Assembly (NCBI GenBank): GCA_946410085.1
Contig: CAMJZA010000013.1
Coordinates: forward strand, 1-61,264
DNA length: 61,264 bases
Direction: 5' to 3'
Source of the DNA: an uncultured Treponema sp.
Lineage (GTDB): Bacteria; Spirochaetota; Spirochaetia; Treponematales; Treponemataceae
The position numbers were made by a program, and so were the translations under genes. Below, piece by piece: positions 1 to 61,264 of the stretch. Position 1 is the first letter of the stretch, and every line of letters starts with the position of its first letter. The notes below the pieces were generated by a model, which did no database searches, had not been told where the DNA came from, and worked only from the letters and a program-made list of their open reading frames with translations.

Positions 1-2
1 TT

Positions 3-137
3 TTCTTCCTCGGCTCCATGCAGCTGTTCTTCATCGGCTTCGTCGGCGAGTACATCGCCAACATCAACATCCGCACGATGCGGCACCCTGTCGTCATCGA
101 GAAGGAGCGGATAAACTTCAGGAAAGAAAAACAGTAA
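3..137 (+). CDS. C-terminal end of a family 2 glycosyltransferase (partial)
   Basis: Only the last 44 codons lie inside the window; the start is upstream. The visible tail has a hydrophobic stretch followed by GFVGEYIAN and RHPVVIEKER. This is the usual ending of membrane-anchored GT2 enzymes of the DPM1/GtrB/ArnC type, where a last transmembrane helix is followed by G-E-Y-x-x-R/N and a basic tail ending in R-P-x-(V/I). Such enzymes move a sugar from a nucleotide donor to polyprenyl phosphate or another lipid acceptor at the inner membrane. The substrate cannot be told. The gene ends 133 bases before the arsR start, which has its own promoter, so the two are probably not co-regulated. Confidence 0.6.
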   Translation, partial: FFLGSMQLFFIGFVGEYIANINIRTMRHPVVIEKERINFRKEKQ

Positions 138-206
138 GGAACGCACTGAACCCCGGAGTCCTGCGTGCACAGATTCTTCCGGTTCTTCCGGCCGCGATTT
201 TTCATA

Positions 207-246
207 TTGATAATCTTCTATGCATTAACTATACTTTGATGTATAG
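207..246 (+). promoter_or_regulatory. arsR promoter with overlapping operator
   Basis: A -35 TTGATA (207-212), a 17-base spacer and a -10 TATACT (230-235) lie upstream of arsR. A perfect 6-bp inverted repeat, CTATAC / GTATAG with a 6-base gap (229-246), covers the -10 and the likely start of transcription. This is where an ArsR-family repressor would autoregulate. The promoter leaves a leader of about 29 bases with a GAGG ribosome site. Confidence 0.6.
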
Positions 247-270
247 ATATCTGTCAATATGAGGTTGTAC

Positions 271-591
271 ATGAATGAATCGGAAATAGCTCGTATCTGC
301 AAGGCTTTGGGAGATGAAAACCGCGTTCAGATCATTAAAATGCTGACAGGCGGTGAATTATGTGCCTGTAAAATCCTTGATGCATTTGACATTACCCAGC
401 CGACGCTTTCCCATCACATGAAGATCCTTACGGACTGCAGCCTTGTTACTGCACGAAAAGAAGGGAAATGGACGTATTACGCAATAAACTGCGAAACGGT
501 TTCAGACTTTAAGGACGCTGTATCTCAGTTTACCTGTAGACCTTCGCCTGCGGAAAAAACAGCCGGAAAGTGCTGCTGCAAGGATTGCTGA
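271..591 (+). CDS. ArsR/SmtB-family metalloregulatory repressor
   Basis: A 106-residue winged-helix protein. Near residues 29-36 it has the ELCACKIL motif, whose two cysteines (31 and 33) form the thiol sensor of ArsR-type repressors for arsenite, antimonite or related soft metals. The recognition helix follows (TQPTLSHHMKIL), then the wing (KEGKWTYYAI). The tail ends in a cysteine cluster, CCCKDC, which may add metal ligands. The start at 271 is chosen because GAGG (261-264) sits six bases upstream; an ATG at 259 would contain that site. The gene leads a probable operon with a thioredoxin-fold protein and a redox protein. Family assignment is firm; the inducing ligand is inferred. Confidence 0.88.
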   Translation: MNESEIARICKALGDENRVQIIKMLTGGELCACKILDAFDITQPTLSHHMKILTDCSLVTARKEGKWTYYAINCETVSDFKDAVSQFTCRPSPAEKTAGKCCCKDC

Positions 592-593
592 GT

Positions 594-833
594 ATGGGAA
601 GGCTTACGGTTAAAGTGTATGGAAGCGGCTGCAAAGGATGCCGGACCCTGCATCAGAATGTGATTGATGCCCTGGCAGAAATGGATATCGCGGCTGACGT
701 TCAGTACATTACGGACATGCAGCAGATCATGGAAAGCGGGGTAATGAGCCTGCCCGCTCTTGCGGTGAACGATACGATCGTTTCGAGCGGCAGGGTCTTA
801 CGAACGGCAGACGTTAAAAAGTATTTGGGATAA
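594..833 (+). CDS. Small thioredoxin-fold protein with CxxC (redox-active disulfide protein 2 type)
   Basis: A compact 79-residue thioredoxin fold: a first beta strand (LTVKVYGSG), then the redox motif CKGC (residues 13-16), and later the cis-proline loop SLPALAVN. The length and arrangement match the TM0996/MTH895 family of small redox-active disulfide proteins, usually encoded with an ArsR regulator and a DUF318-type permease. Here the regulator is immediately upstream with a 2-base gap, but no permease is present. The ATG at 594 is preferred; another in-frame ATG at 570 would overlap arsR by 22 bases. The likely role is dithiol reduction or metal(loid) handling in the cytoplasm; the partner is unknown. 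Confidence 0.8.
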   Translation: MGRLTVKVYGSGCKGCRTLHQNVIDALAEMDIAADVQYITDMQQIMESGVMSLPALAVNDTIVSSGRVLRTADVKKYLG

Positions 834-874
834 CAGAAGCATTGCGAATTAGGAATATAAAAGGAATGGGGAAG

Positions 875-1324
875 ATGACTCACAAAGAAAAAGCACTGCA
901 TTACTTTTCGCAGGAACTGCATTGCTCTCAGTCGCTTCCTGCGGCTTTTGCTGCAGAATGCGGAATTACAGAAGAACAGGCTCTCAGGCTCGGCAGCTGT
1001 TTTGGCAGCGGCATGCGCAGGGGTGCAGTATGCGGGGCAGTGACCGGAGCCCTGATGGTGCTGGGATTCTTGTACGGGCAGAAAAGCGCCGGAGACACAG
1101 AAGGGCGGCAGGCCTCAAATAAAGTAAATGATCGGATGATGGAGCTCTTCAAGGAAAAATGCGGATCCTATAGCTGCAATGACTTATTAGGCTGCGACAT
1201 TACTACAGAAGACGGCCGTACCTATTGCCGGAACAATAACCTATTTACGGACTTCTGCCCCAGGATGGTCGCAGCCGCTGTAGATATCGTTGAAGAAATC
1301 ATCCTGGAACAGAAGGGCGTATGA
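875..1324 (+). CDS. C_GCAxxG_C_C family redox/metal-binding protein
   Basis: A 149-residue protein of the C_GCAxxG_C_C family. An N-terminal helix carries HCSQS. A glycine-rich segment follows (LGSCFGSGMRRGAVCGAVTGALMVLG), and C-terminal cysteines lie in CGSYSCNDLLGCDI and FCPRMV. Family members are thought to bind metal or cofactor through these conserved cysteines, but no reaction is established. The ATG at 875 has AAGGA nine bases upstream; ATG 866 touches that site and is less likely. It lies 41 bases after the thioredoxin-like gene on the same strand, so the three genes probably form one ArsR-controlled thiol/metal operon. Confidence 0.8.
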   Translation: MTHKEKALHYFSQELHCSQSLPAAFAAECGITEEQALRLGSCFGSGMRRGAVCGAVTGALMVLGFLYGQKSAGDTEGRQASNKVNDRMMELFKEKCGSYSCNDLLGCDITTEDGRTYCRNNNLFTDFCPRMVAAAVDIVEEIILEQKGV

Positions 1325-1377
1325 GTTCCGGTCATGTGCTCAATTGCAGGCTCACGTCCAGCAATCACGGTTCAAGG

Positions 1378-1581
1378 TCATTTCTGTACTAGTTTCAATG
1401 CCCTGCGCATTTCCGCCGTGTCGTCGCCCTTCATCTCGGCCCGGTAGACCGCATCCTCGCAGGAGAGGATGTCTCCCCCGCAAAGGAACGTGCACTGGCC
1501 GATGGAGATGTAGGCGGCAACTTTCTCCGGGTGCGACATGACGTAGGCCGTACCGCATCGCAAGGTATATGAGCCCGACAT
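1378..1581 (-). pseudogene. Alpha/beta hydrolase fragment
   Basis: A short minus-strand frame reads GTAYVMSHPEKVAAYISIGQ, which is the segment just after the nucleophile elbow in prolyl-iminopeptidase-like alpha/beta hydrolases (typical G-x-x-YA-x-x-HPE-V-x-x-Y-I-x-I-GQ). It continues into the lid-like part (CEDAVYRAEMKGDD). The nucleophile serine, oxyanion loop and catalytic histidine are all missing, and no flanking frame supplies them. It looks like a decayed internal piece of a once larger gene stranded between the ArsR operon and the origin region. Confidence 0.55.
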
Positions 1582-1699
1582 ACGAAAATCCGAAGTGTAT
1601 CATAGCAAACTGCCTCCCCGCCGTTCAGTGGTCCCCGACGCCATCCCCGCCAAAGGCTGCCCAAGCCCTTGCCGGCAGGCTTTTTAGCAGCCTTTTCCC

Positions 1700-1950
1700 C
1701 TTTTTTCTCCACAGTTTACGCCACGTGTGGAAACTGCCGGAACATGACTGTGGAAAAACCGTGTACAGTTCCGCCGGAAAGCCCTTTTTGTGGAAATGTG
1801 GAAAAGCTGTGCGCTGAACCCTGCGGCTTTTCAACAGTGCAAGCCCTTTTCCACAAAAGAAATGGGGGCCTTTTCCCCCAATCCACACCCCTTATTATTG
1901 TTGTTATTGAATTTATAAATTCATATAAATTCATAAGCCCTGTGGACAGC
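1700..1950. other. oriC: Candidate chromosomal origin (oriC): DnaA-box cluster plus AT-rich tract
   Basis: About eight sites within two mismatches of the DnaA box TTATCCACA occur in 250 bases: 1705-1713, 1726-1734, 1749-1757, 1789-1797, 1797-1805, 1847-1855, 1879-1887 and 1941-1949. Several are TGTGGAAAA/TTTTCCACA. A strongly AT-rich stretch at about 1888-1937, made only of TTATT, TTGTT and AATTTATAAATTCAT-like runs, would serve as the unwinding element. The cluster lies 0.6 kb past the 3' end of dnaA with one GNAT gene between. Identification rests on box density and dnaA proximity; I could not compute GC skew. Confidence 0.65.
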
Positions 1951-1976
1951 CCTCAGGAACGTCTGTAGCCGGAATC

Positions 1977-2489
1977 CTATAAAAACTTCTCCATGATGTA
2001 GAAGTCCACCAGTTTTCCGTTTACCTTGAAAAAGCCCCTGAAAGTCCCGACTTTTTCAAAGCCGAACTTCTCATACAAGTGTATGGCATTGCTGTTGTCG
2101 CACCTGACTTCAAGGGAAACGATTTCTGACTTTGCCGTATTCCGTGCAAAATCCAGAAGCCGCTCCATGAGGGCGGTTCCCAGTCCCTGACCGCAGGCAG
2201 ATTTCCGCAGACAGATTCCTATCGTGCCGCGATGGGCCATGCGTTCCTTGCTGCACGCCGTGTAGTGGCACATTCCGGCTATCCGTGCATCCTTCCTTAC
2301 GACGAAAAAAGCCTCCCTGTCTGACGATGCCTTTTCGTCCAGCAGTCTGGCCTCATCTTCGACTGTCGTATTGTAAAATCCCCTGCCGTCGAAGGTCAGG
2401 TTGTCGGATTCTCCGCCTATGATTTTCATCAGGTCAAGGATTTCCTGTGCATCGGCCGCCGTGGGCCGGTCTATCGTTATTCCTTCCAT
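1977..2489 (-). CDS. GNAT-family N-acetyltransferase
   Basis: A complete 170-residue GNAT acetyltransferase. The acetyl-CoA binding loop is visible as RKSACGQGLGTALM (the Q/R-x-x-G-x-G/A motif, about residues 103-116), followed by the typical LEVRCDNSNAIHLYEKFGFEKVG segment ending in the F-GF-beta bulge. Members acetylate amines of small molecules, antibiotics or proteins; this sequence is of the generic RimI/YjcF-like type and the substrate cannot be assigned. A good ribosome site (GGAAGGA) precedes the ATG at 2489. It lies 36 bases downstream of dnaA on the same strand, between dnaA and the DnaA-box cluster. Confidence 0.85.
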   Translation of the reverse strand: MEGITIDRPTAADAQEILDLMKIIGGESDNLTFDGRGFYNTTVEDEARLLDEKASSDREAFFVVRKDARIAGMCHYTACSKERMAHRGTIGICLRKSACGQGLGTALMERLLDFARNTAKSEIVSLEVRCDNSNAIHLYEKFGFEKVGTFRGFFKVNGKLVDFYIMEKFL

Positions 2490-2525
2490 TTCCTTCCGCC
2501 GATTACGTCGATTATTTTATGCCGA

Positions 2526-4139
2526 TTATTTCCGGTAATCCTTTATCTCCCTCACGAGCATGTTTATCGTTGACTCAAGGGACGCATCTATCTTGAGCTG
2601 GTCGGCGATTTTCTCGTAGCTGTGCATCATCGTCGTGTGGTCGCGGCCGCCGAACTCTTCGCCGAGTTCCGGGTAGGAATAGTCGAGCAGGGTCCTGCCG
2701 ATGTAGATCGCAATCTGCCGGGGAAAGGTAACCTTGCTGTTCCGCTTCTTGCCCTTCATGTCTGAGATGGAGATATTGTAATGGGCGGCGACGACCCGCT
2801 GTACGGTGTCGACCGAGATGGATTCCATGGACGCTTCCACGAAGTTGTCCCGCAGGAGGTTCTGGGTCTTTGCGATGTCGGGCACCTGGCCGGTCAGGTC
2901 TGCATAGCCGATGATCTTGTTCAGGCAGCCTTCCAGGTCGCGGACGTTGGACTGTACGTTCTTGGCGATGTAGCTGATGACGTCTTCGGGGAGCTGCCGG
3001 TCCATGAGTTCGAGCTTTTTCTGCAGGATGGCGCAGCGGGTTTCAAACTGGGGCGGTGCCATGTCGATTGCCGCCCCGCTGCCGATCCTGCTGCGCAGGC
3101 GTTCTTCCAGACCCTTCAGTTCGCTGAGGGGGCGGTCGCAGGTAAAGACCATCTGGGCGTTGTGGCTCCTGAGGGCGTCAAAGGTATTGAAGATCGCTTC
3201 CTGCAGGCGTTCCTTGCCGAGCAGGAAGTGGATGTCGTCGAGCAGGAAGACGTCGTAGCTGCGGTACTTTCTGGTAAAGGAGTCGGTCACGTTTTCCTTG
3301 ATGGCGGCGCTGAACTCGTTCATGAAGTTTTCCGTCGGCTTGTAGCATATCTTGAGCGGTTCAGGGTTGTGCTGCCAGATGTAGTTGCCGACTGCCTGCA
3401 TCAGGTGGGTCTTGCCCAGGCCGCTGCCGCCGTAGAGGAGGAGGGGGTTGAAGAGCTTGGCCTGTCCGGGGTTGCGGGCGATGGCGAGGCAGGACGAATA
3501 GGCGTAGTCGTTGTTGTCGCCCTTGACGAAATTGTCGAAGGTGAAGTCGCTGCTCAGGAGGGGGTGAGGGCCGCGGCCGGCCGGGCTTCCCTGCACGCTT
3601 CCCCGGGCGGCAGGCGACAGGCGGTCGGAATTGTAGTCTTCCCGTGCTTGGGCGAGGATGTCGTTCTGGCCGGCGTTCTGGCTAAAGGCAGGGCCGGCGG
3701 ACGGGCCAAAGGCCGCTGGAACCGCGGGGCGGTCAGCGTCCTGCATGGAAGGAGCTGCAGAATATGCGGCCGGGCTGGCAGGGCTGCTCCCGCCGGGAAC
3801 GACAGCTGCGGCATCCGGAACGGAACTTTGGCCTGTGCCGGATGCCTGTCCTGCCCCGGCGGTCTTTGACACGGGTCGGTTCGTTTCGACGTGGACGAGG
3901 GTGATTTCCTGCCCGGTCAGTTCCTTGAGCTTTTCCTGTACCGTGGATACATAGCCCTTGCTGACCTGCTGGGCCCAGAAGAATGCGGACGGCACGTTGA
4001 CCGTTATCTCGGTGCCTTCGTCGCTCACGTATTCCATGTTGAACCAGAGGCGGAAGTCTCCTTCCTGGCCTTTCCTGCCGTATTCTTCTCCTATCTGCCT
4101 GAGGGCCTCGCCCCACAGTTCCCGAAAGTTTTCGCTCAT
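2526..4139 (-). CDS. dnaA: Chromosomal replication initiator protein DnaA
   Basis: A 537-residue DnaA with the four expected domains: N-terminal DnaB/self-contact domain (1-90), an unusually long Ala/Pro/Gly-rich linker (about 95-195), an AAA+ ATPase domain, and a C-terminal DNA-binding domain. Walker A is GGSGLGKTHL (about 235-244), Walker B is VFLLDDIHFL, and the box-recognition signature is GGRDHTTMMHSYEKI (about 493-507). It is longer than the usual 440-470 residues because of the linker. It melts oriC and recruits the replicative helicase. A promoter sits so close to the ATG that the mRNA is probably leaderless. dnaN is not adjacent; it lies at 19.66 kb on the other strand. Confidence 0.98.
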   Translation of the reverse strand: MSENFRELWGEALRQIGEEYGRKGQEGDFRLWFNMEYVSDEGTEITVNVPSAFFWAQQVSKGYVSTVQEKLKELTGQEITLVHVETNRPVSKTAGAGQASGTGQSSVPDAAAVVPGGSSPASPAAYSAAPSMQDADRPAVPAAFGPSAGPAFSQNAGQNDILAQAREDYNSDRLSPAARGSVQGSPAGRGPHPLLSSDFTFDNFVKGDNNDYAYSSCLAIARNPGQAKLFNPLLLYGGSGLGKTHLMQAVGNYIWQHNPEPLKICYKPTENFMNEFSAAIKENVTDSFTRKYRSYDVFLLDDIHFLLGKERLQEAIFNTFDALRSHNAQMVFTCDRPLSELKGLEERLRSRIGSGAAIDMAPPQFETRCAILQKKLELMDRQLPEDVISYIAKNVQSNVRDLEGCLNKIIGYADLTGQVPDIAKTQNLLRDNFVEASMESISVDTVQRVVAAHYNISISDMKGKKRNSKVTFPRQIAIYIGRTLLDYSYPELGEEFGGRDHTTMMHSYEKIADQLKIDASLESTINMLVREIKDYRK

Positions 4140-4147
4140 AAACAGCT

Positions 4148-4176
4148 ATTATAGAAGAAAAAAGGGGTTGAAACAA
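4148..4176 (-). promoter_or_regulatory. dnaA promoter, probably leaderless
   Basis: Read on the minus strand: -35 TTGTTT (4176-4171), 17-base spacer, -10 TATAAT (4153-4148), then 8 bases to the dnaA ATG at 4139. Transcription starting 6-8 bases after the -10 would begin at or within a few bases of the ATG. No Shine-Dalgarno sequence is visible in those 8 bases. Confidence 0.65.
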
Positions 4177-4310
4177 GGGCGGGGAGAGGGACGGAACCGG
4201 CATGAAAATCAGTTTCTAGCGGTTATATATACCGTAAAAACGTATTTCCGCGGGGTCTCCATCTACGCTCGCCGAGCTTGCATGTATATCACTCGTATTT
4301 TCAAGCAATG

Positions 4311-4362
4311 CGGACTGTCACACAGGTTCTACAAGGCAAGCAAATGCTCGCTTGATGGAACC
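4311..4362. repeat. Dispersed 52-base repeat, copy 1
   Basis: This stretch, which includes the exact 12-mer GCAAATGCTCGC, aligns without gaps to the reverse complement of 28374-28425 at 40 of 52 positions. Both copies are intergenic, in the space before the start of a plus-strand gene. Read in one frame both give a similar short peptide (AHR-like, then KCS), so it may be a coding relic or an RNA/DNA element. Confidence 0.5.
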
Positions 4363-4403
4363 TCCCCATGAAAACTGATGTACGTGAATTGATCCGGTCC
4401 CGC

Positions 4404-4432
4404 TTGCCAGCCTGTTCCAAAAGGGCTATCAT
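4404..4432 (+). promoter_or_regulatory. rdgB promoter, probably leaderless
   Basis: -35 TTGCCA (4404-4409), 17-base spacer, -10 TATCAT (4427-4432), then only 6 bases (GCTCGC) to the ATG at 4439. There is no ribosome-binding site between, so the transcript should start at the start codon. Confidence 0.6.
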
Positions 4433-4438
4433 GCTCGC

Positions 4439-5113
4439 ATGAAGATTTACCTTGCCAGTTCGAACAAGCATAAGAAGCGGGAGATGAGCGAGATTTTCCC
4501 GGAACACGAGATCGTGACGCCCGCGGACGAGGGCATTGCGTTTGACCCGGAGGAGACGGGGGAGACCTTCCTTGCAAACAGCCTCATCAAGGCGCGTGCC
4601 CTGCACCTGATTACCGGGTTACCGGTCATTGCGGACGATTCGGGCATCTCGGTGGACGCACTCGGCGGGGTGCCGGGCGTGTGGTCTTCGCGCTATGCCG
4701 GTCCCCAGTTCCACCGGGGCAGGCCGGACGGGAGTAAAACACCGCAGGAGGAGCAGAACGCCATGCTCATCGGGGAGCTCAACGAGGCGATTGCGTCCGG
4801 CAGGCTGGACCTTGCGGCGGGGAAAAAGCAGGGCCTCTACCGGAACGGGCTTAGGAGCGCGCACTACACCTGCGCGATGGTGCTGCTGACCGGGGTGAAC
4901 GAGTACACGGCCGCCGTGCAGACGATGGAAGGAACCCTGCTTGAGGACGTGAAGGAGGCACGGGGGACCGGCGGCTTCGGCTACGACCCCATTTTCTTCC
5001 TGCCCCAGTACGGGAGGACTGCCGCCGAGCTTTCCGCCGATGAGAAGAATGCGGTTTCCCACCGGGGCAAGGCGGCCCGCATCATACAGGCGGTGATGGG
5101 GCAGGCCTTGTAG
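4439..5113 (+). CDS. rdgB: XTP/dITP diphosphatase (RdgB/HAM1 family)
   Basis: A 224-residue HAM1/RdgB nucleotide pyrophosphatase that hydrolyses non-canonical purine triphosphates (XTP, ITP, dITP) to monophosphates, cleaning the nucleotide pool. Diagnostic segments are SSNKHKKREM near the N-terminus, IADDSGISVDALGGVPGVWSSRYAG with the metal/base-sensing aspartates, GTGGFGYDPIFF, and the C-terminal SHRGKAARII. It is slightly longer than the usual 190-205 residues because of an insert of about 20 residues after the DSG segment (PDGSKTPQEEQ..). It is divergent from dnaA and convergent with the adenine methylase that follows. Confidence 0.93.
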   Translation: MKIYLASSNKHKKREMSEIFPEHEIVTPADEGIAFDPEETGETFLANSLIKARALHLITGLPVIADDSGISVDALGGVPGVWSSRYAGPQFHRGRPDGSKTPQEEQNAMLIGELNEAIASGRLDLAAGKKQGLYRNGLRSAHYTCAMVLLTGVNEYTAAVQTMEGTLLEDVKEARGTGGFGYDPIFFLPQYGRTAAELSADEKNAVSHRGKAARIIQAVMGQAL

Positions 5114-5209
5114 GACTGTCCCGTCCGTATTTTCCCGGCGTTTTCCCGTCCGTTTTCCCGGCGGAGCAGCCGTAAGGGGCCTGACGGATTTTTGAATCAG
5201 GCTCCGGCT

Positions 5210-6316
5210 TCATGTTTTCCTGACGACGAAGAGGTATTCGCTGACCTGGAGGCTACGGGCTGACAGGTTGCGGCTGCCGCGGAATGTCGGGTAGGGGATT
5301 TCGGCCGTCCTGACGCTGCCGTAGCGGGAAAGCATGGCAGTCATTTCTTCCATGCGGATGAAGCCTTCCGAGTTGTAGGAGATGATGAGGTACTTCGTGT
5401 CGAGTGAGGATACGAGGGCTTCCAGCGATGAAAGCGCGTCTTTTGCGCGGTTGAAGGCCGAACGGTTCCAGTCCTGGGGAATGCCCGACACTTCGCTCAC
5501 CGGGGCGTCCAGCGAGTTCCGCACTATCAGGTTCAGCATGAAGTAGTTGGATCCGTAGGGGTGCTGGTTGTAGGGCGGGTCCAGGTAGGCGAGGTCCAGC
5601 CCCTTGAGGCGGGGGGCGAGGGTAAGGGCGTCTTCCTGAAAGATTTCATGGCGGGAGCTGAATGCGCTGAGTACCGGCTTTTTCAATTCCACCCGGCCCA
5701 GTATGCGGGGAAGGGCGTTCCTGCCTGCTCCGCCGAAACAGCCGATGCCCGTCGTTTTGTCCTTATAGAATCCTTTGAATACCCCGCTTGTGTTTACGTG
5801 GATGGAAGCTTCCGTCAGGAGGGGGGCGATGAAGAATCTCTGCAACTCTGGTCCGGCGAAGCGGTCGGCAAGCGCGCGGTAACTGTCGATGCGGAGGGCG
5901 TTTTCCCGCGTGTAGAATACCCGCTCCCCCTTCTGTATGTGCGCATCGTCGGCGGGGGCGTAGTGGGCGGAAAGGATGCCGCTCACGGGGGCACGTTTGA
6001 ATTCCGCCTCGATGAGATCCCGGCAGCGTTCCCATTCGGCTTCGGGAAAGTCCTTCCGGTTCGTCAGGTAACAGGCATTGATCACGGCGGAATAGGCTTC
6101 CAGGTCGTTGACGATGAGGCGGCTGCTGTAGCGCTTGAGCATGCGGGCGACGATGCCGGAGCCGGAAAAGAGGTCGGCGCAGCTGAGGCGGCGTTTTCCC
6201 AGTTCGGTCCTGATGCGCAGGACTTCCGCCTCGATGCTGCCGAGGAGCTGGCGCTTGTTGCCGATGTAGGTGATGATCTGGCTCGTGAGGTAGGCCGGGT
6301 TTTCTTCCTTTTTCAT
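5210..6316 (-). CDS. D12-class DNA adenine-N6 methyltransferase
   Basis: A 368-residue DNA methyltransferase. The N-terminus has the YIGNKRQLL motif typical of Dam/D12 enzymes. Motif I is CADLFSGSGIVARML (about residues 42-56). The catalytic motif is LAYLDPPYNQHPYGSNYF (DPPY near 244). These enzymes transfer a methyl group from SAM to adenine N6. No partner endonuclease is next to it; its position between rdgB and the parS region allows either a solitary regulatory methylase or half of a dispersed system. The recognition site cannot be read from sequence. SAM would be supplied by MetK, encoded 9 kb away. Confidence 0.88.
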   Translation of the reverse strand: MKKEENPAYLTSQIITYIGNKRQLLGSIEAEVLRIRTELGKRRLSCADLFSGSGIVARMLKRYSSRLIVNDLEAYSAVINACYLTNRKDFPEAEWERCRDLIEAEFKRAPVSGILSAHYAPADDAHIQKGERVFYTRENALRIDSYRALADRFAGPELQRFFIAPLLTEASIHVNTSGVFKGFYKDKTTGIGCFGGAGRNALPRILGRVELKKPVLSAFSSRHEIFQEDALTLAPRLKGLDLAYLDPPYNQHPYGSNYFMLNLIVRNSLDAPVSEVSGIPQDWNRSAFNRAKDALSSLEALVSSLDTKYLIISYNSEGFIRMEEMTAMLSRYGSVRTAEIPYPTFRGSRNLSARSLQVSEYLFVVRKT

Positions 6317-6329
6317 GTATCCGTTATTC

Positions 6330-6392
6330 TCATGCGGCTATTGCTTTCATGGGCCATGGGGCGCCTGGGTTCATGCAGCCATCGTTTTCATG
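6330..6392. repeat. Imperfect 22-base direct repeat between two minus-strand genes
   Basis: Positions 6330-6351 and 6371-6392 match at 18 of 22 bases, each starting TCATGC and ending TTTCATG. They sit in the 85-base gap between the methylase start and the downstream acetyltransferase stop. No function can be assigned. Confidence 0.35.
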
Positions 6393-6401
6393 CGTCTGCC
6401 G

Positions 6402-7226
6402 TCACAGGCCGCTGTCCTTGAGGGTGTCTGTCTTAAGGGTGTACAGTTCCCCCATGAAATACTGCTCCTGGAATCCGATGGCGGCACGGATTTCTGCTTC
6501 GCTGCGTGGCAGGCCGTCGGCCGAGACGATCCACTTGTCCTCTACGTCGTTCAGGCGGTGGCACACGGCGATGACCCTGCCGCTGAAGCTGCTGACCGGC
6601 CCGGCTTCCCCCAGCAGGTACACGTCCTGCTCCTCTCCGTCCCCCGCGGTCAGCCCGTCCACATAGCCGTAGTTGACCGGGTACAGCATTTCGGGATAGT
6701 CGGGATGGCGGGAGCCGAGCGGGCGGTCTATGGTACCCGAAACGCTTTTGCCGAGGATGTCCCGGTAGTCCGGGGTTTCTATGTCCTTCCGGTAGATGAG
6801 GCTGCTTCCTCCCCACACGTCCTGCATTGTTTTCATGTACGTAAAGCCGAATTTCTCGTAGAGGCTCTGCTGGTCGGTCGAAACGTAGAGGCTCCGGTAG
6901 CCTTCCTTTTTGGCGGTGGCGTAGGCCTGCTCGAACAGCCTGCCGATCCGCCTCCTGCCTCTGTACGGGGGGAATGTATAGACAAAGCCGATCCAGGGGG
7001 TCAGGCCGCAGTCAAGAATCCCGTCGCGCTCGGCGAGGGTGCAGAAGGAGATGAGCTCCCTGCCTTCCGTGAGGAGGAAGAGCCTGCTCTTTGCGCCGCA
7101 ATGCCGGTAGAAGCTGTTGTCTGCCAGAAGTTCGTGCAGGTATTTTCCTGCACGCCAGTCGGACGCACCGATTTTTTCCAGCCAGCAGTCCTTGTCGCGC
7201 TCCTGCGAGAATTCCCGTATCTCCAT
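6402..7226 (-). CDS. GNAT-family acetyltransferase with C-terminal extension
   Basis: A 274-residue protein. The GNAT core is in the first 150 residues: TFPPYRGRRRIGRLFEQAYATAKKEG is the acetyl-CoA loop and helix, followed by LYVSTDQQSLYEKFGFTYM. The remaining 120 residues form a separate domain (LGSRHPDYPEMLYPVNYGYVDG, later GRVIAVCHRLNDVEDKWIV). This resembles the small DUF4829/inorganic-pyrophosphatase-like tails found in some Firmicutes GNAT fusions, but I would not assign it a function. It has its own promoter, with the -10 six bases from the ATG. Acetyltransferase assignment is good; the substrate is unknown. Confidence 0.78.
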   Translation of the reverse strand: MEIREFSQERDKDCWLEKIGASDWRAGKYLHELLADNSFYRHCGAKSRLFLLTEGRELISFCTLAERDGILDCGLTPWIGFVYTFPPYRGRRRIGRLFEQAYATAKKEGYRSLYVSTDQQSLYEKFGFTYMKTMQDVWGGSSLIYRKDIETPDYRDILGKSVSGTIDRPLGSRHPDYPEMLYPVNYGYVDGLTAGDGEEQDVYLLGEAGPVSSFSGRVIAVCHRLNDVEDKWIVSADGLPRSEAEIRAAIGFQEQYFMGELYTLKTDTLKDSGL

Positions 7227-7232
7227 GGGAAA

Positions 7233-7261
7233 ACTCTAGCCTGTGCGGGGGCCTGTGTCAA
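7233..7261 (-). promoter_or_regulatory. Promoter of the 6402-7226 acetyltransferase, probably leaderless
   Basis: On the minus strand: consensus -35 TTGACA (7261-7256), 17-base spacer, -10 TAGAGT (7238-7233), then 6 bases (TTTCCC) to the ATG at 7226. No ribosome-binding site fits in the gap. Confidence 0.65.
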
Positions 7262-7458
7262 GTCCGCGGCACGCCTGAAGCAAGTCCGTAGCAGAGGGCG
7301 TAACAAGGGAGCGGAATAAGGTGTATGGCAGGGGGACTGCGGAACGGGACCGGCTTTTCGGGCAGGACAGGAGGGGTCTGGTGCGGCGAAACTGCGGCGA
7401 AAACGCCGGGATTTTTGAAACTGATGACCTTTCAGTTGTTCGTTTGGAGCTGTCTGTT

Positions 7459-7467
7459 TTATCCACA
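7459..7467 (+). promoter_or_regulatory. Consensus DnaA box
   Basis: An exact TTATCCACA followed by GTTTATCAAC. The extended form TCCACAGTTTA recurs at 7590-7600 and in the 1.7 kb cluster (1709-1719). It lies 16 bases before the first parS site. Confidence 0.6.
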
Positions 7468-7482
7468 GTTTATCAACATCGG

Positions 7483-7498
7483 TGTTTCACGTGAAACG
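7483..7498. promoter_or_regulatory. parS: parS site 1
   Basis: TGTTTCACGTGAAAC followed by G: 15 of 16 bases match the palindromic ParB-binding consensus TGTTTCACGTGAAACA. ParB loads here for segregation and condensin recruitment. Such sites cluster near the replication origin. Confidence 0.85.
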
Positions 7499-7529
7499 TT
7501 GCCGGTGCAAAATTAAAGTATTACTATGA

Positions 7530-7555
7530 AAGAATTTAGAATTTTCTAAATTCTT
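7530..7555. repeat. 26-bp perfect palindrome in AT-rich DNA
   Basis: Two 12-base arms (AAGAATTTAGAA and its complement) surround a central TT. It lies between parS 1 and the TTTTCCACA box, inside the only strongly AT-rich part of this region (about 7508-7605). No T-run or gene end makes it a terminator; a protein-binding or unwinding element is more likely. Confidence 0.6.
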
Positions 7556-7585
7556 ATGTTTCCCGAACAGTCATTTTATACGATG

Positions 7586-7594
7586 TTTTCCACA
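7586..7594 (+). promoter_or_regulatory. DnaA-box-like site TTTTCCACA
   Basis: One mismatch from the DnaA consensus and followed by GTTTATAAA, repeating the context of the consensus box at 7459. Together with parS 1 and the palindrome it makes a second origin-like block 5.7 kb from the 1.7 kb cluster. Confidence 0.5.
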
Positions 7595-7859
7595 GTTTAT
7601 AAATTCCGCGCTTTGGATGAGGGGAGGGGATGGAGAAGGGGTTTCCGGGGGCTGCGCCTTGGGGGAGTGTTTGTTGTGGAACTGATTGCGCGATGGGGGG
7701 GGCGGGAGGTATACATATGGGTAGCATACCCCCTGCGGATTGTCAATGTACACGGCTACGCTCCTGCTTGCGGGTGGGACAGGCTGATTCTTCTCAAGAA
7801 CGTGAAGTGTCTTCTCCTTCCCAAATGAGGCGCGACGCTACGCACTTGCTTGTGTCGCG

Positions 7860-7875
7860 TGTTTCACGTGAAACA
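7860..7875. promoter_or_regulatory. parS: parS site 2 (perfect)
   Basis: The 16-base palindrome TGTTTCACGTGAAACA matches the ParB consensus exactly. It is 377 bases from site 1. Chance occurrence of two such sites in 400 bases is negligible. Confidence 0.92.
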
Positions 7876-8128
7876 CACCACGCAAGCAGGGGCCTCGTCC
7901 GTTGGATGCCCGTTGGGCACGACGTACCGCAGGACGGGCGCATCCGGCACGTCTCGTGTACGTTCCGGGTTCAGTCCGGGCGACAAATCGTTCGGTAATA
8001 TTGCCTGCGCCGGTAGTATCGCCGGTGAGGGCGCAGGAGGACGGCGTCTTGACGGCGGGCGAAAAGCATAGTATCGTCGGAAACGGAGCCGCTTTTTGCA
8101 ACCGGCTCGGAGGAAACTCGGAGGAACT

Positions 8129-8821
8129 ATGAAAAAAATCGGACTGGTGGGCGGAACGGGGCCGGAATCGACCCTGATGTATTACAGGGAACTGAACGGC
8201 AGGATCGACGCGCTGACCCGGTCTGCGCAGATGCCCGAGATTGCAATAGAGAGCGTGAACTTCCGCAGGGCGTGGGAGCTTGTTTCGGCGGGGAACTATG
8301 AAGCCTTGACGGACTATCTTGCGGAAAAAATCGAAACGCTTTCCCGGAGCGGCTGTGAGGTCATCTCGCTCACGGCGGCGACCATGCACGTCGTCCTTGA
8401 CGGCCTTGTCCGGAAGACGGGCATCCGGCCCGTGAGCATCCCCGAGGCGATCTGCGCAGAAGCACGGCGGCGGGGCTACAGGAAGGTCGGCCTTCTGGGG
8501 ACCATCTTTACGATGGAGCAGGATTTCATGAAAAGCGCCTTCGTTCGCTCCGGCATGGAGGTTGCGGTTCCGGGGAAGGCGGACCGGGAGCTGATTGCGA
8601 AGCGGATTCTGGAGGAGCTGGAGCTGGGCATCGTAAAGGAGGAGACGCTCGGGGAGTTCACCCGGATAATCGAAGGAATGCGGGACGAACAGGGCATAGA
8701 GGCGGTCATCCTGGGCTGTACGGAACTGCCCCTGCTGCTGAATCCCGGCAACTGCCCCGTAGACTGCCTTGACAGCGTGGAAATACACCTGCAGACGCTG
8801 ATCCGCCTGGCGATGGACTGA
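8129..8821 (+). CDS. Aspartate/glutamate racemase family protein (YgeA-like)
   Basis: A 230-residue member of the Asp/Glu racemase superfamily. It has IGLVGGTGPESTLMYY at the N-terminus (phosphate/carboxylate loop), a first active-site motif TAATMH (T82) and a second, ILGCTELPLLL (C196). The classical cysteine pair is thus Thr/Cys. E. coli YgeA, an L-aspartate/L-glutamate-specific racemase, has the same pair at Thr83/Cys197, so a similar activity is likely. D-amino acids would feed the cell wall or act as signals. The ATG at 8129 is chosen for the strong GGAGGA site just upstream. The following hydrolase is 31 bases away on the same strand. Confidence 0.85.
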   Translation: MKKIGLVGGTGPESTLMYYRELNGRIDALTRSAQMPEIAIESVNFRRAWELVSAGNYEALTDYLAEKIETLSRSGCEVISLTAATMHVVLDGLVRKTGIRPVSIPEAICAEARRRGYRKVGLLGTIFTMEQDFMKSAFVRSGMEVAVPGKADRELIAKRILEELELGIVKEETLGEFTRIIEGMRDEQGIEAVILGCTELPLLLNPGNCPVDCLDSVEIHLQTLIRLAMD

Positions 8822-8852
8822 GGAGCCGGATGCTGCGGGGAGTGAAAGCGCC

Positions 8853-9635
8853 GTGAACTACCGGGAATACGGGAAAGGCCATGCGGAACACATCATCCTC
8901 CTGCACGGGGGCGGACTGTCCTGGTGGAACTACCGGACCGAGGCGGAACTGCTTGAGGACACGTTTCACGTGATACTTCCTGTCCTTGACGGGCATGCAG
9001 GAAGCGGGAGGCCCTTTACTTCCATAGAAGACAACGCCGCGGAAATCGTTGCATTCATTGACGGGGAGCTGGGCGGTTCCGTCGCCCTGATCGGGGGCCT
9101 GTCGCTCGGTGCGCAGGTCCTGCTTGCAATCCTTGCCGGGCGGGGGGACATCTGCCGCTGTGCCCTGGTGGAAAGCGCCTGCGTCATTCCCTCGCCCCTT
9201 ACGTGCGCCCTCGCGGGGCCCGCACTCGGTATGAGCTACGGGCTTATACGGAACAGGCGTTTTTCCCGCCTGCAGTTTGAGGCCCTGCACATCAGGGAAG
9301 ACCTGTTCGGAGACTATTACCGGGACAGCTGCCTGATTTCCCGGGAGGACATGACGGCTTTCCTGCGGGCAAGTTCTGCCTTTTCCGCCGGAAAGTCCCT
9401 GAGGGCGAGTTCCTCCTATCCGCTGAAGGATTCCCTGTCCGGCTGCCGGGCGCGGGTGCAGGTCGCCGTGGGAGGAAAGGAAGACCGGCGGATGCTCCGG
9501 TCAGCCGCCATGATTCACGGGATGATTCCCGGAAGCACCCTGGAGGTCCTGCCCGGCCTGCATCACGGCGGGCTCTCCCTGAACCGTCCCGCCGAGTACG
9601 CGGCGCGCCTCCGGGGAATGCTTGTGGAAGCGTAA
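8853..9635 (+). CDS. Alpha/beta-fold hydrolase
   Basis: A 260-residue alpha/beta hydrolase starting at a GTG. It has the oxyanion loop HGGGLSWWNYR (about residues 14-24), the nucleophile elbow GGLSLGAQ (Ser near 84), and a C-terminal histidine in GLHHGGLSL. The catalytic acid is probably the Asp in GGKEDRRM. Esterase, lipase or C-C hydrolase activity is possible; the substrate is unknown. It is probably co-transcribed with the upstream racemase. A near-perfect parS palindrome sits inside the coding sequence (8963-8976), so DNA in this gene may also serve ParB binding. Confidence 0.85.
   Translation: MNYREYGKGHAEHIILLHGGGLSWWNYRTEAELLEDTFHVILPVLDGHAGSGRPFTSIEDNAAEIVAFIDGELGGSVALIGGLSLGAQVLLAILAGRGDICRCALVESACVIPSPLTCALAGPALGMSYGLIRNRRFSRLQFEALHIREDLFGDYYRDSCLISREDMTAFLRASSAFSAGKSLRASSSYPLKDSLSGCRARVQVAVGGKEDRRMLRSAAMIHGMIPGSTLEVLPGLHHGGLSLNRPAEYAARLRGMLVEA
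8963..8976. promoter_or_regulatory. parS-like site 3, inside a coding sequence
   Basis: GTTTCACGTGATAC differs from the parS core GTTTCACGTGAAAC at a single base. Intragenic parS sites are normal in bacteria. It lies 1.1 kb from the perfect site. Confidence 0.5.
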
Positions 9636-9698
9636 AGATAGTTATTAAAACATATAAATCGTTACAATATGAAGAGTTAGAGCCATTTATCCTCTGTG

Positions 9699-11165
9699 TC
9701 ACTCAGCGAGGCGGTAGACGACGGAGCCGCGTTCGGGTGTCCAGATGGCCTTGCGCTGTTCGGGGAGGCTTGCGATGCTTGAAAGCCTGAAGCCCATGCT
9801 TTCGAACCAGTCGGAGGTCTGGGTCGTCAGGAGGAAGATGTCTCTTGCACCCGAGCGGCGGGCGCGCGCAATGAGGAACTCGACGAGCTTGGGGCCGATG
9901 CCGAGGCTGGAGCAGGAGCGGTCTACGGCGATGCCGGCGATTTCCATCTGGCCGTCGCTGTAGGGGATGAGGGCGGCGGATGCGCGGATGGCGCCGTCCA
10001 GTTCGTAGACGACGTAGTGGCTCAGCTGGTCGCCGAGCGACTCCTTGCTGCGCGGGAGGAGGATGCCTTTTTCGACGAAGGGCTGCATGAGGGTGAGGAC
10101 GGCGGGGATGTCGTCGCTTTCCATGTCGCGGATGCGGCCGTAGTCGCGCACGTAGATCATGGTTCCCGAACCGAAGTCGGAGAAGATTTCGCAGGGGAGG
10201 GTTCCTTCCATAGAACCGTCCAGGATGTGGACGCGGGAAACCCCGGACGAACAGGCCCGGCGGGCAATCGTGAGCAGTTCATGCATTTTTTCCCTGTCAA
10301 CCGGGCTGCTGTATGCGGAATGTATCGAGCGTTCGGTAGAAGCGGGGGCTTTTCCCCCTGCATTGACCGACGGGAAGTTAGTCTGCAGGAAGGCGTCCAG
10401 TTCGTCCAGGCTCAGGGCGGGGACGGTGTCTTCCGCCGAAAGGCTGAGGCCTTCGGGAATGACGAACCGTTCGGCAGTTATCGCTGCGCCGGGCACGAGG
10501 TAAAAGAGCTTGTCGGCGTTCAGGTGACAGGCGATTTTTTCGGCAAGCATGGTCGAAGAGATGTTGTAGGGCCTGCCGGCGATGGACCAGCCGATGCAGG
10601 GGAAGATGGGAATGAAGCCGTCTTCCAGCACTTTGCCCAGCGAGGCGGCGTCTACCTTGTCGATGTCGCCGACGGTTCCCCAGTCGTAGCCGCCGATGAT
10701 GCCCCGGCCCCGGGCGCGGACCCAGTTGCCGATGAGGGCGGGGACTTTTTCTCCGGCGAGGGCGGTCATGACTTGGTTGGACACGTCAAAGGCGGCCATC
10801 TTGATGAGGGGCATTGCCTCTGCGTCCGTTACGCGGCAGCCGTCCCGGGTCCGCCAGGGGATGCCCGACCGGGAAAGGATGTCGTCTATGCGGACGGCCG
10901 CTCCCGGCACGAGGATGATCCGGAGTCCCGCCCGGTGCAGGAGGCCGATGTCCTTGATGTGGGAGAGGAAGACGCCCTGGTCCAGCAGCTTGCCGTCCAG
11001 ATAGATGACGAGGAGGGCGTCCCGGAAGCGGTCGATGTAGCGGATGACGTCGCGGATGGAGGCTGCCCGGTCCCGGATGCGGGCTGCGGCGTTCTGCACG
11101 GCGGGGCCGGCAGTGTTCTGCAGGGCTTGTCCGGCGGCCGCGGGCTGTATCGTGTCGTGGTTCAT
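9699..11165 (-). CDS. argA: ArgA-type amino-acid N-acetyltransferase (kinase-like + GNAT domains)
   Basis: A 488-residue two-domain protein. The N-terminal half is an amino-acid-kinase fold (IRYIDRFRDALLVIYLDGKLL; LRIILVPGAAVRIDDIL; ALIGNWVRARG). The C-terminal GNAT domain has MQPFVEKGILLPRS and AVDRSCSSLGIGPKLVEFLIARA. This order is that of bacterial N-acetylglutamate synthase, which makes N-acetyl-L-glutamate from glutamate and acetyl-CoA, the first step of arginine synthesis. The kinase-like domain usually mediates arginine feedback. The start at 11165 follows a GAAGG site; the longer frame to 11300 runs into repeat DNA and is rejected. No other arg gene is nearby. Confidence 0.85.
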   Translation of the reverse strand: MNHDTIQPAAAGQALQNTAGPAVQNAAARIRDRAASIRDVIRYIDRFRDALLVIYLDGKLLDQGVFLSHIKDIGLLHRAGLRIILVPGAAVRIDDILSRSGIPWRTRDGCRVTDAEAMPLIKMAAFDVSNQVMTALAGEKVPALIGNWVRARGRGIIGGYDWGTVGDIDKVDAASLGKVLEDGFIPIFPCIGWSIAGRPYNISSTMLAEKIACHLNADKLFYLVPGAAITAERFVIPEGLSLSAEDTVPALSLDELDAFLQTNFPSVNAGGKAPASTERSIHSAYSSPVDREKMHELLTIARRACSSGVSRVHILDGSMEGTLPCEIFSDFGSGTMIYVRDYGRIRDMESDDIPAVLTLMQPFVEKGILLPRSKESLGDQLSHYVVYELDGAIRASAALIPYSDGQMEIAGIAVDRSCSSLGIGPKLVEFLIARARRSGARDIFLLTTQTSDWFESMGFRLSSIASLPEQRKAIWTPERGSVVYRLAE

Positions 11166-11254
11166 ATATATACCTTCGTGCCTTTTCCGCTCTGTCATTA
11201 TGCAGAAAAAATGCATCATTTTCCCCGGTAAAGTGACAAAAATGCCTCCTGTCT

Positions 11255-11287
11255 GAAGTGGAGAAGCTCGCCGCCGGGCAGGGGTGA
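11255..11287 (+). repeat. 33-base copy of the 3' end of the Rpn-like gene
   Basis: This stretch matches 11885-11917, the last codons and stop of the Rpn-type remnant, at 30 of 33 bases. It is a detached tail of the same or a sibling gene, 0.6 kb upstream, and marks local duplication and deletion. Confidence 0.65.
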
Positions 11288-11302
11288 TACGCTCTCGCAA
11301 CT

Positions 11303-11360
11303 GGCAGCGCAGCTTCGAGCCAACCGGCAGCGCAGCTTCAAGCCTAGCGGCAACAGCCCT
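11303..11360. repeat. 23-bp direct repeat, about 2.5 units
   Basis: GGCAGCGCAGCTTC begins at 11303 and 11326, and a third, decayed GGCAACAGCC begins at 11349, giving an exact 23-base period. It lies between the detached Rpn tail and the larger 23-bp array. Confidence 0.6.
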
Positions 11361-11429
11361 GTCCGTTGGACCGAAGCGTCAGGGCTATCCGTTCCCGGCT
11401 GCGCGCTTGTACACGTCCGGCTGCACCGT

Positions 11430-11613
11430 ATTAAACACAGTGCGTGCACAGCATTGAACACAGTGCGTGCACAGCATTGAACACGGCGCGTGCACTGCAT
11501 TAAACACGGCGCGTGCACAGCATTAAACACAGCGTGTGCACTGTACTGAACACAGCGTGTGCACCGTGTTAAACATACCGCGTGCACCGTGTTAAACACA
11601 CCGGGTGTACCGG
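11430..11613. repeat. Tandem array of eight 23-bp units
   Basis: Units begin at 11430, 11453, 11476, 11499, 11522, 11545, 11568 and 11591. Each has the pattern ATT(A/G)AACAC then G(T/C)GTGCAC, with increasing divergence to the right. There are no spacers, so this is not CRISPR. It ends within 6 bases of the start of the truncated Rpn-like frame. Confidence 0.85.
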
Positions 11614-11618
11614 CTTAC

Positions 11619-11918
11619 ATGAGTTTCAGGCACATGAAGTACGTCCAGACGGACGAGGCGGAATCTGAGTTTACGAGGAGGCTGCGGGAAATGGTTGAAG
11701 CACAGAAACAGATTGAAGGAACGAAGAAGCTTTACTTCTCGTGGAGCCTGCACGACTATGACGTGCGGAACGAGGGGCGTGTTGAAGGAGAGCGGGGAAA
11801 AGCCCGTGAGACCGCCCGGAACATGCTGGCGATGGGACTGGGAACTCATGAGCAGATAGCCGGGGCAACCGGCCTCTCCCTTGCGGAAGTGGAGAAACTC
11901 GCTGCCGGGCAGGGATGA
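11619..11918 (+). pseudogene. 5'-truncated Rpn-family (PD-(D/E)XK) nuclease/transposase remnant
   Basis: The 99 residues are the C-terminal third of an Rpn/YhgA-type protein (recombination-promoting nuclease, PDDEXK transposase-associated family). Typical features are DEAESEFTRRLREMVEAQ, a charged linker (NEGRVEGERGKARETARNML), and the closing helix-turn-helix-like GLGTHEQIAGATGLSLAEVEKL. The nuclease core that should precede it is absent; a 23-bp tandem array sits where it would be. A detached copy of the last 33 bases lies at 11255. It is probably not functional as a nuclease, though the C-terminal piece could still be expressed. Confidence 0.7.
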
Positions 11919-12128
11919 CAGGCCTGCCGCCCGTACGCCGCCCGGGGTGACCGATCTGCGGCAGGGATGACCGTTCTGCGGGCGGAAGAAGCACTTTTAT
12001 GCAGGGTAGAAGATGCATTTTTATGCAGGAAATGCTTATTTTGCTTTGGCGGGTGTCCGATAGTGGGAATGTGGGACGGTGAAACTGCATTTTTTTACGT
12101 GCACTGGAGTTTTTGGAGAAGCATTTGC
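11919..12128. repeat. Decayed short direct repeats upstream of the OMP gene
   Basis: GTGACCG.TCTGCGG occurs twice at a 20-base spacing (from about 11947), and TTTTATGCAGG twice at a 24-base spacing (11994 and 12018). No gene is recognised in this stretch. Confidence 0.4.
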
Positions 12129-12157
12129 TTGACAAAACGAATTCGTTGTCTTACAGT
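12129..12157 (+). promoter_or_regulatory. OMP promoter with palindromic operator in the spacer
   Basis: Consensus -35 TTGACA (12129-12134), 17-base spacer, -10 TACAGT (12152-12157). The spacer holds the perfect palindrome AACGAATTCGTT (12136-12147), inside a looser symmetry GACAA...TTGTC. A repressor bound here would block polymerase. The leader is about 50 bases with an AGGAGG site. Confidence 0.55.
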
Positions 12158-12213
12158 AGATAATAAGGAAAAGAGGATACTAAGAAGTTTCGTAACTTCA
12201 GGAGGCGATATTT

Positions 12214-13197
12214 ATGAAACGGTTGGTTGCGTCACTTTTGGCGCTGGGAGCGGCGGGACTGCTTTCTGCTCAGGTTAATTTTGCCATCGGCGCGAGGGGT
12301 ACCTTCGGCTTCGGGCTCGGGACGACGGCGAACCCGATGGAGAATTATGCAAGTTCTTTCTATGATGCATACTGGGACTGCATGATTGATATGCTGAGGT
12401 TCTACGGCTGGGGCACGACGGGAACGAACACGGGCTATGAGTCTGACTATGACAACGAGAACCTGAGCGTCAAGCCCTTTGAAAGCTTCGTTGCAGGCGG
12501 CGCCCTCGTCGGCCGGATCGGCATTGACTCCGTGCCCGGCCTCTACTTCCAGCCGGAAATCGGCTTTTCCCACAATCAGGTGAAATACAAGTACCACTGG
12601 GAAGGCAGCGGACTTGAGAATTCGTATTCATATGGCGGTGTCTATCATACATATACGTATGACAGGGAGGCTGAAGGCGACGGCTCCTTCGGCTACAATT
12701 CCATCGAAATTCCGATCCTCGTCGGCTATGACCTTGAGCTGGGCCACGGCTTTGTCATCTCCCCCTACGGAGGACTGAACCTGTCCATCCCGGTCGGCAA
12801 GCTGTCCTGGTCCATGGGAGCTGAAACGGATACAGTCCGGAGATATAGAGACGGCGTGCTGCGGGACGGCTATCCGCGGACAGATAAGGACAATTCTTCG
12901 AGCATCGAGGCGTCCATCAAGAACGGGGTCATCCCCGGCCTGGTGCTCGGTACGGGCGCCGGCTACAAGTTTGACGACCACAACATGATTATGGGTGACC
13001 TGCGCTATGTCATGGACTTTACCGCCGTCCGCGCCGAATCCGATATCCATGATGCCATGAAGGCTGCTGCCAAGAGGTCCGGTTCTGTGTTTGACTGGGA
13101 TGAGGATATGCGGAAGTGGTTTGACAAGTCATTCCGCTGGGATGCACTGACCCGCCGTGCCCTGTCAATCGGCATAAGCTACATGTACTTCTTCTAG
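12214..13197 (+). CDS. Secreted outer-membrane beta-barrel protein
   Basis: A 327-residue protein with a clear Sec signal peptide (MKRLVASLLALGAAGLLSA, cleavage near AQ). The rest is rich in alternating aromatic/Gly strands (FAIGARGTFGFGLG; PGLYFQPEIGFSHNQ; GHGFVISPYGGLNLS; GAGYKFDDHNMIMGDLRYVMDF) and ends SIGISYMYFF, a terminal beta strand with C-terminal Phe as required for BAM-dependent insertion. It fits the PorT/OmpA-like outer-membrane beta-barrel domain families. It could be a small porin or adhesin. The promoter carries a palindromic operator, so expression is probably regulated. A rho-independent terminator follows 20 bases after the stop. Confidence 0.8.
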   Translation: MKRLVASLLALGAAGLLSAQVNFAIGARGTFGFGLGTTANPMENYASSFYDAYWDCMIDMLRFYGWGTTGTNTGYESDYDNENLSVKPFESFVAGGALVGRIGIDSVPGLYFQPEIGFSHNQVKYKYHWEGSGLENSYSYGGVYHTYTYDREAEGDGSFGYNSIEIPILVGYDLELGHGFVISPYGGLNLSIPVGKLSWSMGAETDTVRRYRDGVLRDGYPRTDKDNSSSIEASIKNGVIPGLVLGTGAGYKFDDHNMIMGDLRYVMDFTAVRAESDIHDAMKAAAKRSGSVFDWDEDMRKWFDKSFRWDALTRRALSIGISYMYFF

Positions 13198-13216
13198 ACA
13201 AAGCGGCTGTCATGCA

Positions 13217-13260
13217 AAAGCCCCTGTCCGTGCCCGTCCGGGCCGGCAGGGGCTTTTTTT
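13217..13260. terminator. Rho-independent terminator after the OMP gene
   Basis: Arms AGCCCCTG (13219-13226) and CAGGGGCT (13247-13254) with a GC-rich extension, then seven T on the plus strand. A matching A-run on the left arm lets it act also for the convergent methyltransferase gene. Confidence 0.85.
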
Positions 13261-13301
13261 GTGCCGGGCGTCCTGCTGCTATGGGGCAGTCCGGCAGGGG
13301 C

Positions 13302-14039
13302 TTATGCTTCCAGGAGGGCGACGATGCCGTCTTCCTGCCCGGTAAAGGGGGCTGTGTCGAATCCCGCATAGAGTTCTGCCTTTGAAAAACCTGCTTCCCG
13401 GGCGAACTCCCGCAGTTCGCCGCTCGTGAGGGGATAGGCCTTTTCGTCTTCCATGACGGGGAGGAGCTGGCCGTTGCCGGTTTCGAGGTTCTGCTTGATG
13501 ACACAGGCGTCGCCGTCGTTGCACCAGAGTTCCGTAAAGAGGCTTGCCCGCATGCTCGCCCGCGTCGGCAGCTGATGCAGGGGGATTCCCTTTTTGCGCA
13601 GGTCAAAGTTCGGCAGGCTTATGACGAAGCAGCCGCCGTCGGAAAGGAGGGCGCGGACGTCCGCAAAGAACTTGCGGAGCAGCATTGCGTCGTGTATCAT
13701 CATGATGCGGTCGTCGAGGATCGAGATGATGTTGTAGAAGCCTTTGCCCAGAAAGCGGGACATGTCAAGGTAGTCCATCTGGAAAAAGCGTATGGACATG
13801 AGCTGGCTCCGCTTGCGCCGGTTGGCGGAATGGAGCAGGTCGGCGTTGGATTCTATGCCGGTGACGTCGTAGCCTTCCCGGGCAAGGATGCTTTCAAATA
13901 CTCCCGTGCCGCACTCTATGCTGAGGATTTTCACCGGGTTTGCGTATCTTTTTACTAATTCATCGTAGAACTTCTTCTGGACCGTCGTGACTGGAAACAG
14001 TTCGTCATAATATTCCACTATATTTTGTATTGAGTACAT
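13302..14039 (-). CDS. Class I SAM-dependent methyltransferase
   Basis: A 245-residue methyltransferase with motif I ILSIECGTGVFESILAREGYDVTGIESNADLL (about residues 38-69) and post-motif segments FFQMDYLDM and NIISILDDR, followed by a LLSDGGCFVISLPNFDLR strand. The fold is that of small-molecule or protein methyltransferases of the UbiE/Methyltransf_25 type; the substrate is unknown. ATG 14039 is preferred over GTG 14045 because the latter directly abuts the -10 TATAAT. It is convergent with the OMP gene. Confidence 0.8.
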   Translation of the reverse strand: MYSIQNIVEYYDELFPVTTVQKKFYDELVKRYANPVKILSIECGTGVFESILAREGYDVTGIESNADLLHSANRRKRSQLMSIRFFQMDYLDMSRFLGKGFYNIISILDDRIMMIHDAMLLRKFFADVRALLSDGGCFVISLPNFDLRKKGIPLHQLPTRASMRASLFTELWCNDGDACVIKQNLETGNGQLLPVMEDEKAYPLTSGELREFAREAGFSKAELYAGFDTAPFTGQEDGIVALLEA

Positions 14040-14045
14040 ACGCAC

Positions 14046-14074
14046 ATTATACGGCGGAGCGGGGCTTTTTGCAA
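14046..14074 (-). promoter_or_regulatory. Methyltransferase promoter, probably leaderless
   Basis: On the minus strand: -35 TTGCAA (14074-14069), 17-base spacer, -10 TATAAT (14051-14046), then 6 bases to ATG 14039. No ribosome site can fit between. Confidence 0.65.
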
Positions 14075-14130
14075 TGAATTTTTTGCGGGGGCCGAACCGG
14101 GAGCTGGCGCGTCAGCTCCCGGGGGGCGGG

Positions 14131-14484
14131 CTATTCGTGGTGGTCGTGGTGGCTGCAGCGGGCGTCGGGGTTGCCCTGCAGCCTGCCTTCCGCAAAGAGC
14201 CGGGCGGCTTCGTCTGCGCTTCCCGTGACGCCGGGGACCTCGGCGAGGCCCGCCGCGGCGATTGCTTCTATGGCGCCCTGGCCCCGGTTCCCGAGGATGA
14301 GGGTCTGGACGCCGAGGCTTTTCAGGTAGGGCGGCAGGGCGTGGTGGCCGTTTCCTTCCGTACCGATGACTTCTGATGAAAGGATTTTTCCGTCTTCAAT
14401 CTCGTAGAGCTTGAAGCTCTGGGTTTTTCCGAAATGCTGGAAAACGCTGCCGCTTTCCCTGTCGTAGGTGACTGCTATCTTCAT
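14131..14484 (-). CDS. NifX/NifB-type dinitrogenase cofactor-fold protein
   Basis: A 117-residue protein of the NifB/NifX/VnfX iron-molybdenum-cofactor-binding fold. It starts MKIAVTYDRESGSVFQHFGKTQSF and contains GNGHHALPPYLKSLGVQTLILGNRGQGAIEAI, with the conserved G-x-G and the following GA. The tail is histidine- and cysteine-rich (CSHHDHHE), suggesting metal binding. No nitrogenase genes are nearby, so this is one of the many free-standing members with an uncertain, probably Fe-S or metal-carrier, role. A -10 TATAGA lies 8 bases before the ATG, but no good -35 is seen. Confidence 0.82.
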   Translation of the reverse strand: MKIAVTYDRESGSVFQHFGKTQSFKLYEIEDGKILSSEVIGTEGNGHHALPPYLKSLGVQTLILGNRGQGAIEAIAAAGLAEVPGVTGSADEAARLFAEGRLQGNPDARCSHHDHHE

Positions 14485-14586
14485 GCTGCCATTCTATACG
14501 GATTTTCTGCGTTTGTCGACGGGCGGGGGGATGTCCGGGGGTGAATCGATGCTTGACGGCGGCATGGTCCTGCTGCTGTGCGGGAA

Positions 14587-14626
14587 CAAAAAAGCCCTGC
14601 CCGCGAGGCGTGTACGGGCAGGGCTG
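14587..14626 (-). terminator. metK terminator
   Basis: Arms AGCCCTGCCCG and CGGGCAGGGCT with a loop of about 13 bases. On the minus strand they are followed by a run of six T. It is positioned about 60 bases after the metK stop. Confidence 0.85.
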
Positions 14627-14683
14627 TGTGCCGCAGCCGGACAGGGGAACCCGCCCGGTTCTGTGGAAATAGGCTCCGTTCGG

Positions 14684-15853
14684 CTATTTGAGTTCGGCCT
14701 GGAGTGCCTTGACCCTGTCGGTCTGCTCCCAGGGGAAGTCGGGCCGGCCGAAGTGGCCGTAGGTCGCGGTCGCCTCGTAGATGGGCCGTTTGAGGTTCAG
14801 CGTGGAGATGATTCCCGCCGGTGAGCAGTCGAAGACCTTCTTGACTGCCGCCTCAATCTTTTCCTCGGGGACGGTTCCGGTTCCGAAGGTGTCGCACATG
14901 ACGGACACGGGGAAGGGAACGCCGATTGCGTATGCCAGTTCCACCTCACAGCGCTCGGCAAAGCCGGCGGCGACGATGTTCTTGGCGATGTAGCGTGCCA
15001 TGTAGGCGGCAGAGCGGTCAACCTTGCTGGGGTCCTTGCCGGAGAAGGCGCCGCCGCCGTGACGGCCCATGCCGCCGTAGGTGTCGACGATGATCTTGCG
15101 TCCGGTCAGGCCGGAGTCGCCGACGGGGCCGCCGATGCAAAACTGGCCTGTCGGGTTGATGAAGTACTTGGTCTTTGCGTCGAGGAGGCCGGTGGGTTCG
15201 AGGACGGGCTTAATGAGCTTGCTGATGATCGTGTCCTTGATTTCCGCATAGCCGATTCCCGGATCGTGCTGCTGGGAAACGACGACCGTGTCGATTCTGA
15301 CGGGCTTGTGGCCCTCGTATTCTATCGTGACCTGCGCCTTGCTGTCGGGGCGGAACCAGGTAACCTTGCCGCCCTTGCGCAGTTCGGAAGACTTGAGCAT
15401 GAGCTTGTGGGCGAACATGATGGGGGCGGGCATGAGCTCTTCGGTTTCCTTACAGGCGAAGCCGAACATCATGCCCTGGTCTCCGGCGCCCTGCTGGCCC
15501 TTGAACTCTTCAAGGCCCTTGCCGACGACGCCCTGGTTGATGTCGGCAGACTGGTTGTGGATCATGTTCAGGACTGCCATGGAGTTGTAGTCGAGGCCGT
15601 AGTCGGGGTTTGAATAGCCGATCCGCTTTGCGACGTTGCGTGCAACCTGCTGGACGTCAACATACGCATTCGTCGTGATTTCGCCGCCGACGAGCACGAG
15701 CGCCTGGCAGGCGAAGGTTTCCGCCGCCACGTGGCTTTCAGGATCCTGCTTGAGACATTCGTCCAAGATTCCGTCGCTGATCTGGTCGCAGAGCTTGTCG
15801 GGGTGTCCCTCGCCTACTGACTCAGATGTGAAAAGATAGTGCCTGTCACTCAT
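14684..15853 (-). CDS. metK: S-adenosylmethionine synthase
   Basis: A 389-residue MetK, making SAM from methionine and ATP. The N-terminal signature [24 protein letters not shown] is intact, as are the middle [12 protein letters not shown] loop and the C-terminal [27 protein letters not shown]. The length is normal for the family. The start at 15853 follows a GGAGG site six bases upstream; the longer frame to 15925 is not supported. SAM serves the methyltransferases in this window and general metabolism. It is an isolated gene with its own terminator; I see no SAM riboswitch upstream. Confidence 0.98.
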
Positions 15854-16280
15854 ACAGACCTCCAGATGAAAGTATTTTTCATATAGAAATTCGCCGCTGT
15901 CTGTCCGCCGGTTTCCGCCGGACACGGCGTTATCGGTAAGTATACATAGTTGCAGGAATAAAATCTAGTGGACGGGTGGGAGAAAAGGGCGGATTTTTCG
16001 CAGGATTCCGGCAGCGTCCCGGGGGTACGGGGGCGCGCGGGGCAGGCGAGTGATACAGGTGATACGGGGGGTACGGGTGGCAGGGGGGACCTGGGCGACA
16101 TGAGGGGGCGTGCGGGCCTGGCGTGTTGGACGTGCCGGACGTGCCGGGCGGAGTTTTGTGACAAAACACGACAGGGGCGGCGGGGGCGTTTGTACTAGTA
16201 TTTTGCCATCTGCACCGGCCGTGGCGGGAAAAACACATTTCCGCTATACTCCTGCGGTTGGGTGCGGATGGAGGTATTAC
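15854..16280. other. Intergenic, GC-rich, no gene recognised
   Basis: Between divergent metK and the LuxR-type gene. From 16010 to 16150 it is a purine-rich GGGG/GGGTACG-type low-complexity stretch. A -10-like TATACT near 16246 precedes the LuxR-type gene by about 30 bases. Nothing else is recognised. Confidence 0.5.
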
Positions 16281-17039
16281 ATGAAAAAAAACGTTGAAGA
16301 ACCGGCGCTTGCGTTCGGTTTTACCACCCACACCCTGACGATGATGGGGGATGCGCTGTCCTTCCTGTGGCCGGGCCGGAAATTCCGTCCCTGCATGAAT
16401 GCCCTGGAACTTGCCTGCCTGAAGGACGGGCGGCCGGGGAGCGGCGGCATGCTGCTGAACCTGAGCCGGGAGTTCCATGAGCTTGACAGTGCGTTCCGGC
16501 TGGCACGCTTCCTGTCCATCCCCGTCATCGGGGCTGTTGCGGTGGATTTCGTGAACAGCTACAGCCTGGCCCTGTGCCTGGAAAAGGAGCTGCCTGCCGT
16601 CATCGGCGAGCTGAAGGACCGGATCGAACTGCTGGAAGCCCGCGAGTCGCTTTTGGCCGGCCGGCGCTTCGTGGCCCGTTCGATCCTGAGGAACGAGGGA
16701 TTCCGCTTCATTGACTTTCCGGCGGGCTTTGACCTTTTGAGCGACAAGGAAGCCCTCTGCATTGACGGCAGGCTCGGCGGCCTTTCGTCAAAGGAGATTT
16801 CGTCTCTGCTGGGCATAACCCCGTCGTCGGTGTCGACCTGCATGAGCCGGGCGTTCAGGAAGCTCGGGGTGGAAAGCGGGGAGGAGCTGGTCTGGTGCCT
16901 TGCCGGCCGGCCGGGGGGAACTGCCAGCTACCTGCGCCAGCGGAACCGGCGCTTCTTCCCTGTCGGCAGGCCCTTTCCCCGTGACAGGGGGCGTGCGGCG
17001 GCGGAACGCTGCCGCCGGGCAGAGCGGTTTCTCGGCTGA
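16281..17039 (+). CDS. LuxR-type helix-turn-helix regulator
   Basis: A 252-residue protein. Residues about 150-195 form a LuxR/GerE helix-turn-helix (LLSDKEALCIDGRLGGLSSKEISSLLGITPSSVSTCMSRAFRKLGV, with the usual spacing of E-hydrophobic and K-E-I-x-x-x-L). The N-terminal 145 residues have no recognised sensor domain; LNLSREFHELDSAFRLARFLSIPVIGAVAVDFVNSYS may be a small ligand-binding or dimer region. A GGAGG site lies just before the ATG. The target is unknown. An Arg/Gly-rich tail (residues 215-252) is unusual. Confidence 0.7.
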   Translation: MKKNVEEPALAFGFTTHTLTMMGDALSFLWPGRKFRPCMNALELACLKDGRPGSGGMLLNLSREFHELDSAFRLARFLSIPVIGAVAVDFVNSYSLALCLEKELPAVIGELKDRIELLEARESLLAGRRFVARSILRNEGFRFIDFPAGFDLLSDKEALCIDGRLGGLSSKEISSLLGITPSSVSTCMSRAFRKLGVESGEELVWCLAGRPGGTASYLRQRNRRFFPVGRPFPRDRGRAAAERCRRAERFLG

Positions 17040-17167
17040 GGCAGTCCGCGGCCGGTAGCCGGGCCGGGCTGAGTGCGGTCGGGGCAGCTTGCTCCGGCGC
17101 AGGACGCTGTGGCCGCCAGCCGGTCCGAAACGGCTGCATGGAGGCCCGGAAGAGCTTCCCGGCACGA

Positions 17168-17203
17168 ATAAAAAAAACCGGAACAAGCTGCTGCTTGCTC
17201 CGG
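17168..17203 (-). terminator. Candidate minus-strand terminator
   Basis: Arms CCGGAACAAGC / GCTTGCTCCGG (one mismatch). On the minus strand the hairpin is followed by TTTTTTTATT. It would end read-through from the response-regulator genes more than 300 bases away. Confidence 0.6.
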
Positions 17204-17300
17204 CGCCCGATGGGTAAGATTGTGTTTGCGGTTGCGATCCAAACTGAGAAGGAGTGAAAAAACTTAGTTTTGACGCCCTTTATTTATCCGTCGGGATTGC

Positions 17301-17331
17301 TTGCATCCCCTCAAGTGTTTTAGTATATAAT
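17301..17331 (+). promoter_or_regulatory. Orphan promoter-like site
   Basis: -35 TTGCAT (17301-17306), 17-base spacer, then TATATAAT. No plus-strand coding sequence follows for more than 1 kb; an inverted repeat at 17408-17449 could end a transcript of about 110 bases, though there is no T-run. Confidence 0.35.
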
Positions 17332-17513
17332 CAGTAAATCTATTTGTCTAGAGAAAATAGCCGAATTTCAAGAAAAATTTGCCCTACGTTCGTTAGTTTG
17401 AAAGGACTGGAGCCGCAGAACTGCTGAACAATCGGCAGTTTCGGGCTCCGGTATTGCGGCTCTTGCCCGGTTTTGCCCGGCTCTTGTGTGGCTTTTGCCC
17501 GGTCCGGCCCGGT

Positions 17514-18479
17514 TCAGCCGGCAAGATAGGCTTCGGCCGCTTCGACGGACTTGCCGTACTGCTCAAGGAGAGCGTTGACGTGTTCCTGCACGTAGGCAAG
17601 GTCGCCGTCCCGGGCGGCATGTTCTGCCTTTTCCGCCATGTCTCCGAGCAGGCCTGCCCCGACCATGCGGGAGCTTGACTTGAGCGAGTGGGTGGCGATG
17701 CGGTGGGCGTTCAGGTCGCCGTTCCTGGCGCTCTTCTGAATCGTGTAGCCGTTTTCCATGTATGCGTTTTTCCAGTTCGTGAGCAGTTCCCGGTACATTT
17801 CCGCATTTCCGGCGGAAAAGGCAAGGCCGCTGGCGGTGTCGAGGTTCGGGTCACCAGAGGTGACATTGCCTTGCGGGTCCACAGGGACATTACCCTGCGG
17901 GCTACCGGAGGCGCTATTGTCCTGTGCGCCGCCCGCGTTCTCAGAACCGCCTTCTCCCTGCAGCTGCATCACCCGGGCAAACAGGCCGCCCTTTGCCGGA
18001 CCTGCTGCCGCTTCCGCTGCCGCCGGCGTTTCCGGTTCGGCCCGGATAAGCTTTCCGGCGGGGAGCAGGGAGCACAGGATCGTTTCGATGTCCTGGGGGA
18101 GGACCGGCTTGGGCAGGTAGTCGGCAAAGCCTTCGCCCTTGTAGTAGGCCCGCGTCGCTTCCCGGGGGCTGAGCGAGGGATCGGCGTCCTCTGCGCGCAT
18201 GTCGTTGCCGGTCAGCGCGACGAAGGGGGTGTCCGTGTTCAGGTTCCCTTCCATCGTTCGGGCAATGTGAAAGGATTCCAGCCCGTCCGGGGCCGGCATG
18301 ACGTGATCGAGGAGGACAAGGTCGTAGTGTTCCTGCCTGAGCAGGTCCAGCATTTCCTGTCCGCTTGCAGCCGTCCTGACTTCCATCTGTGTGGGAGACA
18401 ACAGCTGCTCCAGCACCATGAGGTTAATCTCCTGGTCGTCGACGGCCAGGATTCTGGCGGCGGGTGCGGTGAAGTTCAT
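17514..18479 (-). CDS. Response regulator with C-terminal HPt domain
   Basis: A 321-residue REC-HPt protein. The receiver domain (residues 8-125) has the acidic pair in ILAVDDQEINLMVLEQLL, phospho-acceptor Asp in YDLVLLDHVMPAPDG (about 56) and the Thr/Lys switch in FVALTGND and DYLPKPVLP. After a low-complexity Asn/Gly/Ser linker (170-210) comes an HPt domain with phospho-His in HRIATHSLKSSSRMVG (about 263). The protein could pass phosphate from a hybrid kinase to an output regulator. It follows the REC gene at 18495 by 15 bases on the same strand, and hybrid kinases are encoded at 22.2 and 28.5 kb. Confidence 0.9.
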   Translation of the reverse strand: MNFTAPAARILAVDDQEINLMVLEQLLSPTQMEVRTAASGQEMLDLLRQEHYDLVLLDHVMPAPDGLESFHIARTMEGNLNTDTPFVALTGNDMRAEDADPSLSPREATRAYYKGEGFADYLPKPVLPQDIETILCSLLPAGKLIRAEPETPAAAEAAAGPAKGGLFARVMQLQGEGGSENAGGAQDNSASGSPQGNVPVDPQGNVTSGDPNLDTASGLAFSAGNAEMYRELLTNWKNAYMENGYTIQKSARNGDLNAHRIATHSLKSSSRMVGAGLLGDMAEKAEHAARDGDLAYVQEHVNALLEQYGKSVEAAEAYLAG

Positions 18480-18494
18480 GCGCTTCCTTCCGGG

Positions 18495-19319
18495 TTAGAC
18501 TTTCTTGTAGCTTGCTTTCGGCGGATTAAGGAAGTTCATCACTTTCTGGATGATGATCATCGGCGGTGTCGTCTTGAGGACGTAGCCGACCGGCTTTTCA
18601 ATGAGAATCTCCTTGACGACGTCCTTGCTGTCGTTGCCCGTCAGGAAGATGACGGGAATGGTGGCAGTCTTGGGCTCCTGCTTGAGGGACTTGTAGACTT
18701 CCAGGCCGGACATGAGGGGCATCTCGTAGTCGAGCAGCATGAGGTCGATGTGGTTCTGCTTGGCTGCGCTGATGGCGTCCGTTCCGATGCCTTCGGCAAT
18801 GACGTTATAGAACTTGACGAACCATGACTTGAGGGCCTGCAGGTAGACCGGGTCGTCGTCCACGATGAGGAGGGTCTTCTTGCTCGGGTCAAGCGCATAG
18901 GTCTTTTCGGACGGCGTGATGACGTAGCTGAGTGTGTTCATGCGGATAAGGCCGATGACCTTTTCCGACGTAACGGGGCGTTCGACGATGCCGGTGATGA
19001 GGCCTTCCTCGATGTATTCCTTTGCGTGTGAAATTTCTGACGGCTGGCCGATCAGGTAGAGCTTCTTGGGCTCTGCGGCAGTCTTCAGCATGTCCTTGAG
19101 GACCGGGAAAATGTCGGAGAAGGTTCCCTCGATGTCTTCGAGGAAAATGAGGATTATCTGGGGCTCGGCATAGTCGGCACGGGACGGGAGGTCCGCAATG
19201 AGGGCACCGTTTGCGCTGCAGAAAGTAACGTTGAAGCTCTCTTTCCGCAGGGCGGAAATGAGCGAATTGACCAGAAAGTTTCCGGAGTCGCTTGCAATAA
19301 AAAGAATATTCTCATCCAT
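18495..19319 (-). CDS. Response regulator with a degenerate N-terminal and a canonical C-terminal REC domain
   Basis: A 274-residue protein. The C-terminal half is a canonical receiver: TLLIVDDDPVYLQALKSW, phospho-Asp in IDLMLLDYEMPLMSG, Thr in VIFLTGND and Lys in KPVGYVLK. The N-terminal half (NILFIASDSGNFLVNSLISALRKESFNVTFC ... ILIFLEDIEGTF) has a receiver-like alternation but lacks the acidic pocket, so it is probably a pseudo-receiver. No DNA-binding output is present. ATG 19319 is chosen because the ATGs at 19328 and 19331 overlap or abut the -10 TATAAT. It leads a two-gene operon with the REC-HPt protein. Confidence 0.82.
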   Translation of the reverse strand: MDENILFIASDSGNFLVNSLISALRKESFNVTFCSANGALIADLPSRADYAEPQIILIFLEDIEGTFSDIFPVLKDMLKTAAEPKKLYLIGQPSEISHAKEYIEEGLITGIVERPVTSEKVIGLIRMNTLSYVITPSEKTYALDPSKKTLLIVDDDPVYLQALKSWFVKFYNVIAEGIGTDAISAAKQNHIDLMLLDYEMPLMSGLEVYKSLKQEPKTATIPVIFLTGNDSKDVVKEILIEKPVGYVLKTTPPMIIIQKVMNFLNPPKASYKKV

Positions 19320-19329
19320 CGTACCCATC

Positions 19330-19358
19330 ATTATAGCAGAGAAAAGTGCAGTCTGCAA
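19330..19358 (-). promoter_or_regulatory. Promoter of the response-regulator operon
   Basis: On the minus strand: -35 TTGCAG (19358-19353), 17-base spacer, -10 TATAAT (19335-19330), then 10 bases to ATG 19319. No Shine-Dalgarno sequence. The geometry decides the start codon. Confidence 0.65.
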
Positions 19359-19658
19359 GGAAAAAGGGGCTGTTACGGGAAAAAATCTTACGGGCGGCAG
19401 GGGCGGCCCCGAGTCCGGTGTACGCGGTCGGGTTCCGGGACATCTTTCCGGGCAGCCGGAAGCGGACCTGTTGGGTTCGGGCTGCCCCCGGGCAGGTGCG
19501 GGTCCGAAGCTGGTGGACGCGGACGCCCCCGCCTGCCGCGGCCTGCACGTTTCCCGCATTCCCCGCTAGTCATTTTCCGTAGAGTGTGCTATACTGAACG
19601 GACGGCGCGGGGTCCTGCCGCTTCCGGCAGTTCCGCTTGCGCCCCAGGAGTTTTGACG
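19359..19658. other. dnaN upstream region
   Basis: GC-rich with no gene. An inverted repeat GGGCAGCC / GGCTGCCC (19450-19487) is present. A -10 TATACT (19590-19595) with a weak -35 TAGTCA (19567-19572) at 17 bases could drive dnaN with a 55-60 base leader. Confidence 0.4.
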
Positions 19659-20783
<1,125 letters not shown>

Positions 20784-20923
20784 GGCGTTTGCGGAATTCC
20801 TGCGGAACTGGGAGGCGTTTCGTGCCTGTGCCGGGGGATTTTCGCCGGGCGGGGGCCGGGGGCGTTTCGTGCCGGCAGATTCCGGGCGTCCTGTGTTTCA
20901 GCGGACCCGGACGGACAGAAAAA

Positions 20924-20949
20924 AAAGGAGGCGGCAAGCCTCCTTTTTT
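20924..20949. terminator. Bidirectional terminator after dnaN
   Basis: Arms AAAGGAGGC / GCCTCCTTT around a 5-base loop, with A-run on the left and T-run on the right. It sits between convergent dnaN and the lipoprotein gene. Confidence 0.85.
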
Positions 20950-21076
20950 CGTATCCGGTGCGCTCGTGGCGGAACAATTCCCGCCCTTTTTTCGTGTCCC
21001 GCTTCCGGCCCTGCGGGCCCTATTTCCGTTCCCGTTTCCGCGGGCAACAGTCAGGTGCAGCCCCGTGTAAGCTGTC

Positions 21077-22144
21077 CTATCTCTGCGAGCGCTGCTTCTG
21101 GAGCCGGGCCGCCGCTTCCTGTTCCTTCTGCAGCTCGCGCATCTTCTCTTTTGCGCGCGAGTCCCCGCTGGTCTGCCAGACGTCGGTCATGAGGCGCAGG
21201 GCCTCGTCGTACATCTCCATTGCCTCGTAGAGGAGGGCGGCATTGTAGCCTGCCTCGAACAGCTGCTGGCTCCGGTAAATGGAGAGGAATCGGTTCCGGG
21301 CGGGAGCGAGCTGCCCCTTGCCTGCAAGCTTTTCCGCCTCCTTCATCTCCTTGCTCTTGCCCTTGAGCAGGGTCAGCTCCAGGGTCTCGGTGTGCGGGGT
21401 AAAGTCTTCCATGATGTTGTTGACGAGCGAGTTAAGGTAGGGGCTCAGCAGCGTGTAGGTCGAACTGACCTTTTTCCAGTCCGTTACCTTGCTCGACTTG
21501 TCGGAGAAGGAATATTCCTGTTTGGAAATGACCCGGTTCGTCCGCGTTTCCACCACCTGGTACAGGAGCGTCGCCGAAGCCTCGCGCCAGTATCTGCTTT
21601 CCATGATGGGCTTGTCGTCCTTGTCCTTCTCGCCCGTTTCGTGCTCTTCTTTTTCTATCGTGGACGTGAATTTGGTGAAGCCGCCCGTGATGTACATGTC
21701 GGCGGGGATCGCTGCCGACCGGTGGGACAGGGCGTATTCGACGTCCGCCGGGTCAATGTAGTTCAGCTCGCGTGAGGCGATGAGCTTCTGCGTCAGCCGG
21801 TCGTCCAGCTGCGTGAGGAGCACGTACTCGTCGTTCTCGCTTGCCGCCTTCTGCCCGAGCTTGCGGTAGTAGTCCTCGAAGGTTTCCACCGGCTCGCTGT
21901 CGTAGCTTGCCTTGCCCATTTCTGCCGACGTCTTGAAGGGCAGGGCGGAAATCGCATTGTAGGTCTCTACTTCCAGGTTGGCGGGCCGCTCCACTTCCTG
22001 CTTGACCGTGGTGGAACAGGCGGTCACTGCCGCCGCCATGAGAACTGCCGCCAGGGCTGCCGCTGCCGCGCAAACTGCCGGGTGCGCCTGCCGGACCGCA
22101 GCTGCAGCCCGTACTGCCGCTGCTGCCGTACATACTTTTTTCAT
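21077..22144 (-). CDS. Lipoprotein with TPR-like C-terminus
   Basis: A 355-residue predicted lipoprotein. A long Ala-rich signal region ends in the lipobox AVTAC (Cys about 43), so the mature protein is lipid-anchored. The body contains a segment similar in style to CsgG/LpoB-type domains (DDRLTQKLIASRELNYIDPADVEYALSHR; ATLLYQVVETRTNRVISKQEYSFSDKS). A C-terminal TPR-like region follows (AGKGQLAPARNRFLSIYRSQQLFEAGYNAALLYEAMEMYDEALRLM), then a charged coil. No enzymatic motif is present. It lies 33 bases after the big hybrid kinase with an AAGGAG site, so it may be part of that signalling operon. The function is unknown. Confidence 0.6.
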   Translation of the reverse strand: MKKVCTAAAAVRAAAAVRQAHPAVCAAAAALAAVLMAAAVTACSTTVKQEVERPANLEVETYNAISALPFKTSAEMGKASYDSEPVETFEDYYRKLGQKAASENDEYVLLTQLDDRLTQKLIASRELNYIDPADVEYALSHRSAAIPADMYITGGFTKFTSTIEKEEHETGEKDKDDKPIMESRYWREASATLLYQVVETRTNRVISKQEYSFSDKSSKVTDWKKVSSTYTLLSPYLNSLVNNIMEDFTPHTETLELTLLKGKSKEMKEAEKLAGKGQLAPARNRFLSIYRSQQLFEAGYNAALLYEAMEMYDEALRLMTDVWQTSGDSRAKEKMRELQKEQEAAARLQKQRSQR

Positions 22145-22177
22145 GCGTTACTCCTTGTCCTGCCCGCCGTCCGCGGC

Positions 22178-24985
22178 CTATGCGCCGTCCGCCGAAACGC
22201 CCCCGGCTGTTGCCGAGACGCCTTCGGCCTGTGCGCCGTCTGCAGCCTGTGCCGCGGCCTCTTGCAGGGCCTTGTAGAGGATATTCTTGTCTATCGGTTT
22301 GGAAATGTGCCCGTTCATGCCCGCTTCCTTACTCTGCTGGACTGCCTCGCTGTAGGCGTTTGCCGAGAGCGCAAAGATGGGAATCGTCTTTGCGTCCGCG
22401 CGGTCCAGGGCGCGGATTGCCATGGTTGCCTCGTAGCCGGACAGGATGGGCATCTGGATGTCCATGAGGATGCAGATGTAGCGGCCCGGCTCGCTTTCCT
22501 TAAAGCGCTTGAGGGCGACTGCCCCGTTTTCGGCGGTGTCTGCTTCCAGTCCCATGCCGTGCAGGGTACGGAGGGCGATTTCGGTATTGATTTCGTTGTC
22601 TTCGGCAAGGAGGACCCGGCCCGAAAGCTTGTCCCATGAAGCCGGTTCCGCCTGCCGGGCCGTGCCGCCGTCCGTTTCCTGGTAGGCGGTTTTCAGCGTG
22701 ATGTGGATCTGCGTTCCCTTGTGCAGCTCGCTCTTGACGTCGATCGTGCCGCCCATCAGGATGACGAGCTTCTTGACGATGTACAGGCCTATGCCCGTGC
22801 CCGAGCGCAGCTTCTGCCGTTCCGGGTTCTCCAGGTCCTGGGTAAAGGGGGTGAACATCTTCTTCTGGAAGCTTTTGCCCATGCCGATGCCCGTGTCCGC
22901 CACGTCGATGTCGATGATGCACTTTTCCGCATCCAGCTTGCGGGAGCTGACCGTGAGCGTAATGCTGCCCCCTTTGGGCGTATACTTGTAGGCGTTGGAA
23001 ACGAGGTTCAGGACAATCTGGTTGAGCCGCACCTTGTCGATGATGATGGAACTGATCAGCACGCCGTCGGTGGCGACCTTGAAGCGGACCCCCTTCTGCT
23101 CGCAGAGGGGAACGAACATGTTCTTGATGTCGGCGATGAACTCTTCGTGGCGGTAGGGTTCCGGCACCAGCTCGATGCGGCCCGAGTCAATCTTGGACAC
23201 GTCGAGCACGTCGTTGATCAGGCTCATCAGGAAGTGGTTGGACGAGTTTATCTTTTCCAGGTCGCTTAAGAGCTTCTCGCGGTCGTCAATGTCTTCAAAG
23301 GCAAAGTCCGTCATGCTCGTGATTGCGGACAGGGGCGTGCGGATGTCGTGGCTGATGCGGGAGATGAAGTCCATCTTGGAGTTCGCCGCGTTTTCCGCGT
23401 TGCTGACCGCCTGGCGCAGGTCGGCAAGGTATTTCTGCTCCTTTTCGTAGGAGTCGGTGACGTCCATGCAGAGGATGAGGATGATTTCCGTCTCCCGGGA
23501 AGCCCAGGTAAAGATGAGCTGCATGTGGCTCTCCTTTCCGCCGACGGTCTGGTTAAAGGAAACGGCGTAGGAGCTCTTTACGGCAAGCTGCCCGCGGATG
23601 ACGTCCAGGCCGGTCGCCTCCCGGTAGGCCGTGCGCTCTTCATCCGACAGGATGAAGTGTTCCATGCGGATCCTGCGGAGCGCCTCATAGCTGGACAGGC
23701 TGCTGCTTTCCGGTATGTAGTAGATGTCGGTACTGTTGGAAAAGAATTCCAGTTCGTCCGTGTCCGTGTACAGGAAGGCAATGTAATGGAAGCTTTCGGA
23801 AGCAAGTGTATTGACGATGAAGCTGTGCTTCTTTTCCTCGCTGATGTCCATGAGGTAGGTGAGCGCTTCGATGGAACCGGTTTCCGGGTTCATGCTCAGG
23901 TTTGCCGTAATGCGCAGCCACTTCATGTTTATGCCCGCGCTTGCCGTGGGGAACTCCATGACGATCTGCTGGATGCCGTTGATGAAGTCCAGGCGCATGG
24001 ACTCGAGCGAGAAGCGGTCAAAGAACTCGCTCTGGAGCTTGGAATCGCCGATGTCCATGCCCACCGCGTACAGGAAGCCGTCGGCAGTCTGTGCGTCATG
24101 CGTCTTCCAGACCTCCTCGTTCAGGCACTTGTGCTCGTGGCAGAGGTTCTGCGCCAGGTCAAGGAGGGCGGACTCGTAGGAAATTTCCATCACGTCCGAC
24201 AGCTGCTTCTTGAGCCGGCGGTACTTTTCTTCCTCGCGCTGGGTGGAACTGATGTCGATTGCAAAGCCGATGACCCGCTCCCGGCCCAGATAGTCGGTGA
24301 AGCTGGTGAGGGTTATGTGCTGGTAGCGGCTTTCGCGCTTGTCGGGGCTCGTCAGCAGGACCTTTGCTTCCGCATACTTGAGGCCCGCATCAATCGAGGT
24401 GTACAGGCGGATGAACTTGTCCACGTCCTTTTCGTCCACGTAGGGAACGAGGGAATAGGGCACATCCTCCTGTACCCGGGGAAAGCCCAGCTTGTGGAAG
24501 TCGCTCTGCTCCCCTTCCTGCAGCATCGTGTTGGTGTGGGTCTCCTTGTCGTATTCCCACACGACGAGGCTGAGCCGCCTGGCAAGGAGCTCGTAGCCGA
24601 TGTCCTTTTCCTGACGGGTATCGAGCGCCCGCTTTTCTTCGGTCGTGTCGGTTGCAAGATAGGACACTGCGGGCCTGCCTGCCCACTGGAGGGGCGTGAC
24701 CGAAAGCTTGAACCAGTGGCTCATTTCGGGGCAGAAAATCTCCCGGGACAGGTCACTTGCCCCGAGTACGCCGTCAAGGAAGCTCCGGCGGCGGGAGCTC
24801 ATGGACTTGTCTTCGTCGATGAAGGCGGAAACGCTCTTGCCGCAGCAGGAGGACGCATGCATGAGCGAATGGAACTGGGCGTTCGCATACAGGAAAGTCC
24901 GGGACGATTCGTCCAGAACGAAGATGAGTGAGTCCAGACTGTCAAGGAGGGCCCTGTAGCCTTCCGCGTCGCCTTCCTGCGCCAT
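22178..24985 (-). CDS. Large soluble PAS-type hybrid histidine kinase
   Basis: A 935-residue hybrid kinase. Several PAS-like sensory segments fill residues 1-510 (DSLDSLIFVLDESSRTFLYANAQFH; YLATDTTEEKRALD; GFAIDISSTQREEEK). The HisKA box is MDFISRISHDIRTPLSAITSM (His about 545), followed by HATPase_c with VLNLVSNAYKYTPKGGSI, DTGIGMGKSF and GTGIGLYIVKKLV, then a receiver with phospho-Asp in YICILMDIQMPILSGYEA (about 842). I see no transmembrane helix, so it is probably cytoplasmic. The ATG at 24985 is fixed by a promoter whose -10 lies nine bases upstream. The separate REC-HPt protein at 17.5 kb is a plausible relay partner. Confidence 0.92.
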   Translation of the reverse strand: MAQEGDAEGYRALLDSLDSLIFVLDESSRTFLYANAQFHSLMHASSCCGKSVSAFIDEDKSMSSRRRSFLDGVLGASDLSREIFCPEMSHWFKLSVTPLQWAGRPAVSYLATDTTEEKRALDTRQEKDIGYELLARRLSLVVWEYDKETHTNTMLQEGEQSDFHKLGFPRVQEDVPYSLVPYVDEKDVDKFIRLYTSIDAGLKYAEAKVLLTSPDKRESRYQHITLTSFTDYLGRERVIGFAIDISSTQREEEKYRRLKKQLSDVMEISYESALLDLAQNLCHEHKCLNEEVWKTHDAQTADGFLYAVGMDIGDSKLQSEFFDRFSLESMRLDFINGIQQIVMEFPTASAGINMKWLRITANLSMNPETGSIEALTYLMDISEEKKHSFIVNTLASESFHYIAFLYTDTDELEFFSNSTDIYYIPESSSLSSYEALRRIRMEHFILSDEERTAYREATGLDVIRGQLAVKSSYAVSFNQTVGGKESHMQLIFTWASRETEIILILCMDVTDSYEKEQKYLADLRQAVSNAENAANSKMDFISRISHDIRTPLSAITSMTDFAFEDIDDREKLLSDLEKINSSNHFLMSLINDVLDVSKIDSGRIELVPEPYRHEEFIADIKNMFVPLCEQKGVRFKVATDGVLISSIIIDKVRLNQIVLNLVSNAYKYTPKGGSITLTVSSRKLDAEKCIIDIDVADTGIGMGKSFQKKMFTPFTQDLENPERQKLRSGTGIGLYIVKKLVILMGGTIDVKSELHKGTQIHITLKTAYQETDGGTARQAEPASWDKLSGRVLLAEDNEINTEIALRTLHGMGLEADTAENGAVALKRFKESEPGRYICILMDIQMPILSGYEATMAIRALDRADAKTIPIFALSANAYSEAVQQSKEAGMNGHISKPIDKNILYKALQEAAAQAADGAQAEGVSATAGGVSADGA

Positions 24986-24994
24986 AGCCTTCCT

Positions 24995-25023
24995 ATTATA
25001 GCATAGATAAGGGGCATCCGCAA
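24995..25023 (-). promoter_or_regulatory. Hybrid kinase promoter, short or no leader
   Basis: On the minus strand: -35 TTGCGG (25023-25018), 17-base spacer, -10 TATAAT (25000-24995), then 9 bases to ATG 24985. GGAAGG is present in those nine bases but would lie at or before the start of transcription. Confidence 0.65.
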
Positions 25024-25092
25024 TCGGAATTTTTGCGCGCCCGGTCGAACCGGCGGGCGTGTTCCGCAAGGGGCGTGTGCTTCTCCAGACAA

Positions 25093-25121
25093 TTGCGGTT
25101 ACATCCTGTTTCTGATATGCT
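25093..25121 (+). promoter_or_regulatory. Promoter of the small nuclease-like gene, probably leaderless
   Basis: -35 TTGCGG (25093-25098), 17-base spacer, -10 TATGCT (25116-25121), then 7 bases to ATG 25129. It is divergent from the kinase promoter 70 bases away, with the same -35 hexamer. Confidence 0.5.
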
Positions 25122-25128
25122 CTTTTGT

Positions 25129-25560
25129 ATGGAATGGCTTACGACCATACGGCGACCGGAAGAATTTGTCATGACGGCATCCGGGCTCATTGATTTCGGA
25201 GAAATTTCAACGGACATAGCGATTGGCATAAAGCGGCAGGCTGGAAAAATCAGGCTGCGGGTTGGAAAACAGGCAAACGGTGAAAAAGACAATTATGGAG
25301 AACGGCACATAAACAGACCTTCAAGGCTCAGACAGCTGGAACAGAAAGGTTATAGGAATGCTCGGGATGCAGCAGAACGGATTTGCCGCACCTTTTGTGA
25401 AATTTATGATAATGGAGTCGGGCTTATTCTTCGCACTCCTGACAATATGGCAGCATATATCAGCATAGAGCGAAACGGAGATGAAAGCGATTTTTACGAC
25501 ATCAAAACCATATCACCTGCAAATGACCGCTTTTTTAAAAGAAAGAAACGGCTGTGGTAA
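25129..25560 (+). CDS. Small protein resembling phage BECR-fold (Barnase/EndoU/ColicinE5/RelE-like) nucleases
   Basis: A 143-residue protein, AT-richer than its neighbours. After a strand LRVGKQANGEKDNYGERHI comes a helical stretch (QKGYRNARDAAERICRTFCEIYD) and alternating strands (GLILRTPDNMAAYISIERNGDESDFYDIKTISP), ending in a basic tail RFFKRKKRLW. The G-x-x-HI-x-x-H/R element followed by a helix and a closing S/T-x-x-P strand resembles the PBECR families of predicted RNases in phages and mobile elements. I cannot see an antitoxin gene beside it. An in-frame ATG at 25117 overlaps the -10 and is less likely. The family call is tentative. Confidence 0.45.
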   Translation: MEWLTTIRRPEEFVMTASGLIDFGEISTDIAIGIKRQAGKIRLRVGKQANGEKDNYGERHINRPSRLRQLEQKGYRNARDAAERICRTFCEIYDNGVGLILRTPDNMAAYISIERNGDESDFYDIKTISPANDRFFKRKKRLW

Positions 25561-25730
25561 AACCACCGCCGTTCAAGTAATGAGCAGGAAAGCACGCCAA
25601 ACCTTCAGCCGAAACCCCCTCGCGAATTTACGGGCAACTCATTGATATAACTATAGATCCCCTCCAGATTATTGTCAAGTCTATGGCTGGCTGTCCTGTA
25701 ACAGGGGGCGCGGGTCGTGGTTAAAGAAGC

Positions 25731-26507
25731 ATGCACAAGGGAAAGTTCATCTACGCAACGATATACCTCACGGTCCTCTTTGCCCTGACCGGCTGCGGCG
25801 GCAGGCTGGGCATCACGGCCCGCAGCGACGGGAAGGCGGACCTGTCCGTCGTCATGGACACGGGAAAGGCGGCGTCCGCCATGATTTCCTCGATTATGGC
25901 CTCGCTCTACCCGTCCAGGTCAACGTCCGTAGGACCGTCCGGGCCAACGGCCGCTGCTTCCGGCAGCGCAGGCGTGTTTACCCCGGAGCGGGCACAGGCG
26001 CTCGAAAAAAGCCTTGCGGGCGGCGATGCCGAAACGCTTTCGGCAAAGGCCCTCTCGTCCTCTGTCCTTTCGCTCGATGCGACCGTCAGGGACGCCGCCT
26101 CGCAGACGTCCGCCTCCCGCACGGGCGTCCGCTTTGCCAGCGTCGTCAGCGTGGAAAAGCACTCGCTCACGCTGAACCTGTCCCCCGCGACCATGCGCGC
26201 CCTCTATGCGTCCATGGACCTGCAGACGCGGAGCTACGTGGACCTGTTCATGGCGCCCGTCTTTACCGGCGAGCCGATGAGCGGCGGAGAATACACTGCC
26301 CTCATCGCATCGGTATACGGAAAAGACCTCGCGCAGGAGATTGCGGACGCCCGCATGGAAATAATGCTTTCCGCTCCCAGGGGGGAAAAGGCCACCTCCT
26401 GTTCAAACACAGACGCAAAGCTTTCAGGGCGCAGTGCCTGGTTCAGCATCCCCCTGCTGGACCTGCTCGTGCTGGAAGAGCCGCAGTCCTACCGCATTAC
26501 CTGGTAG
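25731..26507 (+). CDS. Lipoprotein of unknown function
   Basis: A 258-residue predicted lipoprotein: signal peptide MHKGKFIYATIYLTVLFALTGCGG with lipobox ALTGC (Cys 22). The mature part begins GRLGITARSDGKADLSVVMDTGKAASAMISS and includes a Ser/Ala-rich segment and LTLNLSPATMRALYASMDLQTRSYVDLFMAPVF. I recognise no domain. It is convergent with the oligopeptide-binding lipoprotein gene, whose stop is 57 bases away. There is no clear ribosome site (AAAGAAGC before the ATG). Confidence 0.6.
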   Translation: MHKGKFIYATIYLTVLFALTGCGGRLGITARSDGKADLSVVMDTGKAASAMISSIMASLYPSRSTSVGPSGPTAAASGSAGVFTPERAQALEKSLAGGDAETLSAKALSSSVLSLDATVRDAASQTSASRTGVRFASVVSVEKHSLTLNLSPATMRALYASMDLQTRSYVDLFMAPVFTGEPMSGGEYTALIASVYGKDLAQEIADARMEIMLSAPRGEKATSCSNTDAKLSGRSAWFSIPLLDLLVLEEPQSYRITW

Positions 26508-26564
26508 GGACCTGGTAGATATGATACAAACGTATGGAGCCGGAAACCCCGCTGGAGTACGTTT

Positions 26565-28229
26565 TTAAGGGTTCTCCTTATTGTAGAGGTTGTAGTAGGA
26601 AATGCAGGACGCATAGGCGGGGTTTATGCTGACCCGCTCAATGTCCTTCCTGCAGGCGACGGAAACGGCCGTATCGTAGAGGAAGACGAGGTAGCAGCGG
26701 TCAAAGACCTTCTGCTGCATGTTCCGGTAAATTTCTTCCGCCTTGGGCCGCTTTTCCAGGCTGAGTATGGATGCTATCTGGAGGGACAGCGACAGGTCCG
26801 CCGCATGCAGGTAGCTGTAGTTGAGCCCCTTGTCCGGGCCCTGATCGACGAGCAGGGTCTTGAAGATGATGCCCGGGTCCGCATATATCGGCCACCAGCG
26901 CAGGAGCAGGAGGTCCTGCCGGTCGTCCGGGTCAGGATTCTGCGCCTGCATCTGCATCGTTTCCCAGTCGCTTTCCAGCAGTATCAGGTTTATCCCGAGC
27001 GATTCCAGGTTCTGCCGGTACAGTTCGAGCATCCGGGTCTGTTCCCGGGACAGCGGCTGGTAGGAGAGGGTGAGCGTGACTTCCTGCTGCCCCGAACGCT
27101 GCAGGTATTCGCGGGCCGTGTCCAGGTCGCAGCGGAAGCTCGGCAGGCTGGGGTCGTGGCCCCAGATGCCCTGCGGAACCATGCCGTTTGAGCGGCTTGC
27201 CTGCCCCTTCAGGATGCTGCCGACCGTTTCCTCGTAGGGAAAGGCGTAGGCGAGTGCCTTGCGGAAGTCCTCGGAGGAACAGGGGTCTTTTTCCGTATTG
27301 AAAAAGAGGACCAGGCTCTGCCAGGACTTGTACAGCGTCAGCTTGTAGCTGTCCTTTGCCGTGCTGCCCGTGTCGTCCGGCCTGCTGACCCTGTGGACGT
27401 CCGCAAGGCCGGTCAGGCCGTCCGCTGTGTCCGGCCCTGCTGCAGGAATTCCCCCGATGCCCGTCATGCCCGCCGGACCGGAGCGGGTTTCCTGTCCCGG
27501 GAAAAACACGATGTCTGCCTTTCCGTTCTGCAGGTAGCCGAGGCGCCGCTCCGGGGACGGGACTTCTGCAATGAGGATCCTGCGGTACTTGCCCCGCAGC
27601 CAGCCGCCCCGGTAGCCTTCGTAGGCGTCGAGCGCGACGGACGTGCTGGAGGCCGCCGAGATGCGGTAGGGGCCGGATCCCGCATCGTGCCCTTCGTTGA
27701 ACCATGCTTCGCCCCTGCTGGCGGCGGCGGAACTGATGATGTAGGCGGCGCTGCTCGATGAGGCGATGAGGGGGAGATCCGCCGCATAGTTCAGGCGGAA
27801 GACGACGATGTTGATGTCCCGCGCTTCAATCGAAGCAATGCAGTCCCAGATGGACGAGGCGCCCTTTCCCAGAAACCTGACCCGGTCAATGGACTTCTTG
27901 ACGGAGGCGGCGGTCATCAGGCTGCCGTCGTGAAAGAGGACGTCCCGCCGCAGGAAAAAGGTCCATTCGGTTTTCGTCGCGTTGCTCGTCCAGCTTTCGG
28001 CAAGGCAGGGCTTCACCTGCCCGTCCGTATCGTCGTAGACCGTCAGCGTCTCGTAGACGTTGTGCAGGATCAGGATGCCGTTGCCCTGTTCCACCGCAGG
28101 GTCGAGCGAACTGAAGGGGGCCGTATTGACGACGTGGAAAAGGACGCTCTGGCGGGGATTCCTGTAGCCGCCGCAGGCGGACAGGGAGAGGAGGATCAGA
28201 AAGGCGGACAGCAGACGGAGTACAGGCAT
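26565..28229 (-). CDS. Oligopeptide ABC-transporter substrate-binding lipoprotein (SBP_bac_5), orphan
   Basis: A 554-residue family 5 solute-binding protein with a lipobox LLSLSACGG (Cys about 19). Family landmarks are NTAPFSSLDPAVEQGNGILILHNVYETL, the conserved CLAESWTSNATKTEWTFFLRRDVLFHDG, and the later LRWWPIYADPGIIF with the AD-P segment. These proteins bind peptides, nickel or other solutes at the outer face of the inner membrane. No permease or ATPase gene is adjacent, so it must work with transporters encoded elsewhere or act as a sensor. It has its own promoter (28243-28271). Confidence 0.88.
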   Translation of the reverse strand: MPVLRLLSAFLILLSLSACGGYRNPRQSVLFHVVNTAPFSSLDPAVEQGNGILILHNVYETLTVYDDTDGQVKPCLAESWTSNATKTEWTFFLRRDVLFHDGSLMTAASVKKSIDRVRFLGKGASSIWDCIASIEARDINIVVFRLNYAADLPLIASSSSAAYIISSAAASRGEAWFNEGHDAGSGPYRISAASSTSVALDAYEGYRGGWLRGKYRRILIAEVPSPERRLGYLQNGKADIVFFPGQETRSGPAGMTGIGGIPAAGPDTADGLTGLADVHRVSRPDDTGSTAKDSYKLTLYKSWQSLVLFFNTEKDPCSSEDFRKALAYAFPYEETVGSILKGQASRSNGMVPQGIWGHDPSLPSFRCDLDTAREYLQRSGQQEVTLTLSYQPLSREQTRMLELYRQNLESLGINLILLESDWETMQMQAQNPDPDDRQDLLLLRWWPIYADPGIIFKTLLVDQGPDKGLNYSYLHAADLSLSLQIASILSLEKRPKAEEIYRNMQQKVFDRCYLVFLYDTAVSVACRKDIERVSINPAYASCISYYNLYNKENP

Positions 28230-28242
28230 ATGACAGTATCAT

Positions 28243-28271
28243 AGTATAGCAGATATCCGGCGGGAAATCAA
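28243..28271 (-). promoter_or_regulatory. Promoter of the substrate-binding protein gene
   Basis: On the minus strand: -35 TTGATT (28271-28266), 17-base spacer, -10 TATACT (28248-28243), then 13 bases to ATG 28229. The leader would be 6-7 bases and lacks a ribosome site. Confidence 0.6.
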
Positions 28272-28278
28272 TTTTTTA

Positions 28279-28326
28279 ACGGTCGGACAGTTAAACGGCC
28301 GGACAGTTGGACGGTCGGACCGGAAC
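28279..28326. repeat. Three 16-bp tandem units
   Basis: ACGG(T/C)CGGAC starts at 28279, 28295 and 28311, an exact 16-base period, in the intergenic region between divergent genes. The third unit is partly decayed. Confidence 0.7.
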
Positions 28327-28373
28327 AGCGGGGGAACGCATGGAGCGGGGCACCGACAGCGAAGCTTCAAGGC

Positions 28374-28425
28374 GGCTCCGTTCTGCGAGCATTTGCCAGC
28401 CTCATAGAGCCTGTGTGCCTGTCCG
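28374..28425. repeat. Dispersed 52-base repeat, copy 2
   Basis: The reverse complement of this stretch matches 4311-4362 at 40 of 52 positions, including GCAAATGCTCGC exactly. It lies upstream of the second hybrid kinase. Confidence 0.5.
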
Positions 28426-28503
28426 TTCGGCCTGAGGACTTTCTGCCGTAATCCGGCGTTTATGTATGGAAAGAAGCGGCGTAGTGTGTTATAATGGAAG
28501 GAC

Positions 28504-30885
28504 ATGGAAGAGCAACTGCACGGAGAAGCTCCGGCACCGGTCACACAGAACAAGAGTCCCCGCCACTACAAGAAGGTAACCGGACTGCTGCTTGCAGTCA
28601 ATGCGGTCGTCATCATCCTGGTCGTGCTCCTCTGCGTCTGGCAGAGCATTGCCGACTACCAGCGCCGCAAGCGCGATGCCGAAAAATCCTTCATGGCCGC
28701 CGTGGAAAGCTTTTCCCTCTTTGCAGACGGCGACATGAAGCACCAGCAGGTCATGATTTCCAACTGGGCCCGCTACATCGAGTACGACGGCCTTGACCTG
28801 CAGGAAACGCTCACCTTCCTGTCAAACATCGTCACCTCCACCGACTATACCATCCACCTCATTTCTGCCGAAACCCTGCGCGGCTGGAGTGCCGGCAGGC
28901 AGAACGCAGGCAGCCTGACTGACGATGCCGGCCAGCCCGCCGTCAGTGCCGGCCGCCCCGCCCGCTACGGCGTCCCCGTCTGGCCCGGCGTGGACTACCA
29001 GCCGGAGGCGTCCGCCTTCTCCCTGGTCCTGTCCGCCATGAGCAGTTCCGGCGAAGCTGACGGAGACGTATTCCTGACCGCCCCCTTCAGCAATCCCGAG
29101 ACGGGGGCCGAAAGCCTTGCCTTCTGTTCCCCCGTTTCCCTGCGGGACAGCAGCGGAAGCGGGAGCAGCCGCTACATCGTGCTCAAGATCATCGGCAAGG
29201 ACGAACTCGGAGCCGGCTGGAAAGTGTCGGACACCTACCGGCGGGCGGACATTGTCCTGCTGGACCGCTACGGGGACTACATCCTGCGGGGCAGGAGCTT
29301 TCTGGCCGACAACTTCTGGGATTTCATACTGGCGAACAACGACGTCAGCTACTACGGCATCGGCATCATGCAGGCGGAATTCGAACATCCCAAGCCCAGC
29401 CTGCTTGAACTCAAGGACGCTGCCGGCCGCCCCTGCTACTACGTGGGCTGTGCGCTCAGCGGGGTGGAAAAGCGGATCGTCGTTGCCGGCATCCGCTGCG
29501 AGGAAGTCATCGGGTCAACGGCGAACTACCGCCTTGCCCTCATCGTCCTCTTCGGCATGCTCGTCCTCTTCATCTCCGACGGCTTCTACCTCATTTCCAT
29601 AAACCGCAGGCTCAGGGAAAGCGTGGAGCGGGCGGAACAGGAAAGCCGCTTCAAGACCGACTTCCTGTCTTCCATGAGCCACGACATCCGCACCCCCATG
29701 AACGCAATCCTGGGCCTGACCAAGATCATGAAGCGGCACCTGGGCAATCCGGAAAAGCTGGAAGAAAACCTGGGCAAGATTGAAACCTCGGGCCGCCACC
29801 TGCTCATGCTCATAAACGACGTCCTCGACATTTCCAAGATAGAATCCGAGGGCGTCGTCCTGAACCCAGCGTCCTTCAGCCTGGCGAAAATCGTCGAAGA
29901 AATCCAGACCCTGACGGAAGCCCAGTGCCGGGAAAAGGCGCTGACCGTCAACATCACCGTGAAGGACATCAAGCACGACATGCTCGTTGCCGACGAACTG
30001 CGCGTCAAGCAGGTGTTCATGAACCTCCTGTCCAACGCAATAAAGTACACCCCGCGCGGCGGCAGCGTGGAAGTTACCCTGTCCGAAGTAGACTCCCCCC
30101 TCACGCAGGTCAAGCTTTCCCAGTCGGTCCAGCACCTGCTCGACACTGAGGGCGGGGATTTTTCCGGGAGCAACCGGGAGATACAGGAAAGCTTTCATGC
30201 GGACAGCTGCATCATCCGCTATGTCGTCCGCGATACGGGCATCGGCATGAGCAGGGAGTTCATGAAGACGATGTACAACGCCTTTACGCGGGAAGTCGAC
30301 ACCCGCGTGAACAAGACCCCCGGTACCGGCCTGGGCCTTGCCATCGTCAAGCAGCTGGTAGACCTGATGGGCGGAACGATTTCCTGCGAGAGCGAGGTGG
30401 GCAAGGGGACCTGCTTTACGGTCGATCTTGACCTGCCGATTGCATACGGGGAGCAGCACCGCGCCGGGGACGACGACGGGCAGGAAGACGAGAGCTTTGA
30501 AGGCAAGCTCGTCCTCATTGCCGAAGACAACGACATCAACTGGGAAATCGAGAACGAACTCTTGTCCTATCAGGGCATCAAGTGCGAGCGGGCGGAAAAC
30601 GGCCGGATCTGCGTGGACAAGCTGTGTGCGGCCCCTGCCGGAAGCTACATCGCCATCCTCATGGACATGCAGATGCCGGAGATGGACGGCCTTGAGGCAA
30701 CGAAGGTCATCCGTGCGCTCGAAGACCCCAACCGCAGGAACATACCGATTATAGCCGTCACGGCGAACGCCTTCGTCGACGACGTCAAGAACTGCCTGCT
30801 GGCGGGCATGGACGCACACGTGTGCAAGCCGGTCAGCGTGGACAGCGTGATGAAGGCGCTGCGGCAGGTCGCGCGCCGGAAGTAG
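28504..30885 (+). CDS. Membrane-bound hybrid histidine kinase
   Basis: A 793-residue sensor kinase. An N-terminal transmembrane helix (VTGLLLAVNAVVIILVVLLCV, about 22-42) and a second one (ALIVLFGMLVLFISDGFYL, about 343-361) enclose a large periplasmic, Cache-like sensor of about 300 residues. The cytoplasmic part has HisKA (DFLSSMSHDIRTPMNAILG, His about 393), HATPase_c (FMNLLSNAIKYTPRGGSV; DTGIGMSREF; GTGLGLAIVKQLVDLMGG) and a receiver with Asp in YIAILMDMQMPEMDGLEATK (about 721). It is a multi-step phosphorelay kinase for an extracellular signal that cannot be named. A -10 TATAAT (28490-28495) lies 8 bases before the ATG. Confidence 0.93.
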   Translation: MEEQLHGEAPAPVTQNKSPRHYKKVTGLLLAVNAVVIILVVLLCVWQSIADYQRRKRDAEKSFMAAVESFSLFADGDMKHQQVMISNWARYIEYDGLDLQETLTFLSNIVTSTDYTIHLISAETLRGWSAGRQNAGSLTDDAGQPAVSAGRPARYGVPVWPGVDYQPEASAFSLVLSAMSSSGEADGDVFLTAPFSNPETGAESLAFCSPVSLRDSSGSGSSRYIVLKIIGKDELGAGWKVSDTYRRADIVLLDRYGDYILRGRSFLADNFWDFILANNDVSYYGIGIMQAEFEHPKPSLLELKDAAGRPCYYVGCALSGVEKRIVVAGIRCEEVIGSTANYRLALIVLFGMLVLFISDGFYLISINRRLRESVERAEQESRFKTDFLSSMSHDIRTPMNAILGLTKIMKRHLGNPEKLEENLGKIETSGRHLLMLINDVLDISKIESEGVVLNPASFSLAKIVEEIQTLTEAQCREKALTVNITVKDIKHDMLVADELRVKQVFMNLLSNAIKYTPRGGSVEVTLSEVDSPLTQVKLSQSVQHLLDTEGGDFSGSNREIQESFHADSCIIRYVVRDTGIGMSREFMKTMYNAFTREVDTRVNKTPGTGLGLAIVKQLVDLMGGTISCESEVGKGTCFTVDLDLPIAYGEQHRAGDDDGQEDESFEGKLVLIAEDNDINWEIENELLSYQGIKCERAENGRICVDKLCAAPAGSYIAILMDMQMPEMDGLEATKVIRALEDPNRRNIPIIAVTANAFVDDVKNCLLAGMDAHVCKPVSVDSVMKALRQVARRK

Positions 30886-30924
30886 CCGGGAATGCACTGC
30901 GTTCCGGCAGCGGCCCGGTCGGCG

Positions 30925-31056
30925 CTAAAATGAACTTTGAAACAGGGGCATAACGGTTGTGCACAGTTTATTTTCTTCTATCAATACGTCAACCACATCC
31001 GCAGTAATTCCATTGTGGAAATAGTCTATCCAAACAGACGTGTCAACGAGGGTCAT
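30925..31056 (-). pseudogene. Truncated VapC-type PIN-domain toxin
   Basis: A 43-codon frame beginning MTLVDTSVWIDYFHNG, the classic PIN N-terminus with the first catalytic Asp (residue 5). It continues to ENKLCTT and then diverges (VMPLFQSSF, stop). A complete VapC has about 130 residues and three more acidic residues, all absent. The start overlaps the end of the antitoxin-like gene by 14 bases, the normal vapBC arrangement. The 3' part was lost by deletion up to the end of the hybrid kinase gene. It cannot be a working ribonuclease. Confidence 0.8.
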
Positions 31057-31246
31057 TTCGCCCCCTGAGTGCATCCAGATCGATGTCCAAATCTATCTTG
31101 CCTCGGTATTCCTTGAGCTTCTGAAGGTCGGGCCGTGCCTTCTGCATCCCGACAGACCTGGCATAGCTGTATACCTGCATGGTCTGCTCGTAGTCAAAGC
31201 TGTCTATGAGGCTTTTCGTTTCTTCTTTCAGAGCCAGCACTTCCAT
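31043..31246 (-). CDS. Antitoxin-like partner of the truncated VapC
   Basis: A 67-residue protein (starts MEVLALKEETKSLIDSFD, ends LDIDLDALRGRNDPR). Its end overlaps the PIN gene start, as in vapBC operons, and the acidic, arginine-ended C-terminus fits a toxin-wrapping peptide. The N-terminus is helical (EQTMQVYSYARSVGMQK), unlike AbrB-type VapB. The start is fixed by an AGGAGG nine bases upstream; a -10 like TATACT lies about 20 bases before that. With the toxin destroyed it is a lone antitoxin. The role is inferred from position. Confidence 0.6.
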   Translation of the reverse strand: MEVLALKEETKSLIDSFDYEQTMQVYSYARSVGMQKARPDLQKLKEYRGKIDLDIDLDALRGRNDPR

Positions 31247-31336
31247 AAGACGGATCCTCCTTTTTGCCAGTATAGCACATCCTGCGGATTCTGTCATTCC
31301 TTCCACAAACAGGAGCAAAATGCAGCTGGTATATGC

Positions 31337-31512
31337 GCCCCATACACTATGCGCACTCGCCCCATACACTATGCGCACTCGCCCCATACGCTATGTGCAC
31401 GCGCCCCATATACTATGCGCACGCGCCCCATACGCTATGCGCACACGCCCCATACGCTATGCGCACACGCCCCATACGCTATGCGCACACGCCCCATACG
31501 CTATGCGCACCC
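31337..31512. repeat. Tandem array of eight 22-bp units
   Basis: Units begin at 31337, 31359, 31381, 31403, 31425, 31447, 31469 and 31491, each GCCCCATA(C/T)(A/G)CTATG(C/T)GCAC plus two variable bases. The right-hand units are nearly identical, suggesting recent expansion. There are no spacers. It lies between the VapB-like promoter and the relB promoter. Confidence 0.88.
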
Positions 31513-31574
31513 GCTCGCACAGCTGGAGCTTCCCGGGGACGGTCCGCAGGAAGACTCTCCAAGTTATGGAAGCA

Positions 31575-31603
31575 TTGCTCATGCATTACTTTTGTAGTAT
31601 AAT
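31575..31603 (+). promoter_or_regulatory. relB-yoeB promoter
   Basis: -35 TTGCTC (31575-31580), 17-base spacer, -10 TATAAT (31598-31603). It would give a leader of about 145 bases before relB, containing three stem-loops, in contrast to the leaderless pattern elsewhere. Confidence 0.6.
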
Positions 31604-31605
31604 GA

Positions 31606-31730
31606 GCCAGTTGCAAAAGTCGGTCACTTTTGCACTGGCTTTCAAGAATCTCAGCGGTGCTACGCACCACTTGCGATTCTTGAGGTGAATTTTGACCAGT
31701 TTCAAAAGTCCGTCTGGACTTTTGAAACTG
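31606..31730 (+). ncRNA. Structured leader with three consecutive stem-loops before relB
   Basis: Stem 1 (31606-31639) pairs GCCAG-TGCAAAAGT with ACTTTTGCACTGGC around CGGTC. Stem 2 (31643-31682) pairs CAAGAATC with GATTCTTG and nests GGTGC/GCACC. Stem 3 (31697-31730) has perfect 15-base arms (CAGTTTCAAAAGTCC) and a 4-base loop. Stems 1 and 3 are related in sequence. No T-run follows, so these are not simple terminators. They may regulate antitoxin expression or be inserted palindromic elements. Confidence 0.5.
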
Positions 31731-31757
31731 CCTCTAATACAGTCCGTGGAGGTTGCC

Positions 31758-32015
31758 ATGAAAACAGCGGTAGTTCAGACAAGAATCGATTCTGCCCTTA
31801 AACATGAGGCGGATGCTTTCTTTGAGTCAATTGGAATGGATACGACCACGGCAATCCGGATTTTCTTGAAGCAGACCCTCATCCGGCACAAAATTCCATT
31901 TGAAATCATTCAGGACGATTCGTTTTATTCTGAAGAAAACATGAAGGCTTTGGAGCATTCAAAGCTGCAGATGGAAAACGGGCAGCATTCGATACATGAA
32001 CTTGTTGAGGTGTAA
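31758..32015 (+). CDS. relB: RelB/DinJ-family antitoxin
   Basis: An 85-residue ribbon-helix-helix antitoxin. The N-terminal strand AVVQTRIDSALKHEADAFFESIGMDTTTAIRIFLKQTLI is the canonical RelB/DinJ DNA-binding unit, with the T-A-I-R-I-F turn. The C-terminal half (SEENMKALEHSKLQMENG) would wrap the toxin. GGAGG lies eight bases before the ATG at 31758. The toxin gene follows after three bases. RelB-toxin complexes usually repress their own promoter, here 31575-31603, with the stem-loop leader between. Confidence 0.9.
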   Translation: MKTAVVQTRIDSALKHEADAFFESIGMDTTTAIRIFLKQTLIRHKIPFEIIQDDSFYSEENMKALEHSKLQMENGQHSIHELVEV

Positions 32016-32018
32016 AGG

Positions 32019-32282
32019 GTGCATAAGGATTTTTCAGAAGATGCGTGGGCGGATTATACCTATTGGATAATGCAGGATAAAAAGACGCTAAAAAAGATAA
32101 ATCAGCTTCTGGCTGATATTGAGCGTAATGGCAATAATGGCATAGGCCATCCAGAGCCGCTAAAAGGGAATTTCAGCGGCTATTGGTCAAGAGCCATAGA
32201 TGAGAAAAACAGATTGGTTTACAAAATTGAAGACGGATTAATCAAAATCATTCAATGCAAAAATCATTATGGTGACAAATAG
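32019..32282 (+). CDS. yoeB: YoeB/Txe-family mRNA interferase toxin
   Basis: An 87-residue toxin starting at GTG. The catalytic residues of E. coli YoeB (Glu46, Arg65, His83) fall at exactly the same numbers here: E46 in GHPEPLKG, R65 in EKNRLVYKI and H83 in CKNHYGD. The enzyme cleaves mRNA in the ribosomal A site during stress. The preceding antitoxin is of the RelB/DinJ type, a common natural mix. Both genes look complete, so the module is predicted to be active. It is AT-richer than its surroundings, consistent with transfer. Confidence 0.92.
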   Translation: MHKDFSEDAWADYTYWIMQDKKTLKKINQLLADIERNGNNGIGHPEPLKGNFSGYWSRAIDEKNRLVYKIEDGLIKIIQCKNHYGDK

Positions 32283-32299
32283 GCATATTATATGCCCAC

Positions 32300-32391
32300 C
32301 CGCACAGCGAGTCTGCGCCCAGCTGCATAGCTTATCCGCAGGGACCTGCATAGCTTATCCGCACCCACCCGCATAGCGTGGGCTCCCGGGG
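32300..32391. repeat. Tandem array of four 23-bp units
   Basis: Units begin at 32300, 32323, 32346 and 32369. The two central ones share CTGCATAGCTTATCCGCA exactly; the outer ones are decayed. The last unit contains CGCATAGCGTGGG, the reverse complement of the core in the 22-bp array on the other side of relB-yoeB. Confidence 0.75.
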
Positions 32392-32392
32392 G

Positions 32393-33640
32393 TCAGCGAC
32401 GGGCAAAACAGCCTTCCATTGCCCCAATCTGACGGCGGGAAAGGCCGAGCTGTTCCGCAACTGCTTTCCAGCTGCTTACGGCCTCCTGTATAGCCCTCAG
32501 TTCTGTACGGGCATCATCCTTTTTCAGGTCAAAATAGGGTGCGCTTTCCAGCGCAAGTTCAAAATCAAGGGAATTGTCGTTTTCGCTGATGTTCAGGGAA
32601 AGCCCCCGTCCGTCCGGGTTGGGATTCACATCATACAGGGGCGAAAGCCGCAGGGCTTTTGTGTCGGACAAAAAACCGTGGTTACGCAGATGGTCGTCGG
32701 TATTGGTCACTGCGATGGAAAATGCAATCCTTTTCCAGAGCTCCCGTAAATCTTCTTTGGGATTCGAACCGTTCTGCCGTATAGCCTGGGCAAGGTCAAG
32801 GTAGCTTGTGCCGTCGGCGTTATCCCCGTCCGTCCTGCCGAGGAGTGTCATTGCGGAAATAAAATGAACCCGCCGGCCGCTGCACCTGTCGAAGCGCTTC
32901 ACAAGGAATGTGCTCCCGTTTTTTGACAGATGCTCGCATTTTGCTTCGGGCACGTTCAGTCCGCACATGGCTGCCAGCTCGTGGCATACCATTTCCCATG
33001 CGCCGCAGTTGTTACCGTCATATTTTGACGGAAACTTTGCAATCCACAGGGTTCCGCCTGTGTCCTGCACCGTTGCCTTTGGCCTCGCGCCTCCCAGCGA
33101 TGAGCCCGGCGACAGCAGCAGCGAAAGCCATTTTTTTACTTCGGAGTCGGAACCGTCCCCGGCGTCAAAGTGAAAGGCCGCATCCTCCAGTTCCCGGATC
33201 TGTGTCCAGACGGGAACGGTGTATTTTGAGCTGTCTGCAAGAAACTCCCCGTCCTGTTCTGTCTTGAATCGCAGTGCTCCGGTTCGCGCGATATCCTGTA
33301 TGCCCAGAAGAAAATCGCTTTCGGTAAGCTTCTTTTCAGGGCGTCCTTCTTCCCGTGCAAGGATTGCCTCCCGCCTTTTCATCAGAAGCCGGCCCCAGCG
33401 GTCCGGGCAGGAGTCCGTGAAAACGCCGAACAGCTTCTTGTCCTGGGGAACAAACTGCCGGCCGGGGTAAAGCGACAGGTCCGGGTCAAAAAAAGAAAAC
33501 GCACTTCCCGCAAGCCATGCAGGATTGTATTCGAATGAAAAGATTTCCCTGCCCCGCAGCAGGTCTGCGTTGAGTTCTCCAATCAGGCTTGCCTGTGCCA
33601 GCGGCTCCCAGTCTGCGTATACGAGGATTCTTTTTGCCAT
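32393..33640 (-). CDS. hipA: HipA-family serine/threonine kinase toxin
   Basis: A 415-residue HipA. The N-terminal couple domain starts ILVYADWEPLAQASLIGELNADLL. The kinase-like core has SSLGGARPKATV (ATP loop), LWIAKFPSKYD (Lys), the catalytic loop SIAVTNTDDHLRNHGFL, and LSPLYDVNPNPDG (metal-binding D). HipA of E. coli phosphorylates glutamyl-tRNA synthetase and causes persistence. All catalytic segments are intact. The antitoxin gene overlaps the start by one base. The first 55 bases around its start are duplicated at 34068. Confidence 0.92.
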   Translation of the reverse strand: MAKRILVYADWEPLAQASLIGELNADLLRGREIFSFEYNPAWLAGSAFSFFDPDLSLYPGRQFVPQDKKLFGVFTDSCPDRWGRLLMKRREAILAREEGRPEKKLTESDFLLGIQDIARTGALRFKTEQDGEFLADSSKYTVPVWTQIRELEDAAFHFDAGDGSDSEVKKWLSLLLSPGSSLGGARPKATVQDTGGTLWIAKFPSKYDGNNCGAWEMVCHELAAMCGLNVPEAKCEHLSKNGSTFLVKRFDRCSGRRVHFISAMTLLGRTDGDNADGTSYLDLAQAIRQNGSNPKEDLRELWKRIAFSIAVTNTDDHLRNHGFLSDTKALRLSPLYDVNPNPDGRGLSLNISENDNSLDFELALESAPYFDLKKDDARTELRAIQEAVSSWKAVAEQLGLSRRQIGAMEGCFARR

Positions 33641-33960
33641 CAGACCCCACCTGTTTTGGGGGCGCGCTTCCGGACGGGGAGATTGAGGTCCTGAAGCTTT
33701 CGTCCGAGCTCGTCGTCCCTGGCAAGCAGGAGGATGTCCTTTTCGAGTTTCAGTGCGTTAAGCACGGAAAGGTACGTGCCCATCGCCACGGAGGGCGAGC
33801 CTTTTTCGACGGCCCAGAGCGTCGCCCGGCTTATGCCTGCCCGCTGTGCCACCAGTTCTGCCGACAGCTTGCGCCTGAGGCGGGCGAGCTTTATGTTCTC
33901 ACCCGTTTCGGAAAGGAGGGACTGGAGGACTGGCAGGAGGACAACGGCGTTCTTTCCCAT
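33640..33960 (-). CDS. hipB: HipB-type XRE antitoxin
   Basis: A 106-residue protein with an XRE helix-turn-helix (NIKLARLRRKLSAELVAQRAGISRATLWAVEKGSPSVAMGTYLSVLNAL) and a basic C-terminal tail. Together with HipA it should repress the operon by binding the operator at 33964-33979. ATG 33960 is chosen because it gives a promoter spacing of 10 bases from the -10; upstream in-frame ATGs fall in the promoter. The stop overlaps the hipA ATG (TGATG). Confidence 0.88.
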   Translation of the reverse strand: MGKNAVVLLPVLQSLLSETGENIKLARLRRKLSAELVAQRAGISRATLWAVEKGSPSVAMGTYLSVLNALKLEKDILLLARDDELGRKLQDLNLPVRKRAPKTGGV

Positions 33961-33963
33961 AAT

Positions 33964-33999
33964 GTTTATAATACTAAACAATGCAGGGCGGTTTGTCAA
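33964..33999 (-). promoter_or_regulatory. hipBA promoter and operator
   Basis: On the minus strand: consensus -35 TTGACA (33999-33994), 17-base spacer, -10 TAGTAT (33976-33971), 10 bases to the ATG. An inverted repeat GTTTA-6-TAAAC (33964-33979) covers the -10 and the start of transcription, as expected of a HipB operator. Confidence 0.65.
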
Positions 34000-34067
34000 G
34001 AAATATGAACGTTACGAATGGGCGGTCGCCGGTCGTGTGGCCGGTGCAGCTCCCGCCGGTTAATGCA

Positions 34068-34122
34068 AGCGGCTCCCAGTCTGCGTATACGAGGATTCTT
34101 TTTGCCATCAGACCCCGCCTGT
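34068..34122 (-). repeat. Detached 55-base copy of the hipB/hipA junction
   Basis: Matches 33600-33654 at 54 of 55 bases. The copy includes the hipA start codon and the hipB stop. Weaker similarity continues to 34155. hipB and its promoter therefore lie between direct repeats. Confidence 0.85.
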
Positions 34123-34151
34123 CAGTGCCAGCGGCTCCTGGGGGCGTGCGT

Positions 34152-35432
34152 TCAGGCGTGGCCTTCGAGCTTTCTGAAGATCAGCGAGCTGTTGATGCCG
34201 CCGAAGGCGAAGTTGTTGGACATGACGTAGGCGGCGTCGATGGCCCGGCCTTCCCCCTGAATATAGTCCAGGGGCGCGCAGAGGGGGTCAACGTTCTGCA
34301 GGTTCAATGTAGGGTGGAACCAGCCTTCATTCATCATCAGGATGGAAAGCCATGCTTCAATGCTGCCGCAGGCGCCGAGCGTGTGGCCGATGTAGCTCTT
34401 GGTGGAACTGACGGGGACGGCCCGCTGAAAGACCTGCCGGGTTGCGGCACTTTCGGCAATGTCGCCCGTCGCCGTGGAGGTGCCGTGCGCATTGACGTAG
34501 GCAATGTCGTCCGCGCTGATGCCCGCATCGTCGAGCGCGAGCTGCATGCAGGCCGCCATCGTCTCGGGCGTGGGCTTGGTGATGTGGGTGCCGTCCGCAT
34601 TCGTCCCGAAGCCCGCGACTTCCGCATAGATGGGGGCGCCGCGCCTGACCGCATGTTCCATGTCTTCAAGGATGAGGGTTCCGGCCCCCTCCCCGATGAC
34701 CAGCCCGTCCCGGTCGCGGTCAAAGGGCTTGGGTTCCAGTTCCGGCGTGTCGTTCTGCCGGGCGGTGGCCCCGAGGGTGTCAAAGACCGCGGCGTCCGGC
34801 GGGGACAGTTCTTCCGCACCGCCTGCAATCATGATGTCCTGCTTGCCGGATGCGATTGCCTCGTAGGCAAAGCCGATGGCCTGGCTGCTTGAGGTGCAGG
34901 CGGAGTTTGCCGTAATCATCCGGCCCCGGATGGCGTAGACGACGCTCAGGTTGCACAGGCAGGTCTGCGGCATGCACTTGATGTAGGTCTGGGAGTTGAT
35001 GCGGGAGGTGTTGCTGTCGACGATCATCGCATACATGTCCACGATGGAATCCATGCTGCCCATGCAGGAGCCGTAGGCTATGCCCGTCCTGCCGTTGTGC
35101 AGTTCGTCGAGGACCTCTCTGTTTTCTTTCTTGAGCCGTGCGTCGGCCAGTGCCTTCTCGGTGGCGACGAAGGACAGGAGGGCGGTGCGGCCCATGCCCC
35201 GGACGATCTTGCGGGGGTAGACCGGCAGTTCCTTTTCGTAGGGGCAGGCGAGCCGGGTCGTCATTTTTGCGAACTTGTCCCAGTCCTGCACGTACTTGAT
35301 GCAGTTCTTGAGTGATTTGAGCCGGGAGAGGGCTTCTTCCCGGCTGTCGCCGAGGGCGCTCAGCATGCCGCCGCCCGTGACGACGACCCGCCTTCCTCCA
35401 TCGTGCCGCGTATACTCCTGTTGGCTCATCAT
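34152..35432 (-). CDS. apeR: Beta-ketoacyl-ACP synthase, ApeR-like
   Basis: A 426-residue KAS I/II-fold ketosynthase with the full triad: Cys in TANSACTSSSQAIG (about 178), His in VNAHGTSTATGD (about 314) and His in KSYIGHTLGACGS (about 347). It catalyses decarboxylative condensation of malonyl-ACP with an acyl-ACP. The N-terminus (VVVTGGGMLSALGDS, then KMTTRLACPYEKELPVYPRKIVRGMGRTALL) resembles the ApeR-type synthase at the end of aryl polyene operons. It is the last gene of the 13-gene operon. In known clusters a ketoreductase (ApeQ) precedes this gene; here a 183-base gap does. Confidence 0.88.
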   Translation of the reverse strand: MMSQQEYTRHDGGRRVVVTGGGMLSALGDSREEALSRLKSLKNCIKYVQDWDKFAKMTTRLACPYEKELPVYPRKIVRGMGRTALLSFVATEKALADARLKKENREVLDELHNGRTGIAYGSCMGSMDSIVDMYAMIVDSNTSRINSQTYIKCMPQTCLCNLSVVYAIRGRMITANSACTSSSQAIGFAYEAIASGKQDIMIAGGAEELSPPDAAVFDTLGATARQNDTPELEPKPFDRDRDGLVIGEGAGTLILEDMEHAVRRGAPIYAEVAGFGTNADGTHITKPTPETMAACMQLALDDAGISADDIAYVNAHGTSTATGDIAESAATRQVFQRAVPVSSTKSYIGHTLGACGSIEAWLSILMMNEGWFHPTLNLQNVDPLCAPLDYIQGEGRAIDAAYVMSNNFAFGGINSSLIFRKLEGHA

Positions 35433-35615
35433 CTTCCTCCACGTTTCAAGGGTTTTGTCCGCCTTTCCGGCGGCTGTGCTGCGTGCCTGCCCTGCGTCTT
35501 GCCGGACCTCCCCCGGAAACGGGCGTTTTGGGGGTGCCTTATAGTCTGCCTTCTTTTTCCATTCCTGTCTATACCCTTGCTTTTTTCCCGGAGGAACCCG
35601 TGTTCCGGGGCGGGG
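35433..35615. other. 183-base gap at the expected ketoreductase position
   Basis: This is the only large gap in an operon where most genes overlap. No reading frame resembling FabG is left. A GC-rich hairpin (CCCGGA..TCCGGG, about 35590-35611) is present without a T-run. Confidence 0.5.
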
Positions 35616-36200
35616 TCAGTGCTTGAAGAATGCGTGCATGTCGGGGATGCTCATGACGGTCATGGTGGCCGTTGCGAGGGGGCCCTTGGCGTTGCCGCTC
35701 CCGTTGGCCTTGCCGTTCCAGCTGGCGTTGTTGGTGCCGCTGGCGTTGCCGATCCTGTCGGCGTCGCCGATTCCGCTGGAACCCGGGGGTGCCTCCCGCA
35801 GTGAAAGCTCGCAGTCAAAACGGGACAGGCTGTCTGCCCGGTAGTCCTCGTGAACCGTCGTCTGAACAATGCTGCCGAGGGGCAGGACTGCCTGCGCCGC
35901 GTTGAAGCCCGAGACGCTCAGGATGACGCCGGGCGGCGGCGGGGGCAGTTCAAGGCGTATGTGCCGGATGCTCGTGAGGGCGGCGATGCTCTGCGCCATG
36001 AACTCAAAGCCCGCCCAGACAGGGACGCCTTCCAGCTCTTCGTCATAGAAGATGCAGCTGCGCGTGATGTCGGATTCCGTCGTGATGCTATTCTGCCCGA
36101 TGTCGTGAGCAATGACCCGGCTGAGCAGGAAGAGCTTTCCTCGGTGGGGGAGGAGGGGCAGGAGGTCCTCCCCGCTGATGAGCTGCGGTACTTCACGCAT
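35616..36200 (-). CDS. apeP: 3-hydroxyacyl-ACP dehydratase, ApeP-like
   Basis: A 194-residue hotdog-fold dehydratase: QLISGEDLLPLLPHRGKLFLLSRV at the N-terminus, PVWAGFEFMAQSIAALTSI as the central helix with the active-site Glu/Gln, and LSVSGFNAAQAVLPLGSIVQ. This is the architecture of the ApeP-type dehydratase that follows the ApeO ketosynthase in aryl polyene clusters. Residues about 145-180 are a low-complexity Gly/Asn/Ser insert not usual in the family, encoded by short repeats. The start overlaps the upstream ketosynthase by 8 bases. Confidence 0.85.
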   Translation of the reverse strand: MREVPQLISGEDLLPLLPHRGKLFLLSRVIAHDIGQNSITTESDITRSCIFYDEELEGVPVWAGFEFMAQSIAALTSIRHIRLELPPPPPGVILSVSGFNAAQAVLPLGSIVQTTVHEDYRADSLSRFDCELSLREAPPGSSGIGDADRIGNASGTNNASWNGKANGSGNAKGPLATATMTVMSIPDMHAFFKH

Positions 36201-37548
36201 GGCCGGTCTCCAGCTGCAGGATGAGGGAAACGTTCGCTCCGCCGAAGCCGAAGGAGTTGCTCATGCAGTAGCGCAGTCCGCCGCTGCGGGGGCTGAGCCG
36301 GTTGTTTTCCTTCCCGATGATGTTGAGCAGGGGCAGCTCGTCGTCGTACTCGCCGTCCCAGGCTTGGGCGGGCAGGAGTATGTCTGGAACTCCGGTACTG
36401 CCCCCCGCGCCGTCTGCTGTTTCTGCACTACCGGCTGCCGGAACCCCGGCGCCGCCCGCGGCGATAACGGTAGTGTTGCGCACGAGGGTCTCGTAGCAGA
36501 CGGCAAGCGACAGGGCCCCTGCCGCACCCAGCGTGTGCCCCGTGACGGATTTCGTTGCGCTGCAGGGCACTGCCCCGCCGGTGACGGCGGCGACGGCCCG
36601 CGCTTCCATCGCATCGTTGAGTTTTGTTCCCGTCCCGTGCAGGTTGATGTAGCCGAGCTCCTGCGGTCCGATGCCCGCAGAGCGCAGGGCCTGCCGCATC
36701 GCCGACGCCGCTCCAGTGCCGCTCGGGTCGGGGGAGGTTATATGGTAGGCGTCGGCGCTCTCGCCGTAGCCGGCGAGCGTCACGGCGGGCCTGCCCGTCA
36801 CGAAATTGTCTTTTGCAAGGAGGAAGAAGACGGCCGCCTCGCCGAGCGTAATGCCCGAGCGGTTCCTGCTGAAGGGGTTCGTCGCAACGGGGGAAATGCA
36901 TTCCATAGAAGCAAAGCCGAGCAGGACAAGGTCAGAGGCAAGCTCCGCCCCGCCGACGATGACTGTGTCTGCGATGCCGCCCCGGATCAGCTGGGCCGCC
37001 TTGACGACGGCGGCAGCGGACGAGGAGCAGGCGGACGCACAGCTGACTGCCGGTCCTCGCAGGCCGTAGTGTTCCCGCACGGCGGCCGAAACGGCCTGCG
37101 CCCCCTGCCGGGCGAGCGTGTAGCCTGCGGGAAAGGCCCCTTCCTGAAAGAATTGCCGGTGCCCGCTCAGGGATGTTTCGCTGGCGTTGTCGCAGCTGCC
37201 GACGAGGACGGCAATCCGGTCCGGCCCGTAGCGGTCCAGAGCGGCCGCCAGCGTCCCGTCAAGGTCTGCGAGGGCGGTCTGTTCCATGCGGACGAGTTTT
37301 GTCGCGGGGTCGAATGCGCGGGGCGTCTTGGCTTGGGCGAAGCCCGGGGCATCGCCCGAGGTGACTGGCGGAAGGTCCGTTTCGGCAACGGGGGCGGCAG
37401 GGAAGCTCCGGCTGCCCTCCGCCGTGCGGCAGTCCCGGATGGCGGAGTTGTCTGCCTGCGTGACCGCCTGCCAGAGGGCGTCACGGCCCCTGCCGCAGGC
37501 GCAGATGAGGGCGGGTTCCGAAAGGTAGAGCGGTACGGCCTGCTTCAT
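36193..37548 (-). CDS. apeO: Beta-ketoacyl-ACP synthase, ApeO-like
   Basis: A 451-residue ketosynthase. Active-site Cys is in SCASACSSSAAAVVKAAQL (about 170), His in YINLHGTGTKLNDAMEA and His in KSVTGHTLGAAGALSL, so it is catalytically complete and not a chain-length factor. The short N-terminus YLSEPALICACGRGRDALW is typical of ApeO-type synthases, which elongate the polyene chain. Because both synthases here have Cys, no CLF (ApeC-like) partner is encoded in the window. It overlaps the DUF3261 gene by four bases. Confidence 0.86.
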   Translation of the reverse strand: MKQAVPLYLSEPALICACGRGRDALWQAVTQADNSAIRDCRTAEGSRSFPAAPVAETDLPPVTSGDAPGFAQAKTPRAFDPATKLVRMEQTALADLDGTLAAALDRYGPDRIAVLVGSCDNASETSLSGHRQFFQEGAFPAGYTLARQGAQAVSAAVREHYGLRGPAVSCASACSSSAAAVVKAAQLIRGGIADTVIVGGAELASDLVLLGFASMECISPVATNPFSRNRSGITLGEAAVFFLLAKDNFVTGRPAVTLAGYGESADAYHITSPDPSGTGAASAMRQALRSAGIGPQELGYINLHGTGTKLNDAMEARAVAAVTGGAVPCSATKSVTGHTLGAAGALSLAVCYETLVRNTTVIAAGGAGVPAAGSAETADGAGGSTGVPDILLPAQAWDGEYDDELPLLNIIGKENNRLSPRSGGLRYCMSNSFGFGGANVSLILQLETGHA

Positions 37549-38252
37549 TCTGCTGCTTCCTCCGCGGTGACCGCTTCTGCCGGTTCCGTCAGTTCTGCCA
37601 GCTCGTAGCGGTAGGAGCGCAGGCGGTTCTGCACGCTGAGCCGCGTCCCCGCCGCGGTGTTTTCTTCCGTAATGATTTCTTCGATAAGCTTCCTGCCGTC
37701 ATAGATGCGGCGGTAATCCCTGCCGCCTTCCCGGCTGCGCTCAAAGCGGAGGCCGTTCGCGGCATAGTGGTCGCGCAGGGCGTCGGCGTCATAGTAGGCG
37801 TTCTGGAAATCCAGCAGCATGTATTCCTCCCGGATGCTGTCGGGCAGATAGGCGGACTGAAAGTTAGTTCTATCCTTTGTATAGCTGAGTGTCGCGACCG
37901 TGATGCCCATCTCGTTCAGCAATGTCATGCTGATGCCGTCTGCGTCGGCACGGGTGTAGGCCTGCAAGGCGAAGTGCTGCGTGCCGTAGCTGCCCGTAAG
38001 GAGCTGGAGTGTGTCAAGGCTGCCTGCCATGCATTCGGGGGGCAGGAGGCTGACCGTCTTTGTGTCCGTGACGTAGACGGCGCCGGCCGCCGGGTTCCCG
38101 CTTCGGGGAGTGTCCGGGCCGCCCTGCCGCATGCTGCCCCGGGAACTGCCGTTCCTGCCGGGCGAACCGGCGCAGGAGGCGCAGAGGAGGAGGGCGGTAC
38201 ACAGGAGGATGCCGGAGCGGGGAGCGGCGCGGAACGAAGCCTTTCGGGACAT
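37545..38252 (-). CDS. DUF3261-family lipoprotein of the aryl polyene operon
   Basis: A 235-residue lipoprotein with lipobox LLCASC (Cys about 27). The mature region has the DUF3261 pattern: SLLPPECMAGSLDTLQLLTGSYGTQHFALQAYTRADADGISMTLLNEMGITVATLSY, then LPDSIREEYMLLDFQNAYY. DUF3261 proteins are constant but uncharacterised members of aryl polyene clusters, proposed to help move the lipid to the outer membrane. The residues between the lipobox and the domain (30-60) are low complexity. The start is 23 bases after the MMPL gene stop. Confidence 0.8.
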   Translation of the reverse strand: MSRKASFRAAPRSGILLCTALLLCASCAGSPGRNGSSRGSMRQGGPDTPRSGNPAAGAVYVTDTKTVSLLPPECMAGSLDTLQLLTGSYGTQHFALQAYTRADADGISMTLLNEMGITVATLSYTKDRTNFQSAYLPDSIREEYMLLDFQNAYYDADALRDHYAANGLRFERSREGGRDYRRIYDGRKLIEEIITEENTAAGTRLSVQNRLRSYRYELAELTEPAEAVTAEEAAE

Positions 38253-38275
38253 AGGAAGATTGTAATGTTCCCGCC

Positions 38276-40735
38276 TTACTTTGTCAATTTTCGTGCGGAG
38301 AAGGTGCAGGCGAAGGCGGCGAGAAGTCCCGAGGATATGGCCAGCCCTATGATGTGGACGGGGACGAAGCTGCTGAACGCAAGCGCCCCGAAGGAAAGTT
38401 CCGTCGTAATGAAGGAAAGGGCGACGGCGGCTGCCTCGGTCCGGTCCCTCCCGTCCCCGCCGCAGTCCTGTTCCTGCATGTAGATGATGTAGTCCAGGCC
38501 CAGGCCGAAGACGAGCAGCATGCCCGCCGTACAGAAGAAGTCGATGCGCTGCCCGCAGGCGGCGAATACGGCGAGGATCAGCAGGATGCTGACGAGGGGG
38601 ACGGCGGCGATGCGGGCCGTCTGCCGCCAGCTGTAGCTGCTCTTGAGGACCAGCAGGACCAGCAGGAAGGCGATGGCAAAGAGGGCGAGGATGCGGCGGG
38701 TCAGCCAGTCCAGCGATTCGTTCACGCTGTGCACCTTGTTCTGGAAGAAGACCCCCTCCTGTCCCGCTGCGATTGCCCGGCAGGCGTCCTCGTCGCAGGC
38801 GCCTGTGGGCATGATGATGGAATAGAATCTGCCTGCTTCCTCTCCGATCCAGAGCATGCCGATGAGCTGCCGCAGGCTTTCGGGCAGGGAGGCGGCGTCT
38901 TCCGGGCTCAGCCAGCGCTCCCCGCCGGACGCCGTTCCCGCTGCTTCGGGAGACTCGGAAGATGCGGAATGGGCGCTTGTTCCGGGGGCTTCTTCATCCA
39001 GTCCGAGCAGGGCTGCCTGTTCGGGAACGCTGCGGTACAGGCGGTCGGCTGCCCGGCGCGAAAGTTCCTGGCTGTGCCGGGAGGGGATGAAGCGGGAGCA
39101 GGCGATGAAGCGGTCGATGGAACGGGCTTTGAGAAGGGCACAGACGGCTTCCTCCTTCTGCAGAACCGCTTCCGCGCTTGAACCGCGGATGACGAAATAG
39201 CTGCCCGTGCCGGAACTGAGGATCCGGGCAGAAAGGATACTGTCATCCTTGAGCCGTCCCTGCATCGTGTACAGGCTTGCGACGCTGTTCTGCACCCGGC
39301 AGTTCCCGTGAAAGGCGGCGAGGAGGCAGAGGGAGATGATGACGATGCCGGGGGCGGCGTATCGTCCGGCCGCTGCGAGTCTTCCGGCAGCCGGGAAGCC
39401 CCGGCCTTTCCCGCGCGGGTCCAGTTCGACCGTTTTGACCGGGCGTTTTGCGGCGGGCAGGACGGGGAAGAGGCAGCTGCTCGTCAGGAAGGCGCTCGTG
39501 ATGCCCGCGAGCGAGAATACCGCAATCTGCCTGAGCAGGGAAAAGGGCATGACGAGGAGGACCGTGTAGCAGATCACCGTGGAAAGGTAGGAAAAGAGGA
39601 GGCCGCGCAAACCCGGCCTCTGGTCCTGCCGCCAGTGCATGAAGAAGTGCAGGCTGTAGTCGATGCCGCAGCCGATCAGCGAGGTGCCGAACACGAGGGC
39701 GAGCAGCTGGATGCTGCCGAACAGGACTTGGGTGGCGGCAAAGGCCGTTCCGAGGGACAGGGCGATGGAAAGGACGGACATGACGATGGGGAAGGGCGTC
39801 CTGAAGACGGCGAGCAGGATGCCGAGCGTGAGCAGGAGGCTTACGGTCGAGATGATGCTGATTTCGCGCGAGGCCGACAGGGAGCTTTCGTAGCTGTGGA
39901 AGGGGGTTCCCGAACAGATGAAGCTGTGGCCGTCCGCCGGAATGGTGCCTGCAGCGGTGCCGTTTGAGCTGCCGCCTGTTCCGCCGTTTTCACCGGCCGC
40001 TTCCGCTTCCGCTTCCGCTTCCAGCGCGCGGCAGCAGTCGTAGATGTACTGCACGCCCGCCTTTCTGCTGCCCATCCGTGCCCCTTCCCGGCTCAGGACG
40101 CCCCGGATCAGGACGTAATACGCGCCCTCGAATTCCGTCGCAAGCACTCCGTCCCGGGGCGAGAGGGCGGTTCCCGCATCCTGCAGGGCGGTAAGGTAGT
40201 TCTGCAGGGCGGTGTCCGTGAGCAGGTAGGGGTCGCTGTCCAGATAGCGGAAGGACGAGGGGGAAAAGCCGCCGTAGACCGCTGCGAGCGCGCGGTCGGC
40301 GAAGGCGCGGGCTTCTTCGTCCGACTGGAGGATCTGGCCTGCGGCATCGGCGGGAATGAGGGCCGCCTGCCACTCGTGCACAAAGTCCGCGAGTTCCGTC
40401 AGACTGGAATCGTCTGCAAAGAGGCTCAGCGAGTCAAAGAAGCGTTTTTCCCGGGAAAGGCGGTCATAGAGCCGGACGGCCAGCTGCCGGGCGTCTGCAA
40501 AGTCGGCGCTGCGGGCCAGGATGAACACGTTCCTGCTGCTGGTCTGGCTGAGGCTTTCGTCCACGCGGGCGGGAATGCCCGAGCCGGCGGAGGGCATGAG
40601 GTGCATCAGGTCTGCGTCGGCACGGATGCCCCGGCCCGCCGCGAGCGAGATGAGGAAGGCGAGGAGGATGAGCGCGTGAAAGACGGCCCAGAGCCGGAGG
40701 GGAAGGCTAGTCGGCAGTGAAATAGGCTTTTTCAT
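38276..40735 (-). CDS. apeM: MMPL/RND-type exporter, ApeM-like
   Basis: An 819-residue transporter with the MMPL layout: one N-terminal helix (LWAVFHALILLAFLISLAAG), a large periplasmic loop (30-290), five helices (ISIISTVSLLLTLGILLAVF; TAFAATQVLFGSIQLLALVFGTSLIGCGIDYSLHF; TVICYTVLLVMPFSLL), then a second half repeating the pattern and ending GALAFSSFVPVHIIGLAISSGLLAAFACTF. The GCGIDYSLH and GLGLDYIIYM motifs hold the proton-relay Asp in both halves. It would export the aryl polyene lipid. An unusual acidic/Ala-Glu repeat (EAEAEAEA, about 238-246) lies in the first loop. It overlaps the LolA-like gene by 29 bases. Confidence 0.9.
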   Translation of the reverse strand: MKKPISLPTSLPLRLWAVFHALILLAFLISLAAGRGIRADADLMHLMPSAGSGIPARVDESLSQTSSRNVFILARSADFADARQLAVRLYDRLSREKRFFDSLSLFADDSSLTELADFVHEWQAALIPADAAGQILQSDEEARAFADRALAAVYGGFSPSSFRYLDSDPYLLTDTALQNYLTALQDAGTALSPRDGVLATEFEGAYYVLIRGVLSREGARMGSRKAGVQYIYDCCRALEAEAEAEAAGENGGTGGSSNGTAAGTIPADGHSFICSGTPFHSYESSLSASREISIISTVSLLLTLGILLAVFRTPFPIVMSVLSIALSLGTAFAATQVLFGSIQLLALVFGTSLIGCGIDYSLHFFMHWRQDQRPGLRGLLFSYLSTVICYTVLLVMPFSLLRQIAVFSLAGITSAFLTSSCLFPVLPAAKRPVKTVELDPRGKGRGFPAAGRLAAAGRYAAPGIVIISLCLLAAFHGNCRVQNSVASLYTMQGRLKDDSILSARILSSGTGSYFVIRGSSAEAVLQKEEAVCALLKARSIDRFIACSRFIPSRHSQELSRRAADRLYRSVPEQAALLGLDEEAPGTSAHSASSESPEAAGTASGGERWLSPEDAASLPESLRQLIGMLWIGEEAGRFYSIIMPTGACDEDACRAIAAGQEGVFFQNKVHSVNESLDWLTRRILALFAIAFLLVLLVLKSSYSWRQTARIAAVPLVSILLILAVFAACGQRIDFFCTAGMLLVFGLGLDYIIYMQEQDCGGDGRDRTEAAAVALSFITTELSFGALAFSSFVPVHIIGLAISSGLLAAFACTFSARKLTK

Positions 40736-41495
40736 CTGCGGTAAGCGTGTCCCGGTGCTCTTGGTCGCTGAAGCGGTATGTTATGCGGCCCCCGCCGGCC
40801 TCGTCGATGCTGAGGGCGGTGAGGAAGGCTTCGGCGGCGTTTTGAGTTCCACCCGTAGCCGCAGTGCCAGCCGGGGTGCCGCCGCTTTTGCCGCCGCCCG
40901 GTGCGGTTTTATCCGGGACGTTTCCGCCCGTGGCGCCCTGCGTTCCTTCCATAATGATGGTCGTCATCACCGAAGCGACGCTACGGTCTTTGGGCAGGAG
41001 GGTCATGGTCCAGCTGCTTCCTGCCGGACTGAAGCTGACCTGGAAGTTGTCTTCCAGGGTCGCTCGGTCACCGGAAAAGAGGGCGGAAAGGGTTGCCGCG
41101 ATGCTCTTGAAGGTCTGGTTGCCTGCGCCGTCCATGACGTTCGTGCTGCCGTCGGGGATCCGCTGGATGATTTTGTCCCCGGTGACTGCGAGCAGGGTGC
41201 GGACGGGTCTGAGCGTGTTCCAGGCAATGCCCTCGCCGCAGATGACGAAGCTGCCGCTCGAACGCAGGTCCCGCGGCAGGGAGGCAATGCGCCGCTGCAT
41301 GACGAATGTGCCGGCGGTGACCGGGTGTTCCGTCAGCGAGCGGCAGACGGAATCGAGGGTGGCTTCCTGTGTTCCGGTTGCCCCCTGGGGCAGGGCCGGC
41401 AGGGGCCGCACGGCGGACGAGACAAGGAGGAGGGCGAGGGCTGCCGGCAGGAGAAGTCCGCCTGTCCGGGTTCCGCTTCGGTGTATCTGTTTCAT
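40707..41495 (-). CDS. apeL: LolA-like outer-membrane lipoprotein carrier, ApeL-like
   Basis: A 262-residue secreted protein with signal peptide (LLLPAALALLLVSSAVRPLPA). The LolA-type half-barrel starts LDSVCRSLTEHPVTAGTFVMQRRIASLPRDLRSSGSFVICGEGIAW, followed by TLLAVTGDKIIQRIPDG and FSPAGSSWTMTLLPKDRSVASVMTTIIMEG. In aryl polyene clusters the LolA-like protein is thought to carry the lipid across the periplasm after MMPL export. A Gly/Thr/Ala-rich insert at 180-215 is unusual. It overlaps the thioesterase gene by 4 bases and the MMPL gene by 29. Confidence 0.85.
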   Translation of the reverse strand: MKQIHRSGTRTGGLLLPAALALLLVSSAVRPLPALPQGATGTQEATLDSVCRSLTEHPVTAGTFVMQRRIASLPRDLRSSGSFVICGEGIAWNTLRPVRTLLAVTGDKIIQRIPDGSTNVMDGAGNQTFKSIAATLSALFSGDRATLEDNFQVSFSPAGSSWTMTLLPKDRSVASVMTTIIMEGTQGATGGNVPDKTAPGGGKSGGTPAGTAATGGTQNAAEAFLTALSIDEAGGGRITYRFSDQEHRDTLTADEKAYFTAD

Positions 41496-42016
41496 GCGTC
41501 TGCCTCCCGTGTCGTCCCGTGCTCCTGTCCGGGCCGGGATTCTACCTCTTCCTTCCGGCTCTGCTGACGCTGGTTCTGGCTTTGAAGCCGGAGCTGCTGC
41601 AGGCGGGCTTCCACCTTGTCCTGGAACTCCCGGGGCGTGCTGAAGCAGCTTTCGCCGGTCTTCAGGTCGACGGCCATCTGCGTGCTTTCTGCCTTTGTCG
41701 TGAGCTCGCCGCTTTCGGCATTGTAGAACTCGAAGCGGATCTTGATGCAGGTTTCATATTCGGCAAGCTGTGCGACGGCCCGCACGTGCTCGCCGAAGTG
41801 GAGGGAGCGGACATACTTGATGCGGATGTCCACAATCGGAAAGCTGTAGCCGGAGGCTGCCATCACAAGGTAGCCGTATCCTATTTTGTCCAGCAGGGCA
41901 CAGCGGGCCTTTTCCATATATTTCACGTAGTTTCCGTGCCAGACAATCAGCATGGAATCCACGTCGTAGAATTCAACGGGGAACTCGATTTCCTCACGGA
42001 TGACCGTGCCGTTCAT
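41492..42016 (-). CDS. apeK: 4-hydroxybenzoyl-CoA-type thioesterase, ApeK-like
   Basis: A 174-residue hotdog thioesterase: EIEFPVEFYDVDSMLIVWHGNYVKYMEKARCALLD contains the catalytic Asp and the HGNY..Y.E.AR motif of the 4HBT/YbgC family, followed by IVDIRIKYVRSLHFGEHV. It should release acyl chains from ACP or CoA. In aryl polyene clusters this is ApeK. The C-terminal 40 residues are a polar, Gln/Arg-rich tail (LQQLRLQSQNQRQQSRKEE) that the family normally lacks. The gap to the acyltransferase gene is 56 bases, so it is still within the operon. Confidence 0.87.
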   Translation of the reverse strand: MNGTVIREEIEFPVEFYDVDSMLIVWHGNYVKYMEKARCALLDKIGYGYLVMAASGYSFPIVDIRIKYVRSLHFGEHVRAVAQLAEYETCIKIRFEFYNAESGELTTKAESTQMAVDLKTGESCFSTPREFQDKVEARLQQLRLQSQNQRQQSRKEEVESRPGQEHGTTREADA

Positions 42017-42072
42017 GTATAGATCCTCCCGGGCCGGCGGTGTCTGCGGCCCTTCTTTCTGCCGCGGCGTTT

Positions 42073-43296
42073 TCAGGGCGTCTGCGGCGGCAAAGCTGCC
42101 GGGGATGCCTGCATCTGCTCCTGCGGTGCTTTTGCACCGGCCCCTCCTTCGGGAAACCGCCAGAAATTAAAAAAGTTATACCATTGGAAGGGGTAGGCCG
42201 TGCAGTAGCGCTCCAGCAGGCGGGCAAACTGGCCGCAGAGTTCGTGGGCGCGCTCCCTGCGTTCCTGCCGGGGGCAGTCAAAGCTGACGCCGGATTTCGT
42301 GACGAACATATTGTATTTCGGGGCAAAGAAGCTGCCCGCTTCCCGAAGCGAAAAGACAAAGTAGACGGGGACCCTGAGCAGGCCGGCGAGCAGGAAGCTT
42401 CCGGCGGGGAAGGGGGCCTGCCTTCCCAGAAAGGAAACGCTCAGGCAGCGGGCCGGGGCGCCGGCGGAAGTCCGGTCTCCGGCGAGGACAACGAGGCCGC
42501 CCTGCGCGAGGCTGTCCTGCATCTTTTCAAGGCTGTCCATACCTATATTGTCAGCATCGATGATGTCGAGCGTAAAGCGGCCGTTGAGCGAGCCGAGCGT
42601 CCGGTTAAAGTGGGAAGTCGTGTGCAGGTTCATGACGACCGTAACGGGAATCCGGCGGTCAACGCCGGTTTCGCCCTTCGTGGCGAGGCAGCGCAGGAAC
42701 TCCATGTTGCCCAGGTGGGAGGTTATCAGCATGGCGCCCCGGCCCGCTGCCAGCTGCGCCTTGAGTGCGGCCGCATCGTCATCGTGGAAGATTACTTCGT
42801 CCAGTCCTGCCTTGCCGCTCCAGGCGTAGACCTTCTGCATGAGGTCGTAGGAGAAGGAGGCGATCTGCCGGTAAGCGGACGGCCTGCGGAGGGGCAGGGC
42901 TCCGGGGGATGTGCGGGGGGCAGGGGCGCCTTCCGGGGCGATGTCCGGGCCAGAGGCCGTAGTTGCAGGAGTTGCAGGAGTTGCAGGAGTTGCAGGAGTT
43001 GCAGGAGTTGCAGGAGTTGCGGCGGCGGGCGCGGCGGGGCTGCCACGGCCGTTGGCCCGGCAGAAGGCGATGAGCTGCTTTTGGTAGCGGACAGCCTCCT
43101 GCCGTGCCTTGCGGACGAAAAGATAATAGAAGAAACTGACGGGGATGACCATGCAGGCGAGCAGGGGAAAGGGGAGGCAGTGCACGAGGGCGATGAGGAA
43201 TTGCATGGGCCGGTCGCTCGAGGCGGCCTCTTTCTGCGCCGACCAGTGGCCTGCGTCTGCCTTACCGGATGCGTCCTGCCGACGGGTTGCGCTCAT
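42073..43296 (-). CDS. LpxL/HtrB-like acyltransferase
   Basis: A 407-residue membrane-associated acyltransferase of the lipid A biosynthesis (LPLAT) superfamily. An N-terminal hydrophobic helix (FLIALVHCLPFPLLACMVIPVSFFYYL) is followed by a Pro/Ala/Thr linker built from 9-bp repeats (42958-43020), then LITSHLGNMEFLRCLAT (H-x-G-N catalytic region) and VLAGDRTSAGAPARCLSVSFLGR. In E. coli-type clusters ApeJ fuses a glycosyltransferase and an LPLAT domain; here they are two genes overlapping by four bases. It would attach the polyene acyl chain to its lipid anchor. The start at 43296 is set by that overlap. Confidence 0.83.
   Translation of the reverse strand: MSATRRQDASGKADAGHWSAQKEAASSDRPMQFLIALVHCLPFPLLACMVIPVSFFYYLFVRKARQEAVRYQKQLIAFCRANGRGSPAAPAAATPATPATPATPATPATPATTASGPDIAPEGAPAPRTSPGALPLRRPSAYRQIASFSYDLMQKVYAWSGKAGLDEVIFHDDDAAALKAQLAAGRGAMLITSHLGNMEFLRCLATKGETGVDRRIPVTVVMNLHTTSHFNRTLGSLNGRFTLDIIDADNIGMDSLEKMQDSLAQGGLVVLAGDRTSAGAPARCLSVSFLGRQAPFPAGSFLLAGLLRVPVYFVFSLREAGSFFAPKYNMFVTKSGVSFDCPRQERRERAHELCGQFARLLERYCTAYPFQWYNFFNFWRFPEGGAGAKAPQEQMQASPAALPPQTP
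42958..43020. repeat. In-frame 9-bp repeat in the acyltransferase gene
   Basis: About six and a half copies of GTTGCAGGA, read on the minus strand as repeating Ala-Thr-Pro. The number can change by slippage without breaking the frame, so linker length may vary between strains. Confidence 0.9.
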
Positions 43297-44135
43297 GCCC
43301 CTCCCTCCCGGCCTGCAGCGCCGCTGTCCGTCCCGCCCGGGTTGAGGCCTGCCGTTCTGGTCCGGCTGTCTTCTCTGCTGTGCCGGCACTGTCTGAACAG
43401 GCGTGCCAAAAGCCGTGTCAGAAGGAGGGGGAGGCGCAGGAGCATGCCGGCGCAGAGGCGGGTGTAGGTGAGCGAAATGCCGATGTTGTCCCGGACCATG
43501 CGGAAGTTTGAGATGCCGTCCGCCGGGTAGCTGACGCGGACGTCTTTGTTGACGAGCGGCAGGCCCTGCCAGAGCAGGCGCACGAGCACATCCGTGTCAA
43601 AGCCCATCCGGGGGCTGATGTACACATGGCGGTCCAGCAGGCGCAGGTAGGGGGCGAGCGGGTAGATCCTGAATCCGCACAGGACGTCCCGGATGTCCGT
43701 GTTCCAGCTGACGATGCGGGCCCAGGCGTTCGAAAACTCCCGTCCCCTGCGGCGCGCGGCCGGGGCGCTTTCGTCAAAGCGGGGGCAGCCGCAGATGACG
43801 GCGTCGGGATGTTCCTCCGAGGCGGCAAGGAATGCTGCGCAGGCTCCCGTGTCGTGCTGGCCGTCTGCGTCGACCTGAAAGATGTGGGTGAGCCCCAGTT
43901 CCTGTGCTTTCCGCGCCCCGTCGCTGAATGCCCGCCCCTTGCCCCCGTTCTTTGCCCGGTACACGGTATGGACGAGGGGGGACAGCTGTCCGGCTGCCTG
44001 TATGTAGGCTCTATCCTTTTCGTTGTTGCCGTCATCGACGACGATGACCGGCAGGCCCAGGGGGAGGAGCTGCCGGATGACCGGTCCGAGGGTGCTGCCG
44101 TGCCGGTAGACGGGGATGATGAAGCCGCAGCTCAT
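43293..44135 (-). CDS. Family 2 glycosyltransferase (ApeJ glycosyltransferase half)
   Basis: A 280-residue GT2: MSCGFIIPVYRHGSTLGPVI, nucleotide-binding VIVVDDGNNEKDRAYI, the metal motif FQVDADGQHDTGA (DxD-like), and DIRDVLCGFRIYPL. It resembles the dolichol-phosphate-mannose-synthase-like enzymes in aryl polyene clusters, which would build a glycosyl head group. The C-terminus is basic, amphipathic (LLRLPLLLTRLLARLFRQCR) and likely touches the membrane. The start overlaps the dehydratase stop by four bases, and the end overlaps the acyltransferase start. Confidence 0.86.
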   Translation of the reverse strand: MSCGFIIPVYRHGSTLGPVIRQLLPLGLPVIVVDDGNNEKDRAYIQAAGQLSPLVHTVYRAKNGGKGRAFSDGARKAQELGLTHIFQVDADGQHDTGACAAFLAASEEHPDAVICGCPRFDESAPAARRRGREFSNAWARIVSWNTDIRDVLCGFRIYPLAPYLRLLDRHVYISPRMGFDTDVLVRLLWQGLPLVNKDVRVSYPADGISNFRMVRDNIGISLTYTRLCAGMLLRLPLLLTRLLARLFRQCRHSREDSRTRTAGLNPGGTDSGAAGREGGA

Positions 44136-44608
44136 GGGACGTCTCCCGGCCCGCCGTCTGCCTGTGTGCGTGCGTCCTGCTGCGTACCCGCGTCGTGCTG
44201 CCCGCCGTTTTCCGGGCCGTCCGCATCGTGTTGCCCGTCTGTGTCCTGCAGGACGACGGAAAAGGTCCCGGACGAGAGGAGCCGTGTGCCGGGCCCGGCA
44301 TCTGCAAGCTCAAAGCTGAGGCTGCTTTTCTCCCGGTCCAGGCGCATGGTCAGGCGGACCCGGCTGCCGGGATAGACGGGCGAGGAGAATTTGACCCGGC
44401 GGATGCGGGGGATATAGTGCGAAATCCCGAAATAGCGGCGGGCAAAGCGGCTGATGATGTCAAACTGGGCGACCGCCGGCAGCAGCTTGAAGTCGGGAAA
44501 GTGCCCGTCAAAATAGTCGCTGTCTGCCGGGACGCTGAACAGCAGTTCCACGAGGCCGGCTTCCTGCCGGACAAGCTGCCCGTCCCCGATGCCGTGGGCG
44601 TTCCGCAT
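44132..44608 (-). CDS. apeI: Hotdog-fold 3-hydroxyacyl-ACP dehydratase, ApeI-like
   Basis: A 158-residue dehydratase of the FabA/FabZ-like family. The core is YFDGHFPDFKLLPAVAQFDIISRFARRYFGIS (His in GHFP, helix with active-site acid), then RRVKFSSPVYPGSRVRLTMRLDREKSSLSFEL. This matches ApeI of aryl polyene operons, which works with ApeP to dehydrate 3-hydroxyacyl intermediates and set the polyene double bonds. The ATG at 44608 overlaps the ligase stop by one base (TGATG). The tail is Asp/Gln/His-rich with short repeats (GGQHDAGTQQDART). Confidence 0.85.
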   Translation of the reverse strand: MRNAHGIGDGQLVRQEAGLVELLFSVPADSDYFDGHFPDFKLLPAVAQFDIISRFARRYFGISHYIPRIRRVKFSSPVYPGSRVRLTMRLDREKSSLSFELADAGPGTRLLSSGTFSVVLQDTDGQHDADGPENGGQHDAGTQQDARTQADGGPGDVP

Positions 44609-46692
44609 CAGCCTGCCGCTCCGCTGTCCGGGGCTGATGCGGCTGTACCCGTCCCGTTTGTGGCCCCAGCCGCAGCTCCGGCCGGTGCTGCAGGACCCGC
44701 CGCTCCGCTGTCCTGCGCAAAAAGGGCGGCAATATCCTCCCGCCGCTTCTTGCCCTGGACGTCCGTCGGCAGCGAGTCCGGGAAGCGCCACTTCTTGGGA
44801 ATCGTGACGTTCTCAAAGAACTGCATCAGGTAATTATGGAAGAACTTGTTCAGTATAAGCTTGGGCTGGTTGCCGAAGCACTCCCGGCCCTGCGCGTTCA
44901 GCACGACCGCCGCCGCCAGGTACTGCCGCCGGTCTTCCATCGCAATCACCTTCACGTCGGCAACGAGGCCGGATGCGAGCAGGCGGTTTTCCACCTCCGT
45001 CAGGCTGATCCGCTTTTCTTCTATCTTAACGATGGAATCCGAGCGGCCTTTCAGAATAAAGCTGCCGTCGTCAAGGATGTCAACGAGGTCGTTCGTCGCA
45101 AAACCCGCCGGATCCTTGATGTAGGGCGAGACGATGACCAGGCAGCCCGCATCGTTCTTCCATATCTTCGCATTGTCAAAGGGCGTCCAGTTGAGCCCGT
45201 TCCTGGACTGGCGCCAGGCAATGCCGCTCGTTTCGGTGGAACCGTAGACTTCGACCGGCCAGAAGCCGAACAGTTCGTCCGTCTGCCGGGCGGTTTCCGG
45301 CGTCAGGACGCCCCCGCTCGTGAAGATGAAGCAGCCGTGCAGGGGCAGGGCGGTCTCGCTTTCTACCGTGCGCTTGAGGAAGGCAGGCGTCGCAATGATC
45401 ATGTACTGTTCGTCGGAAAGAGTCTGAAACTCCGCCGGGAACTCGATGCGCGTGCGGCGGAAGGGCACGCCGAGCGTAAAGGGAAGGGAAATGCCGAAGA
45501 GGAAGCCGTAGATGTGGTGCTGGCTGACCGTCGTGACCAGCTTGCGCGTACGGAACTCCTGTCCCCACTTGGAGATGATGAAGGCATTGTCCGTCTCAAA
45601 CTCCTTCATCCGCTGGGCAACGGCCTTGGGCTGGCCGGTACTCCCTGAAGTATACATCAGGATATCGGTATCCTCTGCCGCAAAGGCGGGTGCCGTGCGG
45701 AATTCCCCTTCCGCCGGTTCGGCCTGTTCCGCTAGCAGCTTCGGGATGAACAGGGGCGAGCTGGAAGCCGGGGCGGTCTCCTGATCGGTCAGGAAGCCGG
45801 TGCCGGGGGCCTTGATTTCCCGCAGGAAGCCTTCCGAGATGTTCTGGGTGAGCTTGACCGTCCTGCGGCACTGGAGGAGGGCGACGAAAGTGACGAGGAA
45901 GTACCAGTAGTCCTCGCAGTGTACGAGCCATTCCTGCGCCCCCTCCCGTTCAATCAGCTTCCGCATCTTTGCCGTGTCGATGAGGAAGTCCCGCCAGGTC
46001 TTATAGCGGCCCGCGGACCAGTTCCCCTCGAAGCAGAGGATGTGGCTGTCGGGCCGGGAGTCTGCGGTGAAGGTCGAAATCGTGTGTTCCATTGTCTGTA
46101 CCCCTGCGTTCCCTTTTATCTTTCTGTCTACTATTTTACGGATTATGTATTCGATGGTAAAGAGCAGGCCCATGAGCAGGTAGGAAATGCCCCCGTTGTA
46201 CACGGACCAGACCCGCTCCGAGCAGCAGAAGGCCGTATATGCCGCCACGCTGCCGTTCGCAATGAAGAAGAGGCACCAGACGATGCAGACCCTGCGGCAG
46301 TAGCCTTCTACCTGTGCCCGCCAGGGGGCTTCGGGAAGGCTCCGGTCGGCGAGGCAGGCGAAGCGGAAGATGACCGTCGGCGGAAAGAGGAGGCTTGCGC
46401 CGAAGACGGCGAGCATTGCGGCGCTGACGGCGAGCGGATAGAGCTTGAGGAAGAGGAGGCGGTTACTGAAAAAGCAGGCGAGCCCGAGCGCAAGGAAGAG
46501 GCTTGCGGACAGGAGGGGCTTCCAGTCTTTCCGGCCGCCCTTTCCCAGCGTCAGGAAGAGGGCGCCCGCCAGCACGATGACGCAGAGGGACAGAACCCGC
46601 ACCGGCAGCCTGAGGATGACGAGCAGGGTAAAAATGAGGAGGGGGTACAGGACGGAAAGGAGCGCGAAAAGGATCTTAGTCCGCTTTTTCAC
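44608..46692 (-). CDS. apeH: ApeG-ApeH fusion: membrane domain plus aryl/acyl-ACP ligase
   Basis: A 694-residue protein. The first about 190 residues are hydrophobic (MKKRTKILFALLSVLYPLLIF; VRVLSLCVIVLAGALFLTLGK; LLSASLFLALGLACFF; CLFFIANGSVAAYTAFCCSERVW), matching the COG4648-type membrane protein ApeG. The rest is an AMP-forming ligase: MYTSGSTGQPKAVAQRM (ATP loop, about 345-360), VYGSTETSGIAWRQ, ILKGRSDSIVKIEEKRISLTEVE (hinge). ApeH loads the aromatic starter, 4-hydroxybenzoate in characterised systems, on ACP. In described clusters these are separate neighbouring genes. A Gly/Ala-rich tail ends the protein. Confidence 0.88.
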   Translation of the reverse strand: MKKRTKILFALLSVLYPLLIFTLLVILRLPVRVLSLCVIVLAGALFLTLGKGGRKDWKPLLSASLFLALGLACFFSNRLLFLKLYPLAVSAAMLAVFGASLLFPPTVIFRFACLADRSLPEAPWRAQVEGYCRRVCIVWCLFFIANGSVAAYTAFCCSERVWSVYNGGISYLLMGLLFTIEYIIRKIVDRKIKGNAGVQTMEHTISTFTADSRPDSHILCFEGNWSAGRYKTWRDFLIDTAKMRKLIEREGAQEWLVHCEDYWYFLVTFVALLQCRRTVKLTQNISEGFLREIKAPGTGFLTDQETAPASSSPLFIPKLLAEQAEPAEGEFRTAPAFAAEDTDILMYTSGSTGQPKAVAQRMKEFETDNAFIISKWGQEFRTRKLVTTVSQHHIYGFLFGISLPFTLGVPFRRTRIEFPAEFQTLSDEQYMIIATPAFLKRTVESETALPLHGCFIFTSGGVLTPETARQTDELFGFWPVEVYGSTETSGIAWRQSRNGLNWTPFDNAKIWKNDAGCLVIVSPYIKDPAGFATNDLVDILDDGSFILKGRSDSIVKIEEKRISLTEVENRLLASGLVADVKVIAMEDRRQYLAAAVVLNAQGRECFGNQPKLILNKFFHNYLMQFFENVTIPKKWRFPDSLPTDVQGKKRREDIAALFAQDSGAAGPAAPAGAAAGATNGTGTAASAPDSGAAG

Positions 46693-46937
46693 AAATTCTG
46701 GACATAGGGGAAGAGTGCATCCGTGACATCCTGCACGGTCTGCACCGTCTTGAAGTCGTCGGGATTCACCTTTCCCGGGATGAATTCCTTTACCTTGCCG
46801 ATTATGTCGATGAAATCGATGGAATCCAGGTCCAGGTCGTCCGCAAGCAGGGCGTCGGGCCTGATCTTTTCCGGGGGGATTTCAAACTCGCCGGTGAGGA
46901 TGTCCTGAATCTTTGCGGAAAGCGCGTCTTTCGTCAT
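46689..46937 (-). CDS. apeF: Acyl carrier protein, ApeF-like
   Basis: An 82-residue ACP with the 4'-phosphopantetheine attachment serine in DLDLDSIDFIDIIGKVKEF (Ser about 38). It carries the growing polyene chain as a thioester. The four-helix length and the acidic helix II are normal for a type II ACP. It overlaps the upstream ACP by four bases and the ligase by four. Two ACPs in tandem are typical of aryl polyene clusters (ApeE and ApeF). Confidence 0.93.
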   Translation of the reverse strand: MTKDALSAKIQDILTGEFEIPPEKIRPDALLADDLDLDSIDFIDIIGKVKEFIPGKVNPDDFKTVQTVQDVTDALFPYVQNL

Positions 46938-47212
46938 CGGGCGGCCTCCTGTGCCTGTTCCCGGCTGATGTAGGCGGCGAGTGCATCCACGGAGGCAAAA
47001 TGCGACCGGTTCTCTTCATTTTCCGAGGAGAACTTGACGCCGAAGTGCTTCTTGAGCGCGACGCCCAGTTCCAGCGCATCTATAGAATCAAGTCCGAGCC
47101 CGTCGCCGAACAGGGGCTCGCTGTCAACGATATCCTCCGGCTTGATGTCCTCAAGTTCCAGGGCGGAGATGATGACTTCCTTTATCTCACGTTTCAAAGA
47201 TTCCAGTTCCAT
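46934..47212 (-). CDS. apeE: Acyl carrier protein, ApeE-like; first gene of the operon
   Basis: A 92-residue ACP: LKREIKEVIISALELEDIKPEDI, then attachment serine in GDGLGLDSIDALELGVALKKHFG (Ser about 43). In characterised systems one ACP takes the aryl starter and the other the extender. It begins the long minus-strand operon; on that strand a possible promoter (TTGTCT ... TAGCAT) ends about 11 bases before the ATG, with AGGGGA as a weak ribosome site. The upstream region (47213-47565) has no other gene. Confidence 0.93.
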   Translation of the reverse strand: MELESLKREIKEVIISALELEDIKPEDIVDSEPLFGDGLGLDSIDALELGVALKKHFGVKFSSENEENRSHFASVDALAAYISREQAQEAAR

Positions 47213-47565
47213 AGCTGTCCCCTATGCTATAGCAAATCGCCCAAAGAGACAAGGGGCACCGCCCGCAACGACAGCAGCCCGCCGTGTGAGCGGCGTGCCT
47301 GTGCCCTGCTTTCGGCATACAGAAGGGGAAAGCCTTCCCCTCGCTCCCAAGCCAAGCCGCTCCGCTTTGTTGGCTTGTCCGCTACCCCTTCTGCGGGCTC
47401 AGACGCCGCCCGCAACGCCCGCTCAGCCGTCTGCCTGCCGTTGCAGGCGGGTTGACGTTCAGAAAAAGGAGTTCATTGAGAACAACGTAAAGGTTCATAA
47501 GGACGCTGGAGTAATATGCTTTTCGTGTCAAAACATGATATAATAGACTTTGGAGGTGCATGAGA
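47213..47565. other. Intergenic region with a dispersed repeat
   Basis: Between the aryl polyene operon and the next toxin-antitoxin remnant. It holds an inverted repeat (CAAGCCAA / TTGGCTTG, 47350-47377), the 32-base repeat copy (47382-47413) and a -10 TATAAT (47539-47544) for the following gene. No gene is recognised. Confidence 0.5.
47382..47413. repeat. 32-base dispersed repeat, copy 1
   Basis: Matches 48233-48264 at 27 of 32 bases (core TGCGGGCTCA...CGC.GCCCGC). The two copies flank the PIN toxin-antitoxin remnant as direct repeats. Confidence 0.65.
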
Positions 47566-47796
47566 ATGCTTGCTGTTAATGGATATTATGAAAACGGTGT
47601 GTGTGTGCCTGTTGAAGCGCTTGTACTGCGCGAGAAGCAGCGGGTGATTATAACGGTGCTGGATGATTATGCCCCCAATCCTGCGGATGTAGCGTTGGGA
47701 AAGCAGCAGAGAGCTGATGTGCTGAAATCACTGAGTGGAATCCTGCCATCAACAATAAGCGACGATGAGGTCAAGGCGTGCAGGGTGACAAAATGA
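47566..47796 (+). CDS. AF2212/DUF104-like antitoxin
   Basis: A 76-residue protein starting MLAVNGYYENGVCVPVEALVLREKQRVIITVLDDY. This is the short beta-barrel of the DUF104/AF2212-type antitoxins, where Y-x-x-G-x-F/V-x-P is the hallmark. The C-terminal part (RADVLKSLSGILPSTISDDEVKACRV) would bind the toxin. ATG 47566 is preferred over 47560 because GGAGG (47552-47556) sits nine bases upstream of it. A PIN toxin frame follows with the overlap ATGA, but that frame is broken. Confidence 0.75.
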   Translation: MLAVNGYYENGVCVPVEALVLREKQRVIITVLDDYAPNPADVALGKQQRADVLKSLSGILPSTISDDEVKACRVTK

Positions 47797-48218
47797 AGGC
47801 CGTATTTGATACAAATATCATCGTTGATTTGCTTGCTGTCTGACAGCCGTTTTATGGCGCAGCTTTTTCCGCACTGGCGGCTTGCGATGGCGTTTATACA
47901 ACGAGCTGCATTACCTCGAACACTGTTACTGACATTGCGTATATTCTACATCGCTACGGGCAGTCAAAGGAACAAATAAAAGATTCACTGGCAAAGCTTT
48001 TTTCTGTTGTTGAGATTTTTGCAGTTGATTCTTCCGATTGTAAGCGAGCTTTGGCGTCATCAATAGGTGATTTTGAAGATGCTGTACTGGCTGAATGTGC
48101 CCTTCGCAACGGGGCAGATTACATCATAACACGGAATCAGAAAGATTATGCATCATCGATAGTTCCTGTGATGTCTCCGATAGATTTTGCTGATTTTTTG
48201 ACACAGAAGAAAGACTGA
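47793..48218 (+). pseudogene. PIN-domain toxin interrupted by one in-frame UGA
   Basis: A 142-codon frame starting MKAVFDTNIIVDLLAV, then TGA at codon 17 (47841-47843), then QPFYGAAFSALAACDGVYTTSCIT ... SIGDFEDAVLAECALRNGADYIITRNQKDY. PIN acidic residues are all present in the rest of the frame (D6; the E/D of FEDAVLAE; the D of GADYIITRN). Except for the stop codon it is a normal VapC-like toxin of normal length, so the nonsense change is recent, or is read through. The start overlaps the antitoxin stop (ATGA). If UGA is not decoded, only 16 residues are made. Confidence 0.85.
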
Positions 48219-48232
48219 TGCACTGAAGTCCC

Positions 48233-48264
48233 TTACCCCTCTTGCGGGCTCAAACGCTGCCCGC
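48233..48264. repeat. 32-base dispersed repeat, copy 2
   Basis: Second copy of the repeat at 47382-47413, in the same orientation, 15 bases after the PIN frame ends. Confidence 0.65.
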
Positions 48265-48300
48265 CCGCTTCCGGCACCCCCGTTTCGTTTCGGAGACAAA

Positions 48301-48415
48301 AAACCGCTTAGTTTCGAAATCAAAACCTGCTTAGTTTTGAAATCAAAACCTGCTTAGTTTTAAAGGCAAAATCTGCTGGGTTTCAAAAGCAAAACCTGCC
48401 GGGTTTTGGAAACGG
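48301..48415. repeat. Tandem array of five 23-bp units
   Basis: Units begin at 48301, 48324, 48347, 48370 and 48393. Pattern: AA(A/C)C(C/T)GC(T/C)(T/G)(A/G)GTTT, then an A-rich end. A partial unit precedes 48301. The units diverge progressively. There are no spacers. It lies just before the defence island. Confidence 0.8.
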
Positions 48416-48661
48416 AGGCTGACGGGAGCTCAAGGCGAAGCAATTCCGGTCCGCCTGCCCGTGATGCACGTTAGGTGCGCGGATGGGGCGTACCGTCCTT
48501 CCTCACCCCGCACGTGTGGGCATTCATGACGCTACGGAAAGACCGTTTCTTACGGACCGACTACGGAAGGGGCGAAGCTATGGTCGGCAGGAAACGGCTC
48601 GGGAACGTTCGGAGCCACCCCCGACGCAGATGACGCGAGGTTGAAAATATAAAAAAACGGT
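48416..48661. other. Boundary stretch, no gene recognised
   Basis: GC-rich with short inverted motifs (for example ACGGAAAGACCGT near 48533). It changes abruptly to AT-rich DNA at about 48645, where the island begins. Confidence 0.4.
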
Positions 48662-48829
48662 ATGTTTTGGGCAATTGTATGCTATACTAAAGAGATTCAG
48701 AGTCAACTTGAAAAAGCAAGGCATTTTGAGCATATTCCCAATTTGTTAAATTTGCTGATGGGAGATTGGTATTAAAAGGGAGACGGCGCAGAAGCGAAGG
48801 TGAACTTTATGTTCGTGGAGAAGGATTGA
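48662..48829 (+). pseudogene. Possible coding relic with one in-frame stop
   Basis: One frame reads EIQSQLEKARHFEHIPNLLNLLMGDWY, then TAA (48773-48775), then KGDGAEAKVNFMFVEKD and TGA. Both halves look protein-like and are in the same frame, suggesting the end of an older gene. Alternatively the TATACT near 48683 is the island promoter and this is leader DNA. I recognise no family. Confidence 0.25.
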
Positions 48830-48832
48830 GAC

Positions 48833-50269
48833 ATGAATGAAAGCAGTATCTTAACAGATTATAAACTGGAAAAGCTCATAAAGGACGGAGAAGGCTTTAC
48901 TGTTGAATTCAAAAAGTGCAGGAACGCCCTGCCGGCTTCTATTTTTGAGACCGTCTGCTCATTCTCCAACCGTTACGGCGGATTCATCCTGCTGGGCGTT
49001 GATGATTCTGGAAAAGTTTTGGGCGTGGAAGCATCTGCTGTCCAAAAAATCAAAAAGGATTTTATCAACACGCTCAACAACCCGAATAAAATTCGTCCGT
49101 CGCTGTTCCTGAATCTTGAGGAATATGAATACGAAGGAAAAACGATTCTCTGGGTATATGTACCTGTCAATTCCGATGTTGAATACTGTGACGGCAAGGT
49201 TTATGACCGCAACGGAGATGCAGACCAGGACATAACAAAATCCGTTGATCTGGTGGCGAACCTTTACAGCAGAAAGTCGCATGATTTTTATGAGCGGACA
49301 CTGCTTCCCTATGCAACGCTTGACCACCTTCGGCTTGACTTGATTCCAAAAGTGAAGCAGCTTGTGCAGATTAAGAATACTTTGCATCCGTGGAAGGACA
49401 TGGATGCAATGGACATCTTTAAAAGTTCGGGACTGTACAAGGACAATCTCATCACAGGAAAAAAAGGCTTCAATCTTGCGGCGATTCTTCTGTTCGGCAA
49501 GGACACGGCTATTCAGTCATGCCTTCCGGCGTATAAAACCGACGCAATTTTCCGCGACAAGAATCCAGACCGCTACGATGACCGCCTGATTGTAGAGACA
49601 AATCTAATCGAAAGTTACGAGAGGCTGATGGAGTTCGTTCAGAAGCATACTGATGACAGATTCTTTCTGGTTGACAACTTGTCGACCAGCGTACGCGACA
49701 AGATTGCCCGTGAGGTTGTTGTGAACACGCTTGTTCACCGCGAGTATTCAAGCGCATATCCTGCAAAGCTGATTATCACAAAAGACAGCCTTTATACTGA
49801 AAACTGGAACCGCTCCACAAAGTTCGGACGGCTTACCCCCGATAACTTTACTCCCTACCCGAAGAATCCGCTTATAGCAAAGTTTTTTATGGAACTTGGA
49901 ATGGCGGACACGCTCGGTTCAGGAGTACGCAACCTGTACAAGTTCACAAAAATCTATTCCAATACAGAGCCTTTTTTGGAAGAAGGGGATGTGTTCAAGA
50001 CTACGGTTTTGCTTGAAAATGGCGGAATAAATGGCGGAATAAATGGCGGAATAAATGGCGGAATAAATGAGACTGAAAAAGTGCTTCTCGAAGCAATAAA
50101 AGCAAATCCTTTTGCTCGAAATGAAGATTTAGTACAAATCTCTTCATTTTCAAGTAGAACAGTGGACCGTACAATAAAAGCACTCCGCGAAAAAGGTGTT
50201 CTAAAACGTGAAGGTGCAAAGAAAAATGGACATTGGCTTGTACTTGCACAAAATCAGGAGAATATATAG
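48833..50269 (+). CDS. AlbA_2 (Schlafen-like) ATP-binding regulator, first gene of the defence island
   Basis: A 478-residue protein. The N-terminal AlbA_2 domain has TVEFKKCRNALPASIFETVCSFSNRYGGFILLGVDDSGKVLG, the usual E-F-K ... A-x-x-N-x-x-GG-x-x-x-x-G-V-x-D pattern. A middle HATPase_c_4-like region has VVNTLVHREYS and TLGSGVRNLYKFT. A 12-bp repeat (50029-50076) makes four NGGI units, and a C-terminal winged helix follows (EDLVQISSFSSRTVDRTIKALREKGVLKREG). Such proteins are putative transcriptional regulators often found in defence islands. The stop is two bases before the helicase start, so they are co-transcribed. Confidence 0.85.
   Translation: MNESSILTDYKLEKLIKDGEGFTVEFKKCRNALPASIFETVCSFSNRYGGFILLGVDDSGKVLGVEASAVQKIKKDFINTLNNPNKIRPSLFLNLEEYEYEGKTILWVYVPVNSDVEYCDGKVYDRNGDADQDITKSVDLVANLYSRKSHDFYERTLLPYATLDHLRLDLIPKVKQLVQIKNTLHPWKDMDAMDIFKSSGLYKDNLITGKKGFNLAAILLFGKDTAIQSCLPAYKTDAIFRDKNPDRYDDRLIVETNLIESYERLMEFVQKHTDDRFFLVDNLSTSVRDKIAREVVVNTLVHREYSSAYPAKLIITKDSLYTENWNRSTKFGRLTPDNFTPYPKNPLIAKFFMELGMADTLGSGVRNLYKFTKIYSNTEPFLEEGDVFKTTVLLENGGINGGINGGINGGINETEKVLLEAIKANPFARNEDLVQISSFSSRTVDRTIKALREKGVLKREGAKKNGHWLVLAQNQENI
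50029..50076 (+). repeat. In-frame 12-bp repeat (NGGI)
   Basis: Four copies of AATGGCGGAATA in a linker between domains. Similar NGGI runs occur in this regulator family. The number can vary by slippage without a frameshift. Confidence 0.85.
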
Positions 50270-50271
50270 AC

Positions 50272-53200
50272 ATGGCAAACACAGAAACTGTAGCAGACAC
50301 GCTGATTAGGGACAACAAGGCGTATGGCAACGTCGGGGACTTCCTGAAAGAGGTCGTAAAGGAAGGTTCCGAGCTTTCCGTTGTTTCTGCATACTTCACG
50401 ATATTCGCCTATTACGGCCTGCACGAGCAGCTTGATGCCATAAAGGGCATGAAGTTCCTGTTCGGCGAGCCTACGTTCATAAAAGGGCTGGATGCCGATG
50501 TCAGGAGCTATAAGATAGAGGATGATTCCATCATCATCTCCCCGTCAGAACGTTTCTCACAGAAACGCATTGCTCACAAGTGTGCAGAATGGATAAAGGA
50601 CAAGGTGGAGATAAAGTCCATCGTAAAGCCCAATTTCCTGCACGGAAAGATGTACTATGTCCACAGGCAGATTCAGGACTTGCAGGAAAAAAAGGCGATT
50701 TCCGGCAGCTCCAACTTCACGACAAGCGGACTGGGGCTTAAAAAGGACTGCAACAATGTGGAGCTGAACCTCATCGTGGACAGCGACCGACAGAAAGAGG
50801 AACTGAAGGGCTGGTTTGACCAGATTTGGAACGACACGACCGGACTGGTGCAGGATGTAAAGGTTGAAGTGCTCAAGTATCTGGAGCAGCTGTACAAGGA
50901 GAATGAGCCGGAGCTGGTCTATTTCAAGACCCTGTATTCGATTTTCAAGGACTACCTTGAAGAGCAGATGGACAGCAAGCTCTTTGACGAGACTGCGTTC
51001 AAGGACACGGTTGTCTGGAACAAGCTTTATGAATTTCAGAAAGACGGTGTGAAAGGTGCAATCAACAAGCTTTTAAAGCATAACGGTTGCATAATTGCAG
51101 ATTCGGTCGGCTTGGGTAAAACTTTTGAAGCTCTTGCGGTAATTAAATATTTTGAACTTAGAAATTACCGTGTTCTTGTGCTTTGTCCTAAAAAATTGAG
51201 CGACAACTGGACTGTGTATCAGGCAAGCAAAAACAGTACTTTGAATATACTTGCCAAAGACCGATTCCAGTACAACATCTTGTATCATACAGATATGGGG
51301 CGTGAGACAGGCAAATCCGGCGCAGATGGACATGATTTTGCAACTTTCAACTGGGGCACATACGATCTTGTTGTAATTGATGAAAGCCACAACTTTAAGG
51401 GCAATCCGCTTGAAGCAGAAAAGAACGGTGAAAAGCACATGAATCGTGCCAAATGGCTGATGGAGAAAATCATAAAGTCCGGCAGCAAAACAAAAGTCCT
51501 TATGCTTTCGGCTACTCCTGTAAACAACAGTCTTAAAGATTTGAGAAACCAGATAAACCTGATTACAGAAGGCAATCAGTCTGCTCTTTTTGAAACAACA
51601 GGAATTAACGATATAGCAAATACTCTGGAAAGTGCACAGAAGCAGTTTACCTATTGGGCTGATCCGAATAAAAACCCGGAACGGACAACAAAACAGCTTA
51701 TGGAAAAACTTGATTCATCATTTTTCAAGTTGCTCGATGAGCTTACGATTGCACGTTCAAGAAAACACATTACAAAATTCTATAATGAAGCTGATGTCGG
51801 AAAATTCCCAGAAAGAAAAAAGCCTATTCCTGTTTATTCTAAAATTGACACGCTTGATGAATTCCCTGAGTATTCAGCGATTAACAATCAGATTTCAAGT
51901 TACCAGCTTTCTGTTTTCAATCCGTCTAAATATGTTAAAGAAGAAAAAAAAGATTATTATGCAAAACTTGCAGGCTCTTCGGTTGAAGCTTTCATACAGG
52001 AAGACCGTGAAAAATCTTTGATTGGCATGATGAAAGTGGGCTATCTAAAACGCCTTGAAAGTTCCATTCATTCTTTTGCAATTTCAATTGACCGCACTGT
52101 AAATCAGATAACGAATCTTCTCAATAAAATAGACGAGTATGAAAAACTCTCTGAAAGCGAAAAAGAAAAATTTGCTTTGCAAAACCAAATTGAGCAGGAT
52201 TTTGATGAAGACGAGAACTTTTCAGAAGATGCAGATTCATCTGGTGATTTTGACAGTGAAAATCTGTTCGTCGGTAAGAAGCTCAAGTTCAGCCTTGCGG
52301 ACTTAAAGCTCGATGAATGGAAAAAGGACTTGCGTGCTGACCGTTCTGCAATGATTTTGATAAAAAACTCCGCAAAAGAAATTACAGCGGAGCGCGATTC
52401 AAAACTGCAAGATTTGAAAAAGCTGATTTTCGACAAGGTGAAAAATCCTTTCAATCCGCAAAACAAAAAAGTTATTGTCTTTACGGCATTCTCTGACACG
52501 GCAGAATATCTTTATAAAGAAATTCAACCTTGGGCAAAAAAAGAGCTTGGGCTTGAATCAGGACTTGTGTGCGGCTCAAAGAGTAATGCAAGCTGGGGCA
52601 AAACCGACTTCAATATGATTCTTACAAATTTTGCGCCAAAAGCAAAGCACCGCGATGAATTGAACCTCGGTGAGGACGAAACGTCAAAGGAACTTGATAT
52701 TCTGATTGCAACGGACTGCATCAGCGAGGGCCAGAACCTGCAGGACGGCGATTACCTCATAAACTATGACATCCACTGGAATCCTGTGCGCATCATCCAG
52801 CGGTTTGGACGCATTGACCGTCTGGGTAGCACAAATGCAAGCATCCAGCTGGTGAACTTCTGGCCAACGCAGGATTTGGATGACTACATAAACCTGAAGA
52901 CCCGCGTAGAAAGCCGTATGGCCCTTGTGGATTTGACCGCGACCAACGAGGACAACATTCTTGATAACTCCGAGGCAAAGGAACTTATCGCCGAGGACTT
53001 GAAGTACCGTGATCAGCAGCTCAAACGCCTGAAAGACGAAGTGCTTGATTTGGAGGACATGTCGGATTCCATCTCATTGACCGACTTTACGCTGGACGAT
53101 TTCCGCGTGGAGCTTTCAAATTTCATAAAGGACAATGCCGGGAAAATGGAAAGCGTGCCGGATGGGGTTTATGCCGTCGTTCCCTGTGACAAACAAAACA

Positions 53201-53634
53201 TTGAGGCAAGCGCACGGAACATCATCCGGCCGGGCGTGATTTACTGCCTTCGGCAAAAGAACCAGAACGAGGATTGCGGGCAGGTGAATCCGCTCAATCC
53301 CTATTTCCTTGTCTATGTGTACGAGGACGGAACGGTGCGGTTCAACTACACAAGCGCGAAATCAGTCCTGGAAGTATACCGCCTGCTGTGTTCCGGGGAA
53401 AAAGCCCCGTATGACGCGCTCTGCGACCTGTTCAATAAGGAAACCAAGAACGGCTCCGATATGGGAAAGTATTCTGCCCTGCTGGAAAAAGCGGTTGATG
53501 AAATCACCACCAGCTTTAAGAAGCGGAGCGCGGCACGGTTGACGACGGGTAGGAGCGGTATCCTTATTACAAAGGAGAAGCAGGCCTCCTGCATGGGCGA
53601 CTTTGAGCTTGTCACCTGGCTTGTGATAAAGTAG
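50272..53634 (+). CDS. PLD-nuclease/SF2 helicase fusion
   Basis: A 1120-residue protein. The N-terminal phospholipase-D-type nuclease has HGKMYY (His about 124, H-x-K) and GSSNFTTSG (about 145-153). A SNF2-like SF2 helicase follows: IIADSVGLGKTFEAL (Walker A, about 273-287), VVIDESHNF (DEAH-type box, D about 370), LSATPVNNS (about 412), then after a long acidic, AT-rich insert the C-terminal motifs IATDCISEGQNLQ (about 812) and QRFGRIDRLGS (about 842). Similar PLD-helicases accompany methylases in defence loci, where the helicase translocates and the nuclease cuts invading DNA. AGGAG lies 11 bases before the ATG. Base composition shifts at about 51,060 and 52,670. Confidence 0.9.
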   Translation: MANTETVADTLIRDNKAYGNVGDFLKEVVKEGSELSVVSAYFTIFAYYGLHEQLDAIKGMKFLFGEPTFIKGLDADVRSYKIEDDSIIISPSERFSQKRIAHKCAEWIKDKVEIKSIVKPNFLHGKMYYVHRQIQDLQEKKAISGSSNFTTSGLGLKKDCNNVELNLIVDSDRQKEELKGWFDQIWNDTTGLVQDVKVEVLKYLEQLYKENEPELVYFKTLYSIFKDYLEEQMDSKLFDETAFKDTVVWNKLYEFQKDGVKGAINKLLKHNGCIIADSVGLGKTFEALAVIKYFELRNYRVLVLCPKKLSDNWTVYQASKNSTLNILAKDRFQYNILYHTDMGRETGKSGADGHDFATFNWGTYDLVVIDESHNFKGNPLEAEKNGEKHMNRAKWLMEKIIKSGSKTKVLMLSATPVNNSLKDLRNQINLITEGNQSALFETTGINDIANTLESAQKQFTYWADPNKNPERTTKQLMEKLDSSFFKLLDELTIARSRKHITKFYNEADVGKFPERKKPIPVYSKIDTLDEFPEYSAINNQISSYQLSVFNPSKYVKEEKKDYYAKLAGSSVEAFIQEDREKSLIGMMKVGYLKRLESSIHSFAISIDRTVNQITNLLNKIDEYEKLSESEKEKFALQNQIEQDFDEDENFSEDADSSGDFDSENLFVGKKLKFSLADLKLDEWKKDLRADRSAMILIKNSAKEITAERDSKLQDLKKLIFDKVKNPFNPQNKKVIVFTAFSDTAEYLYKEIQPWAKKELGLESGLVCGSKSNASWGKTDFNMILTNFAPKAKHRDELNLGEDETSKELDILIATDCISEGQNLQDGDYLINYDIHWNPVRIIQRFGRIDRLGSTNASIQLVNFWPTQDLDDYINLKTRVESRMALVDLTATNEDNILDNSEAKELIAEDLKYRDQQLKRLKDEVLDLEDMSDSISLTDFTLDDFRVELSNFIKDNAGKMESVPDGVYAVVPCDKQNIEASARNIIRPGVIYCLRQKNQNEDCGQVNPLNPYFLVYVYEDGTVRFNYTSAKSVLEVYRLLCSGEKAPYDALCDLFNKETKNGSDMGKYSALLEKAVDEITTSFKKRSAARLTTGRSGILITKEKQASCMGDFELVTWLVIK

Positions 53635-53644
53635 GAAGAGAACT

Positions 53645-54682
53645 ATGACAGAAAATAACAGCGAAATTATAATCTATAATACAGACGATGGAAAAGCCGA
53701 CGTAAAGCTGTATTCCAAAGACGGCGTAATCTGGATGAACCAGCAGCAGATGGCGTTACTTTTTGACACCTCCAAGCAAAATATCAGTCTTCATATTGCT
53801 AATATTTTACAAGATAAAGAATTAGATGAAAAAGCAGTTGTCAAGGATTACTTGACAACTGCTTCGGACGACAAAAAATATAATGTGACATACTATGCAC
53901 TTCCTATGGTATTGGCTGTTGGTTTTCGTGTCCGAAGTATTCGCGGGATTCAGTTCAGAAAATGGGCTAATAAAAATCTTACAGAATTCTTGCAGAAAGG
54001 TTTTGTAATGGACGATGAACGCCTAAAAAATCCTGACGGACGTCCAGATTATTTTGACGAGCTTCTTGAACGAATCCGTGACATCCGTGCAAGCGAAAAA
54101 CGCTTTTATCAGAAAATCCGGGATTTGTTTGCACTTTCTTCCGATTATGACGCAACGGACAAGGCAACACAAATGTTTTTTGCCGCTACACAGAACAAAC
54201 TGATTTATGCCGTTACTCGTCAAACTGCCGCTGAACTTATTTTAGCTCGTGCTGACAGTTCCAAGCCGAATATGAACCTTACAAGCTGGAAAGGAAAAAT
54301 CGTCCGCAAACAGGATATTTACACAAGCAAAAACTATTTGACAGAAGATGAGCTTGATTCATTAAACCGAATCGTAACAATCTTTTTAGAAAGCGCAGAG
54401 TTACGCGCAAAAATGCGGAAAGATTTAACCATTCGTTACTGGGAAGAAAATGTAGATAAACTCATAACCGACCACGACTTGCCTTTGCTTGGTGACAAAG
54501 GCAGCCGTTCCCATAAACAGATGGAATCAGAAGTTGAGAAAATCTATATTGAATTTGATAAACGACGAAAAGCCTTTGATGCACAAGAAGCCGACGGACA
54601 GGATGAAGCGGAGATTATGGCTGAGATGAAAATGCTTGATGATATAGAAAATAAAATTAAGCTGAGATTGGAGAATAACTAA
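53645..54682 (+). CDS. RhuM-family protein
   Basis: A 345-residue RhuM (virulence protein/RhuM) family member: IIYNTDDGKADVKLYSKDGVIWMNQQQMALLFDTSKQNISLHIANIL, then YYALPMVLAVGFRVRSIRGIQFRKWANKNL, a helical middle (EKRFYQKIRDLFALSSDYD) and a charged C-terminus. RhuM proteins are frequent companions of type I and IIG restriction systems and are thought to modulate them; the mechanism is unknown. It starts 10 bases after the helicase stop and ends one base before the methylase start, so it is inside the operon. Confidence 0.92.
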   Translation: MTENNSEIIIYNTDDGKADVKLYSKDGVIWMNQQQMALLFDTSKQNISLHIANILQDKELDEKAVVKDYLTTASDDKKYNVTYYALPMVLAVGFRVRSIRGIQFRKWANKNLTEFLQKGFVMDDERLKNPDGRPDYFDELLERIRDIRASEKRFYQKIRDLFALSSDYDATDKATQMFFAATQNKLIYAVTRQTAAELILARADSSKPNMNLTSWKGKIVRKQDIYTSKNYLTEDELDSLNRIVTIFLESAELRAKMRKDLTIRYWEENVDKLITDHDLPLLGDKGSRSHKQMESEVEKIYIEFDKRRKAFDAQEADGQDEAEIMAEMKMLDDIENKIKLRLENN

Positions 54683-54683
54683 A

Positions 54684-57600
54684 ATGGCAAAGAATACTGA
54701 TGAAAAGCTGAATATTCAGGAAGCAATTAAGGCATTTGCAAAAGATGATATTTCAAAAGCCGGTATAAATCTCTTTACGACGATTGGCTACGACACGAGC
54801 CTGCAAGCGCCTCTGGAAGACAAGACCTTCGCTGAATTCAACGAGCTGTATGTTCAGGAATCCCCCAATCGTGAGCGGTTCAGCGAAGGGCGGGCGCTTG
54901 TTGGCGACTGGAAATCTATCGACATCCTCTTCCAGCTGACAGACGACTCCTTCAAAGGACAGGGGAAGCTTTTTGACTCCAAGGTGAATCCGTACGAGAA
55001 GCAGTCCTATCTGTGCTTTGCGGTGGAACTCAGTAAAGATGAATATACCAAAACGCAGATTTCAAATATTACACGTGAAATAAACAAACTGTTCTCGATT
55101 CCGATTCTCGTGATTTTCAAATATGGCGGGTACATAACGCTTGCAGTAATCAATCGCCGGGTGAACAAGAAAGACAGTGACCGCGACGTATTGGAAAAGG
55201 TCACGCTCATCAAGGATATCGTCATAGACCGTCCGCACAGGGCGCACATCGAGATTCTGGCGGATATGTCGCTTGACAGCTTGAACAGGACGTACGACAT
55301 CCACAGTTTTGAAGGACTGCACAAGGCATGGACAGAAGTCCTTGACACGCAGACTCTGAACAAGCGCTTTTACACGGAGCTTTCCAACTGGTACTTCTGG
55401 GCAATCAAGACCGTTGTGTATCCGGGATATGAGATGGAGGCGGACAAGGAGGGGCTTTTCAAGCGGGATGACAAAATACGCGAGCACAACGCAAAGAACC
55501 TCATCCGCCTTTTGACCCGGCTCTTGTTCGTCTGGTTCATCAAGGAAAAGGATTTGATTCCCGAGGAACTTTTTGACGAAAAAAGTATTGCTTCCATCAT
55601 TACGCGTTTTGCTCCCGAGTTCAGCAAGGATGATGGCTTAGCTGATCCCGAAAAGGCGAGCATCTACTACAAGGCAATTCTTCAAAATCTCTTTTTTGCG
55701 AGCCTTAATGCCGAACAAAGCAAACGGGCTTTCCGTATTGACGGACAGAATCAGAACGCCACGAGCCTGATGCGCTACAAACGATACCACAAGAATCCGG
55801 AAGCTTTTGTAAGCCTTATAGAATCGAAAGTTCCGTTCATGAACGGAGGTCTTTTTGAGTGTCTGGACCATCAGGACGACGAGCTGAAAGGCCGGAAGGG
55901 GGGAGCTGTAATCGACTACGAGGATGGCTTCAGCGACCGGAGCGACAACGAGCTTTTTGTTCCCGACTACATTTTCTTTGGAAAGGACGTGCAGGTTGAC
56001 CTGAGCAGCGAATACGATGACAAAAAGAAAAAGGAAGTCACGGTAAACGGAATCATCAACATCCTGCAAAAATACAAGTTCACGATTGCAGAAAACACAC
56101 CGGTGGAAGAGGACATCGCGCTTGACCCGGAGCTTCTAGGCCGCGTGTTTGAAAACCTTCTTGCTTCTTACAACCCTGAAACAAAAACAAATGCCCGCAA
56201 ACAGACAGGAAGTTTTTATACTCCAAGACCAATTGTAGAATACATGGTTGATGAAAGCTTAAAAGCTTATTTAAAAACAAAGATAAAAGATGCAGCACTT
56301 TCAAAAGGAACTTTGGAAGAAAAAACAAAAGCTGTAGAAGAACTCGAAAACACTCTTGATTCAAAACTCGACAATCTCATCGGTTATAATGAAACTGAAC
56401 CTGAGTTTTCTGCAGAAGAACGTTTCCAGATTTTACGTTATATCGATGAATGTAAAATCTTAGACCCTGCCTGTGGTTCTGGTGCTTTCCCTATGGGAAT
56501 TTTACAGAAAATGGTTTATGTAATTCATAAGCTTGACCCGCAGAACGACAATTGGAAGCAGATTCAGATTCAAAAGATTTCTAATGATACAAAGCTTACT
56601 CCAAAAGAAAAGAATGAGCTTCAAAAAGAAATCCTCACAGTATTTGATGATAACGAACTGGACTATGCACGAAAGCTCTATTTGATTGAAAATTGTATAC
56701 ACGGAATAGACATACAGCCGATTGCCACACAGATAAGCCGACTTAGATTCTTTATCTCGCTTATTGTTGACCAGAAGGTTGATGGAAATAAGGCAAATTT
56801 TGGTGTGCGTCCGCTGCCTAATCTTGAAAACCGTTTTGTTACCGCAAACAGTTTGATTGGGCTTGATAATCAGACAGGCTATCTTGCGGAAGCTGAGATT
56901 ATTGATTTAAAGGAAGAACTGAAAACAATCCGCCACAAATTGTTCAACGCAAAAAGTCCTTCCTATAAATTTGAGCTTAAACAGAAAGACAAAGAAATCA
57001 GAGGTAAGATGGAGCAGGTGCTTCTTGACTCTGGCTTTGGAAAGCAAAATGCCAGCATGATTTCCACCTGGGATCCCTATGATAAGAACAAGAGTGCAGA
57101 TTTCTTTGATGCAGAATGGATGTTCGGAATAAAGGATGGTTTTGATATTGTGATTGGGAATCCTCCATATATTTCTGCTCCAGCACAGATTGTTGATACT
57201 GTCATGAACAAACAACGTCAACAGCTTATTGATTCGGATAGGTTCAAATCCTTGTATCAGAAATGGGATATGTATATTGTTTTCATTGAATTGGGTTTGC
57301 AGTTGAGTAAACAGAATGGAATTCTTTCTATGATTGTACCATATCCATTAACCAATCAATTGTATGCAAAAGTCCTTCGTAAAATCCTTGTTGAAGAAAA
57401 CGACATGTTTGAGCTTGCCGATTTGAACGGCACAAAGATTTTTGATAATGCTACTGTGAGCAATTGTATTCCATTTGTAAGAAAGTCTAAAACAAAAGGA
57501 AAAACATGGATTAGCAAGGTTGATGAAAATCTGAAAATCATCCGGGAATTTTTACAAAATCATAGCGACCTTGTGCAAGATGAAAAAACGTATGTTTGGA

Positions 57601-58382
57601 ACGTAACGCAGGAAAAACGCGAAACGAACCGCCACGCCGATATGCATGTTTTGGGTGATTTTTGCTTTATAAGTTATGGCCTGCGATTAAATTCTGACGA
57701 AAAAACTGCAAGAGGCGAGTTCAAAAAAGCTGATTTGTTAAGTGAAACTCCCGATGCGATTCATTGTCGAAAATTGATTGAAGGAAAAGATATTGAGCGA
57801 TATCAAATTAGGAAAATTCATTATGTTGAGTGGGGAACAGATAGGTGTCCAGCAAAATTAGTTCGCCCGACATTTTCCGAGTTCTACGATTTTCCAAAAT
57901 TATTTTGCAATTATCTGGGAAATTTGACTTGTGTAGCTGATTTTAAAAACCAATTTATTCATACGCATCTGATAACAGGTTGTGTTCTTTGGAAAGATTT
58001 GCATGGTGTTGAGAATAAAAGCATTACCTCAAGCATCAAAAAGTTCAGCACAATGGCTCGCGAGGCTATGGAAGAACTTTCTAAAACGATAGATTTGCGT
58101 TATTTGCTCGGCGTGATGAACTCAAAGTATGCTTCTGTGTTACTGACGAATTTGCGCGGCGGTGATTATCACATTTACCCAGAGCATATCCGTAATATCC
58201 CGATTCCATCTGCCACTCCCGACCAGCAAAAACCTATTATCGACCTTGTAGACAAAATCCTCGCTGCAAAAAAAGCCAATCCGCAGGCAGATACAATCAA
58301 AGAAGAAGCAGAAATCGACCGCCTTGTCTACACGCTCTATGGCCTTTCCGAAGACGAGATAAAGATTGTGGAGGGGAGGTAG
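54684..58382 (+). CDS. Eco57I-type restriction-modification methylase (type IIG-like)
   Basis: A 1232-residue protein. SAM-binding motif I is LDPACGSGAFPMGIL (about 593-607); the catalytic motif is IVIGNPPYISAPAQ (about 822-835), giving N6-adenine methylation of the Eco57I/PglX kind. The N-terminal 500 residues contain the region common to large Eco57I-type enzymes (VELSKDEYTKTQISNITREINKLFSIPILVIFKYG), but I cannot identify a certain PD-(D/E)XK nuclease motif. The C-terminal 300 residues (PTFSEFYDFPKLFCNYLGNLTCVADFKNQFIHTH; KYASVLLTNLRGGDYHIYPEHIRNIPIP) are a TaqI-like specificity region. GC is higher in 54.8-56.2 kb than after it. Nuclease activity may come from the PLD-helicase upstream. 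Confidence 0.9.
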   Translation: MAKNTDEKLNIQEAIKAFAKDDISKAGINLFTTIGYDTSLQAPLEDKTFAEFNELYVQESPNRERFSEGRALVGDWKSIDILFQLTDDSFKGQGKLFDSKVNPYEKQSYLCFAVELSKDEYTKTQISNITREINKLFSIPILVIFKYGGYITLAVINRRVNKKDSDRDVLEKVTLIKDIVIDRPHRAHIEILADMSLDSLNRTYDIHSFEGLHKAWTEVLDTQTLNKRFYTELSNWYFWAIKTVVYPGYEMEADKEGLFKRDDKIREHNAKNLIRLLTRLLFVWFIKEKDLIPEELFDEKSIASIITRFAPEFSKDDGLADPEKASIYYKAILQNLFFASLNAEQSKRAFRIDGQNQNATSLMRYKRYHKNPEAFVSLIESKVPFMNGGLFECLDHQDDELKGRKGGAVIDYEDGFSDRSDNELFVPDYIFFGKDVQVDLSSEYDDKKKKEVTVNGIINILQKYKFTIAENTPVEEDIALDPELLGRVFENLLASYNPETKTNARKQTGSFYTPRPIVEYMVDESLKAYLKTKIKDAALSKGTLEEKTKAVEELENTLDSKLDNLIGYNETEPEFSAEERFQILRYIDECKILDPACGSGAFPMGILQKMVYVIHKLDPQNDNWKQIQIQKISNDTKLTPKEKNELQKEILTVFDDNELDYARKLYLIENCIHGIDIQPIATQISRLRFFISLIVDQKVDGNKANFGVRPLPNLENRFVTANSLIGLDNQTGYLAEAEIIDLKEELKTIRHKLFNAKSPSYKFELKQKDKEIRGKMEQVLLDSGFGKQNASMISTWDPYDKNKSADFFDAEWMFGIKDGFDIVIGNPPYISAPAQIVDTVMNKQRQQLIDSDRFKSLYQKWDMYIVFIELGLQLSKQNGILSMIVPYPLTNQLYAKVLRKILVEENDMFELADLNGTKIFDNATVSNCIPFVRKSKTKGKTWISKVDENLKIIREFLQNHSDLVQDEKTYVWNVTQEKRETNRHADMHVLGDFCFISYGLRLNSDEKTARGEFKKADLLSETPDAIHCRKLIEGKDIERYQIRKIHYVEWGTDRCPAKLVRPTFSEFYDFPKLFCNYLGNLTCVADFKNQFIHTHLITGCVLWKDLHGVENKSITSSIKKFSTMAREAMEELSKTIDLRYLLGVMNSKYASVLLTNLRGGDYHIYPEHIRNIPIPSATPDQQKPIIDLVDKILAAKKANPQADTIKEEAEIDRLVYTLYGLSEDEIKIVEGR

Positions 58383-58385
58383 AGG

Positions 58386-60200
58386 ATGACAGAAACAAAC
58401 GAAAACAAAATAAATTTTTCTGAAATTGATTTTTCTGTTTTTCAGGAAAAAATAGCACCTTTATCTAAAGAAAACTTATCATTGTTGATACTTGATGAAG
58501 AATTACGAAAATTTGATATTTCAAATTTGTCAGAAACTGAAATGTCAATTATTGAATTATTCAGAAAAATATCTTCGATTATGTTGACAGATGATATATC
58601 CAATCCATTTGCTCCTCGTTTGCAACTAGCAAAAGGTGCTAGAACTTGTATGCCGGAAGATATTACAGAAACTGAAATGGATTTTTTTATAAGTATACTT
58701 GATAAAATTGCTAATAAAATGCTAAAAGCTCGTATGGCAGATATATTGTGGTTCAGAAAATATAAGAAAAAAATAGAGTACCCCAAAATAGTTATTAATA
58801 TTTATCTTTCAATAGATTTTGATGACCCAAAATTTTTTGAAAATCTATTAATTTGGAGACGCGGCCTTTATCTTGCCACTCAAATAAATGATTCGACTTC
58901 GCTTTCTGCATTTTCAAAAAAAAGTGTAGATTATTTATTTAATACGAATTTTAACAATGATGCTTGTTTTTTGAGGTTTACCGAAATGTTGCGAAGCTTC
59001 AAGCTGTGTTCGGATAATTCCACAGCTATGATTGCACATCTTATTCAGTGGGGTGAAGGACTTCAAAAAAACAACAATTTTCTCCTAGCTGAACAATATT
59101 ACAATGAGGCAAGTTTATGGTTATTGCAAACACAGAAAGATTCTAATAAGTATACAGAATTGCAAATTAAAAGGGTTTCTGCATATATTGATGCTGCAGA
59201 AAAAGCTGAAAACGGTTTATCATCAGCTTCAAATTATGAAAGTGCATTAAAAATACTTCGTTCTTTGGAGAGAAAACAAAGGGAACAATTTTTTCCTCTA
59301 GAACAAGAAAATGAGCTAATCAAAAATATAAGAAAAAGTGGAAAATTTGCACTTTCTGAAATGAGAGAGACTTCAGCATCTTTTGATATTAGTAATGAAA
59401 TAAAATACATAGCTGAAAATATAAAAGGCAAAGATAAAAATTCTGCTTTATTTAATTTTGTTGCATTGCCAGGTCATATATCATTCTCTAAATTAGAAGC
59501 TGATTCCATAAACTTTATAAAAGCAAGTCCACTACTATCTTTTTTCGGACACACAACCTTTGGTAGTGATGGGAGAATTATTTCAAAAACCTCAGGAATA
59601 GATAGCTTTGAAAGTTTGGATTCTAAAAATTCTGCTGTTTGGAATAATATGATATGGCAATATATGCTTCATATAAGTTGTATTGTTCAAAGTGCAATTT
59701 TACCTGCATTACAAATAATTCGCTGTGAACATAATATTCAATTCACTGACATGATTCAGATTGTTCAAAAATCAAATATAATTCCGATTGATAGAATTGC
59801 CATATTTGCAAAGGGGCTTTATGCAGGTTTTTCTTATGATTTTATGACCTCTTTACATTTGTTGAGTCCGCAAGTAGAAAATATGGTTCGAATACAATTA
59901 CAAGAGGCTGGTGTTAGGACTACTATCATTGAAAATGGTACGGATGTTGAGCAAGAAATTGGATTTTCAAAATTAGTAGAAAAAGAAAAATTTGAAGATA
60001 TTTTTGGCAAAGATTTATCTTTTGAATTAAAAGCATTGTTTTGTGATGGAGCTGGACCAAACTTGCGTAATAATGTTGCTCATGGTCTTTTATCATCAAG
60101 TGAAATGAATAGCGTATATAGTGTTTATTGTTGGTGGCTCTGTTTTAAATTGGTATTCATAAATTTTTACAACGCAGAAAGAGAAGACGTGAAAAAATAA
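58386..60200 (+). CDS. DUF4209-like protein with RNxxxHG motif (possible HEPN RNase)
   Basis: A 604-residue, strongly AT-rich gene product. The first 500 residues are mostly helical with no known domain. Near the C-terminus is LRNNVAHGLLSS (RNNVAHG, about 561-567), which is the RNxxxHG signature of DUF4209. The spacing R-x4-H is also the catalytic motif of HEPN ribonucleases, common effectors of phage defence. It begins three bases after the methylase stop. A likely role is an effector that stops growth or degrades RNA when the restriction part fails. That is inference; the motif itself is seen. Confidence 0.6.
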   Translation: MTETNENKINFSEIDFSVFQEKIAPLSKENLSLLILDEELRKFDISNLSETEMSIIELFRKISSIMLTDDISNPFAPRLQLAKGARTCMPEDITETEMDFFISILDKIANKMLKARMADILWFRKYKKKIEYPKIVINIYLSIDFDDPKFFENLLIWRRGLYLATQINDSTSLSAFSKKSVDYLFNTNFNNDACFLRFTEMLRSFKLCSDNSTAMIAHLIQWGEGLQKNNNFLLAEQYYNEASLWLLQTQKDSNKYTELQIKRVSAYIDAAEKAENGLSSASNYESALKILRSLERKQREQFFPLEQENELIKNIRKSGKFALSEMRETSASFDISNEIKYIAENIKGKDKNSALFNFVALPGHISFSKLEADSINFIKASPLLSFFGHTTFGSDGRIISKTSGIDSFESLDSKNSAVWNNMIWQYMLHISCIVQSAILPALQIIRCEHNIQFTDMIQIVQKSNIIPIDRIAIFAKGLYAGFSYDFMTSLHLLSPQVENMVRIQLQEAGVRTTIIENGTDVEQEIGFSKLVEKEKFEDIFGKDLSFELKALFCDGAGPNLRNNVAHGLLSSSEMNSVYSVYCWWLCFKLVFINFYNAEREDVKK

Positions 60201-60223
60201 AAAAGGAGGAGGAGTAAAGAGTA

Positions 60224-61021
60224 ATGTCGTCAATAATTATATGGACAAATCATGAGAATCCTTCTGGTGATTTATGGGGTGTAGCTGATTCTCGGTATAT
60301 TCATCCTGATAAGAGTATAATAACAGATAATGGTCCTAAGATATTTGAATTACCAATTATTTGTCAAAATCCATCTTCCCGAGGCTTCTTTGAAAATACA
60401 TATTATTTTAATAAAATAGGTTTTGCATTTGCCGGATCTGTAACAGCTGCTTTATGTATTTATACAAATGCCTCTCATATGTTATCAAATTTAGCTTCAG
60501 TTGATAAAAACGTGCCTTCTATTGAAGAAATAAATGAATTCTTAGTAAGTATAGCAAAATCATATACTTTGCCTATTAGCAATCCTTTTCCAATGGAATT
60601 CTCTGTGTTCGGTTGGTGTCCTATAAAAAAAGAAAATAGTGTTTTTTATACAAGTATTGATAGTAAAAATCTTGTTACAACTGATGATAAATCTGAAGAA
60701 TGTAAAGAACAGCCTTTAATCATGGGGTGTCATAAACAAGAGATTCTTCAAAAAATAAATGATGCTATTTCTATGGAAAATTGTAAAACAAGAATTCCTC
60801 TTATGGTATTGCGAAAAGTTGTATCGGAACATGAGTTTCCCGAAATAGGTGGGGCTATACAACTCGGTATCAATATTAATACAAGTTTCAACTTATTTTC
60901 AGTACTAAATCCTTTTACTAATGAAAATGGAAAATCTTCATTACAGTTTAGAAATTTTGATTTGTTCCATGATATTCGTAATGTTGGAAACTGTTTTATA
61001 AATATAAATGGTATGTGTTAA
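60224..61021 (+). CDS. Protein resembling proteasome/HslV-type Ntn hydrolases
   Basis: A 265-residue, AT-rich gene. The start, SSIIIWTNHENPSGDLWGVADSRYI followed by DNGPKIFEL, then YYFNKIGFAFAGSVTAALCIY, has the order seen in HslV and proteasome beta subunits: nucleophile-like first residues, a G-x-x-D-S/G-R turn, K-I, then G-F-A-G(S/G). HslV itself reads VIAGDG...KVRRL...VIAGFAGGTAD. Length fits a single Ntn domain plus tail. A protease or amidase role is possible, but catalytic residues must be checked. GGAGGAG lies nine bases before the ATG; it starts 23 bases after the DUF4209 gene. If the likeness is chance, this is an unknown protein. Confidence 0.4.
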   Translation: MSSIIIWTNHENPSGDLWGVADSRYIHPDKSIITDNGPKIFELPIICQNPSSRGFFENTYYFNKIGFAFAGSVTAALCIYTNASHMLSNLASVDKNVPSIEEINEFLVSIAKSYTLPISNPFPMEFSVFGWCPIKKENSVFYTSIDSKNLVTTDDKSEECKEQPLIMGCHKQEILQKINDAISMENCKTRIPLMVLRKVVSEHEFPEIGGAIQLGININTSFNLFSVLNPFTNENGKSSLQFRNFDLFHDIRNVGNCFININGMC

Positions 61022-61039
61022 ACATAAGGAGTCTTCAAT

Positions 61040-61264
61040 ATGTCCGAATCCCAGTTAATCGAATACAAAGAATCTTGGCGTGATGAATATCTCAAATGGA
61101 TTTGCGCGAGTTTTGCTTGCCGAAACTCGTTAAGCAAGACGCGAAGCGGATTGCGACGATTTGCGGTTTTGAAAATGCTCAGGGAGGTGTGCTTTATATT
61201 GGTAAGCGAGATGACGGTTCTGTTTGTGGCGTTACTGATTCAAAGAAACTCATGGAAGATATTC
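61040..61264 (+). pseudogene. AlbA_2-type gene disrupted by a 59-nt insertion (partial)
   Basis: It starts MSESQLIEYKESWRDEYLKWIC, then a 59-base insertion changes the frame, and after it the correct frame resumes as GFENAQGGVLYIGKRDDGSVCGVTDSKKLMEDI. Together these are a canonical AlbA_2 N-terminus (E-Y-K-E-S-W ... F-x-N-x-x-GG-x-x-x-I-G). 59 is not a multiple of three, so the intact product cannot be made without frameshifting. The gene runs past the window end. It is the last visible gene of the island operon, with AGGAG before the ATG. Confidence 0.85.
61106..61164. mobile_element. 59-nt insertion with 7-bp direct repeats
   Basis: The insert contains nested inverted repeats (CGAGTTT / AAACTCG and TTGCTT / AAGCAA). 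GATTTGC occurs at 61099-61105 and again at 61158-61164, so it looks like a target duplication. It is too small to encode anything, as in MITE-like or REP-like elements. Confidence 0.75.

Follow-up and report, generated by a model that had tools for sequence, protein, structure and literature searches.

DnaA boxes in the parS region of Treponema-type genomes: a candidate upstream half of a split replication origin

Split origins, initiator sites at centromeres and the locus in comparison

DnaA boxes can lie outside the unwinding origin, with titration as a possible role, as at datA of Escherichia coli. Split origins in which one half melts are reported for Bacillus subtilis, Helicobacter pylori and other Epsilonproteobacteria (PMC5043019, PMC6669920), and for the first two species both halves are described as essential in vivo while one half unwinds (PMC6669920). 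Initiators also occur at centromeres: one account places DnaA at the parS of Caulobacter and RctB at the parS2 of Vibrio (PMC6399470). Among spirochaetes, DnaA of Borrelia burgdorferi is reported to bind the dnaA-dnaN region in vitro, with gyrB-dnaA DNA competing (PMC9879097). The parS site of Borrelia and a ParB-SMC role are described in passages that do not mention DnaA boxes at parS (PMC9712426), and the origin of T. pallidum is reported as placed by gene synteny (PMC8284648). We found no description of a parS-linked DnaA-box layout in spirochaetes in the literature searched.

Here we analysed a window (the whole stretch of DNA under study, 61,264 nucleotides) with two DnaA-box clusters near dnaA, block 1 and block 2. 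Like the oriC1-dnaA-oriC2 origins of B. subtilis and H. pylori, both clusters are intergenic, and a candidate unwinding element is recognised, at the level of the motif, only in the cluster beyond the dnaA 3' end. In contrast to those origins, the upstream cluster lies inside parS, beyond gyrBA or other genes, and dnaA alone does not separate the two: rdgB, a methylase gene and GNAT genes accompany dnaA in the window, and gyrBA does so in most relatives. Two parS sites near the origin and an encoded chromosomal-type ParB point to a ParABS centromere, and, as at DBC/datA-type titration sites, the box cluster lies outside the candidate unwinding origin. Of the features of a stand-alone origin, an unwinding-element match was not found at block 2, and the GC-skew minimum lies at dnaA/dnaN, not at block 2, in four of four relatives.

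DnaA boxes at a centromere close to the origin also characterize the parS region of Caulobacter crescentus, but the predicted sites here are clustered boxes conserved across a genus of a different phylum, together with box loss upstream of dnaA. In rctA/parS2 of V. cholerae chromosome II, initiator sites and parS are likewise embedded together beside the origin; the initiator there is RctB, not DnaA, and the chromosome is a secondary one. The oriC-proximal DnaA-box clusters of B. subtilis share a position outside the unwinding origin and possible titration, but are not described as parS-linked in the cited text (PMC5295017), whereas the cluster here travels with parS. The Borrelia burgdorferi arrangement matches the other families studied below and not the parS-linked boxes. 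Block 2 fits none of these systems exactly.

Two DnaA-box blocks and the candidate unwinding element

The assembly searched comprises 3,639,086 bases (3.64 Mb) in 134 contigs and is 97% complete. It represents a Treponema-type genome, and most of its named relatives are Treponema from the rumen or gut. The features of the window are as follows (strand in brackets where assigned):

1705, 1726, 1789, 1828: weaker DnaA boxes of block 1
1749-1855: perfect DnaA boxes of block 1, at 1749 (-), 1797 (-) and 1847 (+)
1880-1921 (+): putative unwinding element of block 1, with degenerate box AATCCACA, CCCC, six trios TTA/TTG and an AT-rich run
1977-2489 (-): GNAT acetyltransferase gene between block 1 and dnaA
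2526-4139 (-): dnaA
4439-5113 (+): rdgB/Ham1 family gene
5210-6316 (-): D12-class adenine-specific DNA methyltransferase gene
6402-7226 (-): GNAT gene bordering block 2, with a homologue at the same place in the close relative L038
7457-7598: unit of box, parS, AT palindrome and box (142 bp), 76.6% over 145 columns against L038
7459-7467 (+): block 2 DnaA box 1, perfect, TTATCCACA
7470-7478 (+): weak tandem DnaA box TTATCAACA, 11 bp after the first box
7483-7498: parS 1, one mismatch to TGTTTCACGTGAAACA
7505-7575: AT-rich tract between the two boxes, AT 0.75 versus 0.45 for the window
7530-7555: perfect 26-bp palindrome AAGAATTTAGAATTTTCTAAATTCTT within the AT-rich tract
7586-7594 (+): block 2 DnaA box 2, perfect, TTTTCCACA
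7860-7875: parS 2, perfect (0 mismatches), inside the inverted repeat 7842-7893
9699-11300 (-): argA-like gene (amino acid kinase and GNAT), adjoining block 2 in many relatives
19584-20783 (+): dnaN, 15.5 kb from dnaA in the window and adjoining block 1 in most relatives

The first-pass annotation had described a consensus box with a second one 127 bases on in the same context, an AT-rich tract and two parS sites in one intergenic region, separated from the first cluster by dnaA, rdgB and the adenine methylase. Our analysis bears this out: the boxes at 7459 and 7586 are both perfect, start 127 bp apart and share the TCCACAGTTTA context, the tract and both parS sites are present, and the intervening genes are as stated, with two GNAT genes in addition. 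The 26-bp palindrome and the unwinding element of block 1 go beyond that annotation. The palindrome is common to few members and is not a genus feature.

The motifs of block 2 are rare in the genome. The 14-mer TTWTCCACAGTTTA occurs twice in the assembly, at the two block 2 boxes (reversed-pattern control, 0), and parS at up to two mismatches was likewise found twice, both in block 2 (control, 0). Perfect boxes (TTWTCCACA) number 59 in the assembly versus 32 for the reversed control, and pairs of them within 127 bp are present only in blocks 1 and 2; a uniform distribution would give 0.12 pairs. All five perfect boxes of the 61-kb window fall in the two blocks. The chromosomal-type ParB is encoded on contig C1. 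The parS 2 unit, an inverted repeat of roughly 40 nt, recurs with parS in L038 near 3301, 4056 and 4341 and resembles a repeat family that spreads parS sites.

In the usual gene order, common to the genus and the other families of the order, the parS region is followed by gyrA and gyrB (reverse), dnaA, the block 1 gap with boxes, dnaN and recF, with rnpA and yidC beyond; in many genus members an argA-like gene precedes parS. The origin region of the window (1880-4139 and 19584-20783; contig C55 of genome G000) is broken up: dnaN runs opposite in direction to dnaA, block 1 is inverted behind a GNAT gene, gyrB lies on another contig and no gyrBA remains between block 2 and dnaA. Despite this rearrangement, the argA-like gene and block 2 are still near one another, and the 142-bp unit was kept although gyrBA no longer lies in the interval; no other long stretch of the 900-bp intergenic region has kept its place in L038. 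An AT-rich island (48833-61021, 31-48% GC versus about 60%) contains a likely defence operon, which encodes an SNF2-type helicase with an HKD domain, a PDC-S05-type protein, a type IIG-like restriction-methyltransferase and a PDC-S39-type protein.

A regular expression for the unwinding element proved too strict, and we replaced it by a 50-nt position matrix with leave-one-out, which describes the dnaA-dnaN gap as a box followed by a C-rich spacer, TTA/CTA trios and an AT run. The scan gave one match in 38 of the 48 genus entries, on the block-1 side each time and never at block 2. Entries without a match were four that are cut at contig ends (two from one genome), L035-L037, L049/L054 (one genome) and L051. 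The hold-out described below agrees, with a single element in block 1 only. In the window, the element at 1880-1921 scored 38.6 bits while absent from the training set, its core occurs nowhere else in the assembly (control, 0), and block 2 lies about 5.6 kb away. The trio motif is that reported for the B. subtilis unwinding system (PMC6669920, PMC8287927), and the block 1 element is probably the melting sequence. In the AT-rich tract at 7505-7575, no DnaA-trio run was recognised.

Skew points to the same side. In four relatives the cumulative skew minimum falls +1.1, -0.1, -0.2 and +2.4 kb from dnaA, that is, at dnaA/dnaN in all four, with block 2 in the same order at -12.7, -5, -5 and -11.3 kb. 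Gene-level skew puts dnaA/block 1 ahead of block 2, with a margin of 25.9 nats in G001, 0.7 in G015, 1.2 in G024 and 1.5 in G031, so that support is decisive in G001 only. Within the window, which holds no left arm, the skew between the blocks (+0.08) resembles that of the right arm (+0.11), which is what forks leaving block 1 would produce. The codon-position skew of gyrBA and dnaA, negative in nearly all of these genes in both the genus and the other families, was uninformative for the origin. Block 2, called origin-like in the first-pass annotation, was rejected as a start site: the trio element is single and belongs to block 1, and skew in the genome with the widest gap places the start at dnaA/block 1. 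On the same two grounds, the AT-rich tract is not supported as an unwinding element.

The parS-DnaA-box composite is conserved across the genus

We compared two sets of genus loci. Zone definitions were picked after the first set had been seen and were applied unchanged to the hold-out. In the first set 34 loci were scored; left out were contigs that were too short (L035-L037, L050, L055, L058, L061, L104), duplicates (L043 and L065, equal to L042; L048, equal to L060) and loci with no upstream parS (L049/L054, L051), and the near-copies L039/L040 and L052/L060 were kept. Hold-out genomes were some of the 99 with a DnaA match, chosen for contig room around dnaA or a complete chromosome. Fifty loci were examined, five duplicates were dropped and nine had no upstream parS match (seven were truncated at contig ends, whereas the region is covered in L153 and L183), which left 36 scored.

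In the first set, perfect boxes were present in the parS zone of 30 of the 34 loci (81 in 39.3 kb, 2.06 per kb), compared with 37 in 561.7 kb elsewhere (0.066 per kb). The hold-out gave 32 of 36 loci, with 98 boxes in 36.0 kb (2.73 per kb) versus 27 in 628.7 kb elsewhere (0.043 per kb). Box density in the parS zone is thus 31- to 64-fold background over both sets, and the cluster is present in 62 of 70 loci. First-set loci carried perfect boxes beside the dnaA 3' end in 29 of 34 cases, while the dnaA 5' zone held three in 20.4 kb (3/34 loci). Across the genus the composite architecture of parS and DnaA boxes is conserved, boxes next to dnaA have reciprocally been lost, and block 1 carries the one unwinding element recognised.

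The other families of the order show the opposite layout: boxes lie directly upstream of dnaA, in the gyrB-dnaA gap, in 14 of 14 loci, beside the dnaA 3' end in 11 and in the parS zone in one. The gap itself has a median of 454 bp (387-925 bp, n=14) in these families versus 136 bp (84-216 bp, n=31) in the genus, where it is shorter by some 300 bp and retains hardly any of its boxes. Genus loci still carry weak boxes upstream of dnaA (10 within one mismatch, compared with 2.8 in shuffles). An unrooted DnaA tree unites the other families in a single clade, apart from the genus, with 100/100 support. Since the tree splits the groups at full support, the difference in box position maps to one branch, and the relocation was probably one switch, kept since; being one event, it makes the 62 positive loci non-independent. 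The in-vitro binding of gyrB-dnaA DNA reported for Borrelia DnaA (PMC9879097) suggests that the position beside dnaA is the older one.

Across the genus, parS sites and DnaA boxes cluster together 3.3-12.7 kb upstream of dnaA, the boxes inside the parS cluster, and the boxes remain with parS even where it lies at -9 to -13 kb (L040, L062, L079, L151, L166, L186). The first-pass annotation had likened the locus to split origins that flank dnaA. The two-block architecture is real and genus-conserved, which upholds that part of its bipartite-origin proposal; the blocks do not flank dnaA directly, with gyrA-gyrB between block 2 and dnaA in most relatives, and block 2 belongs with parS. Two styles of cluster occur. 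In one, to which the window belongs, a direct pair of boxes spaced 96-129 bp apart brackets an AT-rich tract; in the other, boxes about 20 bp apart are interleaved among parS sites. Helical phasing of the direct pairs is suggestive only (vector length 0.60 over 14 pairs; 0.55 over nine distinct spacings, p about 0.06, among pairs that are related). In many relatives block 2 lies past the gyrA 3' end with the argA-like gene converging, so the cluster is not tied to a promoter.

Exceptions were of several kinds. Boxes just outside the parS zone were scored as misses (L057, L069, L174). No perfect box was found in the zone of L041 and L070, where parS is present, nor any box in that of L169, which has parS matches. 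In G068 and G119 the one parS match is degenerate and no boxes accompany it; in L153 and L183 the region is covered but yields no parS, and the G017 genome contains none. Beside dnaA on the short contigs (3-6.6 kb) of the close relatives L035-L037, boxes, parS and the unwinding element are all absent. G068 and G119 (L201/L197, L195), G017 (L054) and L183 lack the canonical upstream parS cluster and may have diverged or relocated segregation sites. Separately, some lineages of the genus have a third cluster of perfect boxes about 10 kb downstream of dnaA, which was observed, at distances counted from the dnaA start, in L040 (about +10.5 kb), L042 and L044 (about +10.0 kb), G001 (about +10.5 to +11.3 kb and +29.4 kb) and G031 (about +9.9 kb); it is absent from G015, G024, L052 and L053.

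Possible roles of block 2

We favour, with moderate confidence, the reading of block 2 as a composite of parS centromere and DnaA boxes that would form the non-melting upstream half of a split origin. It is ranked first because boxes were lost upstream of dnaA where they were gained at parS; against it, the distance and arrangement of the boxes vary, which would also fit loose titration. The role of such a half within parS is best read as loading, regulation or coupling to segregation. More tentatively, we propose that at the base of the genus the upstream origin half was moved to, or re-created inside, parS, so that DnaA and ParB may jointly govern initiation and segregation while melting is left to the dnaA-dnaN side.

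From the sequence we infer DnaA and ParB binding, looping and function at block 2. DnaA would load at block 2 within an ori domain gathered by ParB and SMC, and looping would then deliver this DnaA to block 1 or withhold it from there, with block 1 alone being opened. The action on block 1 could be positive, as for a split-origin half, or negative, by holding DnaA back. ParB would load at and slide from parS sites that are interleaved with the boxes, and DnaA occupancy and segregation state could therefore affect each other.

The same variability of distance and arrangement, and the third cluster near +10 kb in some lineages, speak for an oriC-proximal DnaA reservoir that lowers free DnaA and delays initiation from outside the orisome. 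Precedents are reported in six such clusters that jointly restrain initiation in B. subtilis (PMC5295017) and in rctA/parS2, which titrates RctB beside a centromere (PMC6399470). We consider this rather unlikely, as titration alone leaves unexplained both the parS-zone placement in 62 of 70 loci and the appearance of the cluster where the gyrB-dnaA cluster is lost. The interleaving of boxes with parS sites would also suit a DnaA-operated trigger of segregation with no part in initiation, as in Caulobacter, where DnaA bound at the parS region is reported to set off movement of the centromere (Mera et al. 2014, according to PMC6399470 and PMC6667618). The matching box loss upstream of dnaA suggests that a replication role moved and not only that a new role was gained, and we regard such a trigger as distinctly improbable.

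In G015 and G024, block 2 is the only perfect-box cluster in 200 kb, which together with the AT-rich tract could indicate a second, self-sufficient origin; with no unwinding element in any block 2 and a skew that flips at dnaA/dnaN (+25.9 nats in G001), this is extremely improbable. Scarcely better placed is a DnaA-controlled promoter of a neighbouring gene: the GNAT gene at 6402-7226 starts near block 2 in the window, but in many relatives the argA-like gene and gyrA converge on block 2, with their 3' ends facing it, and a promoter scan found no site within the block-2 unit. Chance co-occurrence, for which the shortness of the motifs and nothing further can be said, is refuted statistically by the counts and controls for the 14-mer, parS, box pairs and zone densities, and its probability is practically nil.

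Replication and segregation need coordination, but sharing of one piece of DNA by the initiator and the centromere protein is known from few bacteria. The composite of parS and DnaA boxes may tie DNA copying to DNA segregation in this genus. The natural, genus-wide swap, with boxes beside dnaA in the sister families and in parS here, offers a clean comparative system that allows one to ask whether an upstream origin half can work from a centromere kilobases away.

Follow-up and report, generated by a model that had tools for sequence, protein, structure and literature searches.

The last complete gene of a contig of an uncultured rumen Treponema sp. (61,264 nucleotides; we refer to this whole stretch as the window) almost certainly encodes a proteasome-like Ntn hydrolase whose catalytic signature is intact, as judged by its predicted fold and by residue conservation. 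The gene, its family, the predicted fold, the catalytic signature and the setting among mobile elements and defence genes were established computationally. Our leading explanation, to which we give about even chances, is that of a stand-alone, horizontally mobile enzyme, a protease directed against phages (or mobile elements) and encoded by a single gene. That unrelated bacteria carry its relatives in defence islands, on plasmids and in prophages suggests, short of proof, recruitment of a proteasome-type protease for the conflict between bacteria and phages.

The candidate gene and its island

The candidate belongs to a low-GC run of closely spaced genes on the plus strand, extending from position 48833 to the contig end. 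The GC content is 60% in positions 1–46000 of the window but 30% across the two complete genes nearest the contig end; for the candidate itself, the values are 29.8% versus 59.7% in the same upstream region. The original prediction spoke of a single AT-rich reading frame beside a DUF4209 gene in a restriction island. The frame and its neighbour are as described, and the island is real, as seen from the Pfam and PADLOC matches upstream of the candidate. The genes of the run are:

48833–50269, plus strand: AlbA_2/Schlafen-type protein, the first gene of the run (PF04326, E 4.4e-19)
50233–53634, plus strand: PLD (HKD) and SNF2 helicase protein (PADLOC C3a139)
53645–54682, plus strand: RhuM-family protein, PADLOC candidate PDC-S05 (PF13310, E 4.2e-104; PDC-S05, E 1.7e-140)
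54684–58382, plus strand: type IIG-like restriction enzyme-methyltransferase (Eco57I / TaqI_C), 1232 aa (PF07669, E 5.1e-29; PADLOC REase_MTase_IIG, E 1.5e-61)
58386–60200, plus strand: DUF7380/DUF4209 (HEPN) protein, 604 aa, PADLOC candidate PDC-S39 (PF24098, E 1.4e-21; PF13910, E 2.5e-19; PDC-S39, E 6.6e-159)
60224–61021, plus strand: candidate Ntn hydrolase, 265 aa (open reading frame, family alignment, AlphaFold model, PDB matches)
61040–61264, plus strand: second AlbA_2-type gene, start only, cut by the contig end

Restriction–modification (R-M) operons with HEPN and RhuM toxins have already been described (Anantharaman et al. 2013, PMC3710099). In the island, the genes upstream of the candidate (PDC-S39/DUF4209, RhuM and R-M) are of this type, and hence the rest of the island is ordinary; the text of that paper mentions neither the proteasome nor Ntn hydrolases. 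The DUF4209 protein contains an RNNVAH (R-x4-H) motif. In the AlbA_2-type protein at 48833–50269, four GGIN repeats form a run (NGGINGGINGGINGGIN) between the HATPase-like region and the C-terminal winged helix. Well outside the island, at 5210–6316 on the minus strand, there is a homologue of type II DNA methyltransferases (PADLOC MTase_II, E 1.2e-113).

Since the island runs up to the contig end at 61264, nothing further downstream is readable. The first 23 residues of the truncated AlbA_2-type gene are 95.7% identical to those of an intact 439-aa gene downstream of the homologue at locus L004. Compared to this intact counterpart, the gene has a 59-bp insertion that breaks the frame. The insertion is flanked on both sides by the 8-bp repeat GATTTGCG, resembling a target-site duplication, and has a small hairpin inside. 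It has a single occurrence in the genome, about 100 bp short of where the contig stops, and may therefore be an assembly error.

The open reading frame of the candidate is intact. It starts with ATG and is preceded by a purine-rich, ribosome-binding-like AAAGGAGGAGGAG. The closest homologues, found in two other Treponema sp. MAGs, are 86% and 75% identical and cover the whole length. The dN/dS ratio among the Treponema copies is about 0.17–0.22 (about 0.18–0.22 for the candidate versus two relatives, from 0.065/0.293 and 0.170/0.925), that is, the frame is under purifying selection. Together with these full-length homologues and the low dN/dS, the presence of S or T at position 2 and the invariant D22, K39 and G71 in an alignment of 15 members show that the frame did not arise by chance. 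The same Treponema genome encodes its own, ordinary HslVU, and thus the candidate is not the housekeeping enzyme; BLASTP of the candidate against this HslV yields no meaningful alignment.

The family and the predicted fold

The window protein alone has no family match in Pfam, NCBIfam or PADLOC and no sequence match in PDB, and a profile search of PDB sequences produced only noise. The proteasome profile PF00227, applied to 14 family members, touches one of them marginally (E 0.11) and does not match the window protein itself. Given these fruitless family searches, the case rests on the structure and the conserved residues and not on sequence profiles.

Apart from Treponema, homologues are found on plasmids of Ruegeria, Azoarcus, Vibrio nigripulchritudo and Acinetobacter pittii, in E. 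coli, and in IMG/VR contigs. Most of the 15 aligned members are 20–30% identical to the window protein, and pairwise blastp with every member from outside Treponema gives E from 1e-11 to 1e-28 (with a small database). The proteins are 265–315 aa long. Position 2 is occupied by S or T in all 15 members, with Thr in most relatives, and W7, W18, D22, K39, G71, G130, C132, G168, G210, Q213 and G255 are invariant. In the candidate, the key positions fall into the motifs M-S-S-I-I-I-W, GVADSRY (D22), GPKIFEL (K39) and NKIGFAFAGS (G71), so the order of motifs named in the original prediction, from the N-terminal Ser through GVADSR and KI to KIGFAFAGS, is indeed present. The order S2, D22, K39, G71 is that of Thr1, Asp17, Lys33 and Gly47 of the proteasome beta subunits (numbering of PMC8665760). 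Hhalign with the Treponema HslV, although weak (E 0.064), keeps the same register, placing D22 at the Asp of GDGQ, K39 at the Lys, and AGS at AGS. The predicted nucleophile is therefore Ser2 (Ser1 once Met is removed), the other predicted catalytic residues are Asp22 and Lys39, and the predicted oxyanion residue is Gly71.

On the other hand, Ser129 and Ser169 of the 20S beta subunit appear not to be conserved in the family. The equivalent of Ser129 (position 169) is C, D, S or N and that of Ser169 (position 208) is I or V, in a register inferred from the motifs around G168 and GGxxQ and not from coordinates.

In the Vibrio member (L007, position 6001), the start aligned to the other members seems to be ATC (ATC ACT TCA...), close behind AAAGGAG. 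The public annotation begins 14 codons later, and hence misses the catalytic Thr. The copy on a second Vibrio plasmid (L009) is frameshifted. One further match (G178/L003, E 1.8e-4) was discarded as a non-member, overlapping an ABC transporter gene on the opposite strand.

The AlphaFold2 model of the window protein, built with ten sequences, has pLDDT 78 and pTM 0.78, the C-terminal 30 residues being poorly modelled. The order of elements is two strands, a long S3–S4 hairpin, two helices, strands, two helices and two strands. The top Foldseek matches in PDB are proteasome beta subunits and Anbu (E 3.5e-8), and no different fold came up. VIA-align yields Z 20.2 with the yeast beta5 subunit (rmsd 3.8 over 194 residues) and Z 19.6 with Anbu of Yersinia bercovieri (5nyw; rmsd 2.8 over 193 residues), a tie by the rule of VIA-align itself. 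In many VIA-align rows residue 2 of the model, immediately behind the initiator Met, is placed on chain residue 1 (Thr1), so that in the predicted structure the nucleophile is where the original prediction expected it.

The second model, that of a member from a viral contig (L011, 24% identical to the window protein), has pLDDT 81 and matches proteasome beta subunits with Foldseek E 1.4e-9 and VIA-align Z 20.3 in the same N-terminal register. The two models share the same ten sequences and thus are not fully independent; the predicted proteasome-type fold is nevertheless a firm assignment. Moreover, the best matches in BFVD include a phage protein named HslV and another one named proteasome beta subunit. 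Since both models match proteasome beta subunits and the signature is conserved, the candidate is assigned to proteasome-like Ntn hydrolases, in agreement with the initial proposal of a proteasome/HslV-like enzyme.

The models also differ from canonical subunits in one segment. The distance from K39 to G71 is 32 residues (31 in L011), compared to 14 between K33 and G47 in 20S beta, and the extra sequence is modelled as an extended beta-hairpin at the S3–S4 site. The helices H1 and H2 are predicted at 73–87 and 100–118. The C-terminal tail has a single short helix (247–253) of low confidence.

The proteasome-like family comprises 20S beta, HslV, Anbu, BPH, connectase and 22 uncharacterised subfamilies (Fuchs, Alva, Lupas 2021, PMC8665760), the uncharacterised homologues, among them the phage-borne PPH and AAH, being already in that paper. 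The candidate resembles this family in the predicted fold, the strand order with four helices, the Thr/Ser1-Asp17-Lys33-Gly47 signature and the N-terminal nucleophile. It differs from the known proteins in the absence of a PF00227 match, the length (265–315 aa across its family), and the extended S3–S4 hairpin; residues W7, W18, C132 and Q213 are specific to its own family. Its family may still be identical to one of the described subfamilies, e.g. GPH (WP_152342571.1) or DAH (WP_085249540.1).

The candidate has the fold and the expected nucleophile chemistry in common with HslV, but it is about 90 aa longer, lacks an adjacent HslU, and coexists with a separate HslVU. With no PF00227 match, no adjacent unfoldase and only the hhalign E of 0.064, it does not belong to HslV proper. 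Anbu (5nyw) is a close structural match with no match in sequence; its C-terminal coiled-coil helix H5 is not predicted with confidence in the candidate. Connectase also has extra sequence at the S3–S4 site, where the insertions of connectase, PMI-5 and PMI-6 are situated (PMC8665760). However, the candidate is bacterial and not archaeal, and both models retain H1/H2 and have a hairpin instead of two helices, so it is not a connectase.

Genomic setting and distribution

Members of the family reside both in defence islands and on mobile elements, and their distribution is sporadic. At locus L004 the gene comes immediately after a type IIG R-M pair (methyltransferase and restriction enzyme). At L005 its neighbours are RhuM (PDC-S05) on one side and an HNH nuclease on the other, and there is an HD-CE/HATPase gene further upstream. 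On the Vibrio plasmid (L007) it is flanked by PDC-M27B/C and, on the other side, by a CBASS pair (cyclase and Cap15), beyond which there are SLATT and an unknown-group reverse transcriptase (DRT UG17). At L028 it follows PDC-S59 beside prophage tail genes. The E. coli members are of two types. One of them adjoins prophage integrase and tail-fibre genes, at several different places in the chromosome as well as on an IncI2 plasmid; the other is found within an integrative conjugative element (ICE). WP_104769329.1 is a prophage member and WP_223951560.1 the ICE member. The viral members come from IMG/VR contigs, and some of these look like the edges of prophages. In the stretch read around the Azoarcus copy (L008) there is neither a defence nor a mobility gene, and for several of the prophage copies no neighbour is known as a defence gene.

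PADLOC matches (E < 1e-5) were observed for 12 of 16 neighbour genes from six loci (L004, L005, L006, L007, L014, L028), compared to two of ten large ORFs from positions 1–46.7 kb of the window. The nominal Fisher p is 0.014, for a small test in which the neighbours were chosen by proximity and not at random.

ORF comparison revealed no partner gene recurring across the loci; what the loci did share were IS transposases, members of general families, and genes belonging to related phages. In particular, there is no AAA+ unfoldase beside the candidate in the window, and none recurs across the loci. This absence of a recurrent partner points to a single-gene module. At all the loci compared, the AT content of the gene exceeds that of the surrounding DNA, a frequent trait of horizontally acquired accessory genes.

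The family is present in three of 200 Treponema genomes, and an even draw across the phylum yielded one genome of 296, the window's own. A DNA-level search found it in 42 of 5426 E. coli genomes. No member was found among the isolated phages of INPHARED with three query sequences.

Possible function and alternatives

The candidate is very probably active as an amide-bond enzyme. Methionine aminopeptidase would strip the initiator Met and expose Ser1 (Thr1 in most relatives), which would be activated by Lys39 and Asp22; with the oxyanion hole formed by the Gly71 backbone, a peptide bond would then be cut via an acyl-enzyme. A homo-oligomeric ring with no dedicated unfoldase seems plausible, as the four predicted flanking helices resemble the ring-contact helices of HslV and BPH, although these helices only permit such an oligomer. 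Lying next to the active site, the elongated S3–S4 hairpin may limit the choice of substrate. In an infected cell, the enzyme might cleave either a protein of the phage or one of the host, the loss of which would halt the infection; the trigger and the substrate, as well as the defence outcome, are what we infer.

By genomic association, the proposition that the candidate serves anti-phage defence is evenly balanced; guilt by association cannot tell defence from counter-defence or hitch-hiking. A protease carried by phages, plasmids or ICEs might destroy restriction or other host defence proteins upon entry of the element. Many members do reside on prophages, conjugative plasmids and an ICE, and the R-M adjacency in Treponema could reflect alleviation of self-restriction. 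However, the Treponema and Vibrio copies lie inside clusters of defence systems, and the E. coli prophage copies are at the integrase and tail-fibre genes, typical sites of accessory genes, and not among early genes; we regard counter-defence as unlikely. The same occurrence in prophages, plasmids and the ICE, as well as the HTH genes adjoining the ICE copy, would agree with turnover of a mobile-element regulator, that is, prophage or ICE housekeeping, the residence in defence islands then being due only to both riding on mobile DNA. But the loci share neither a regulator nor any other partner, and the copies in the window and at L004 are found in restriction islands, away from the core genes of elements, making this explanation quite improbable.

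It is just as improbable that the candidate is no protease at all but, like connectase, a specific protein ligase or amidase, modifying one partner protein. The fold is capable of ligation, as connectase shares it along with the Thr1/Lys chemistry (PMC8665760), and the S3–S4 segment is elongated (32 versus 14 residues) at the site of the specificity insertion of connectase. Still, this segment is predicted as a long beta-hairpin instead of two helices, and H1/H2, absent from connectase, are present in both models. Finally, the candidate and the adjacent DUF4209/HEPN protein (PDC-S39) could make up a two-gene system, with the candidate as the second component; the two genes are on the same strand, 23 bp apart, and of the same low GC content. 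But no DUF4209 gene adjoins the family member at any of the annotated homologous loci, none emerged from the ORF comparison, and the plasmid records with annotated DUF4209 sites are not those that contain plasmid members of the family. Hence DUF4209 as an obligate partner is rejected, and such a system is very improbable: the neighbour noted in the original prediction is incidental.

Returning to the lone anti-phage protease, its most specific version, a self-compartmentalising proteasome-type Ntn protease acting as a lone effector and spread by prophages, plasmids and ICEs among Spirochaetota and Pseudomonadota, is tentative, and we consider it somewhat doubtful. The proteasome-like homologues of bacteria and phages have so far been listed by the dozen with neither function nor telling context, the latter being also the case for the uncharacterised subfamilies in PMC8665760, whereas the present family is found in defence islands. 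The open-access literature yielded no paper linking a proteasome-like protein with anti-phage defence, an absence that is not proof. What appears to be new is the recurrent setting in defence islands and mobile elements and the single-gene character of this proteasome-like family. If the explanation is true, the proteasome fold acts as a bacterial immune effector and joins the enzymes common to bacterial immunity and eukaryotic cell biology. As E. coli carries the family in prophages and in an ICE, and as members lie in defence islands and at prophage accessory sites, a phage-defence (or counter-defence) protease is a concrete and cheap hypothesis.

Some phage-related loci have other genes near the Ntn gene. 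In E. coli prophages (L014, 3917–4519 and 6335–7567; L020) a gene for a probable membrane protein of 200 aa precedes it, and the longer form also has a gene for a 410-aa protein behind it. Neither protein has a match in Pfam or PADLOC, and the two genes may be independent accessory cargo at one and the same prophage site. Another gene, of about 117 aa, is common to two of the viral contigs that carry the Ntn gene and lies further downstream (L012, 7052–7405; L017, 6604–6957), the products being 33% identical.
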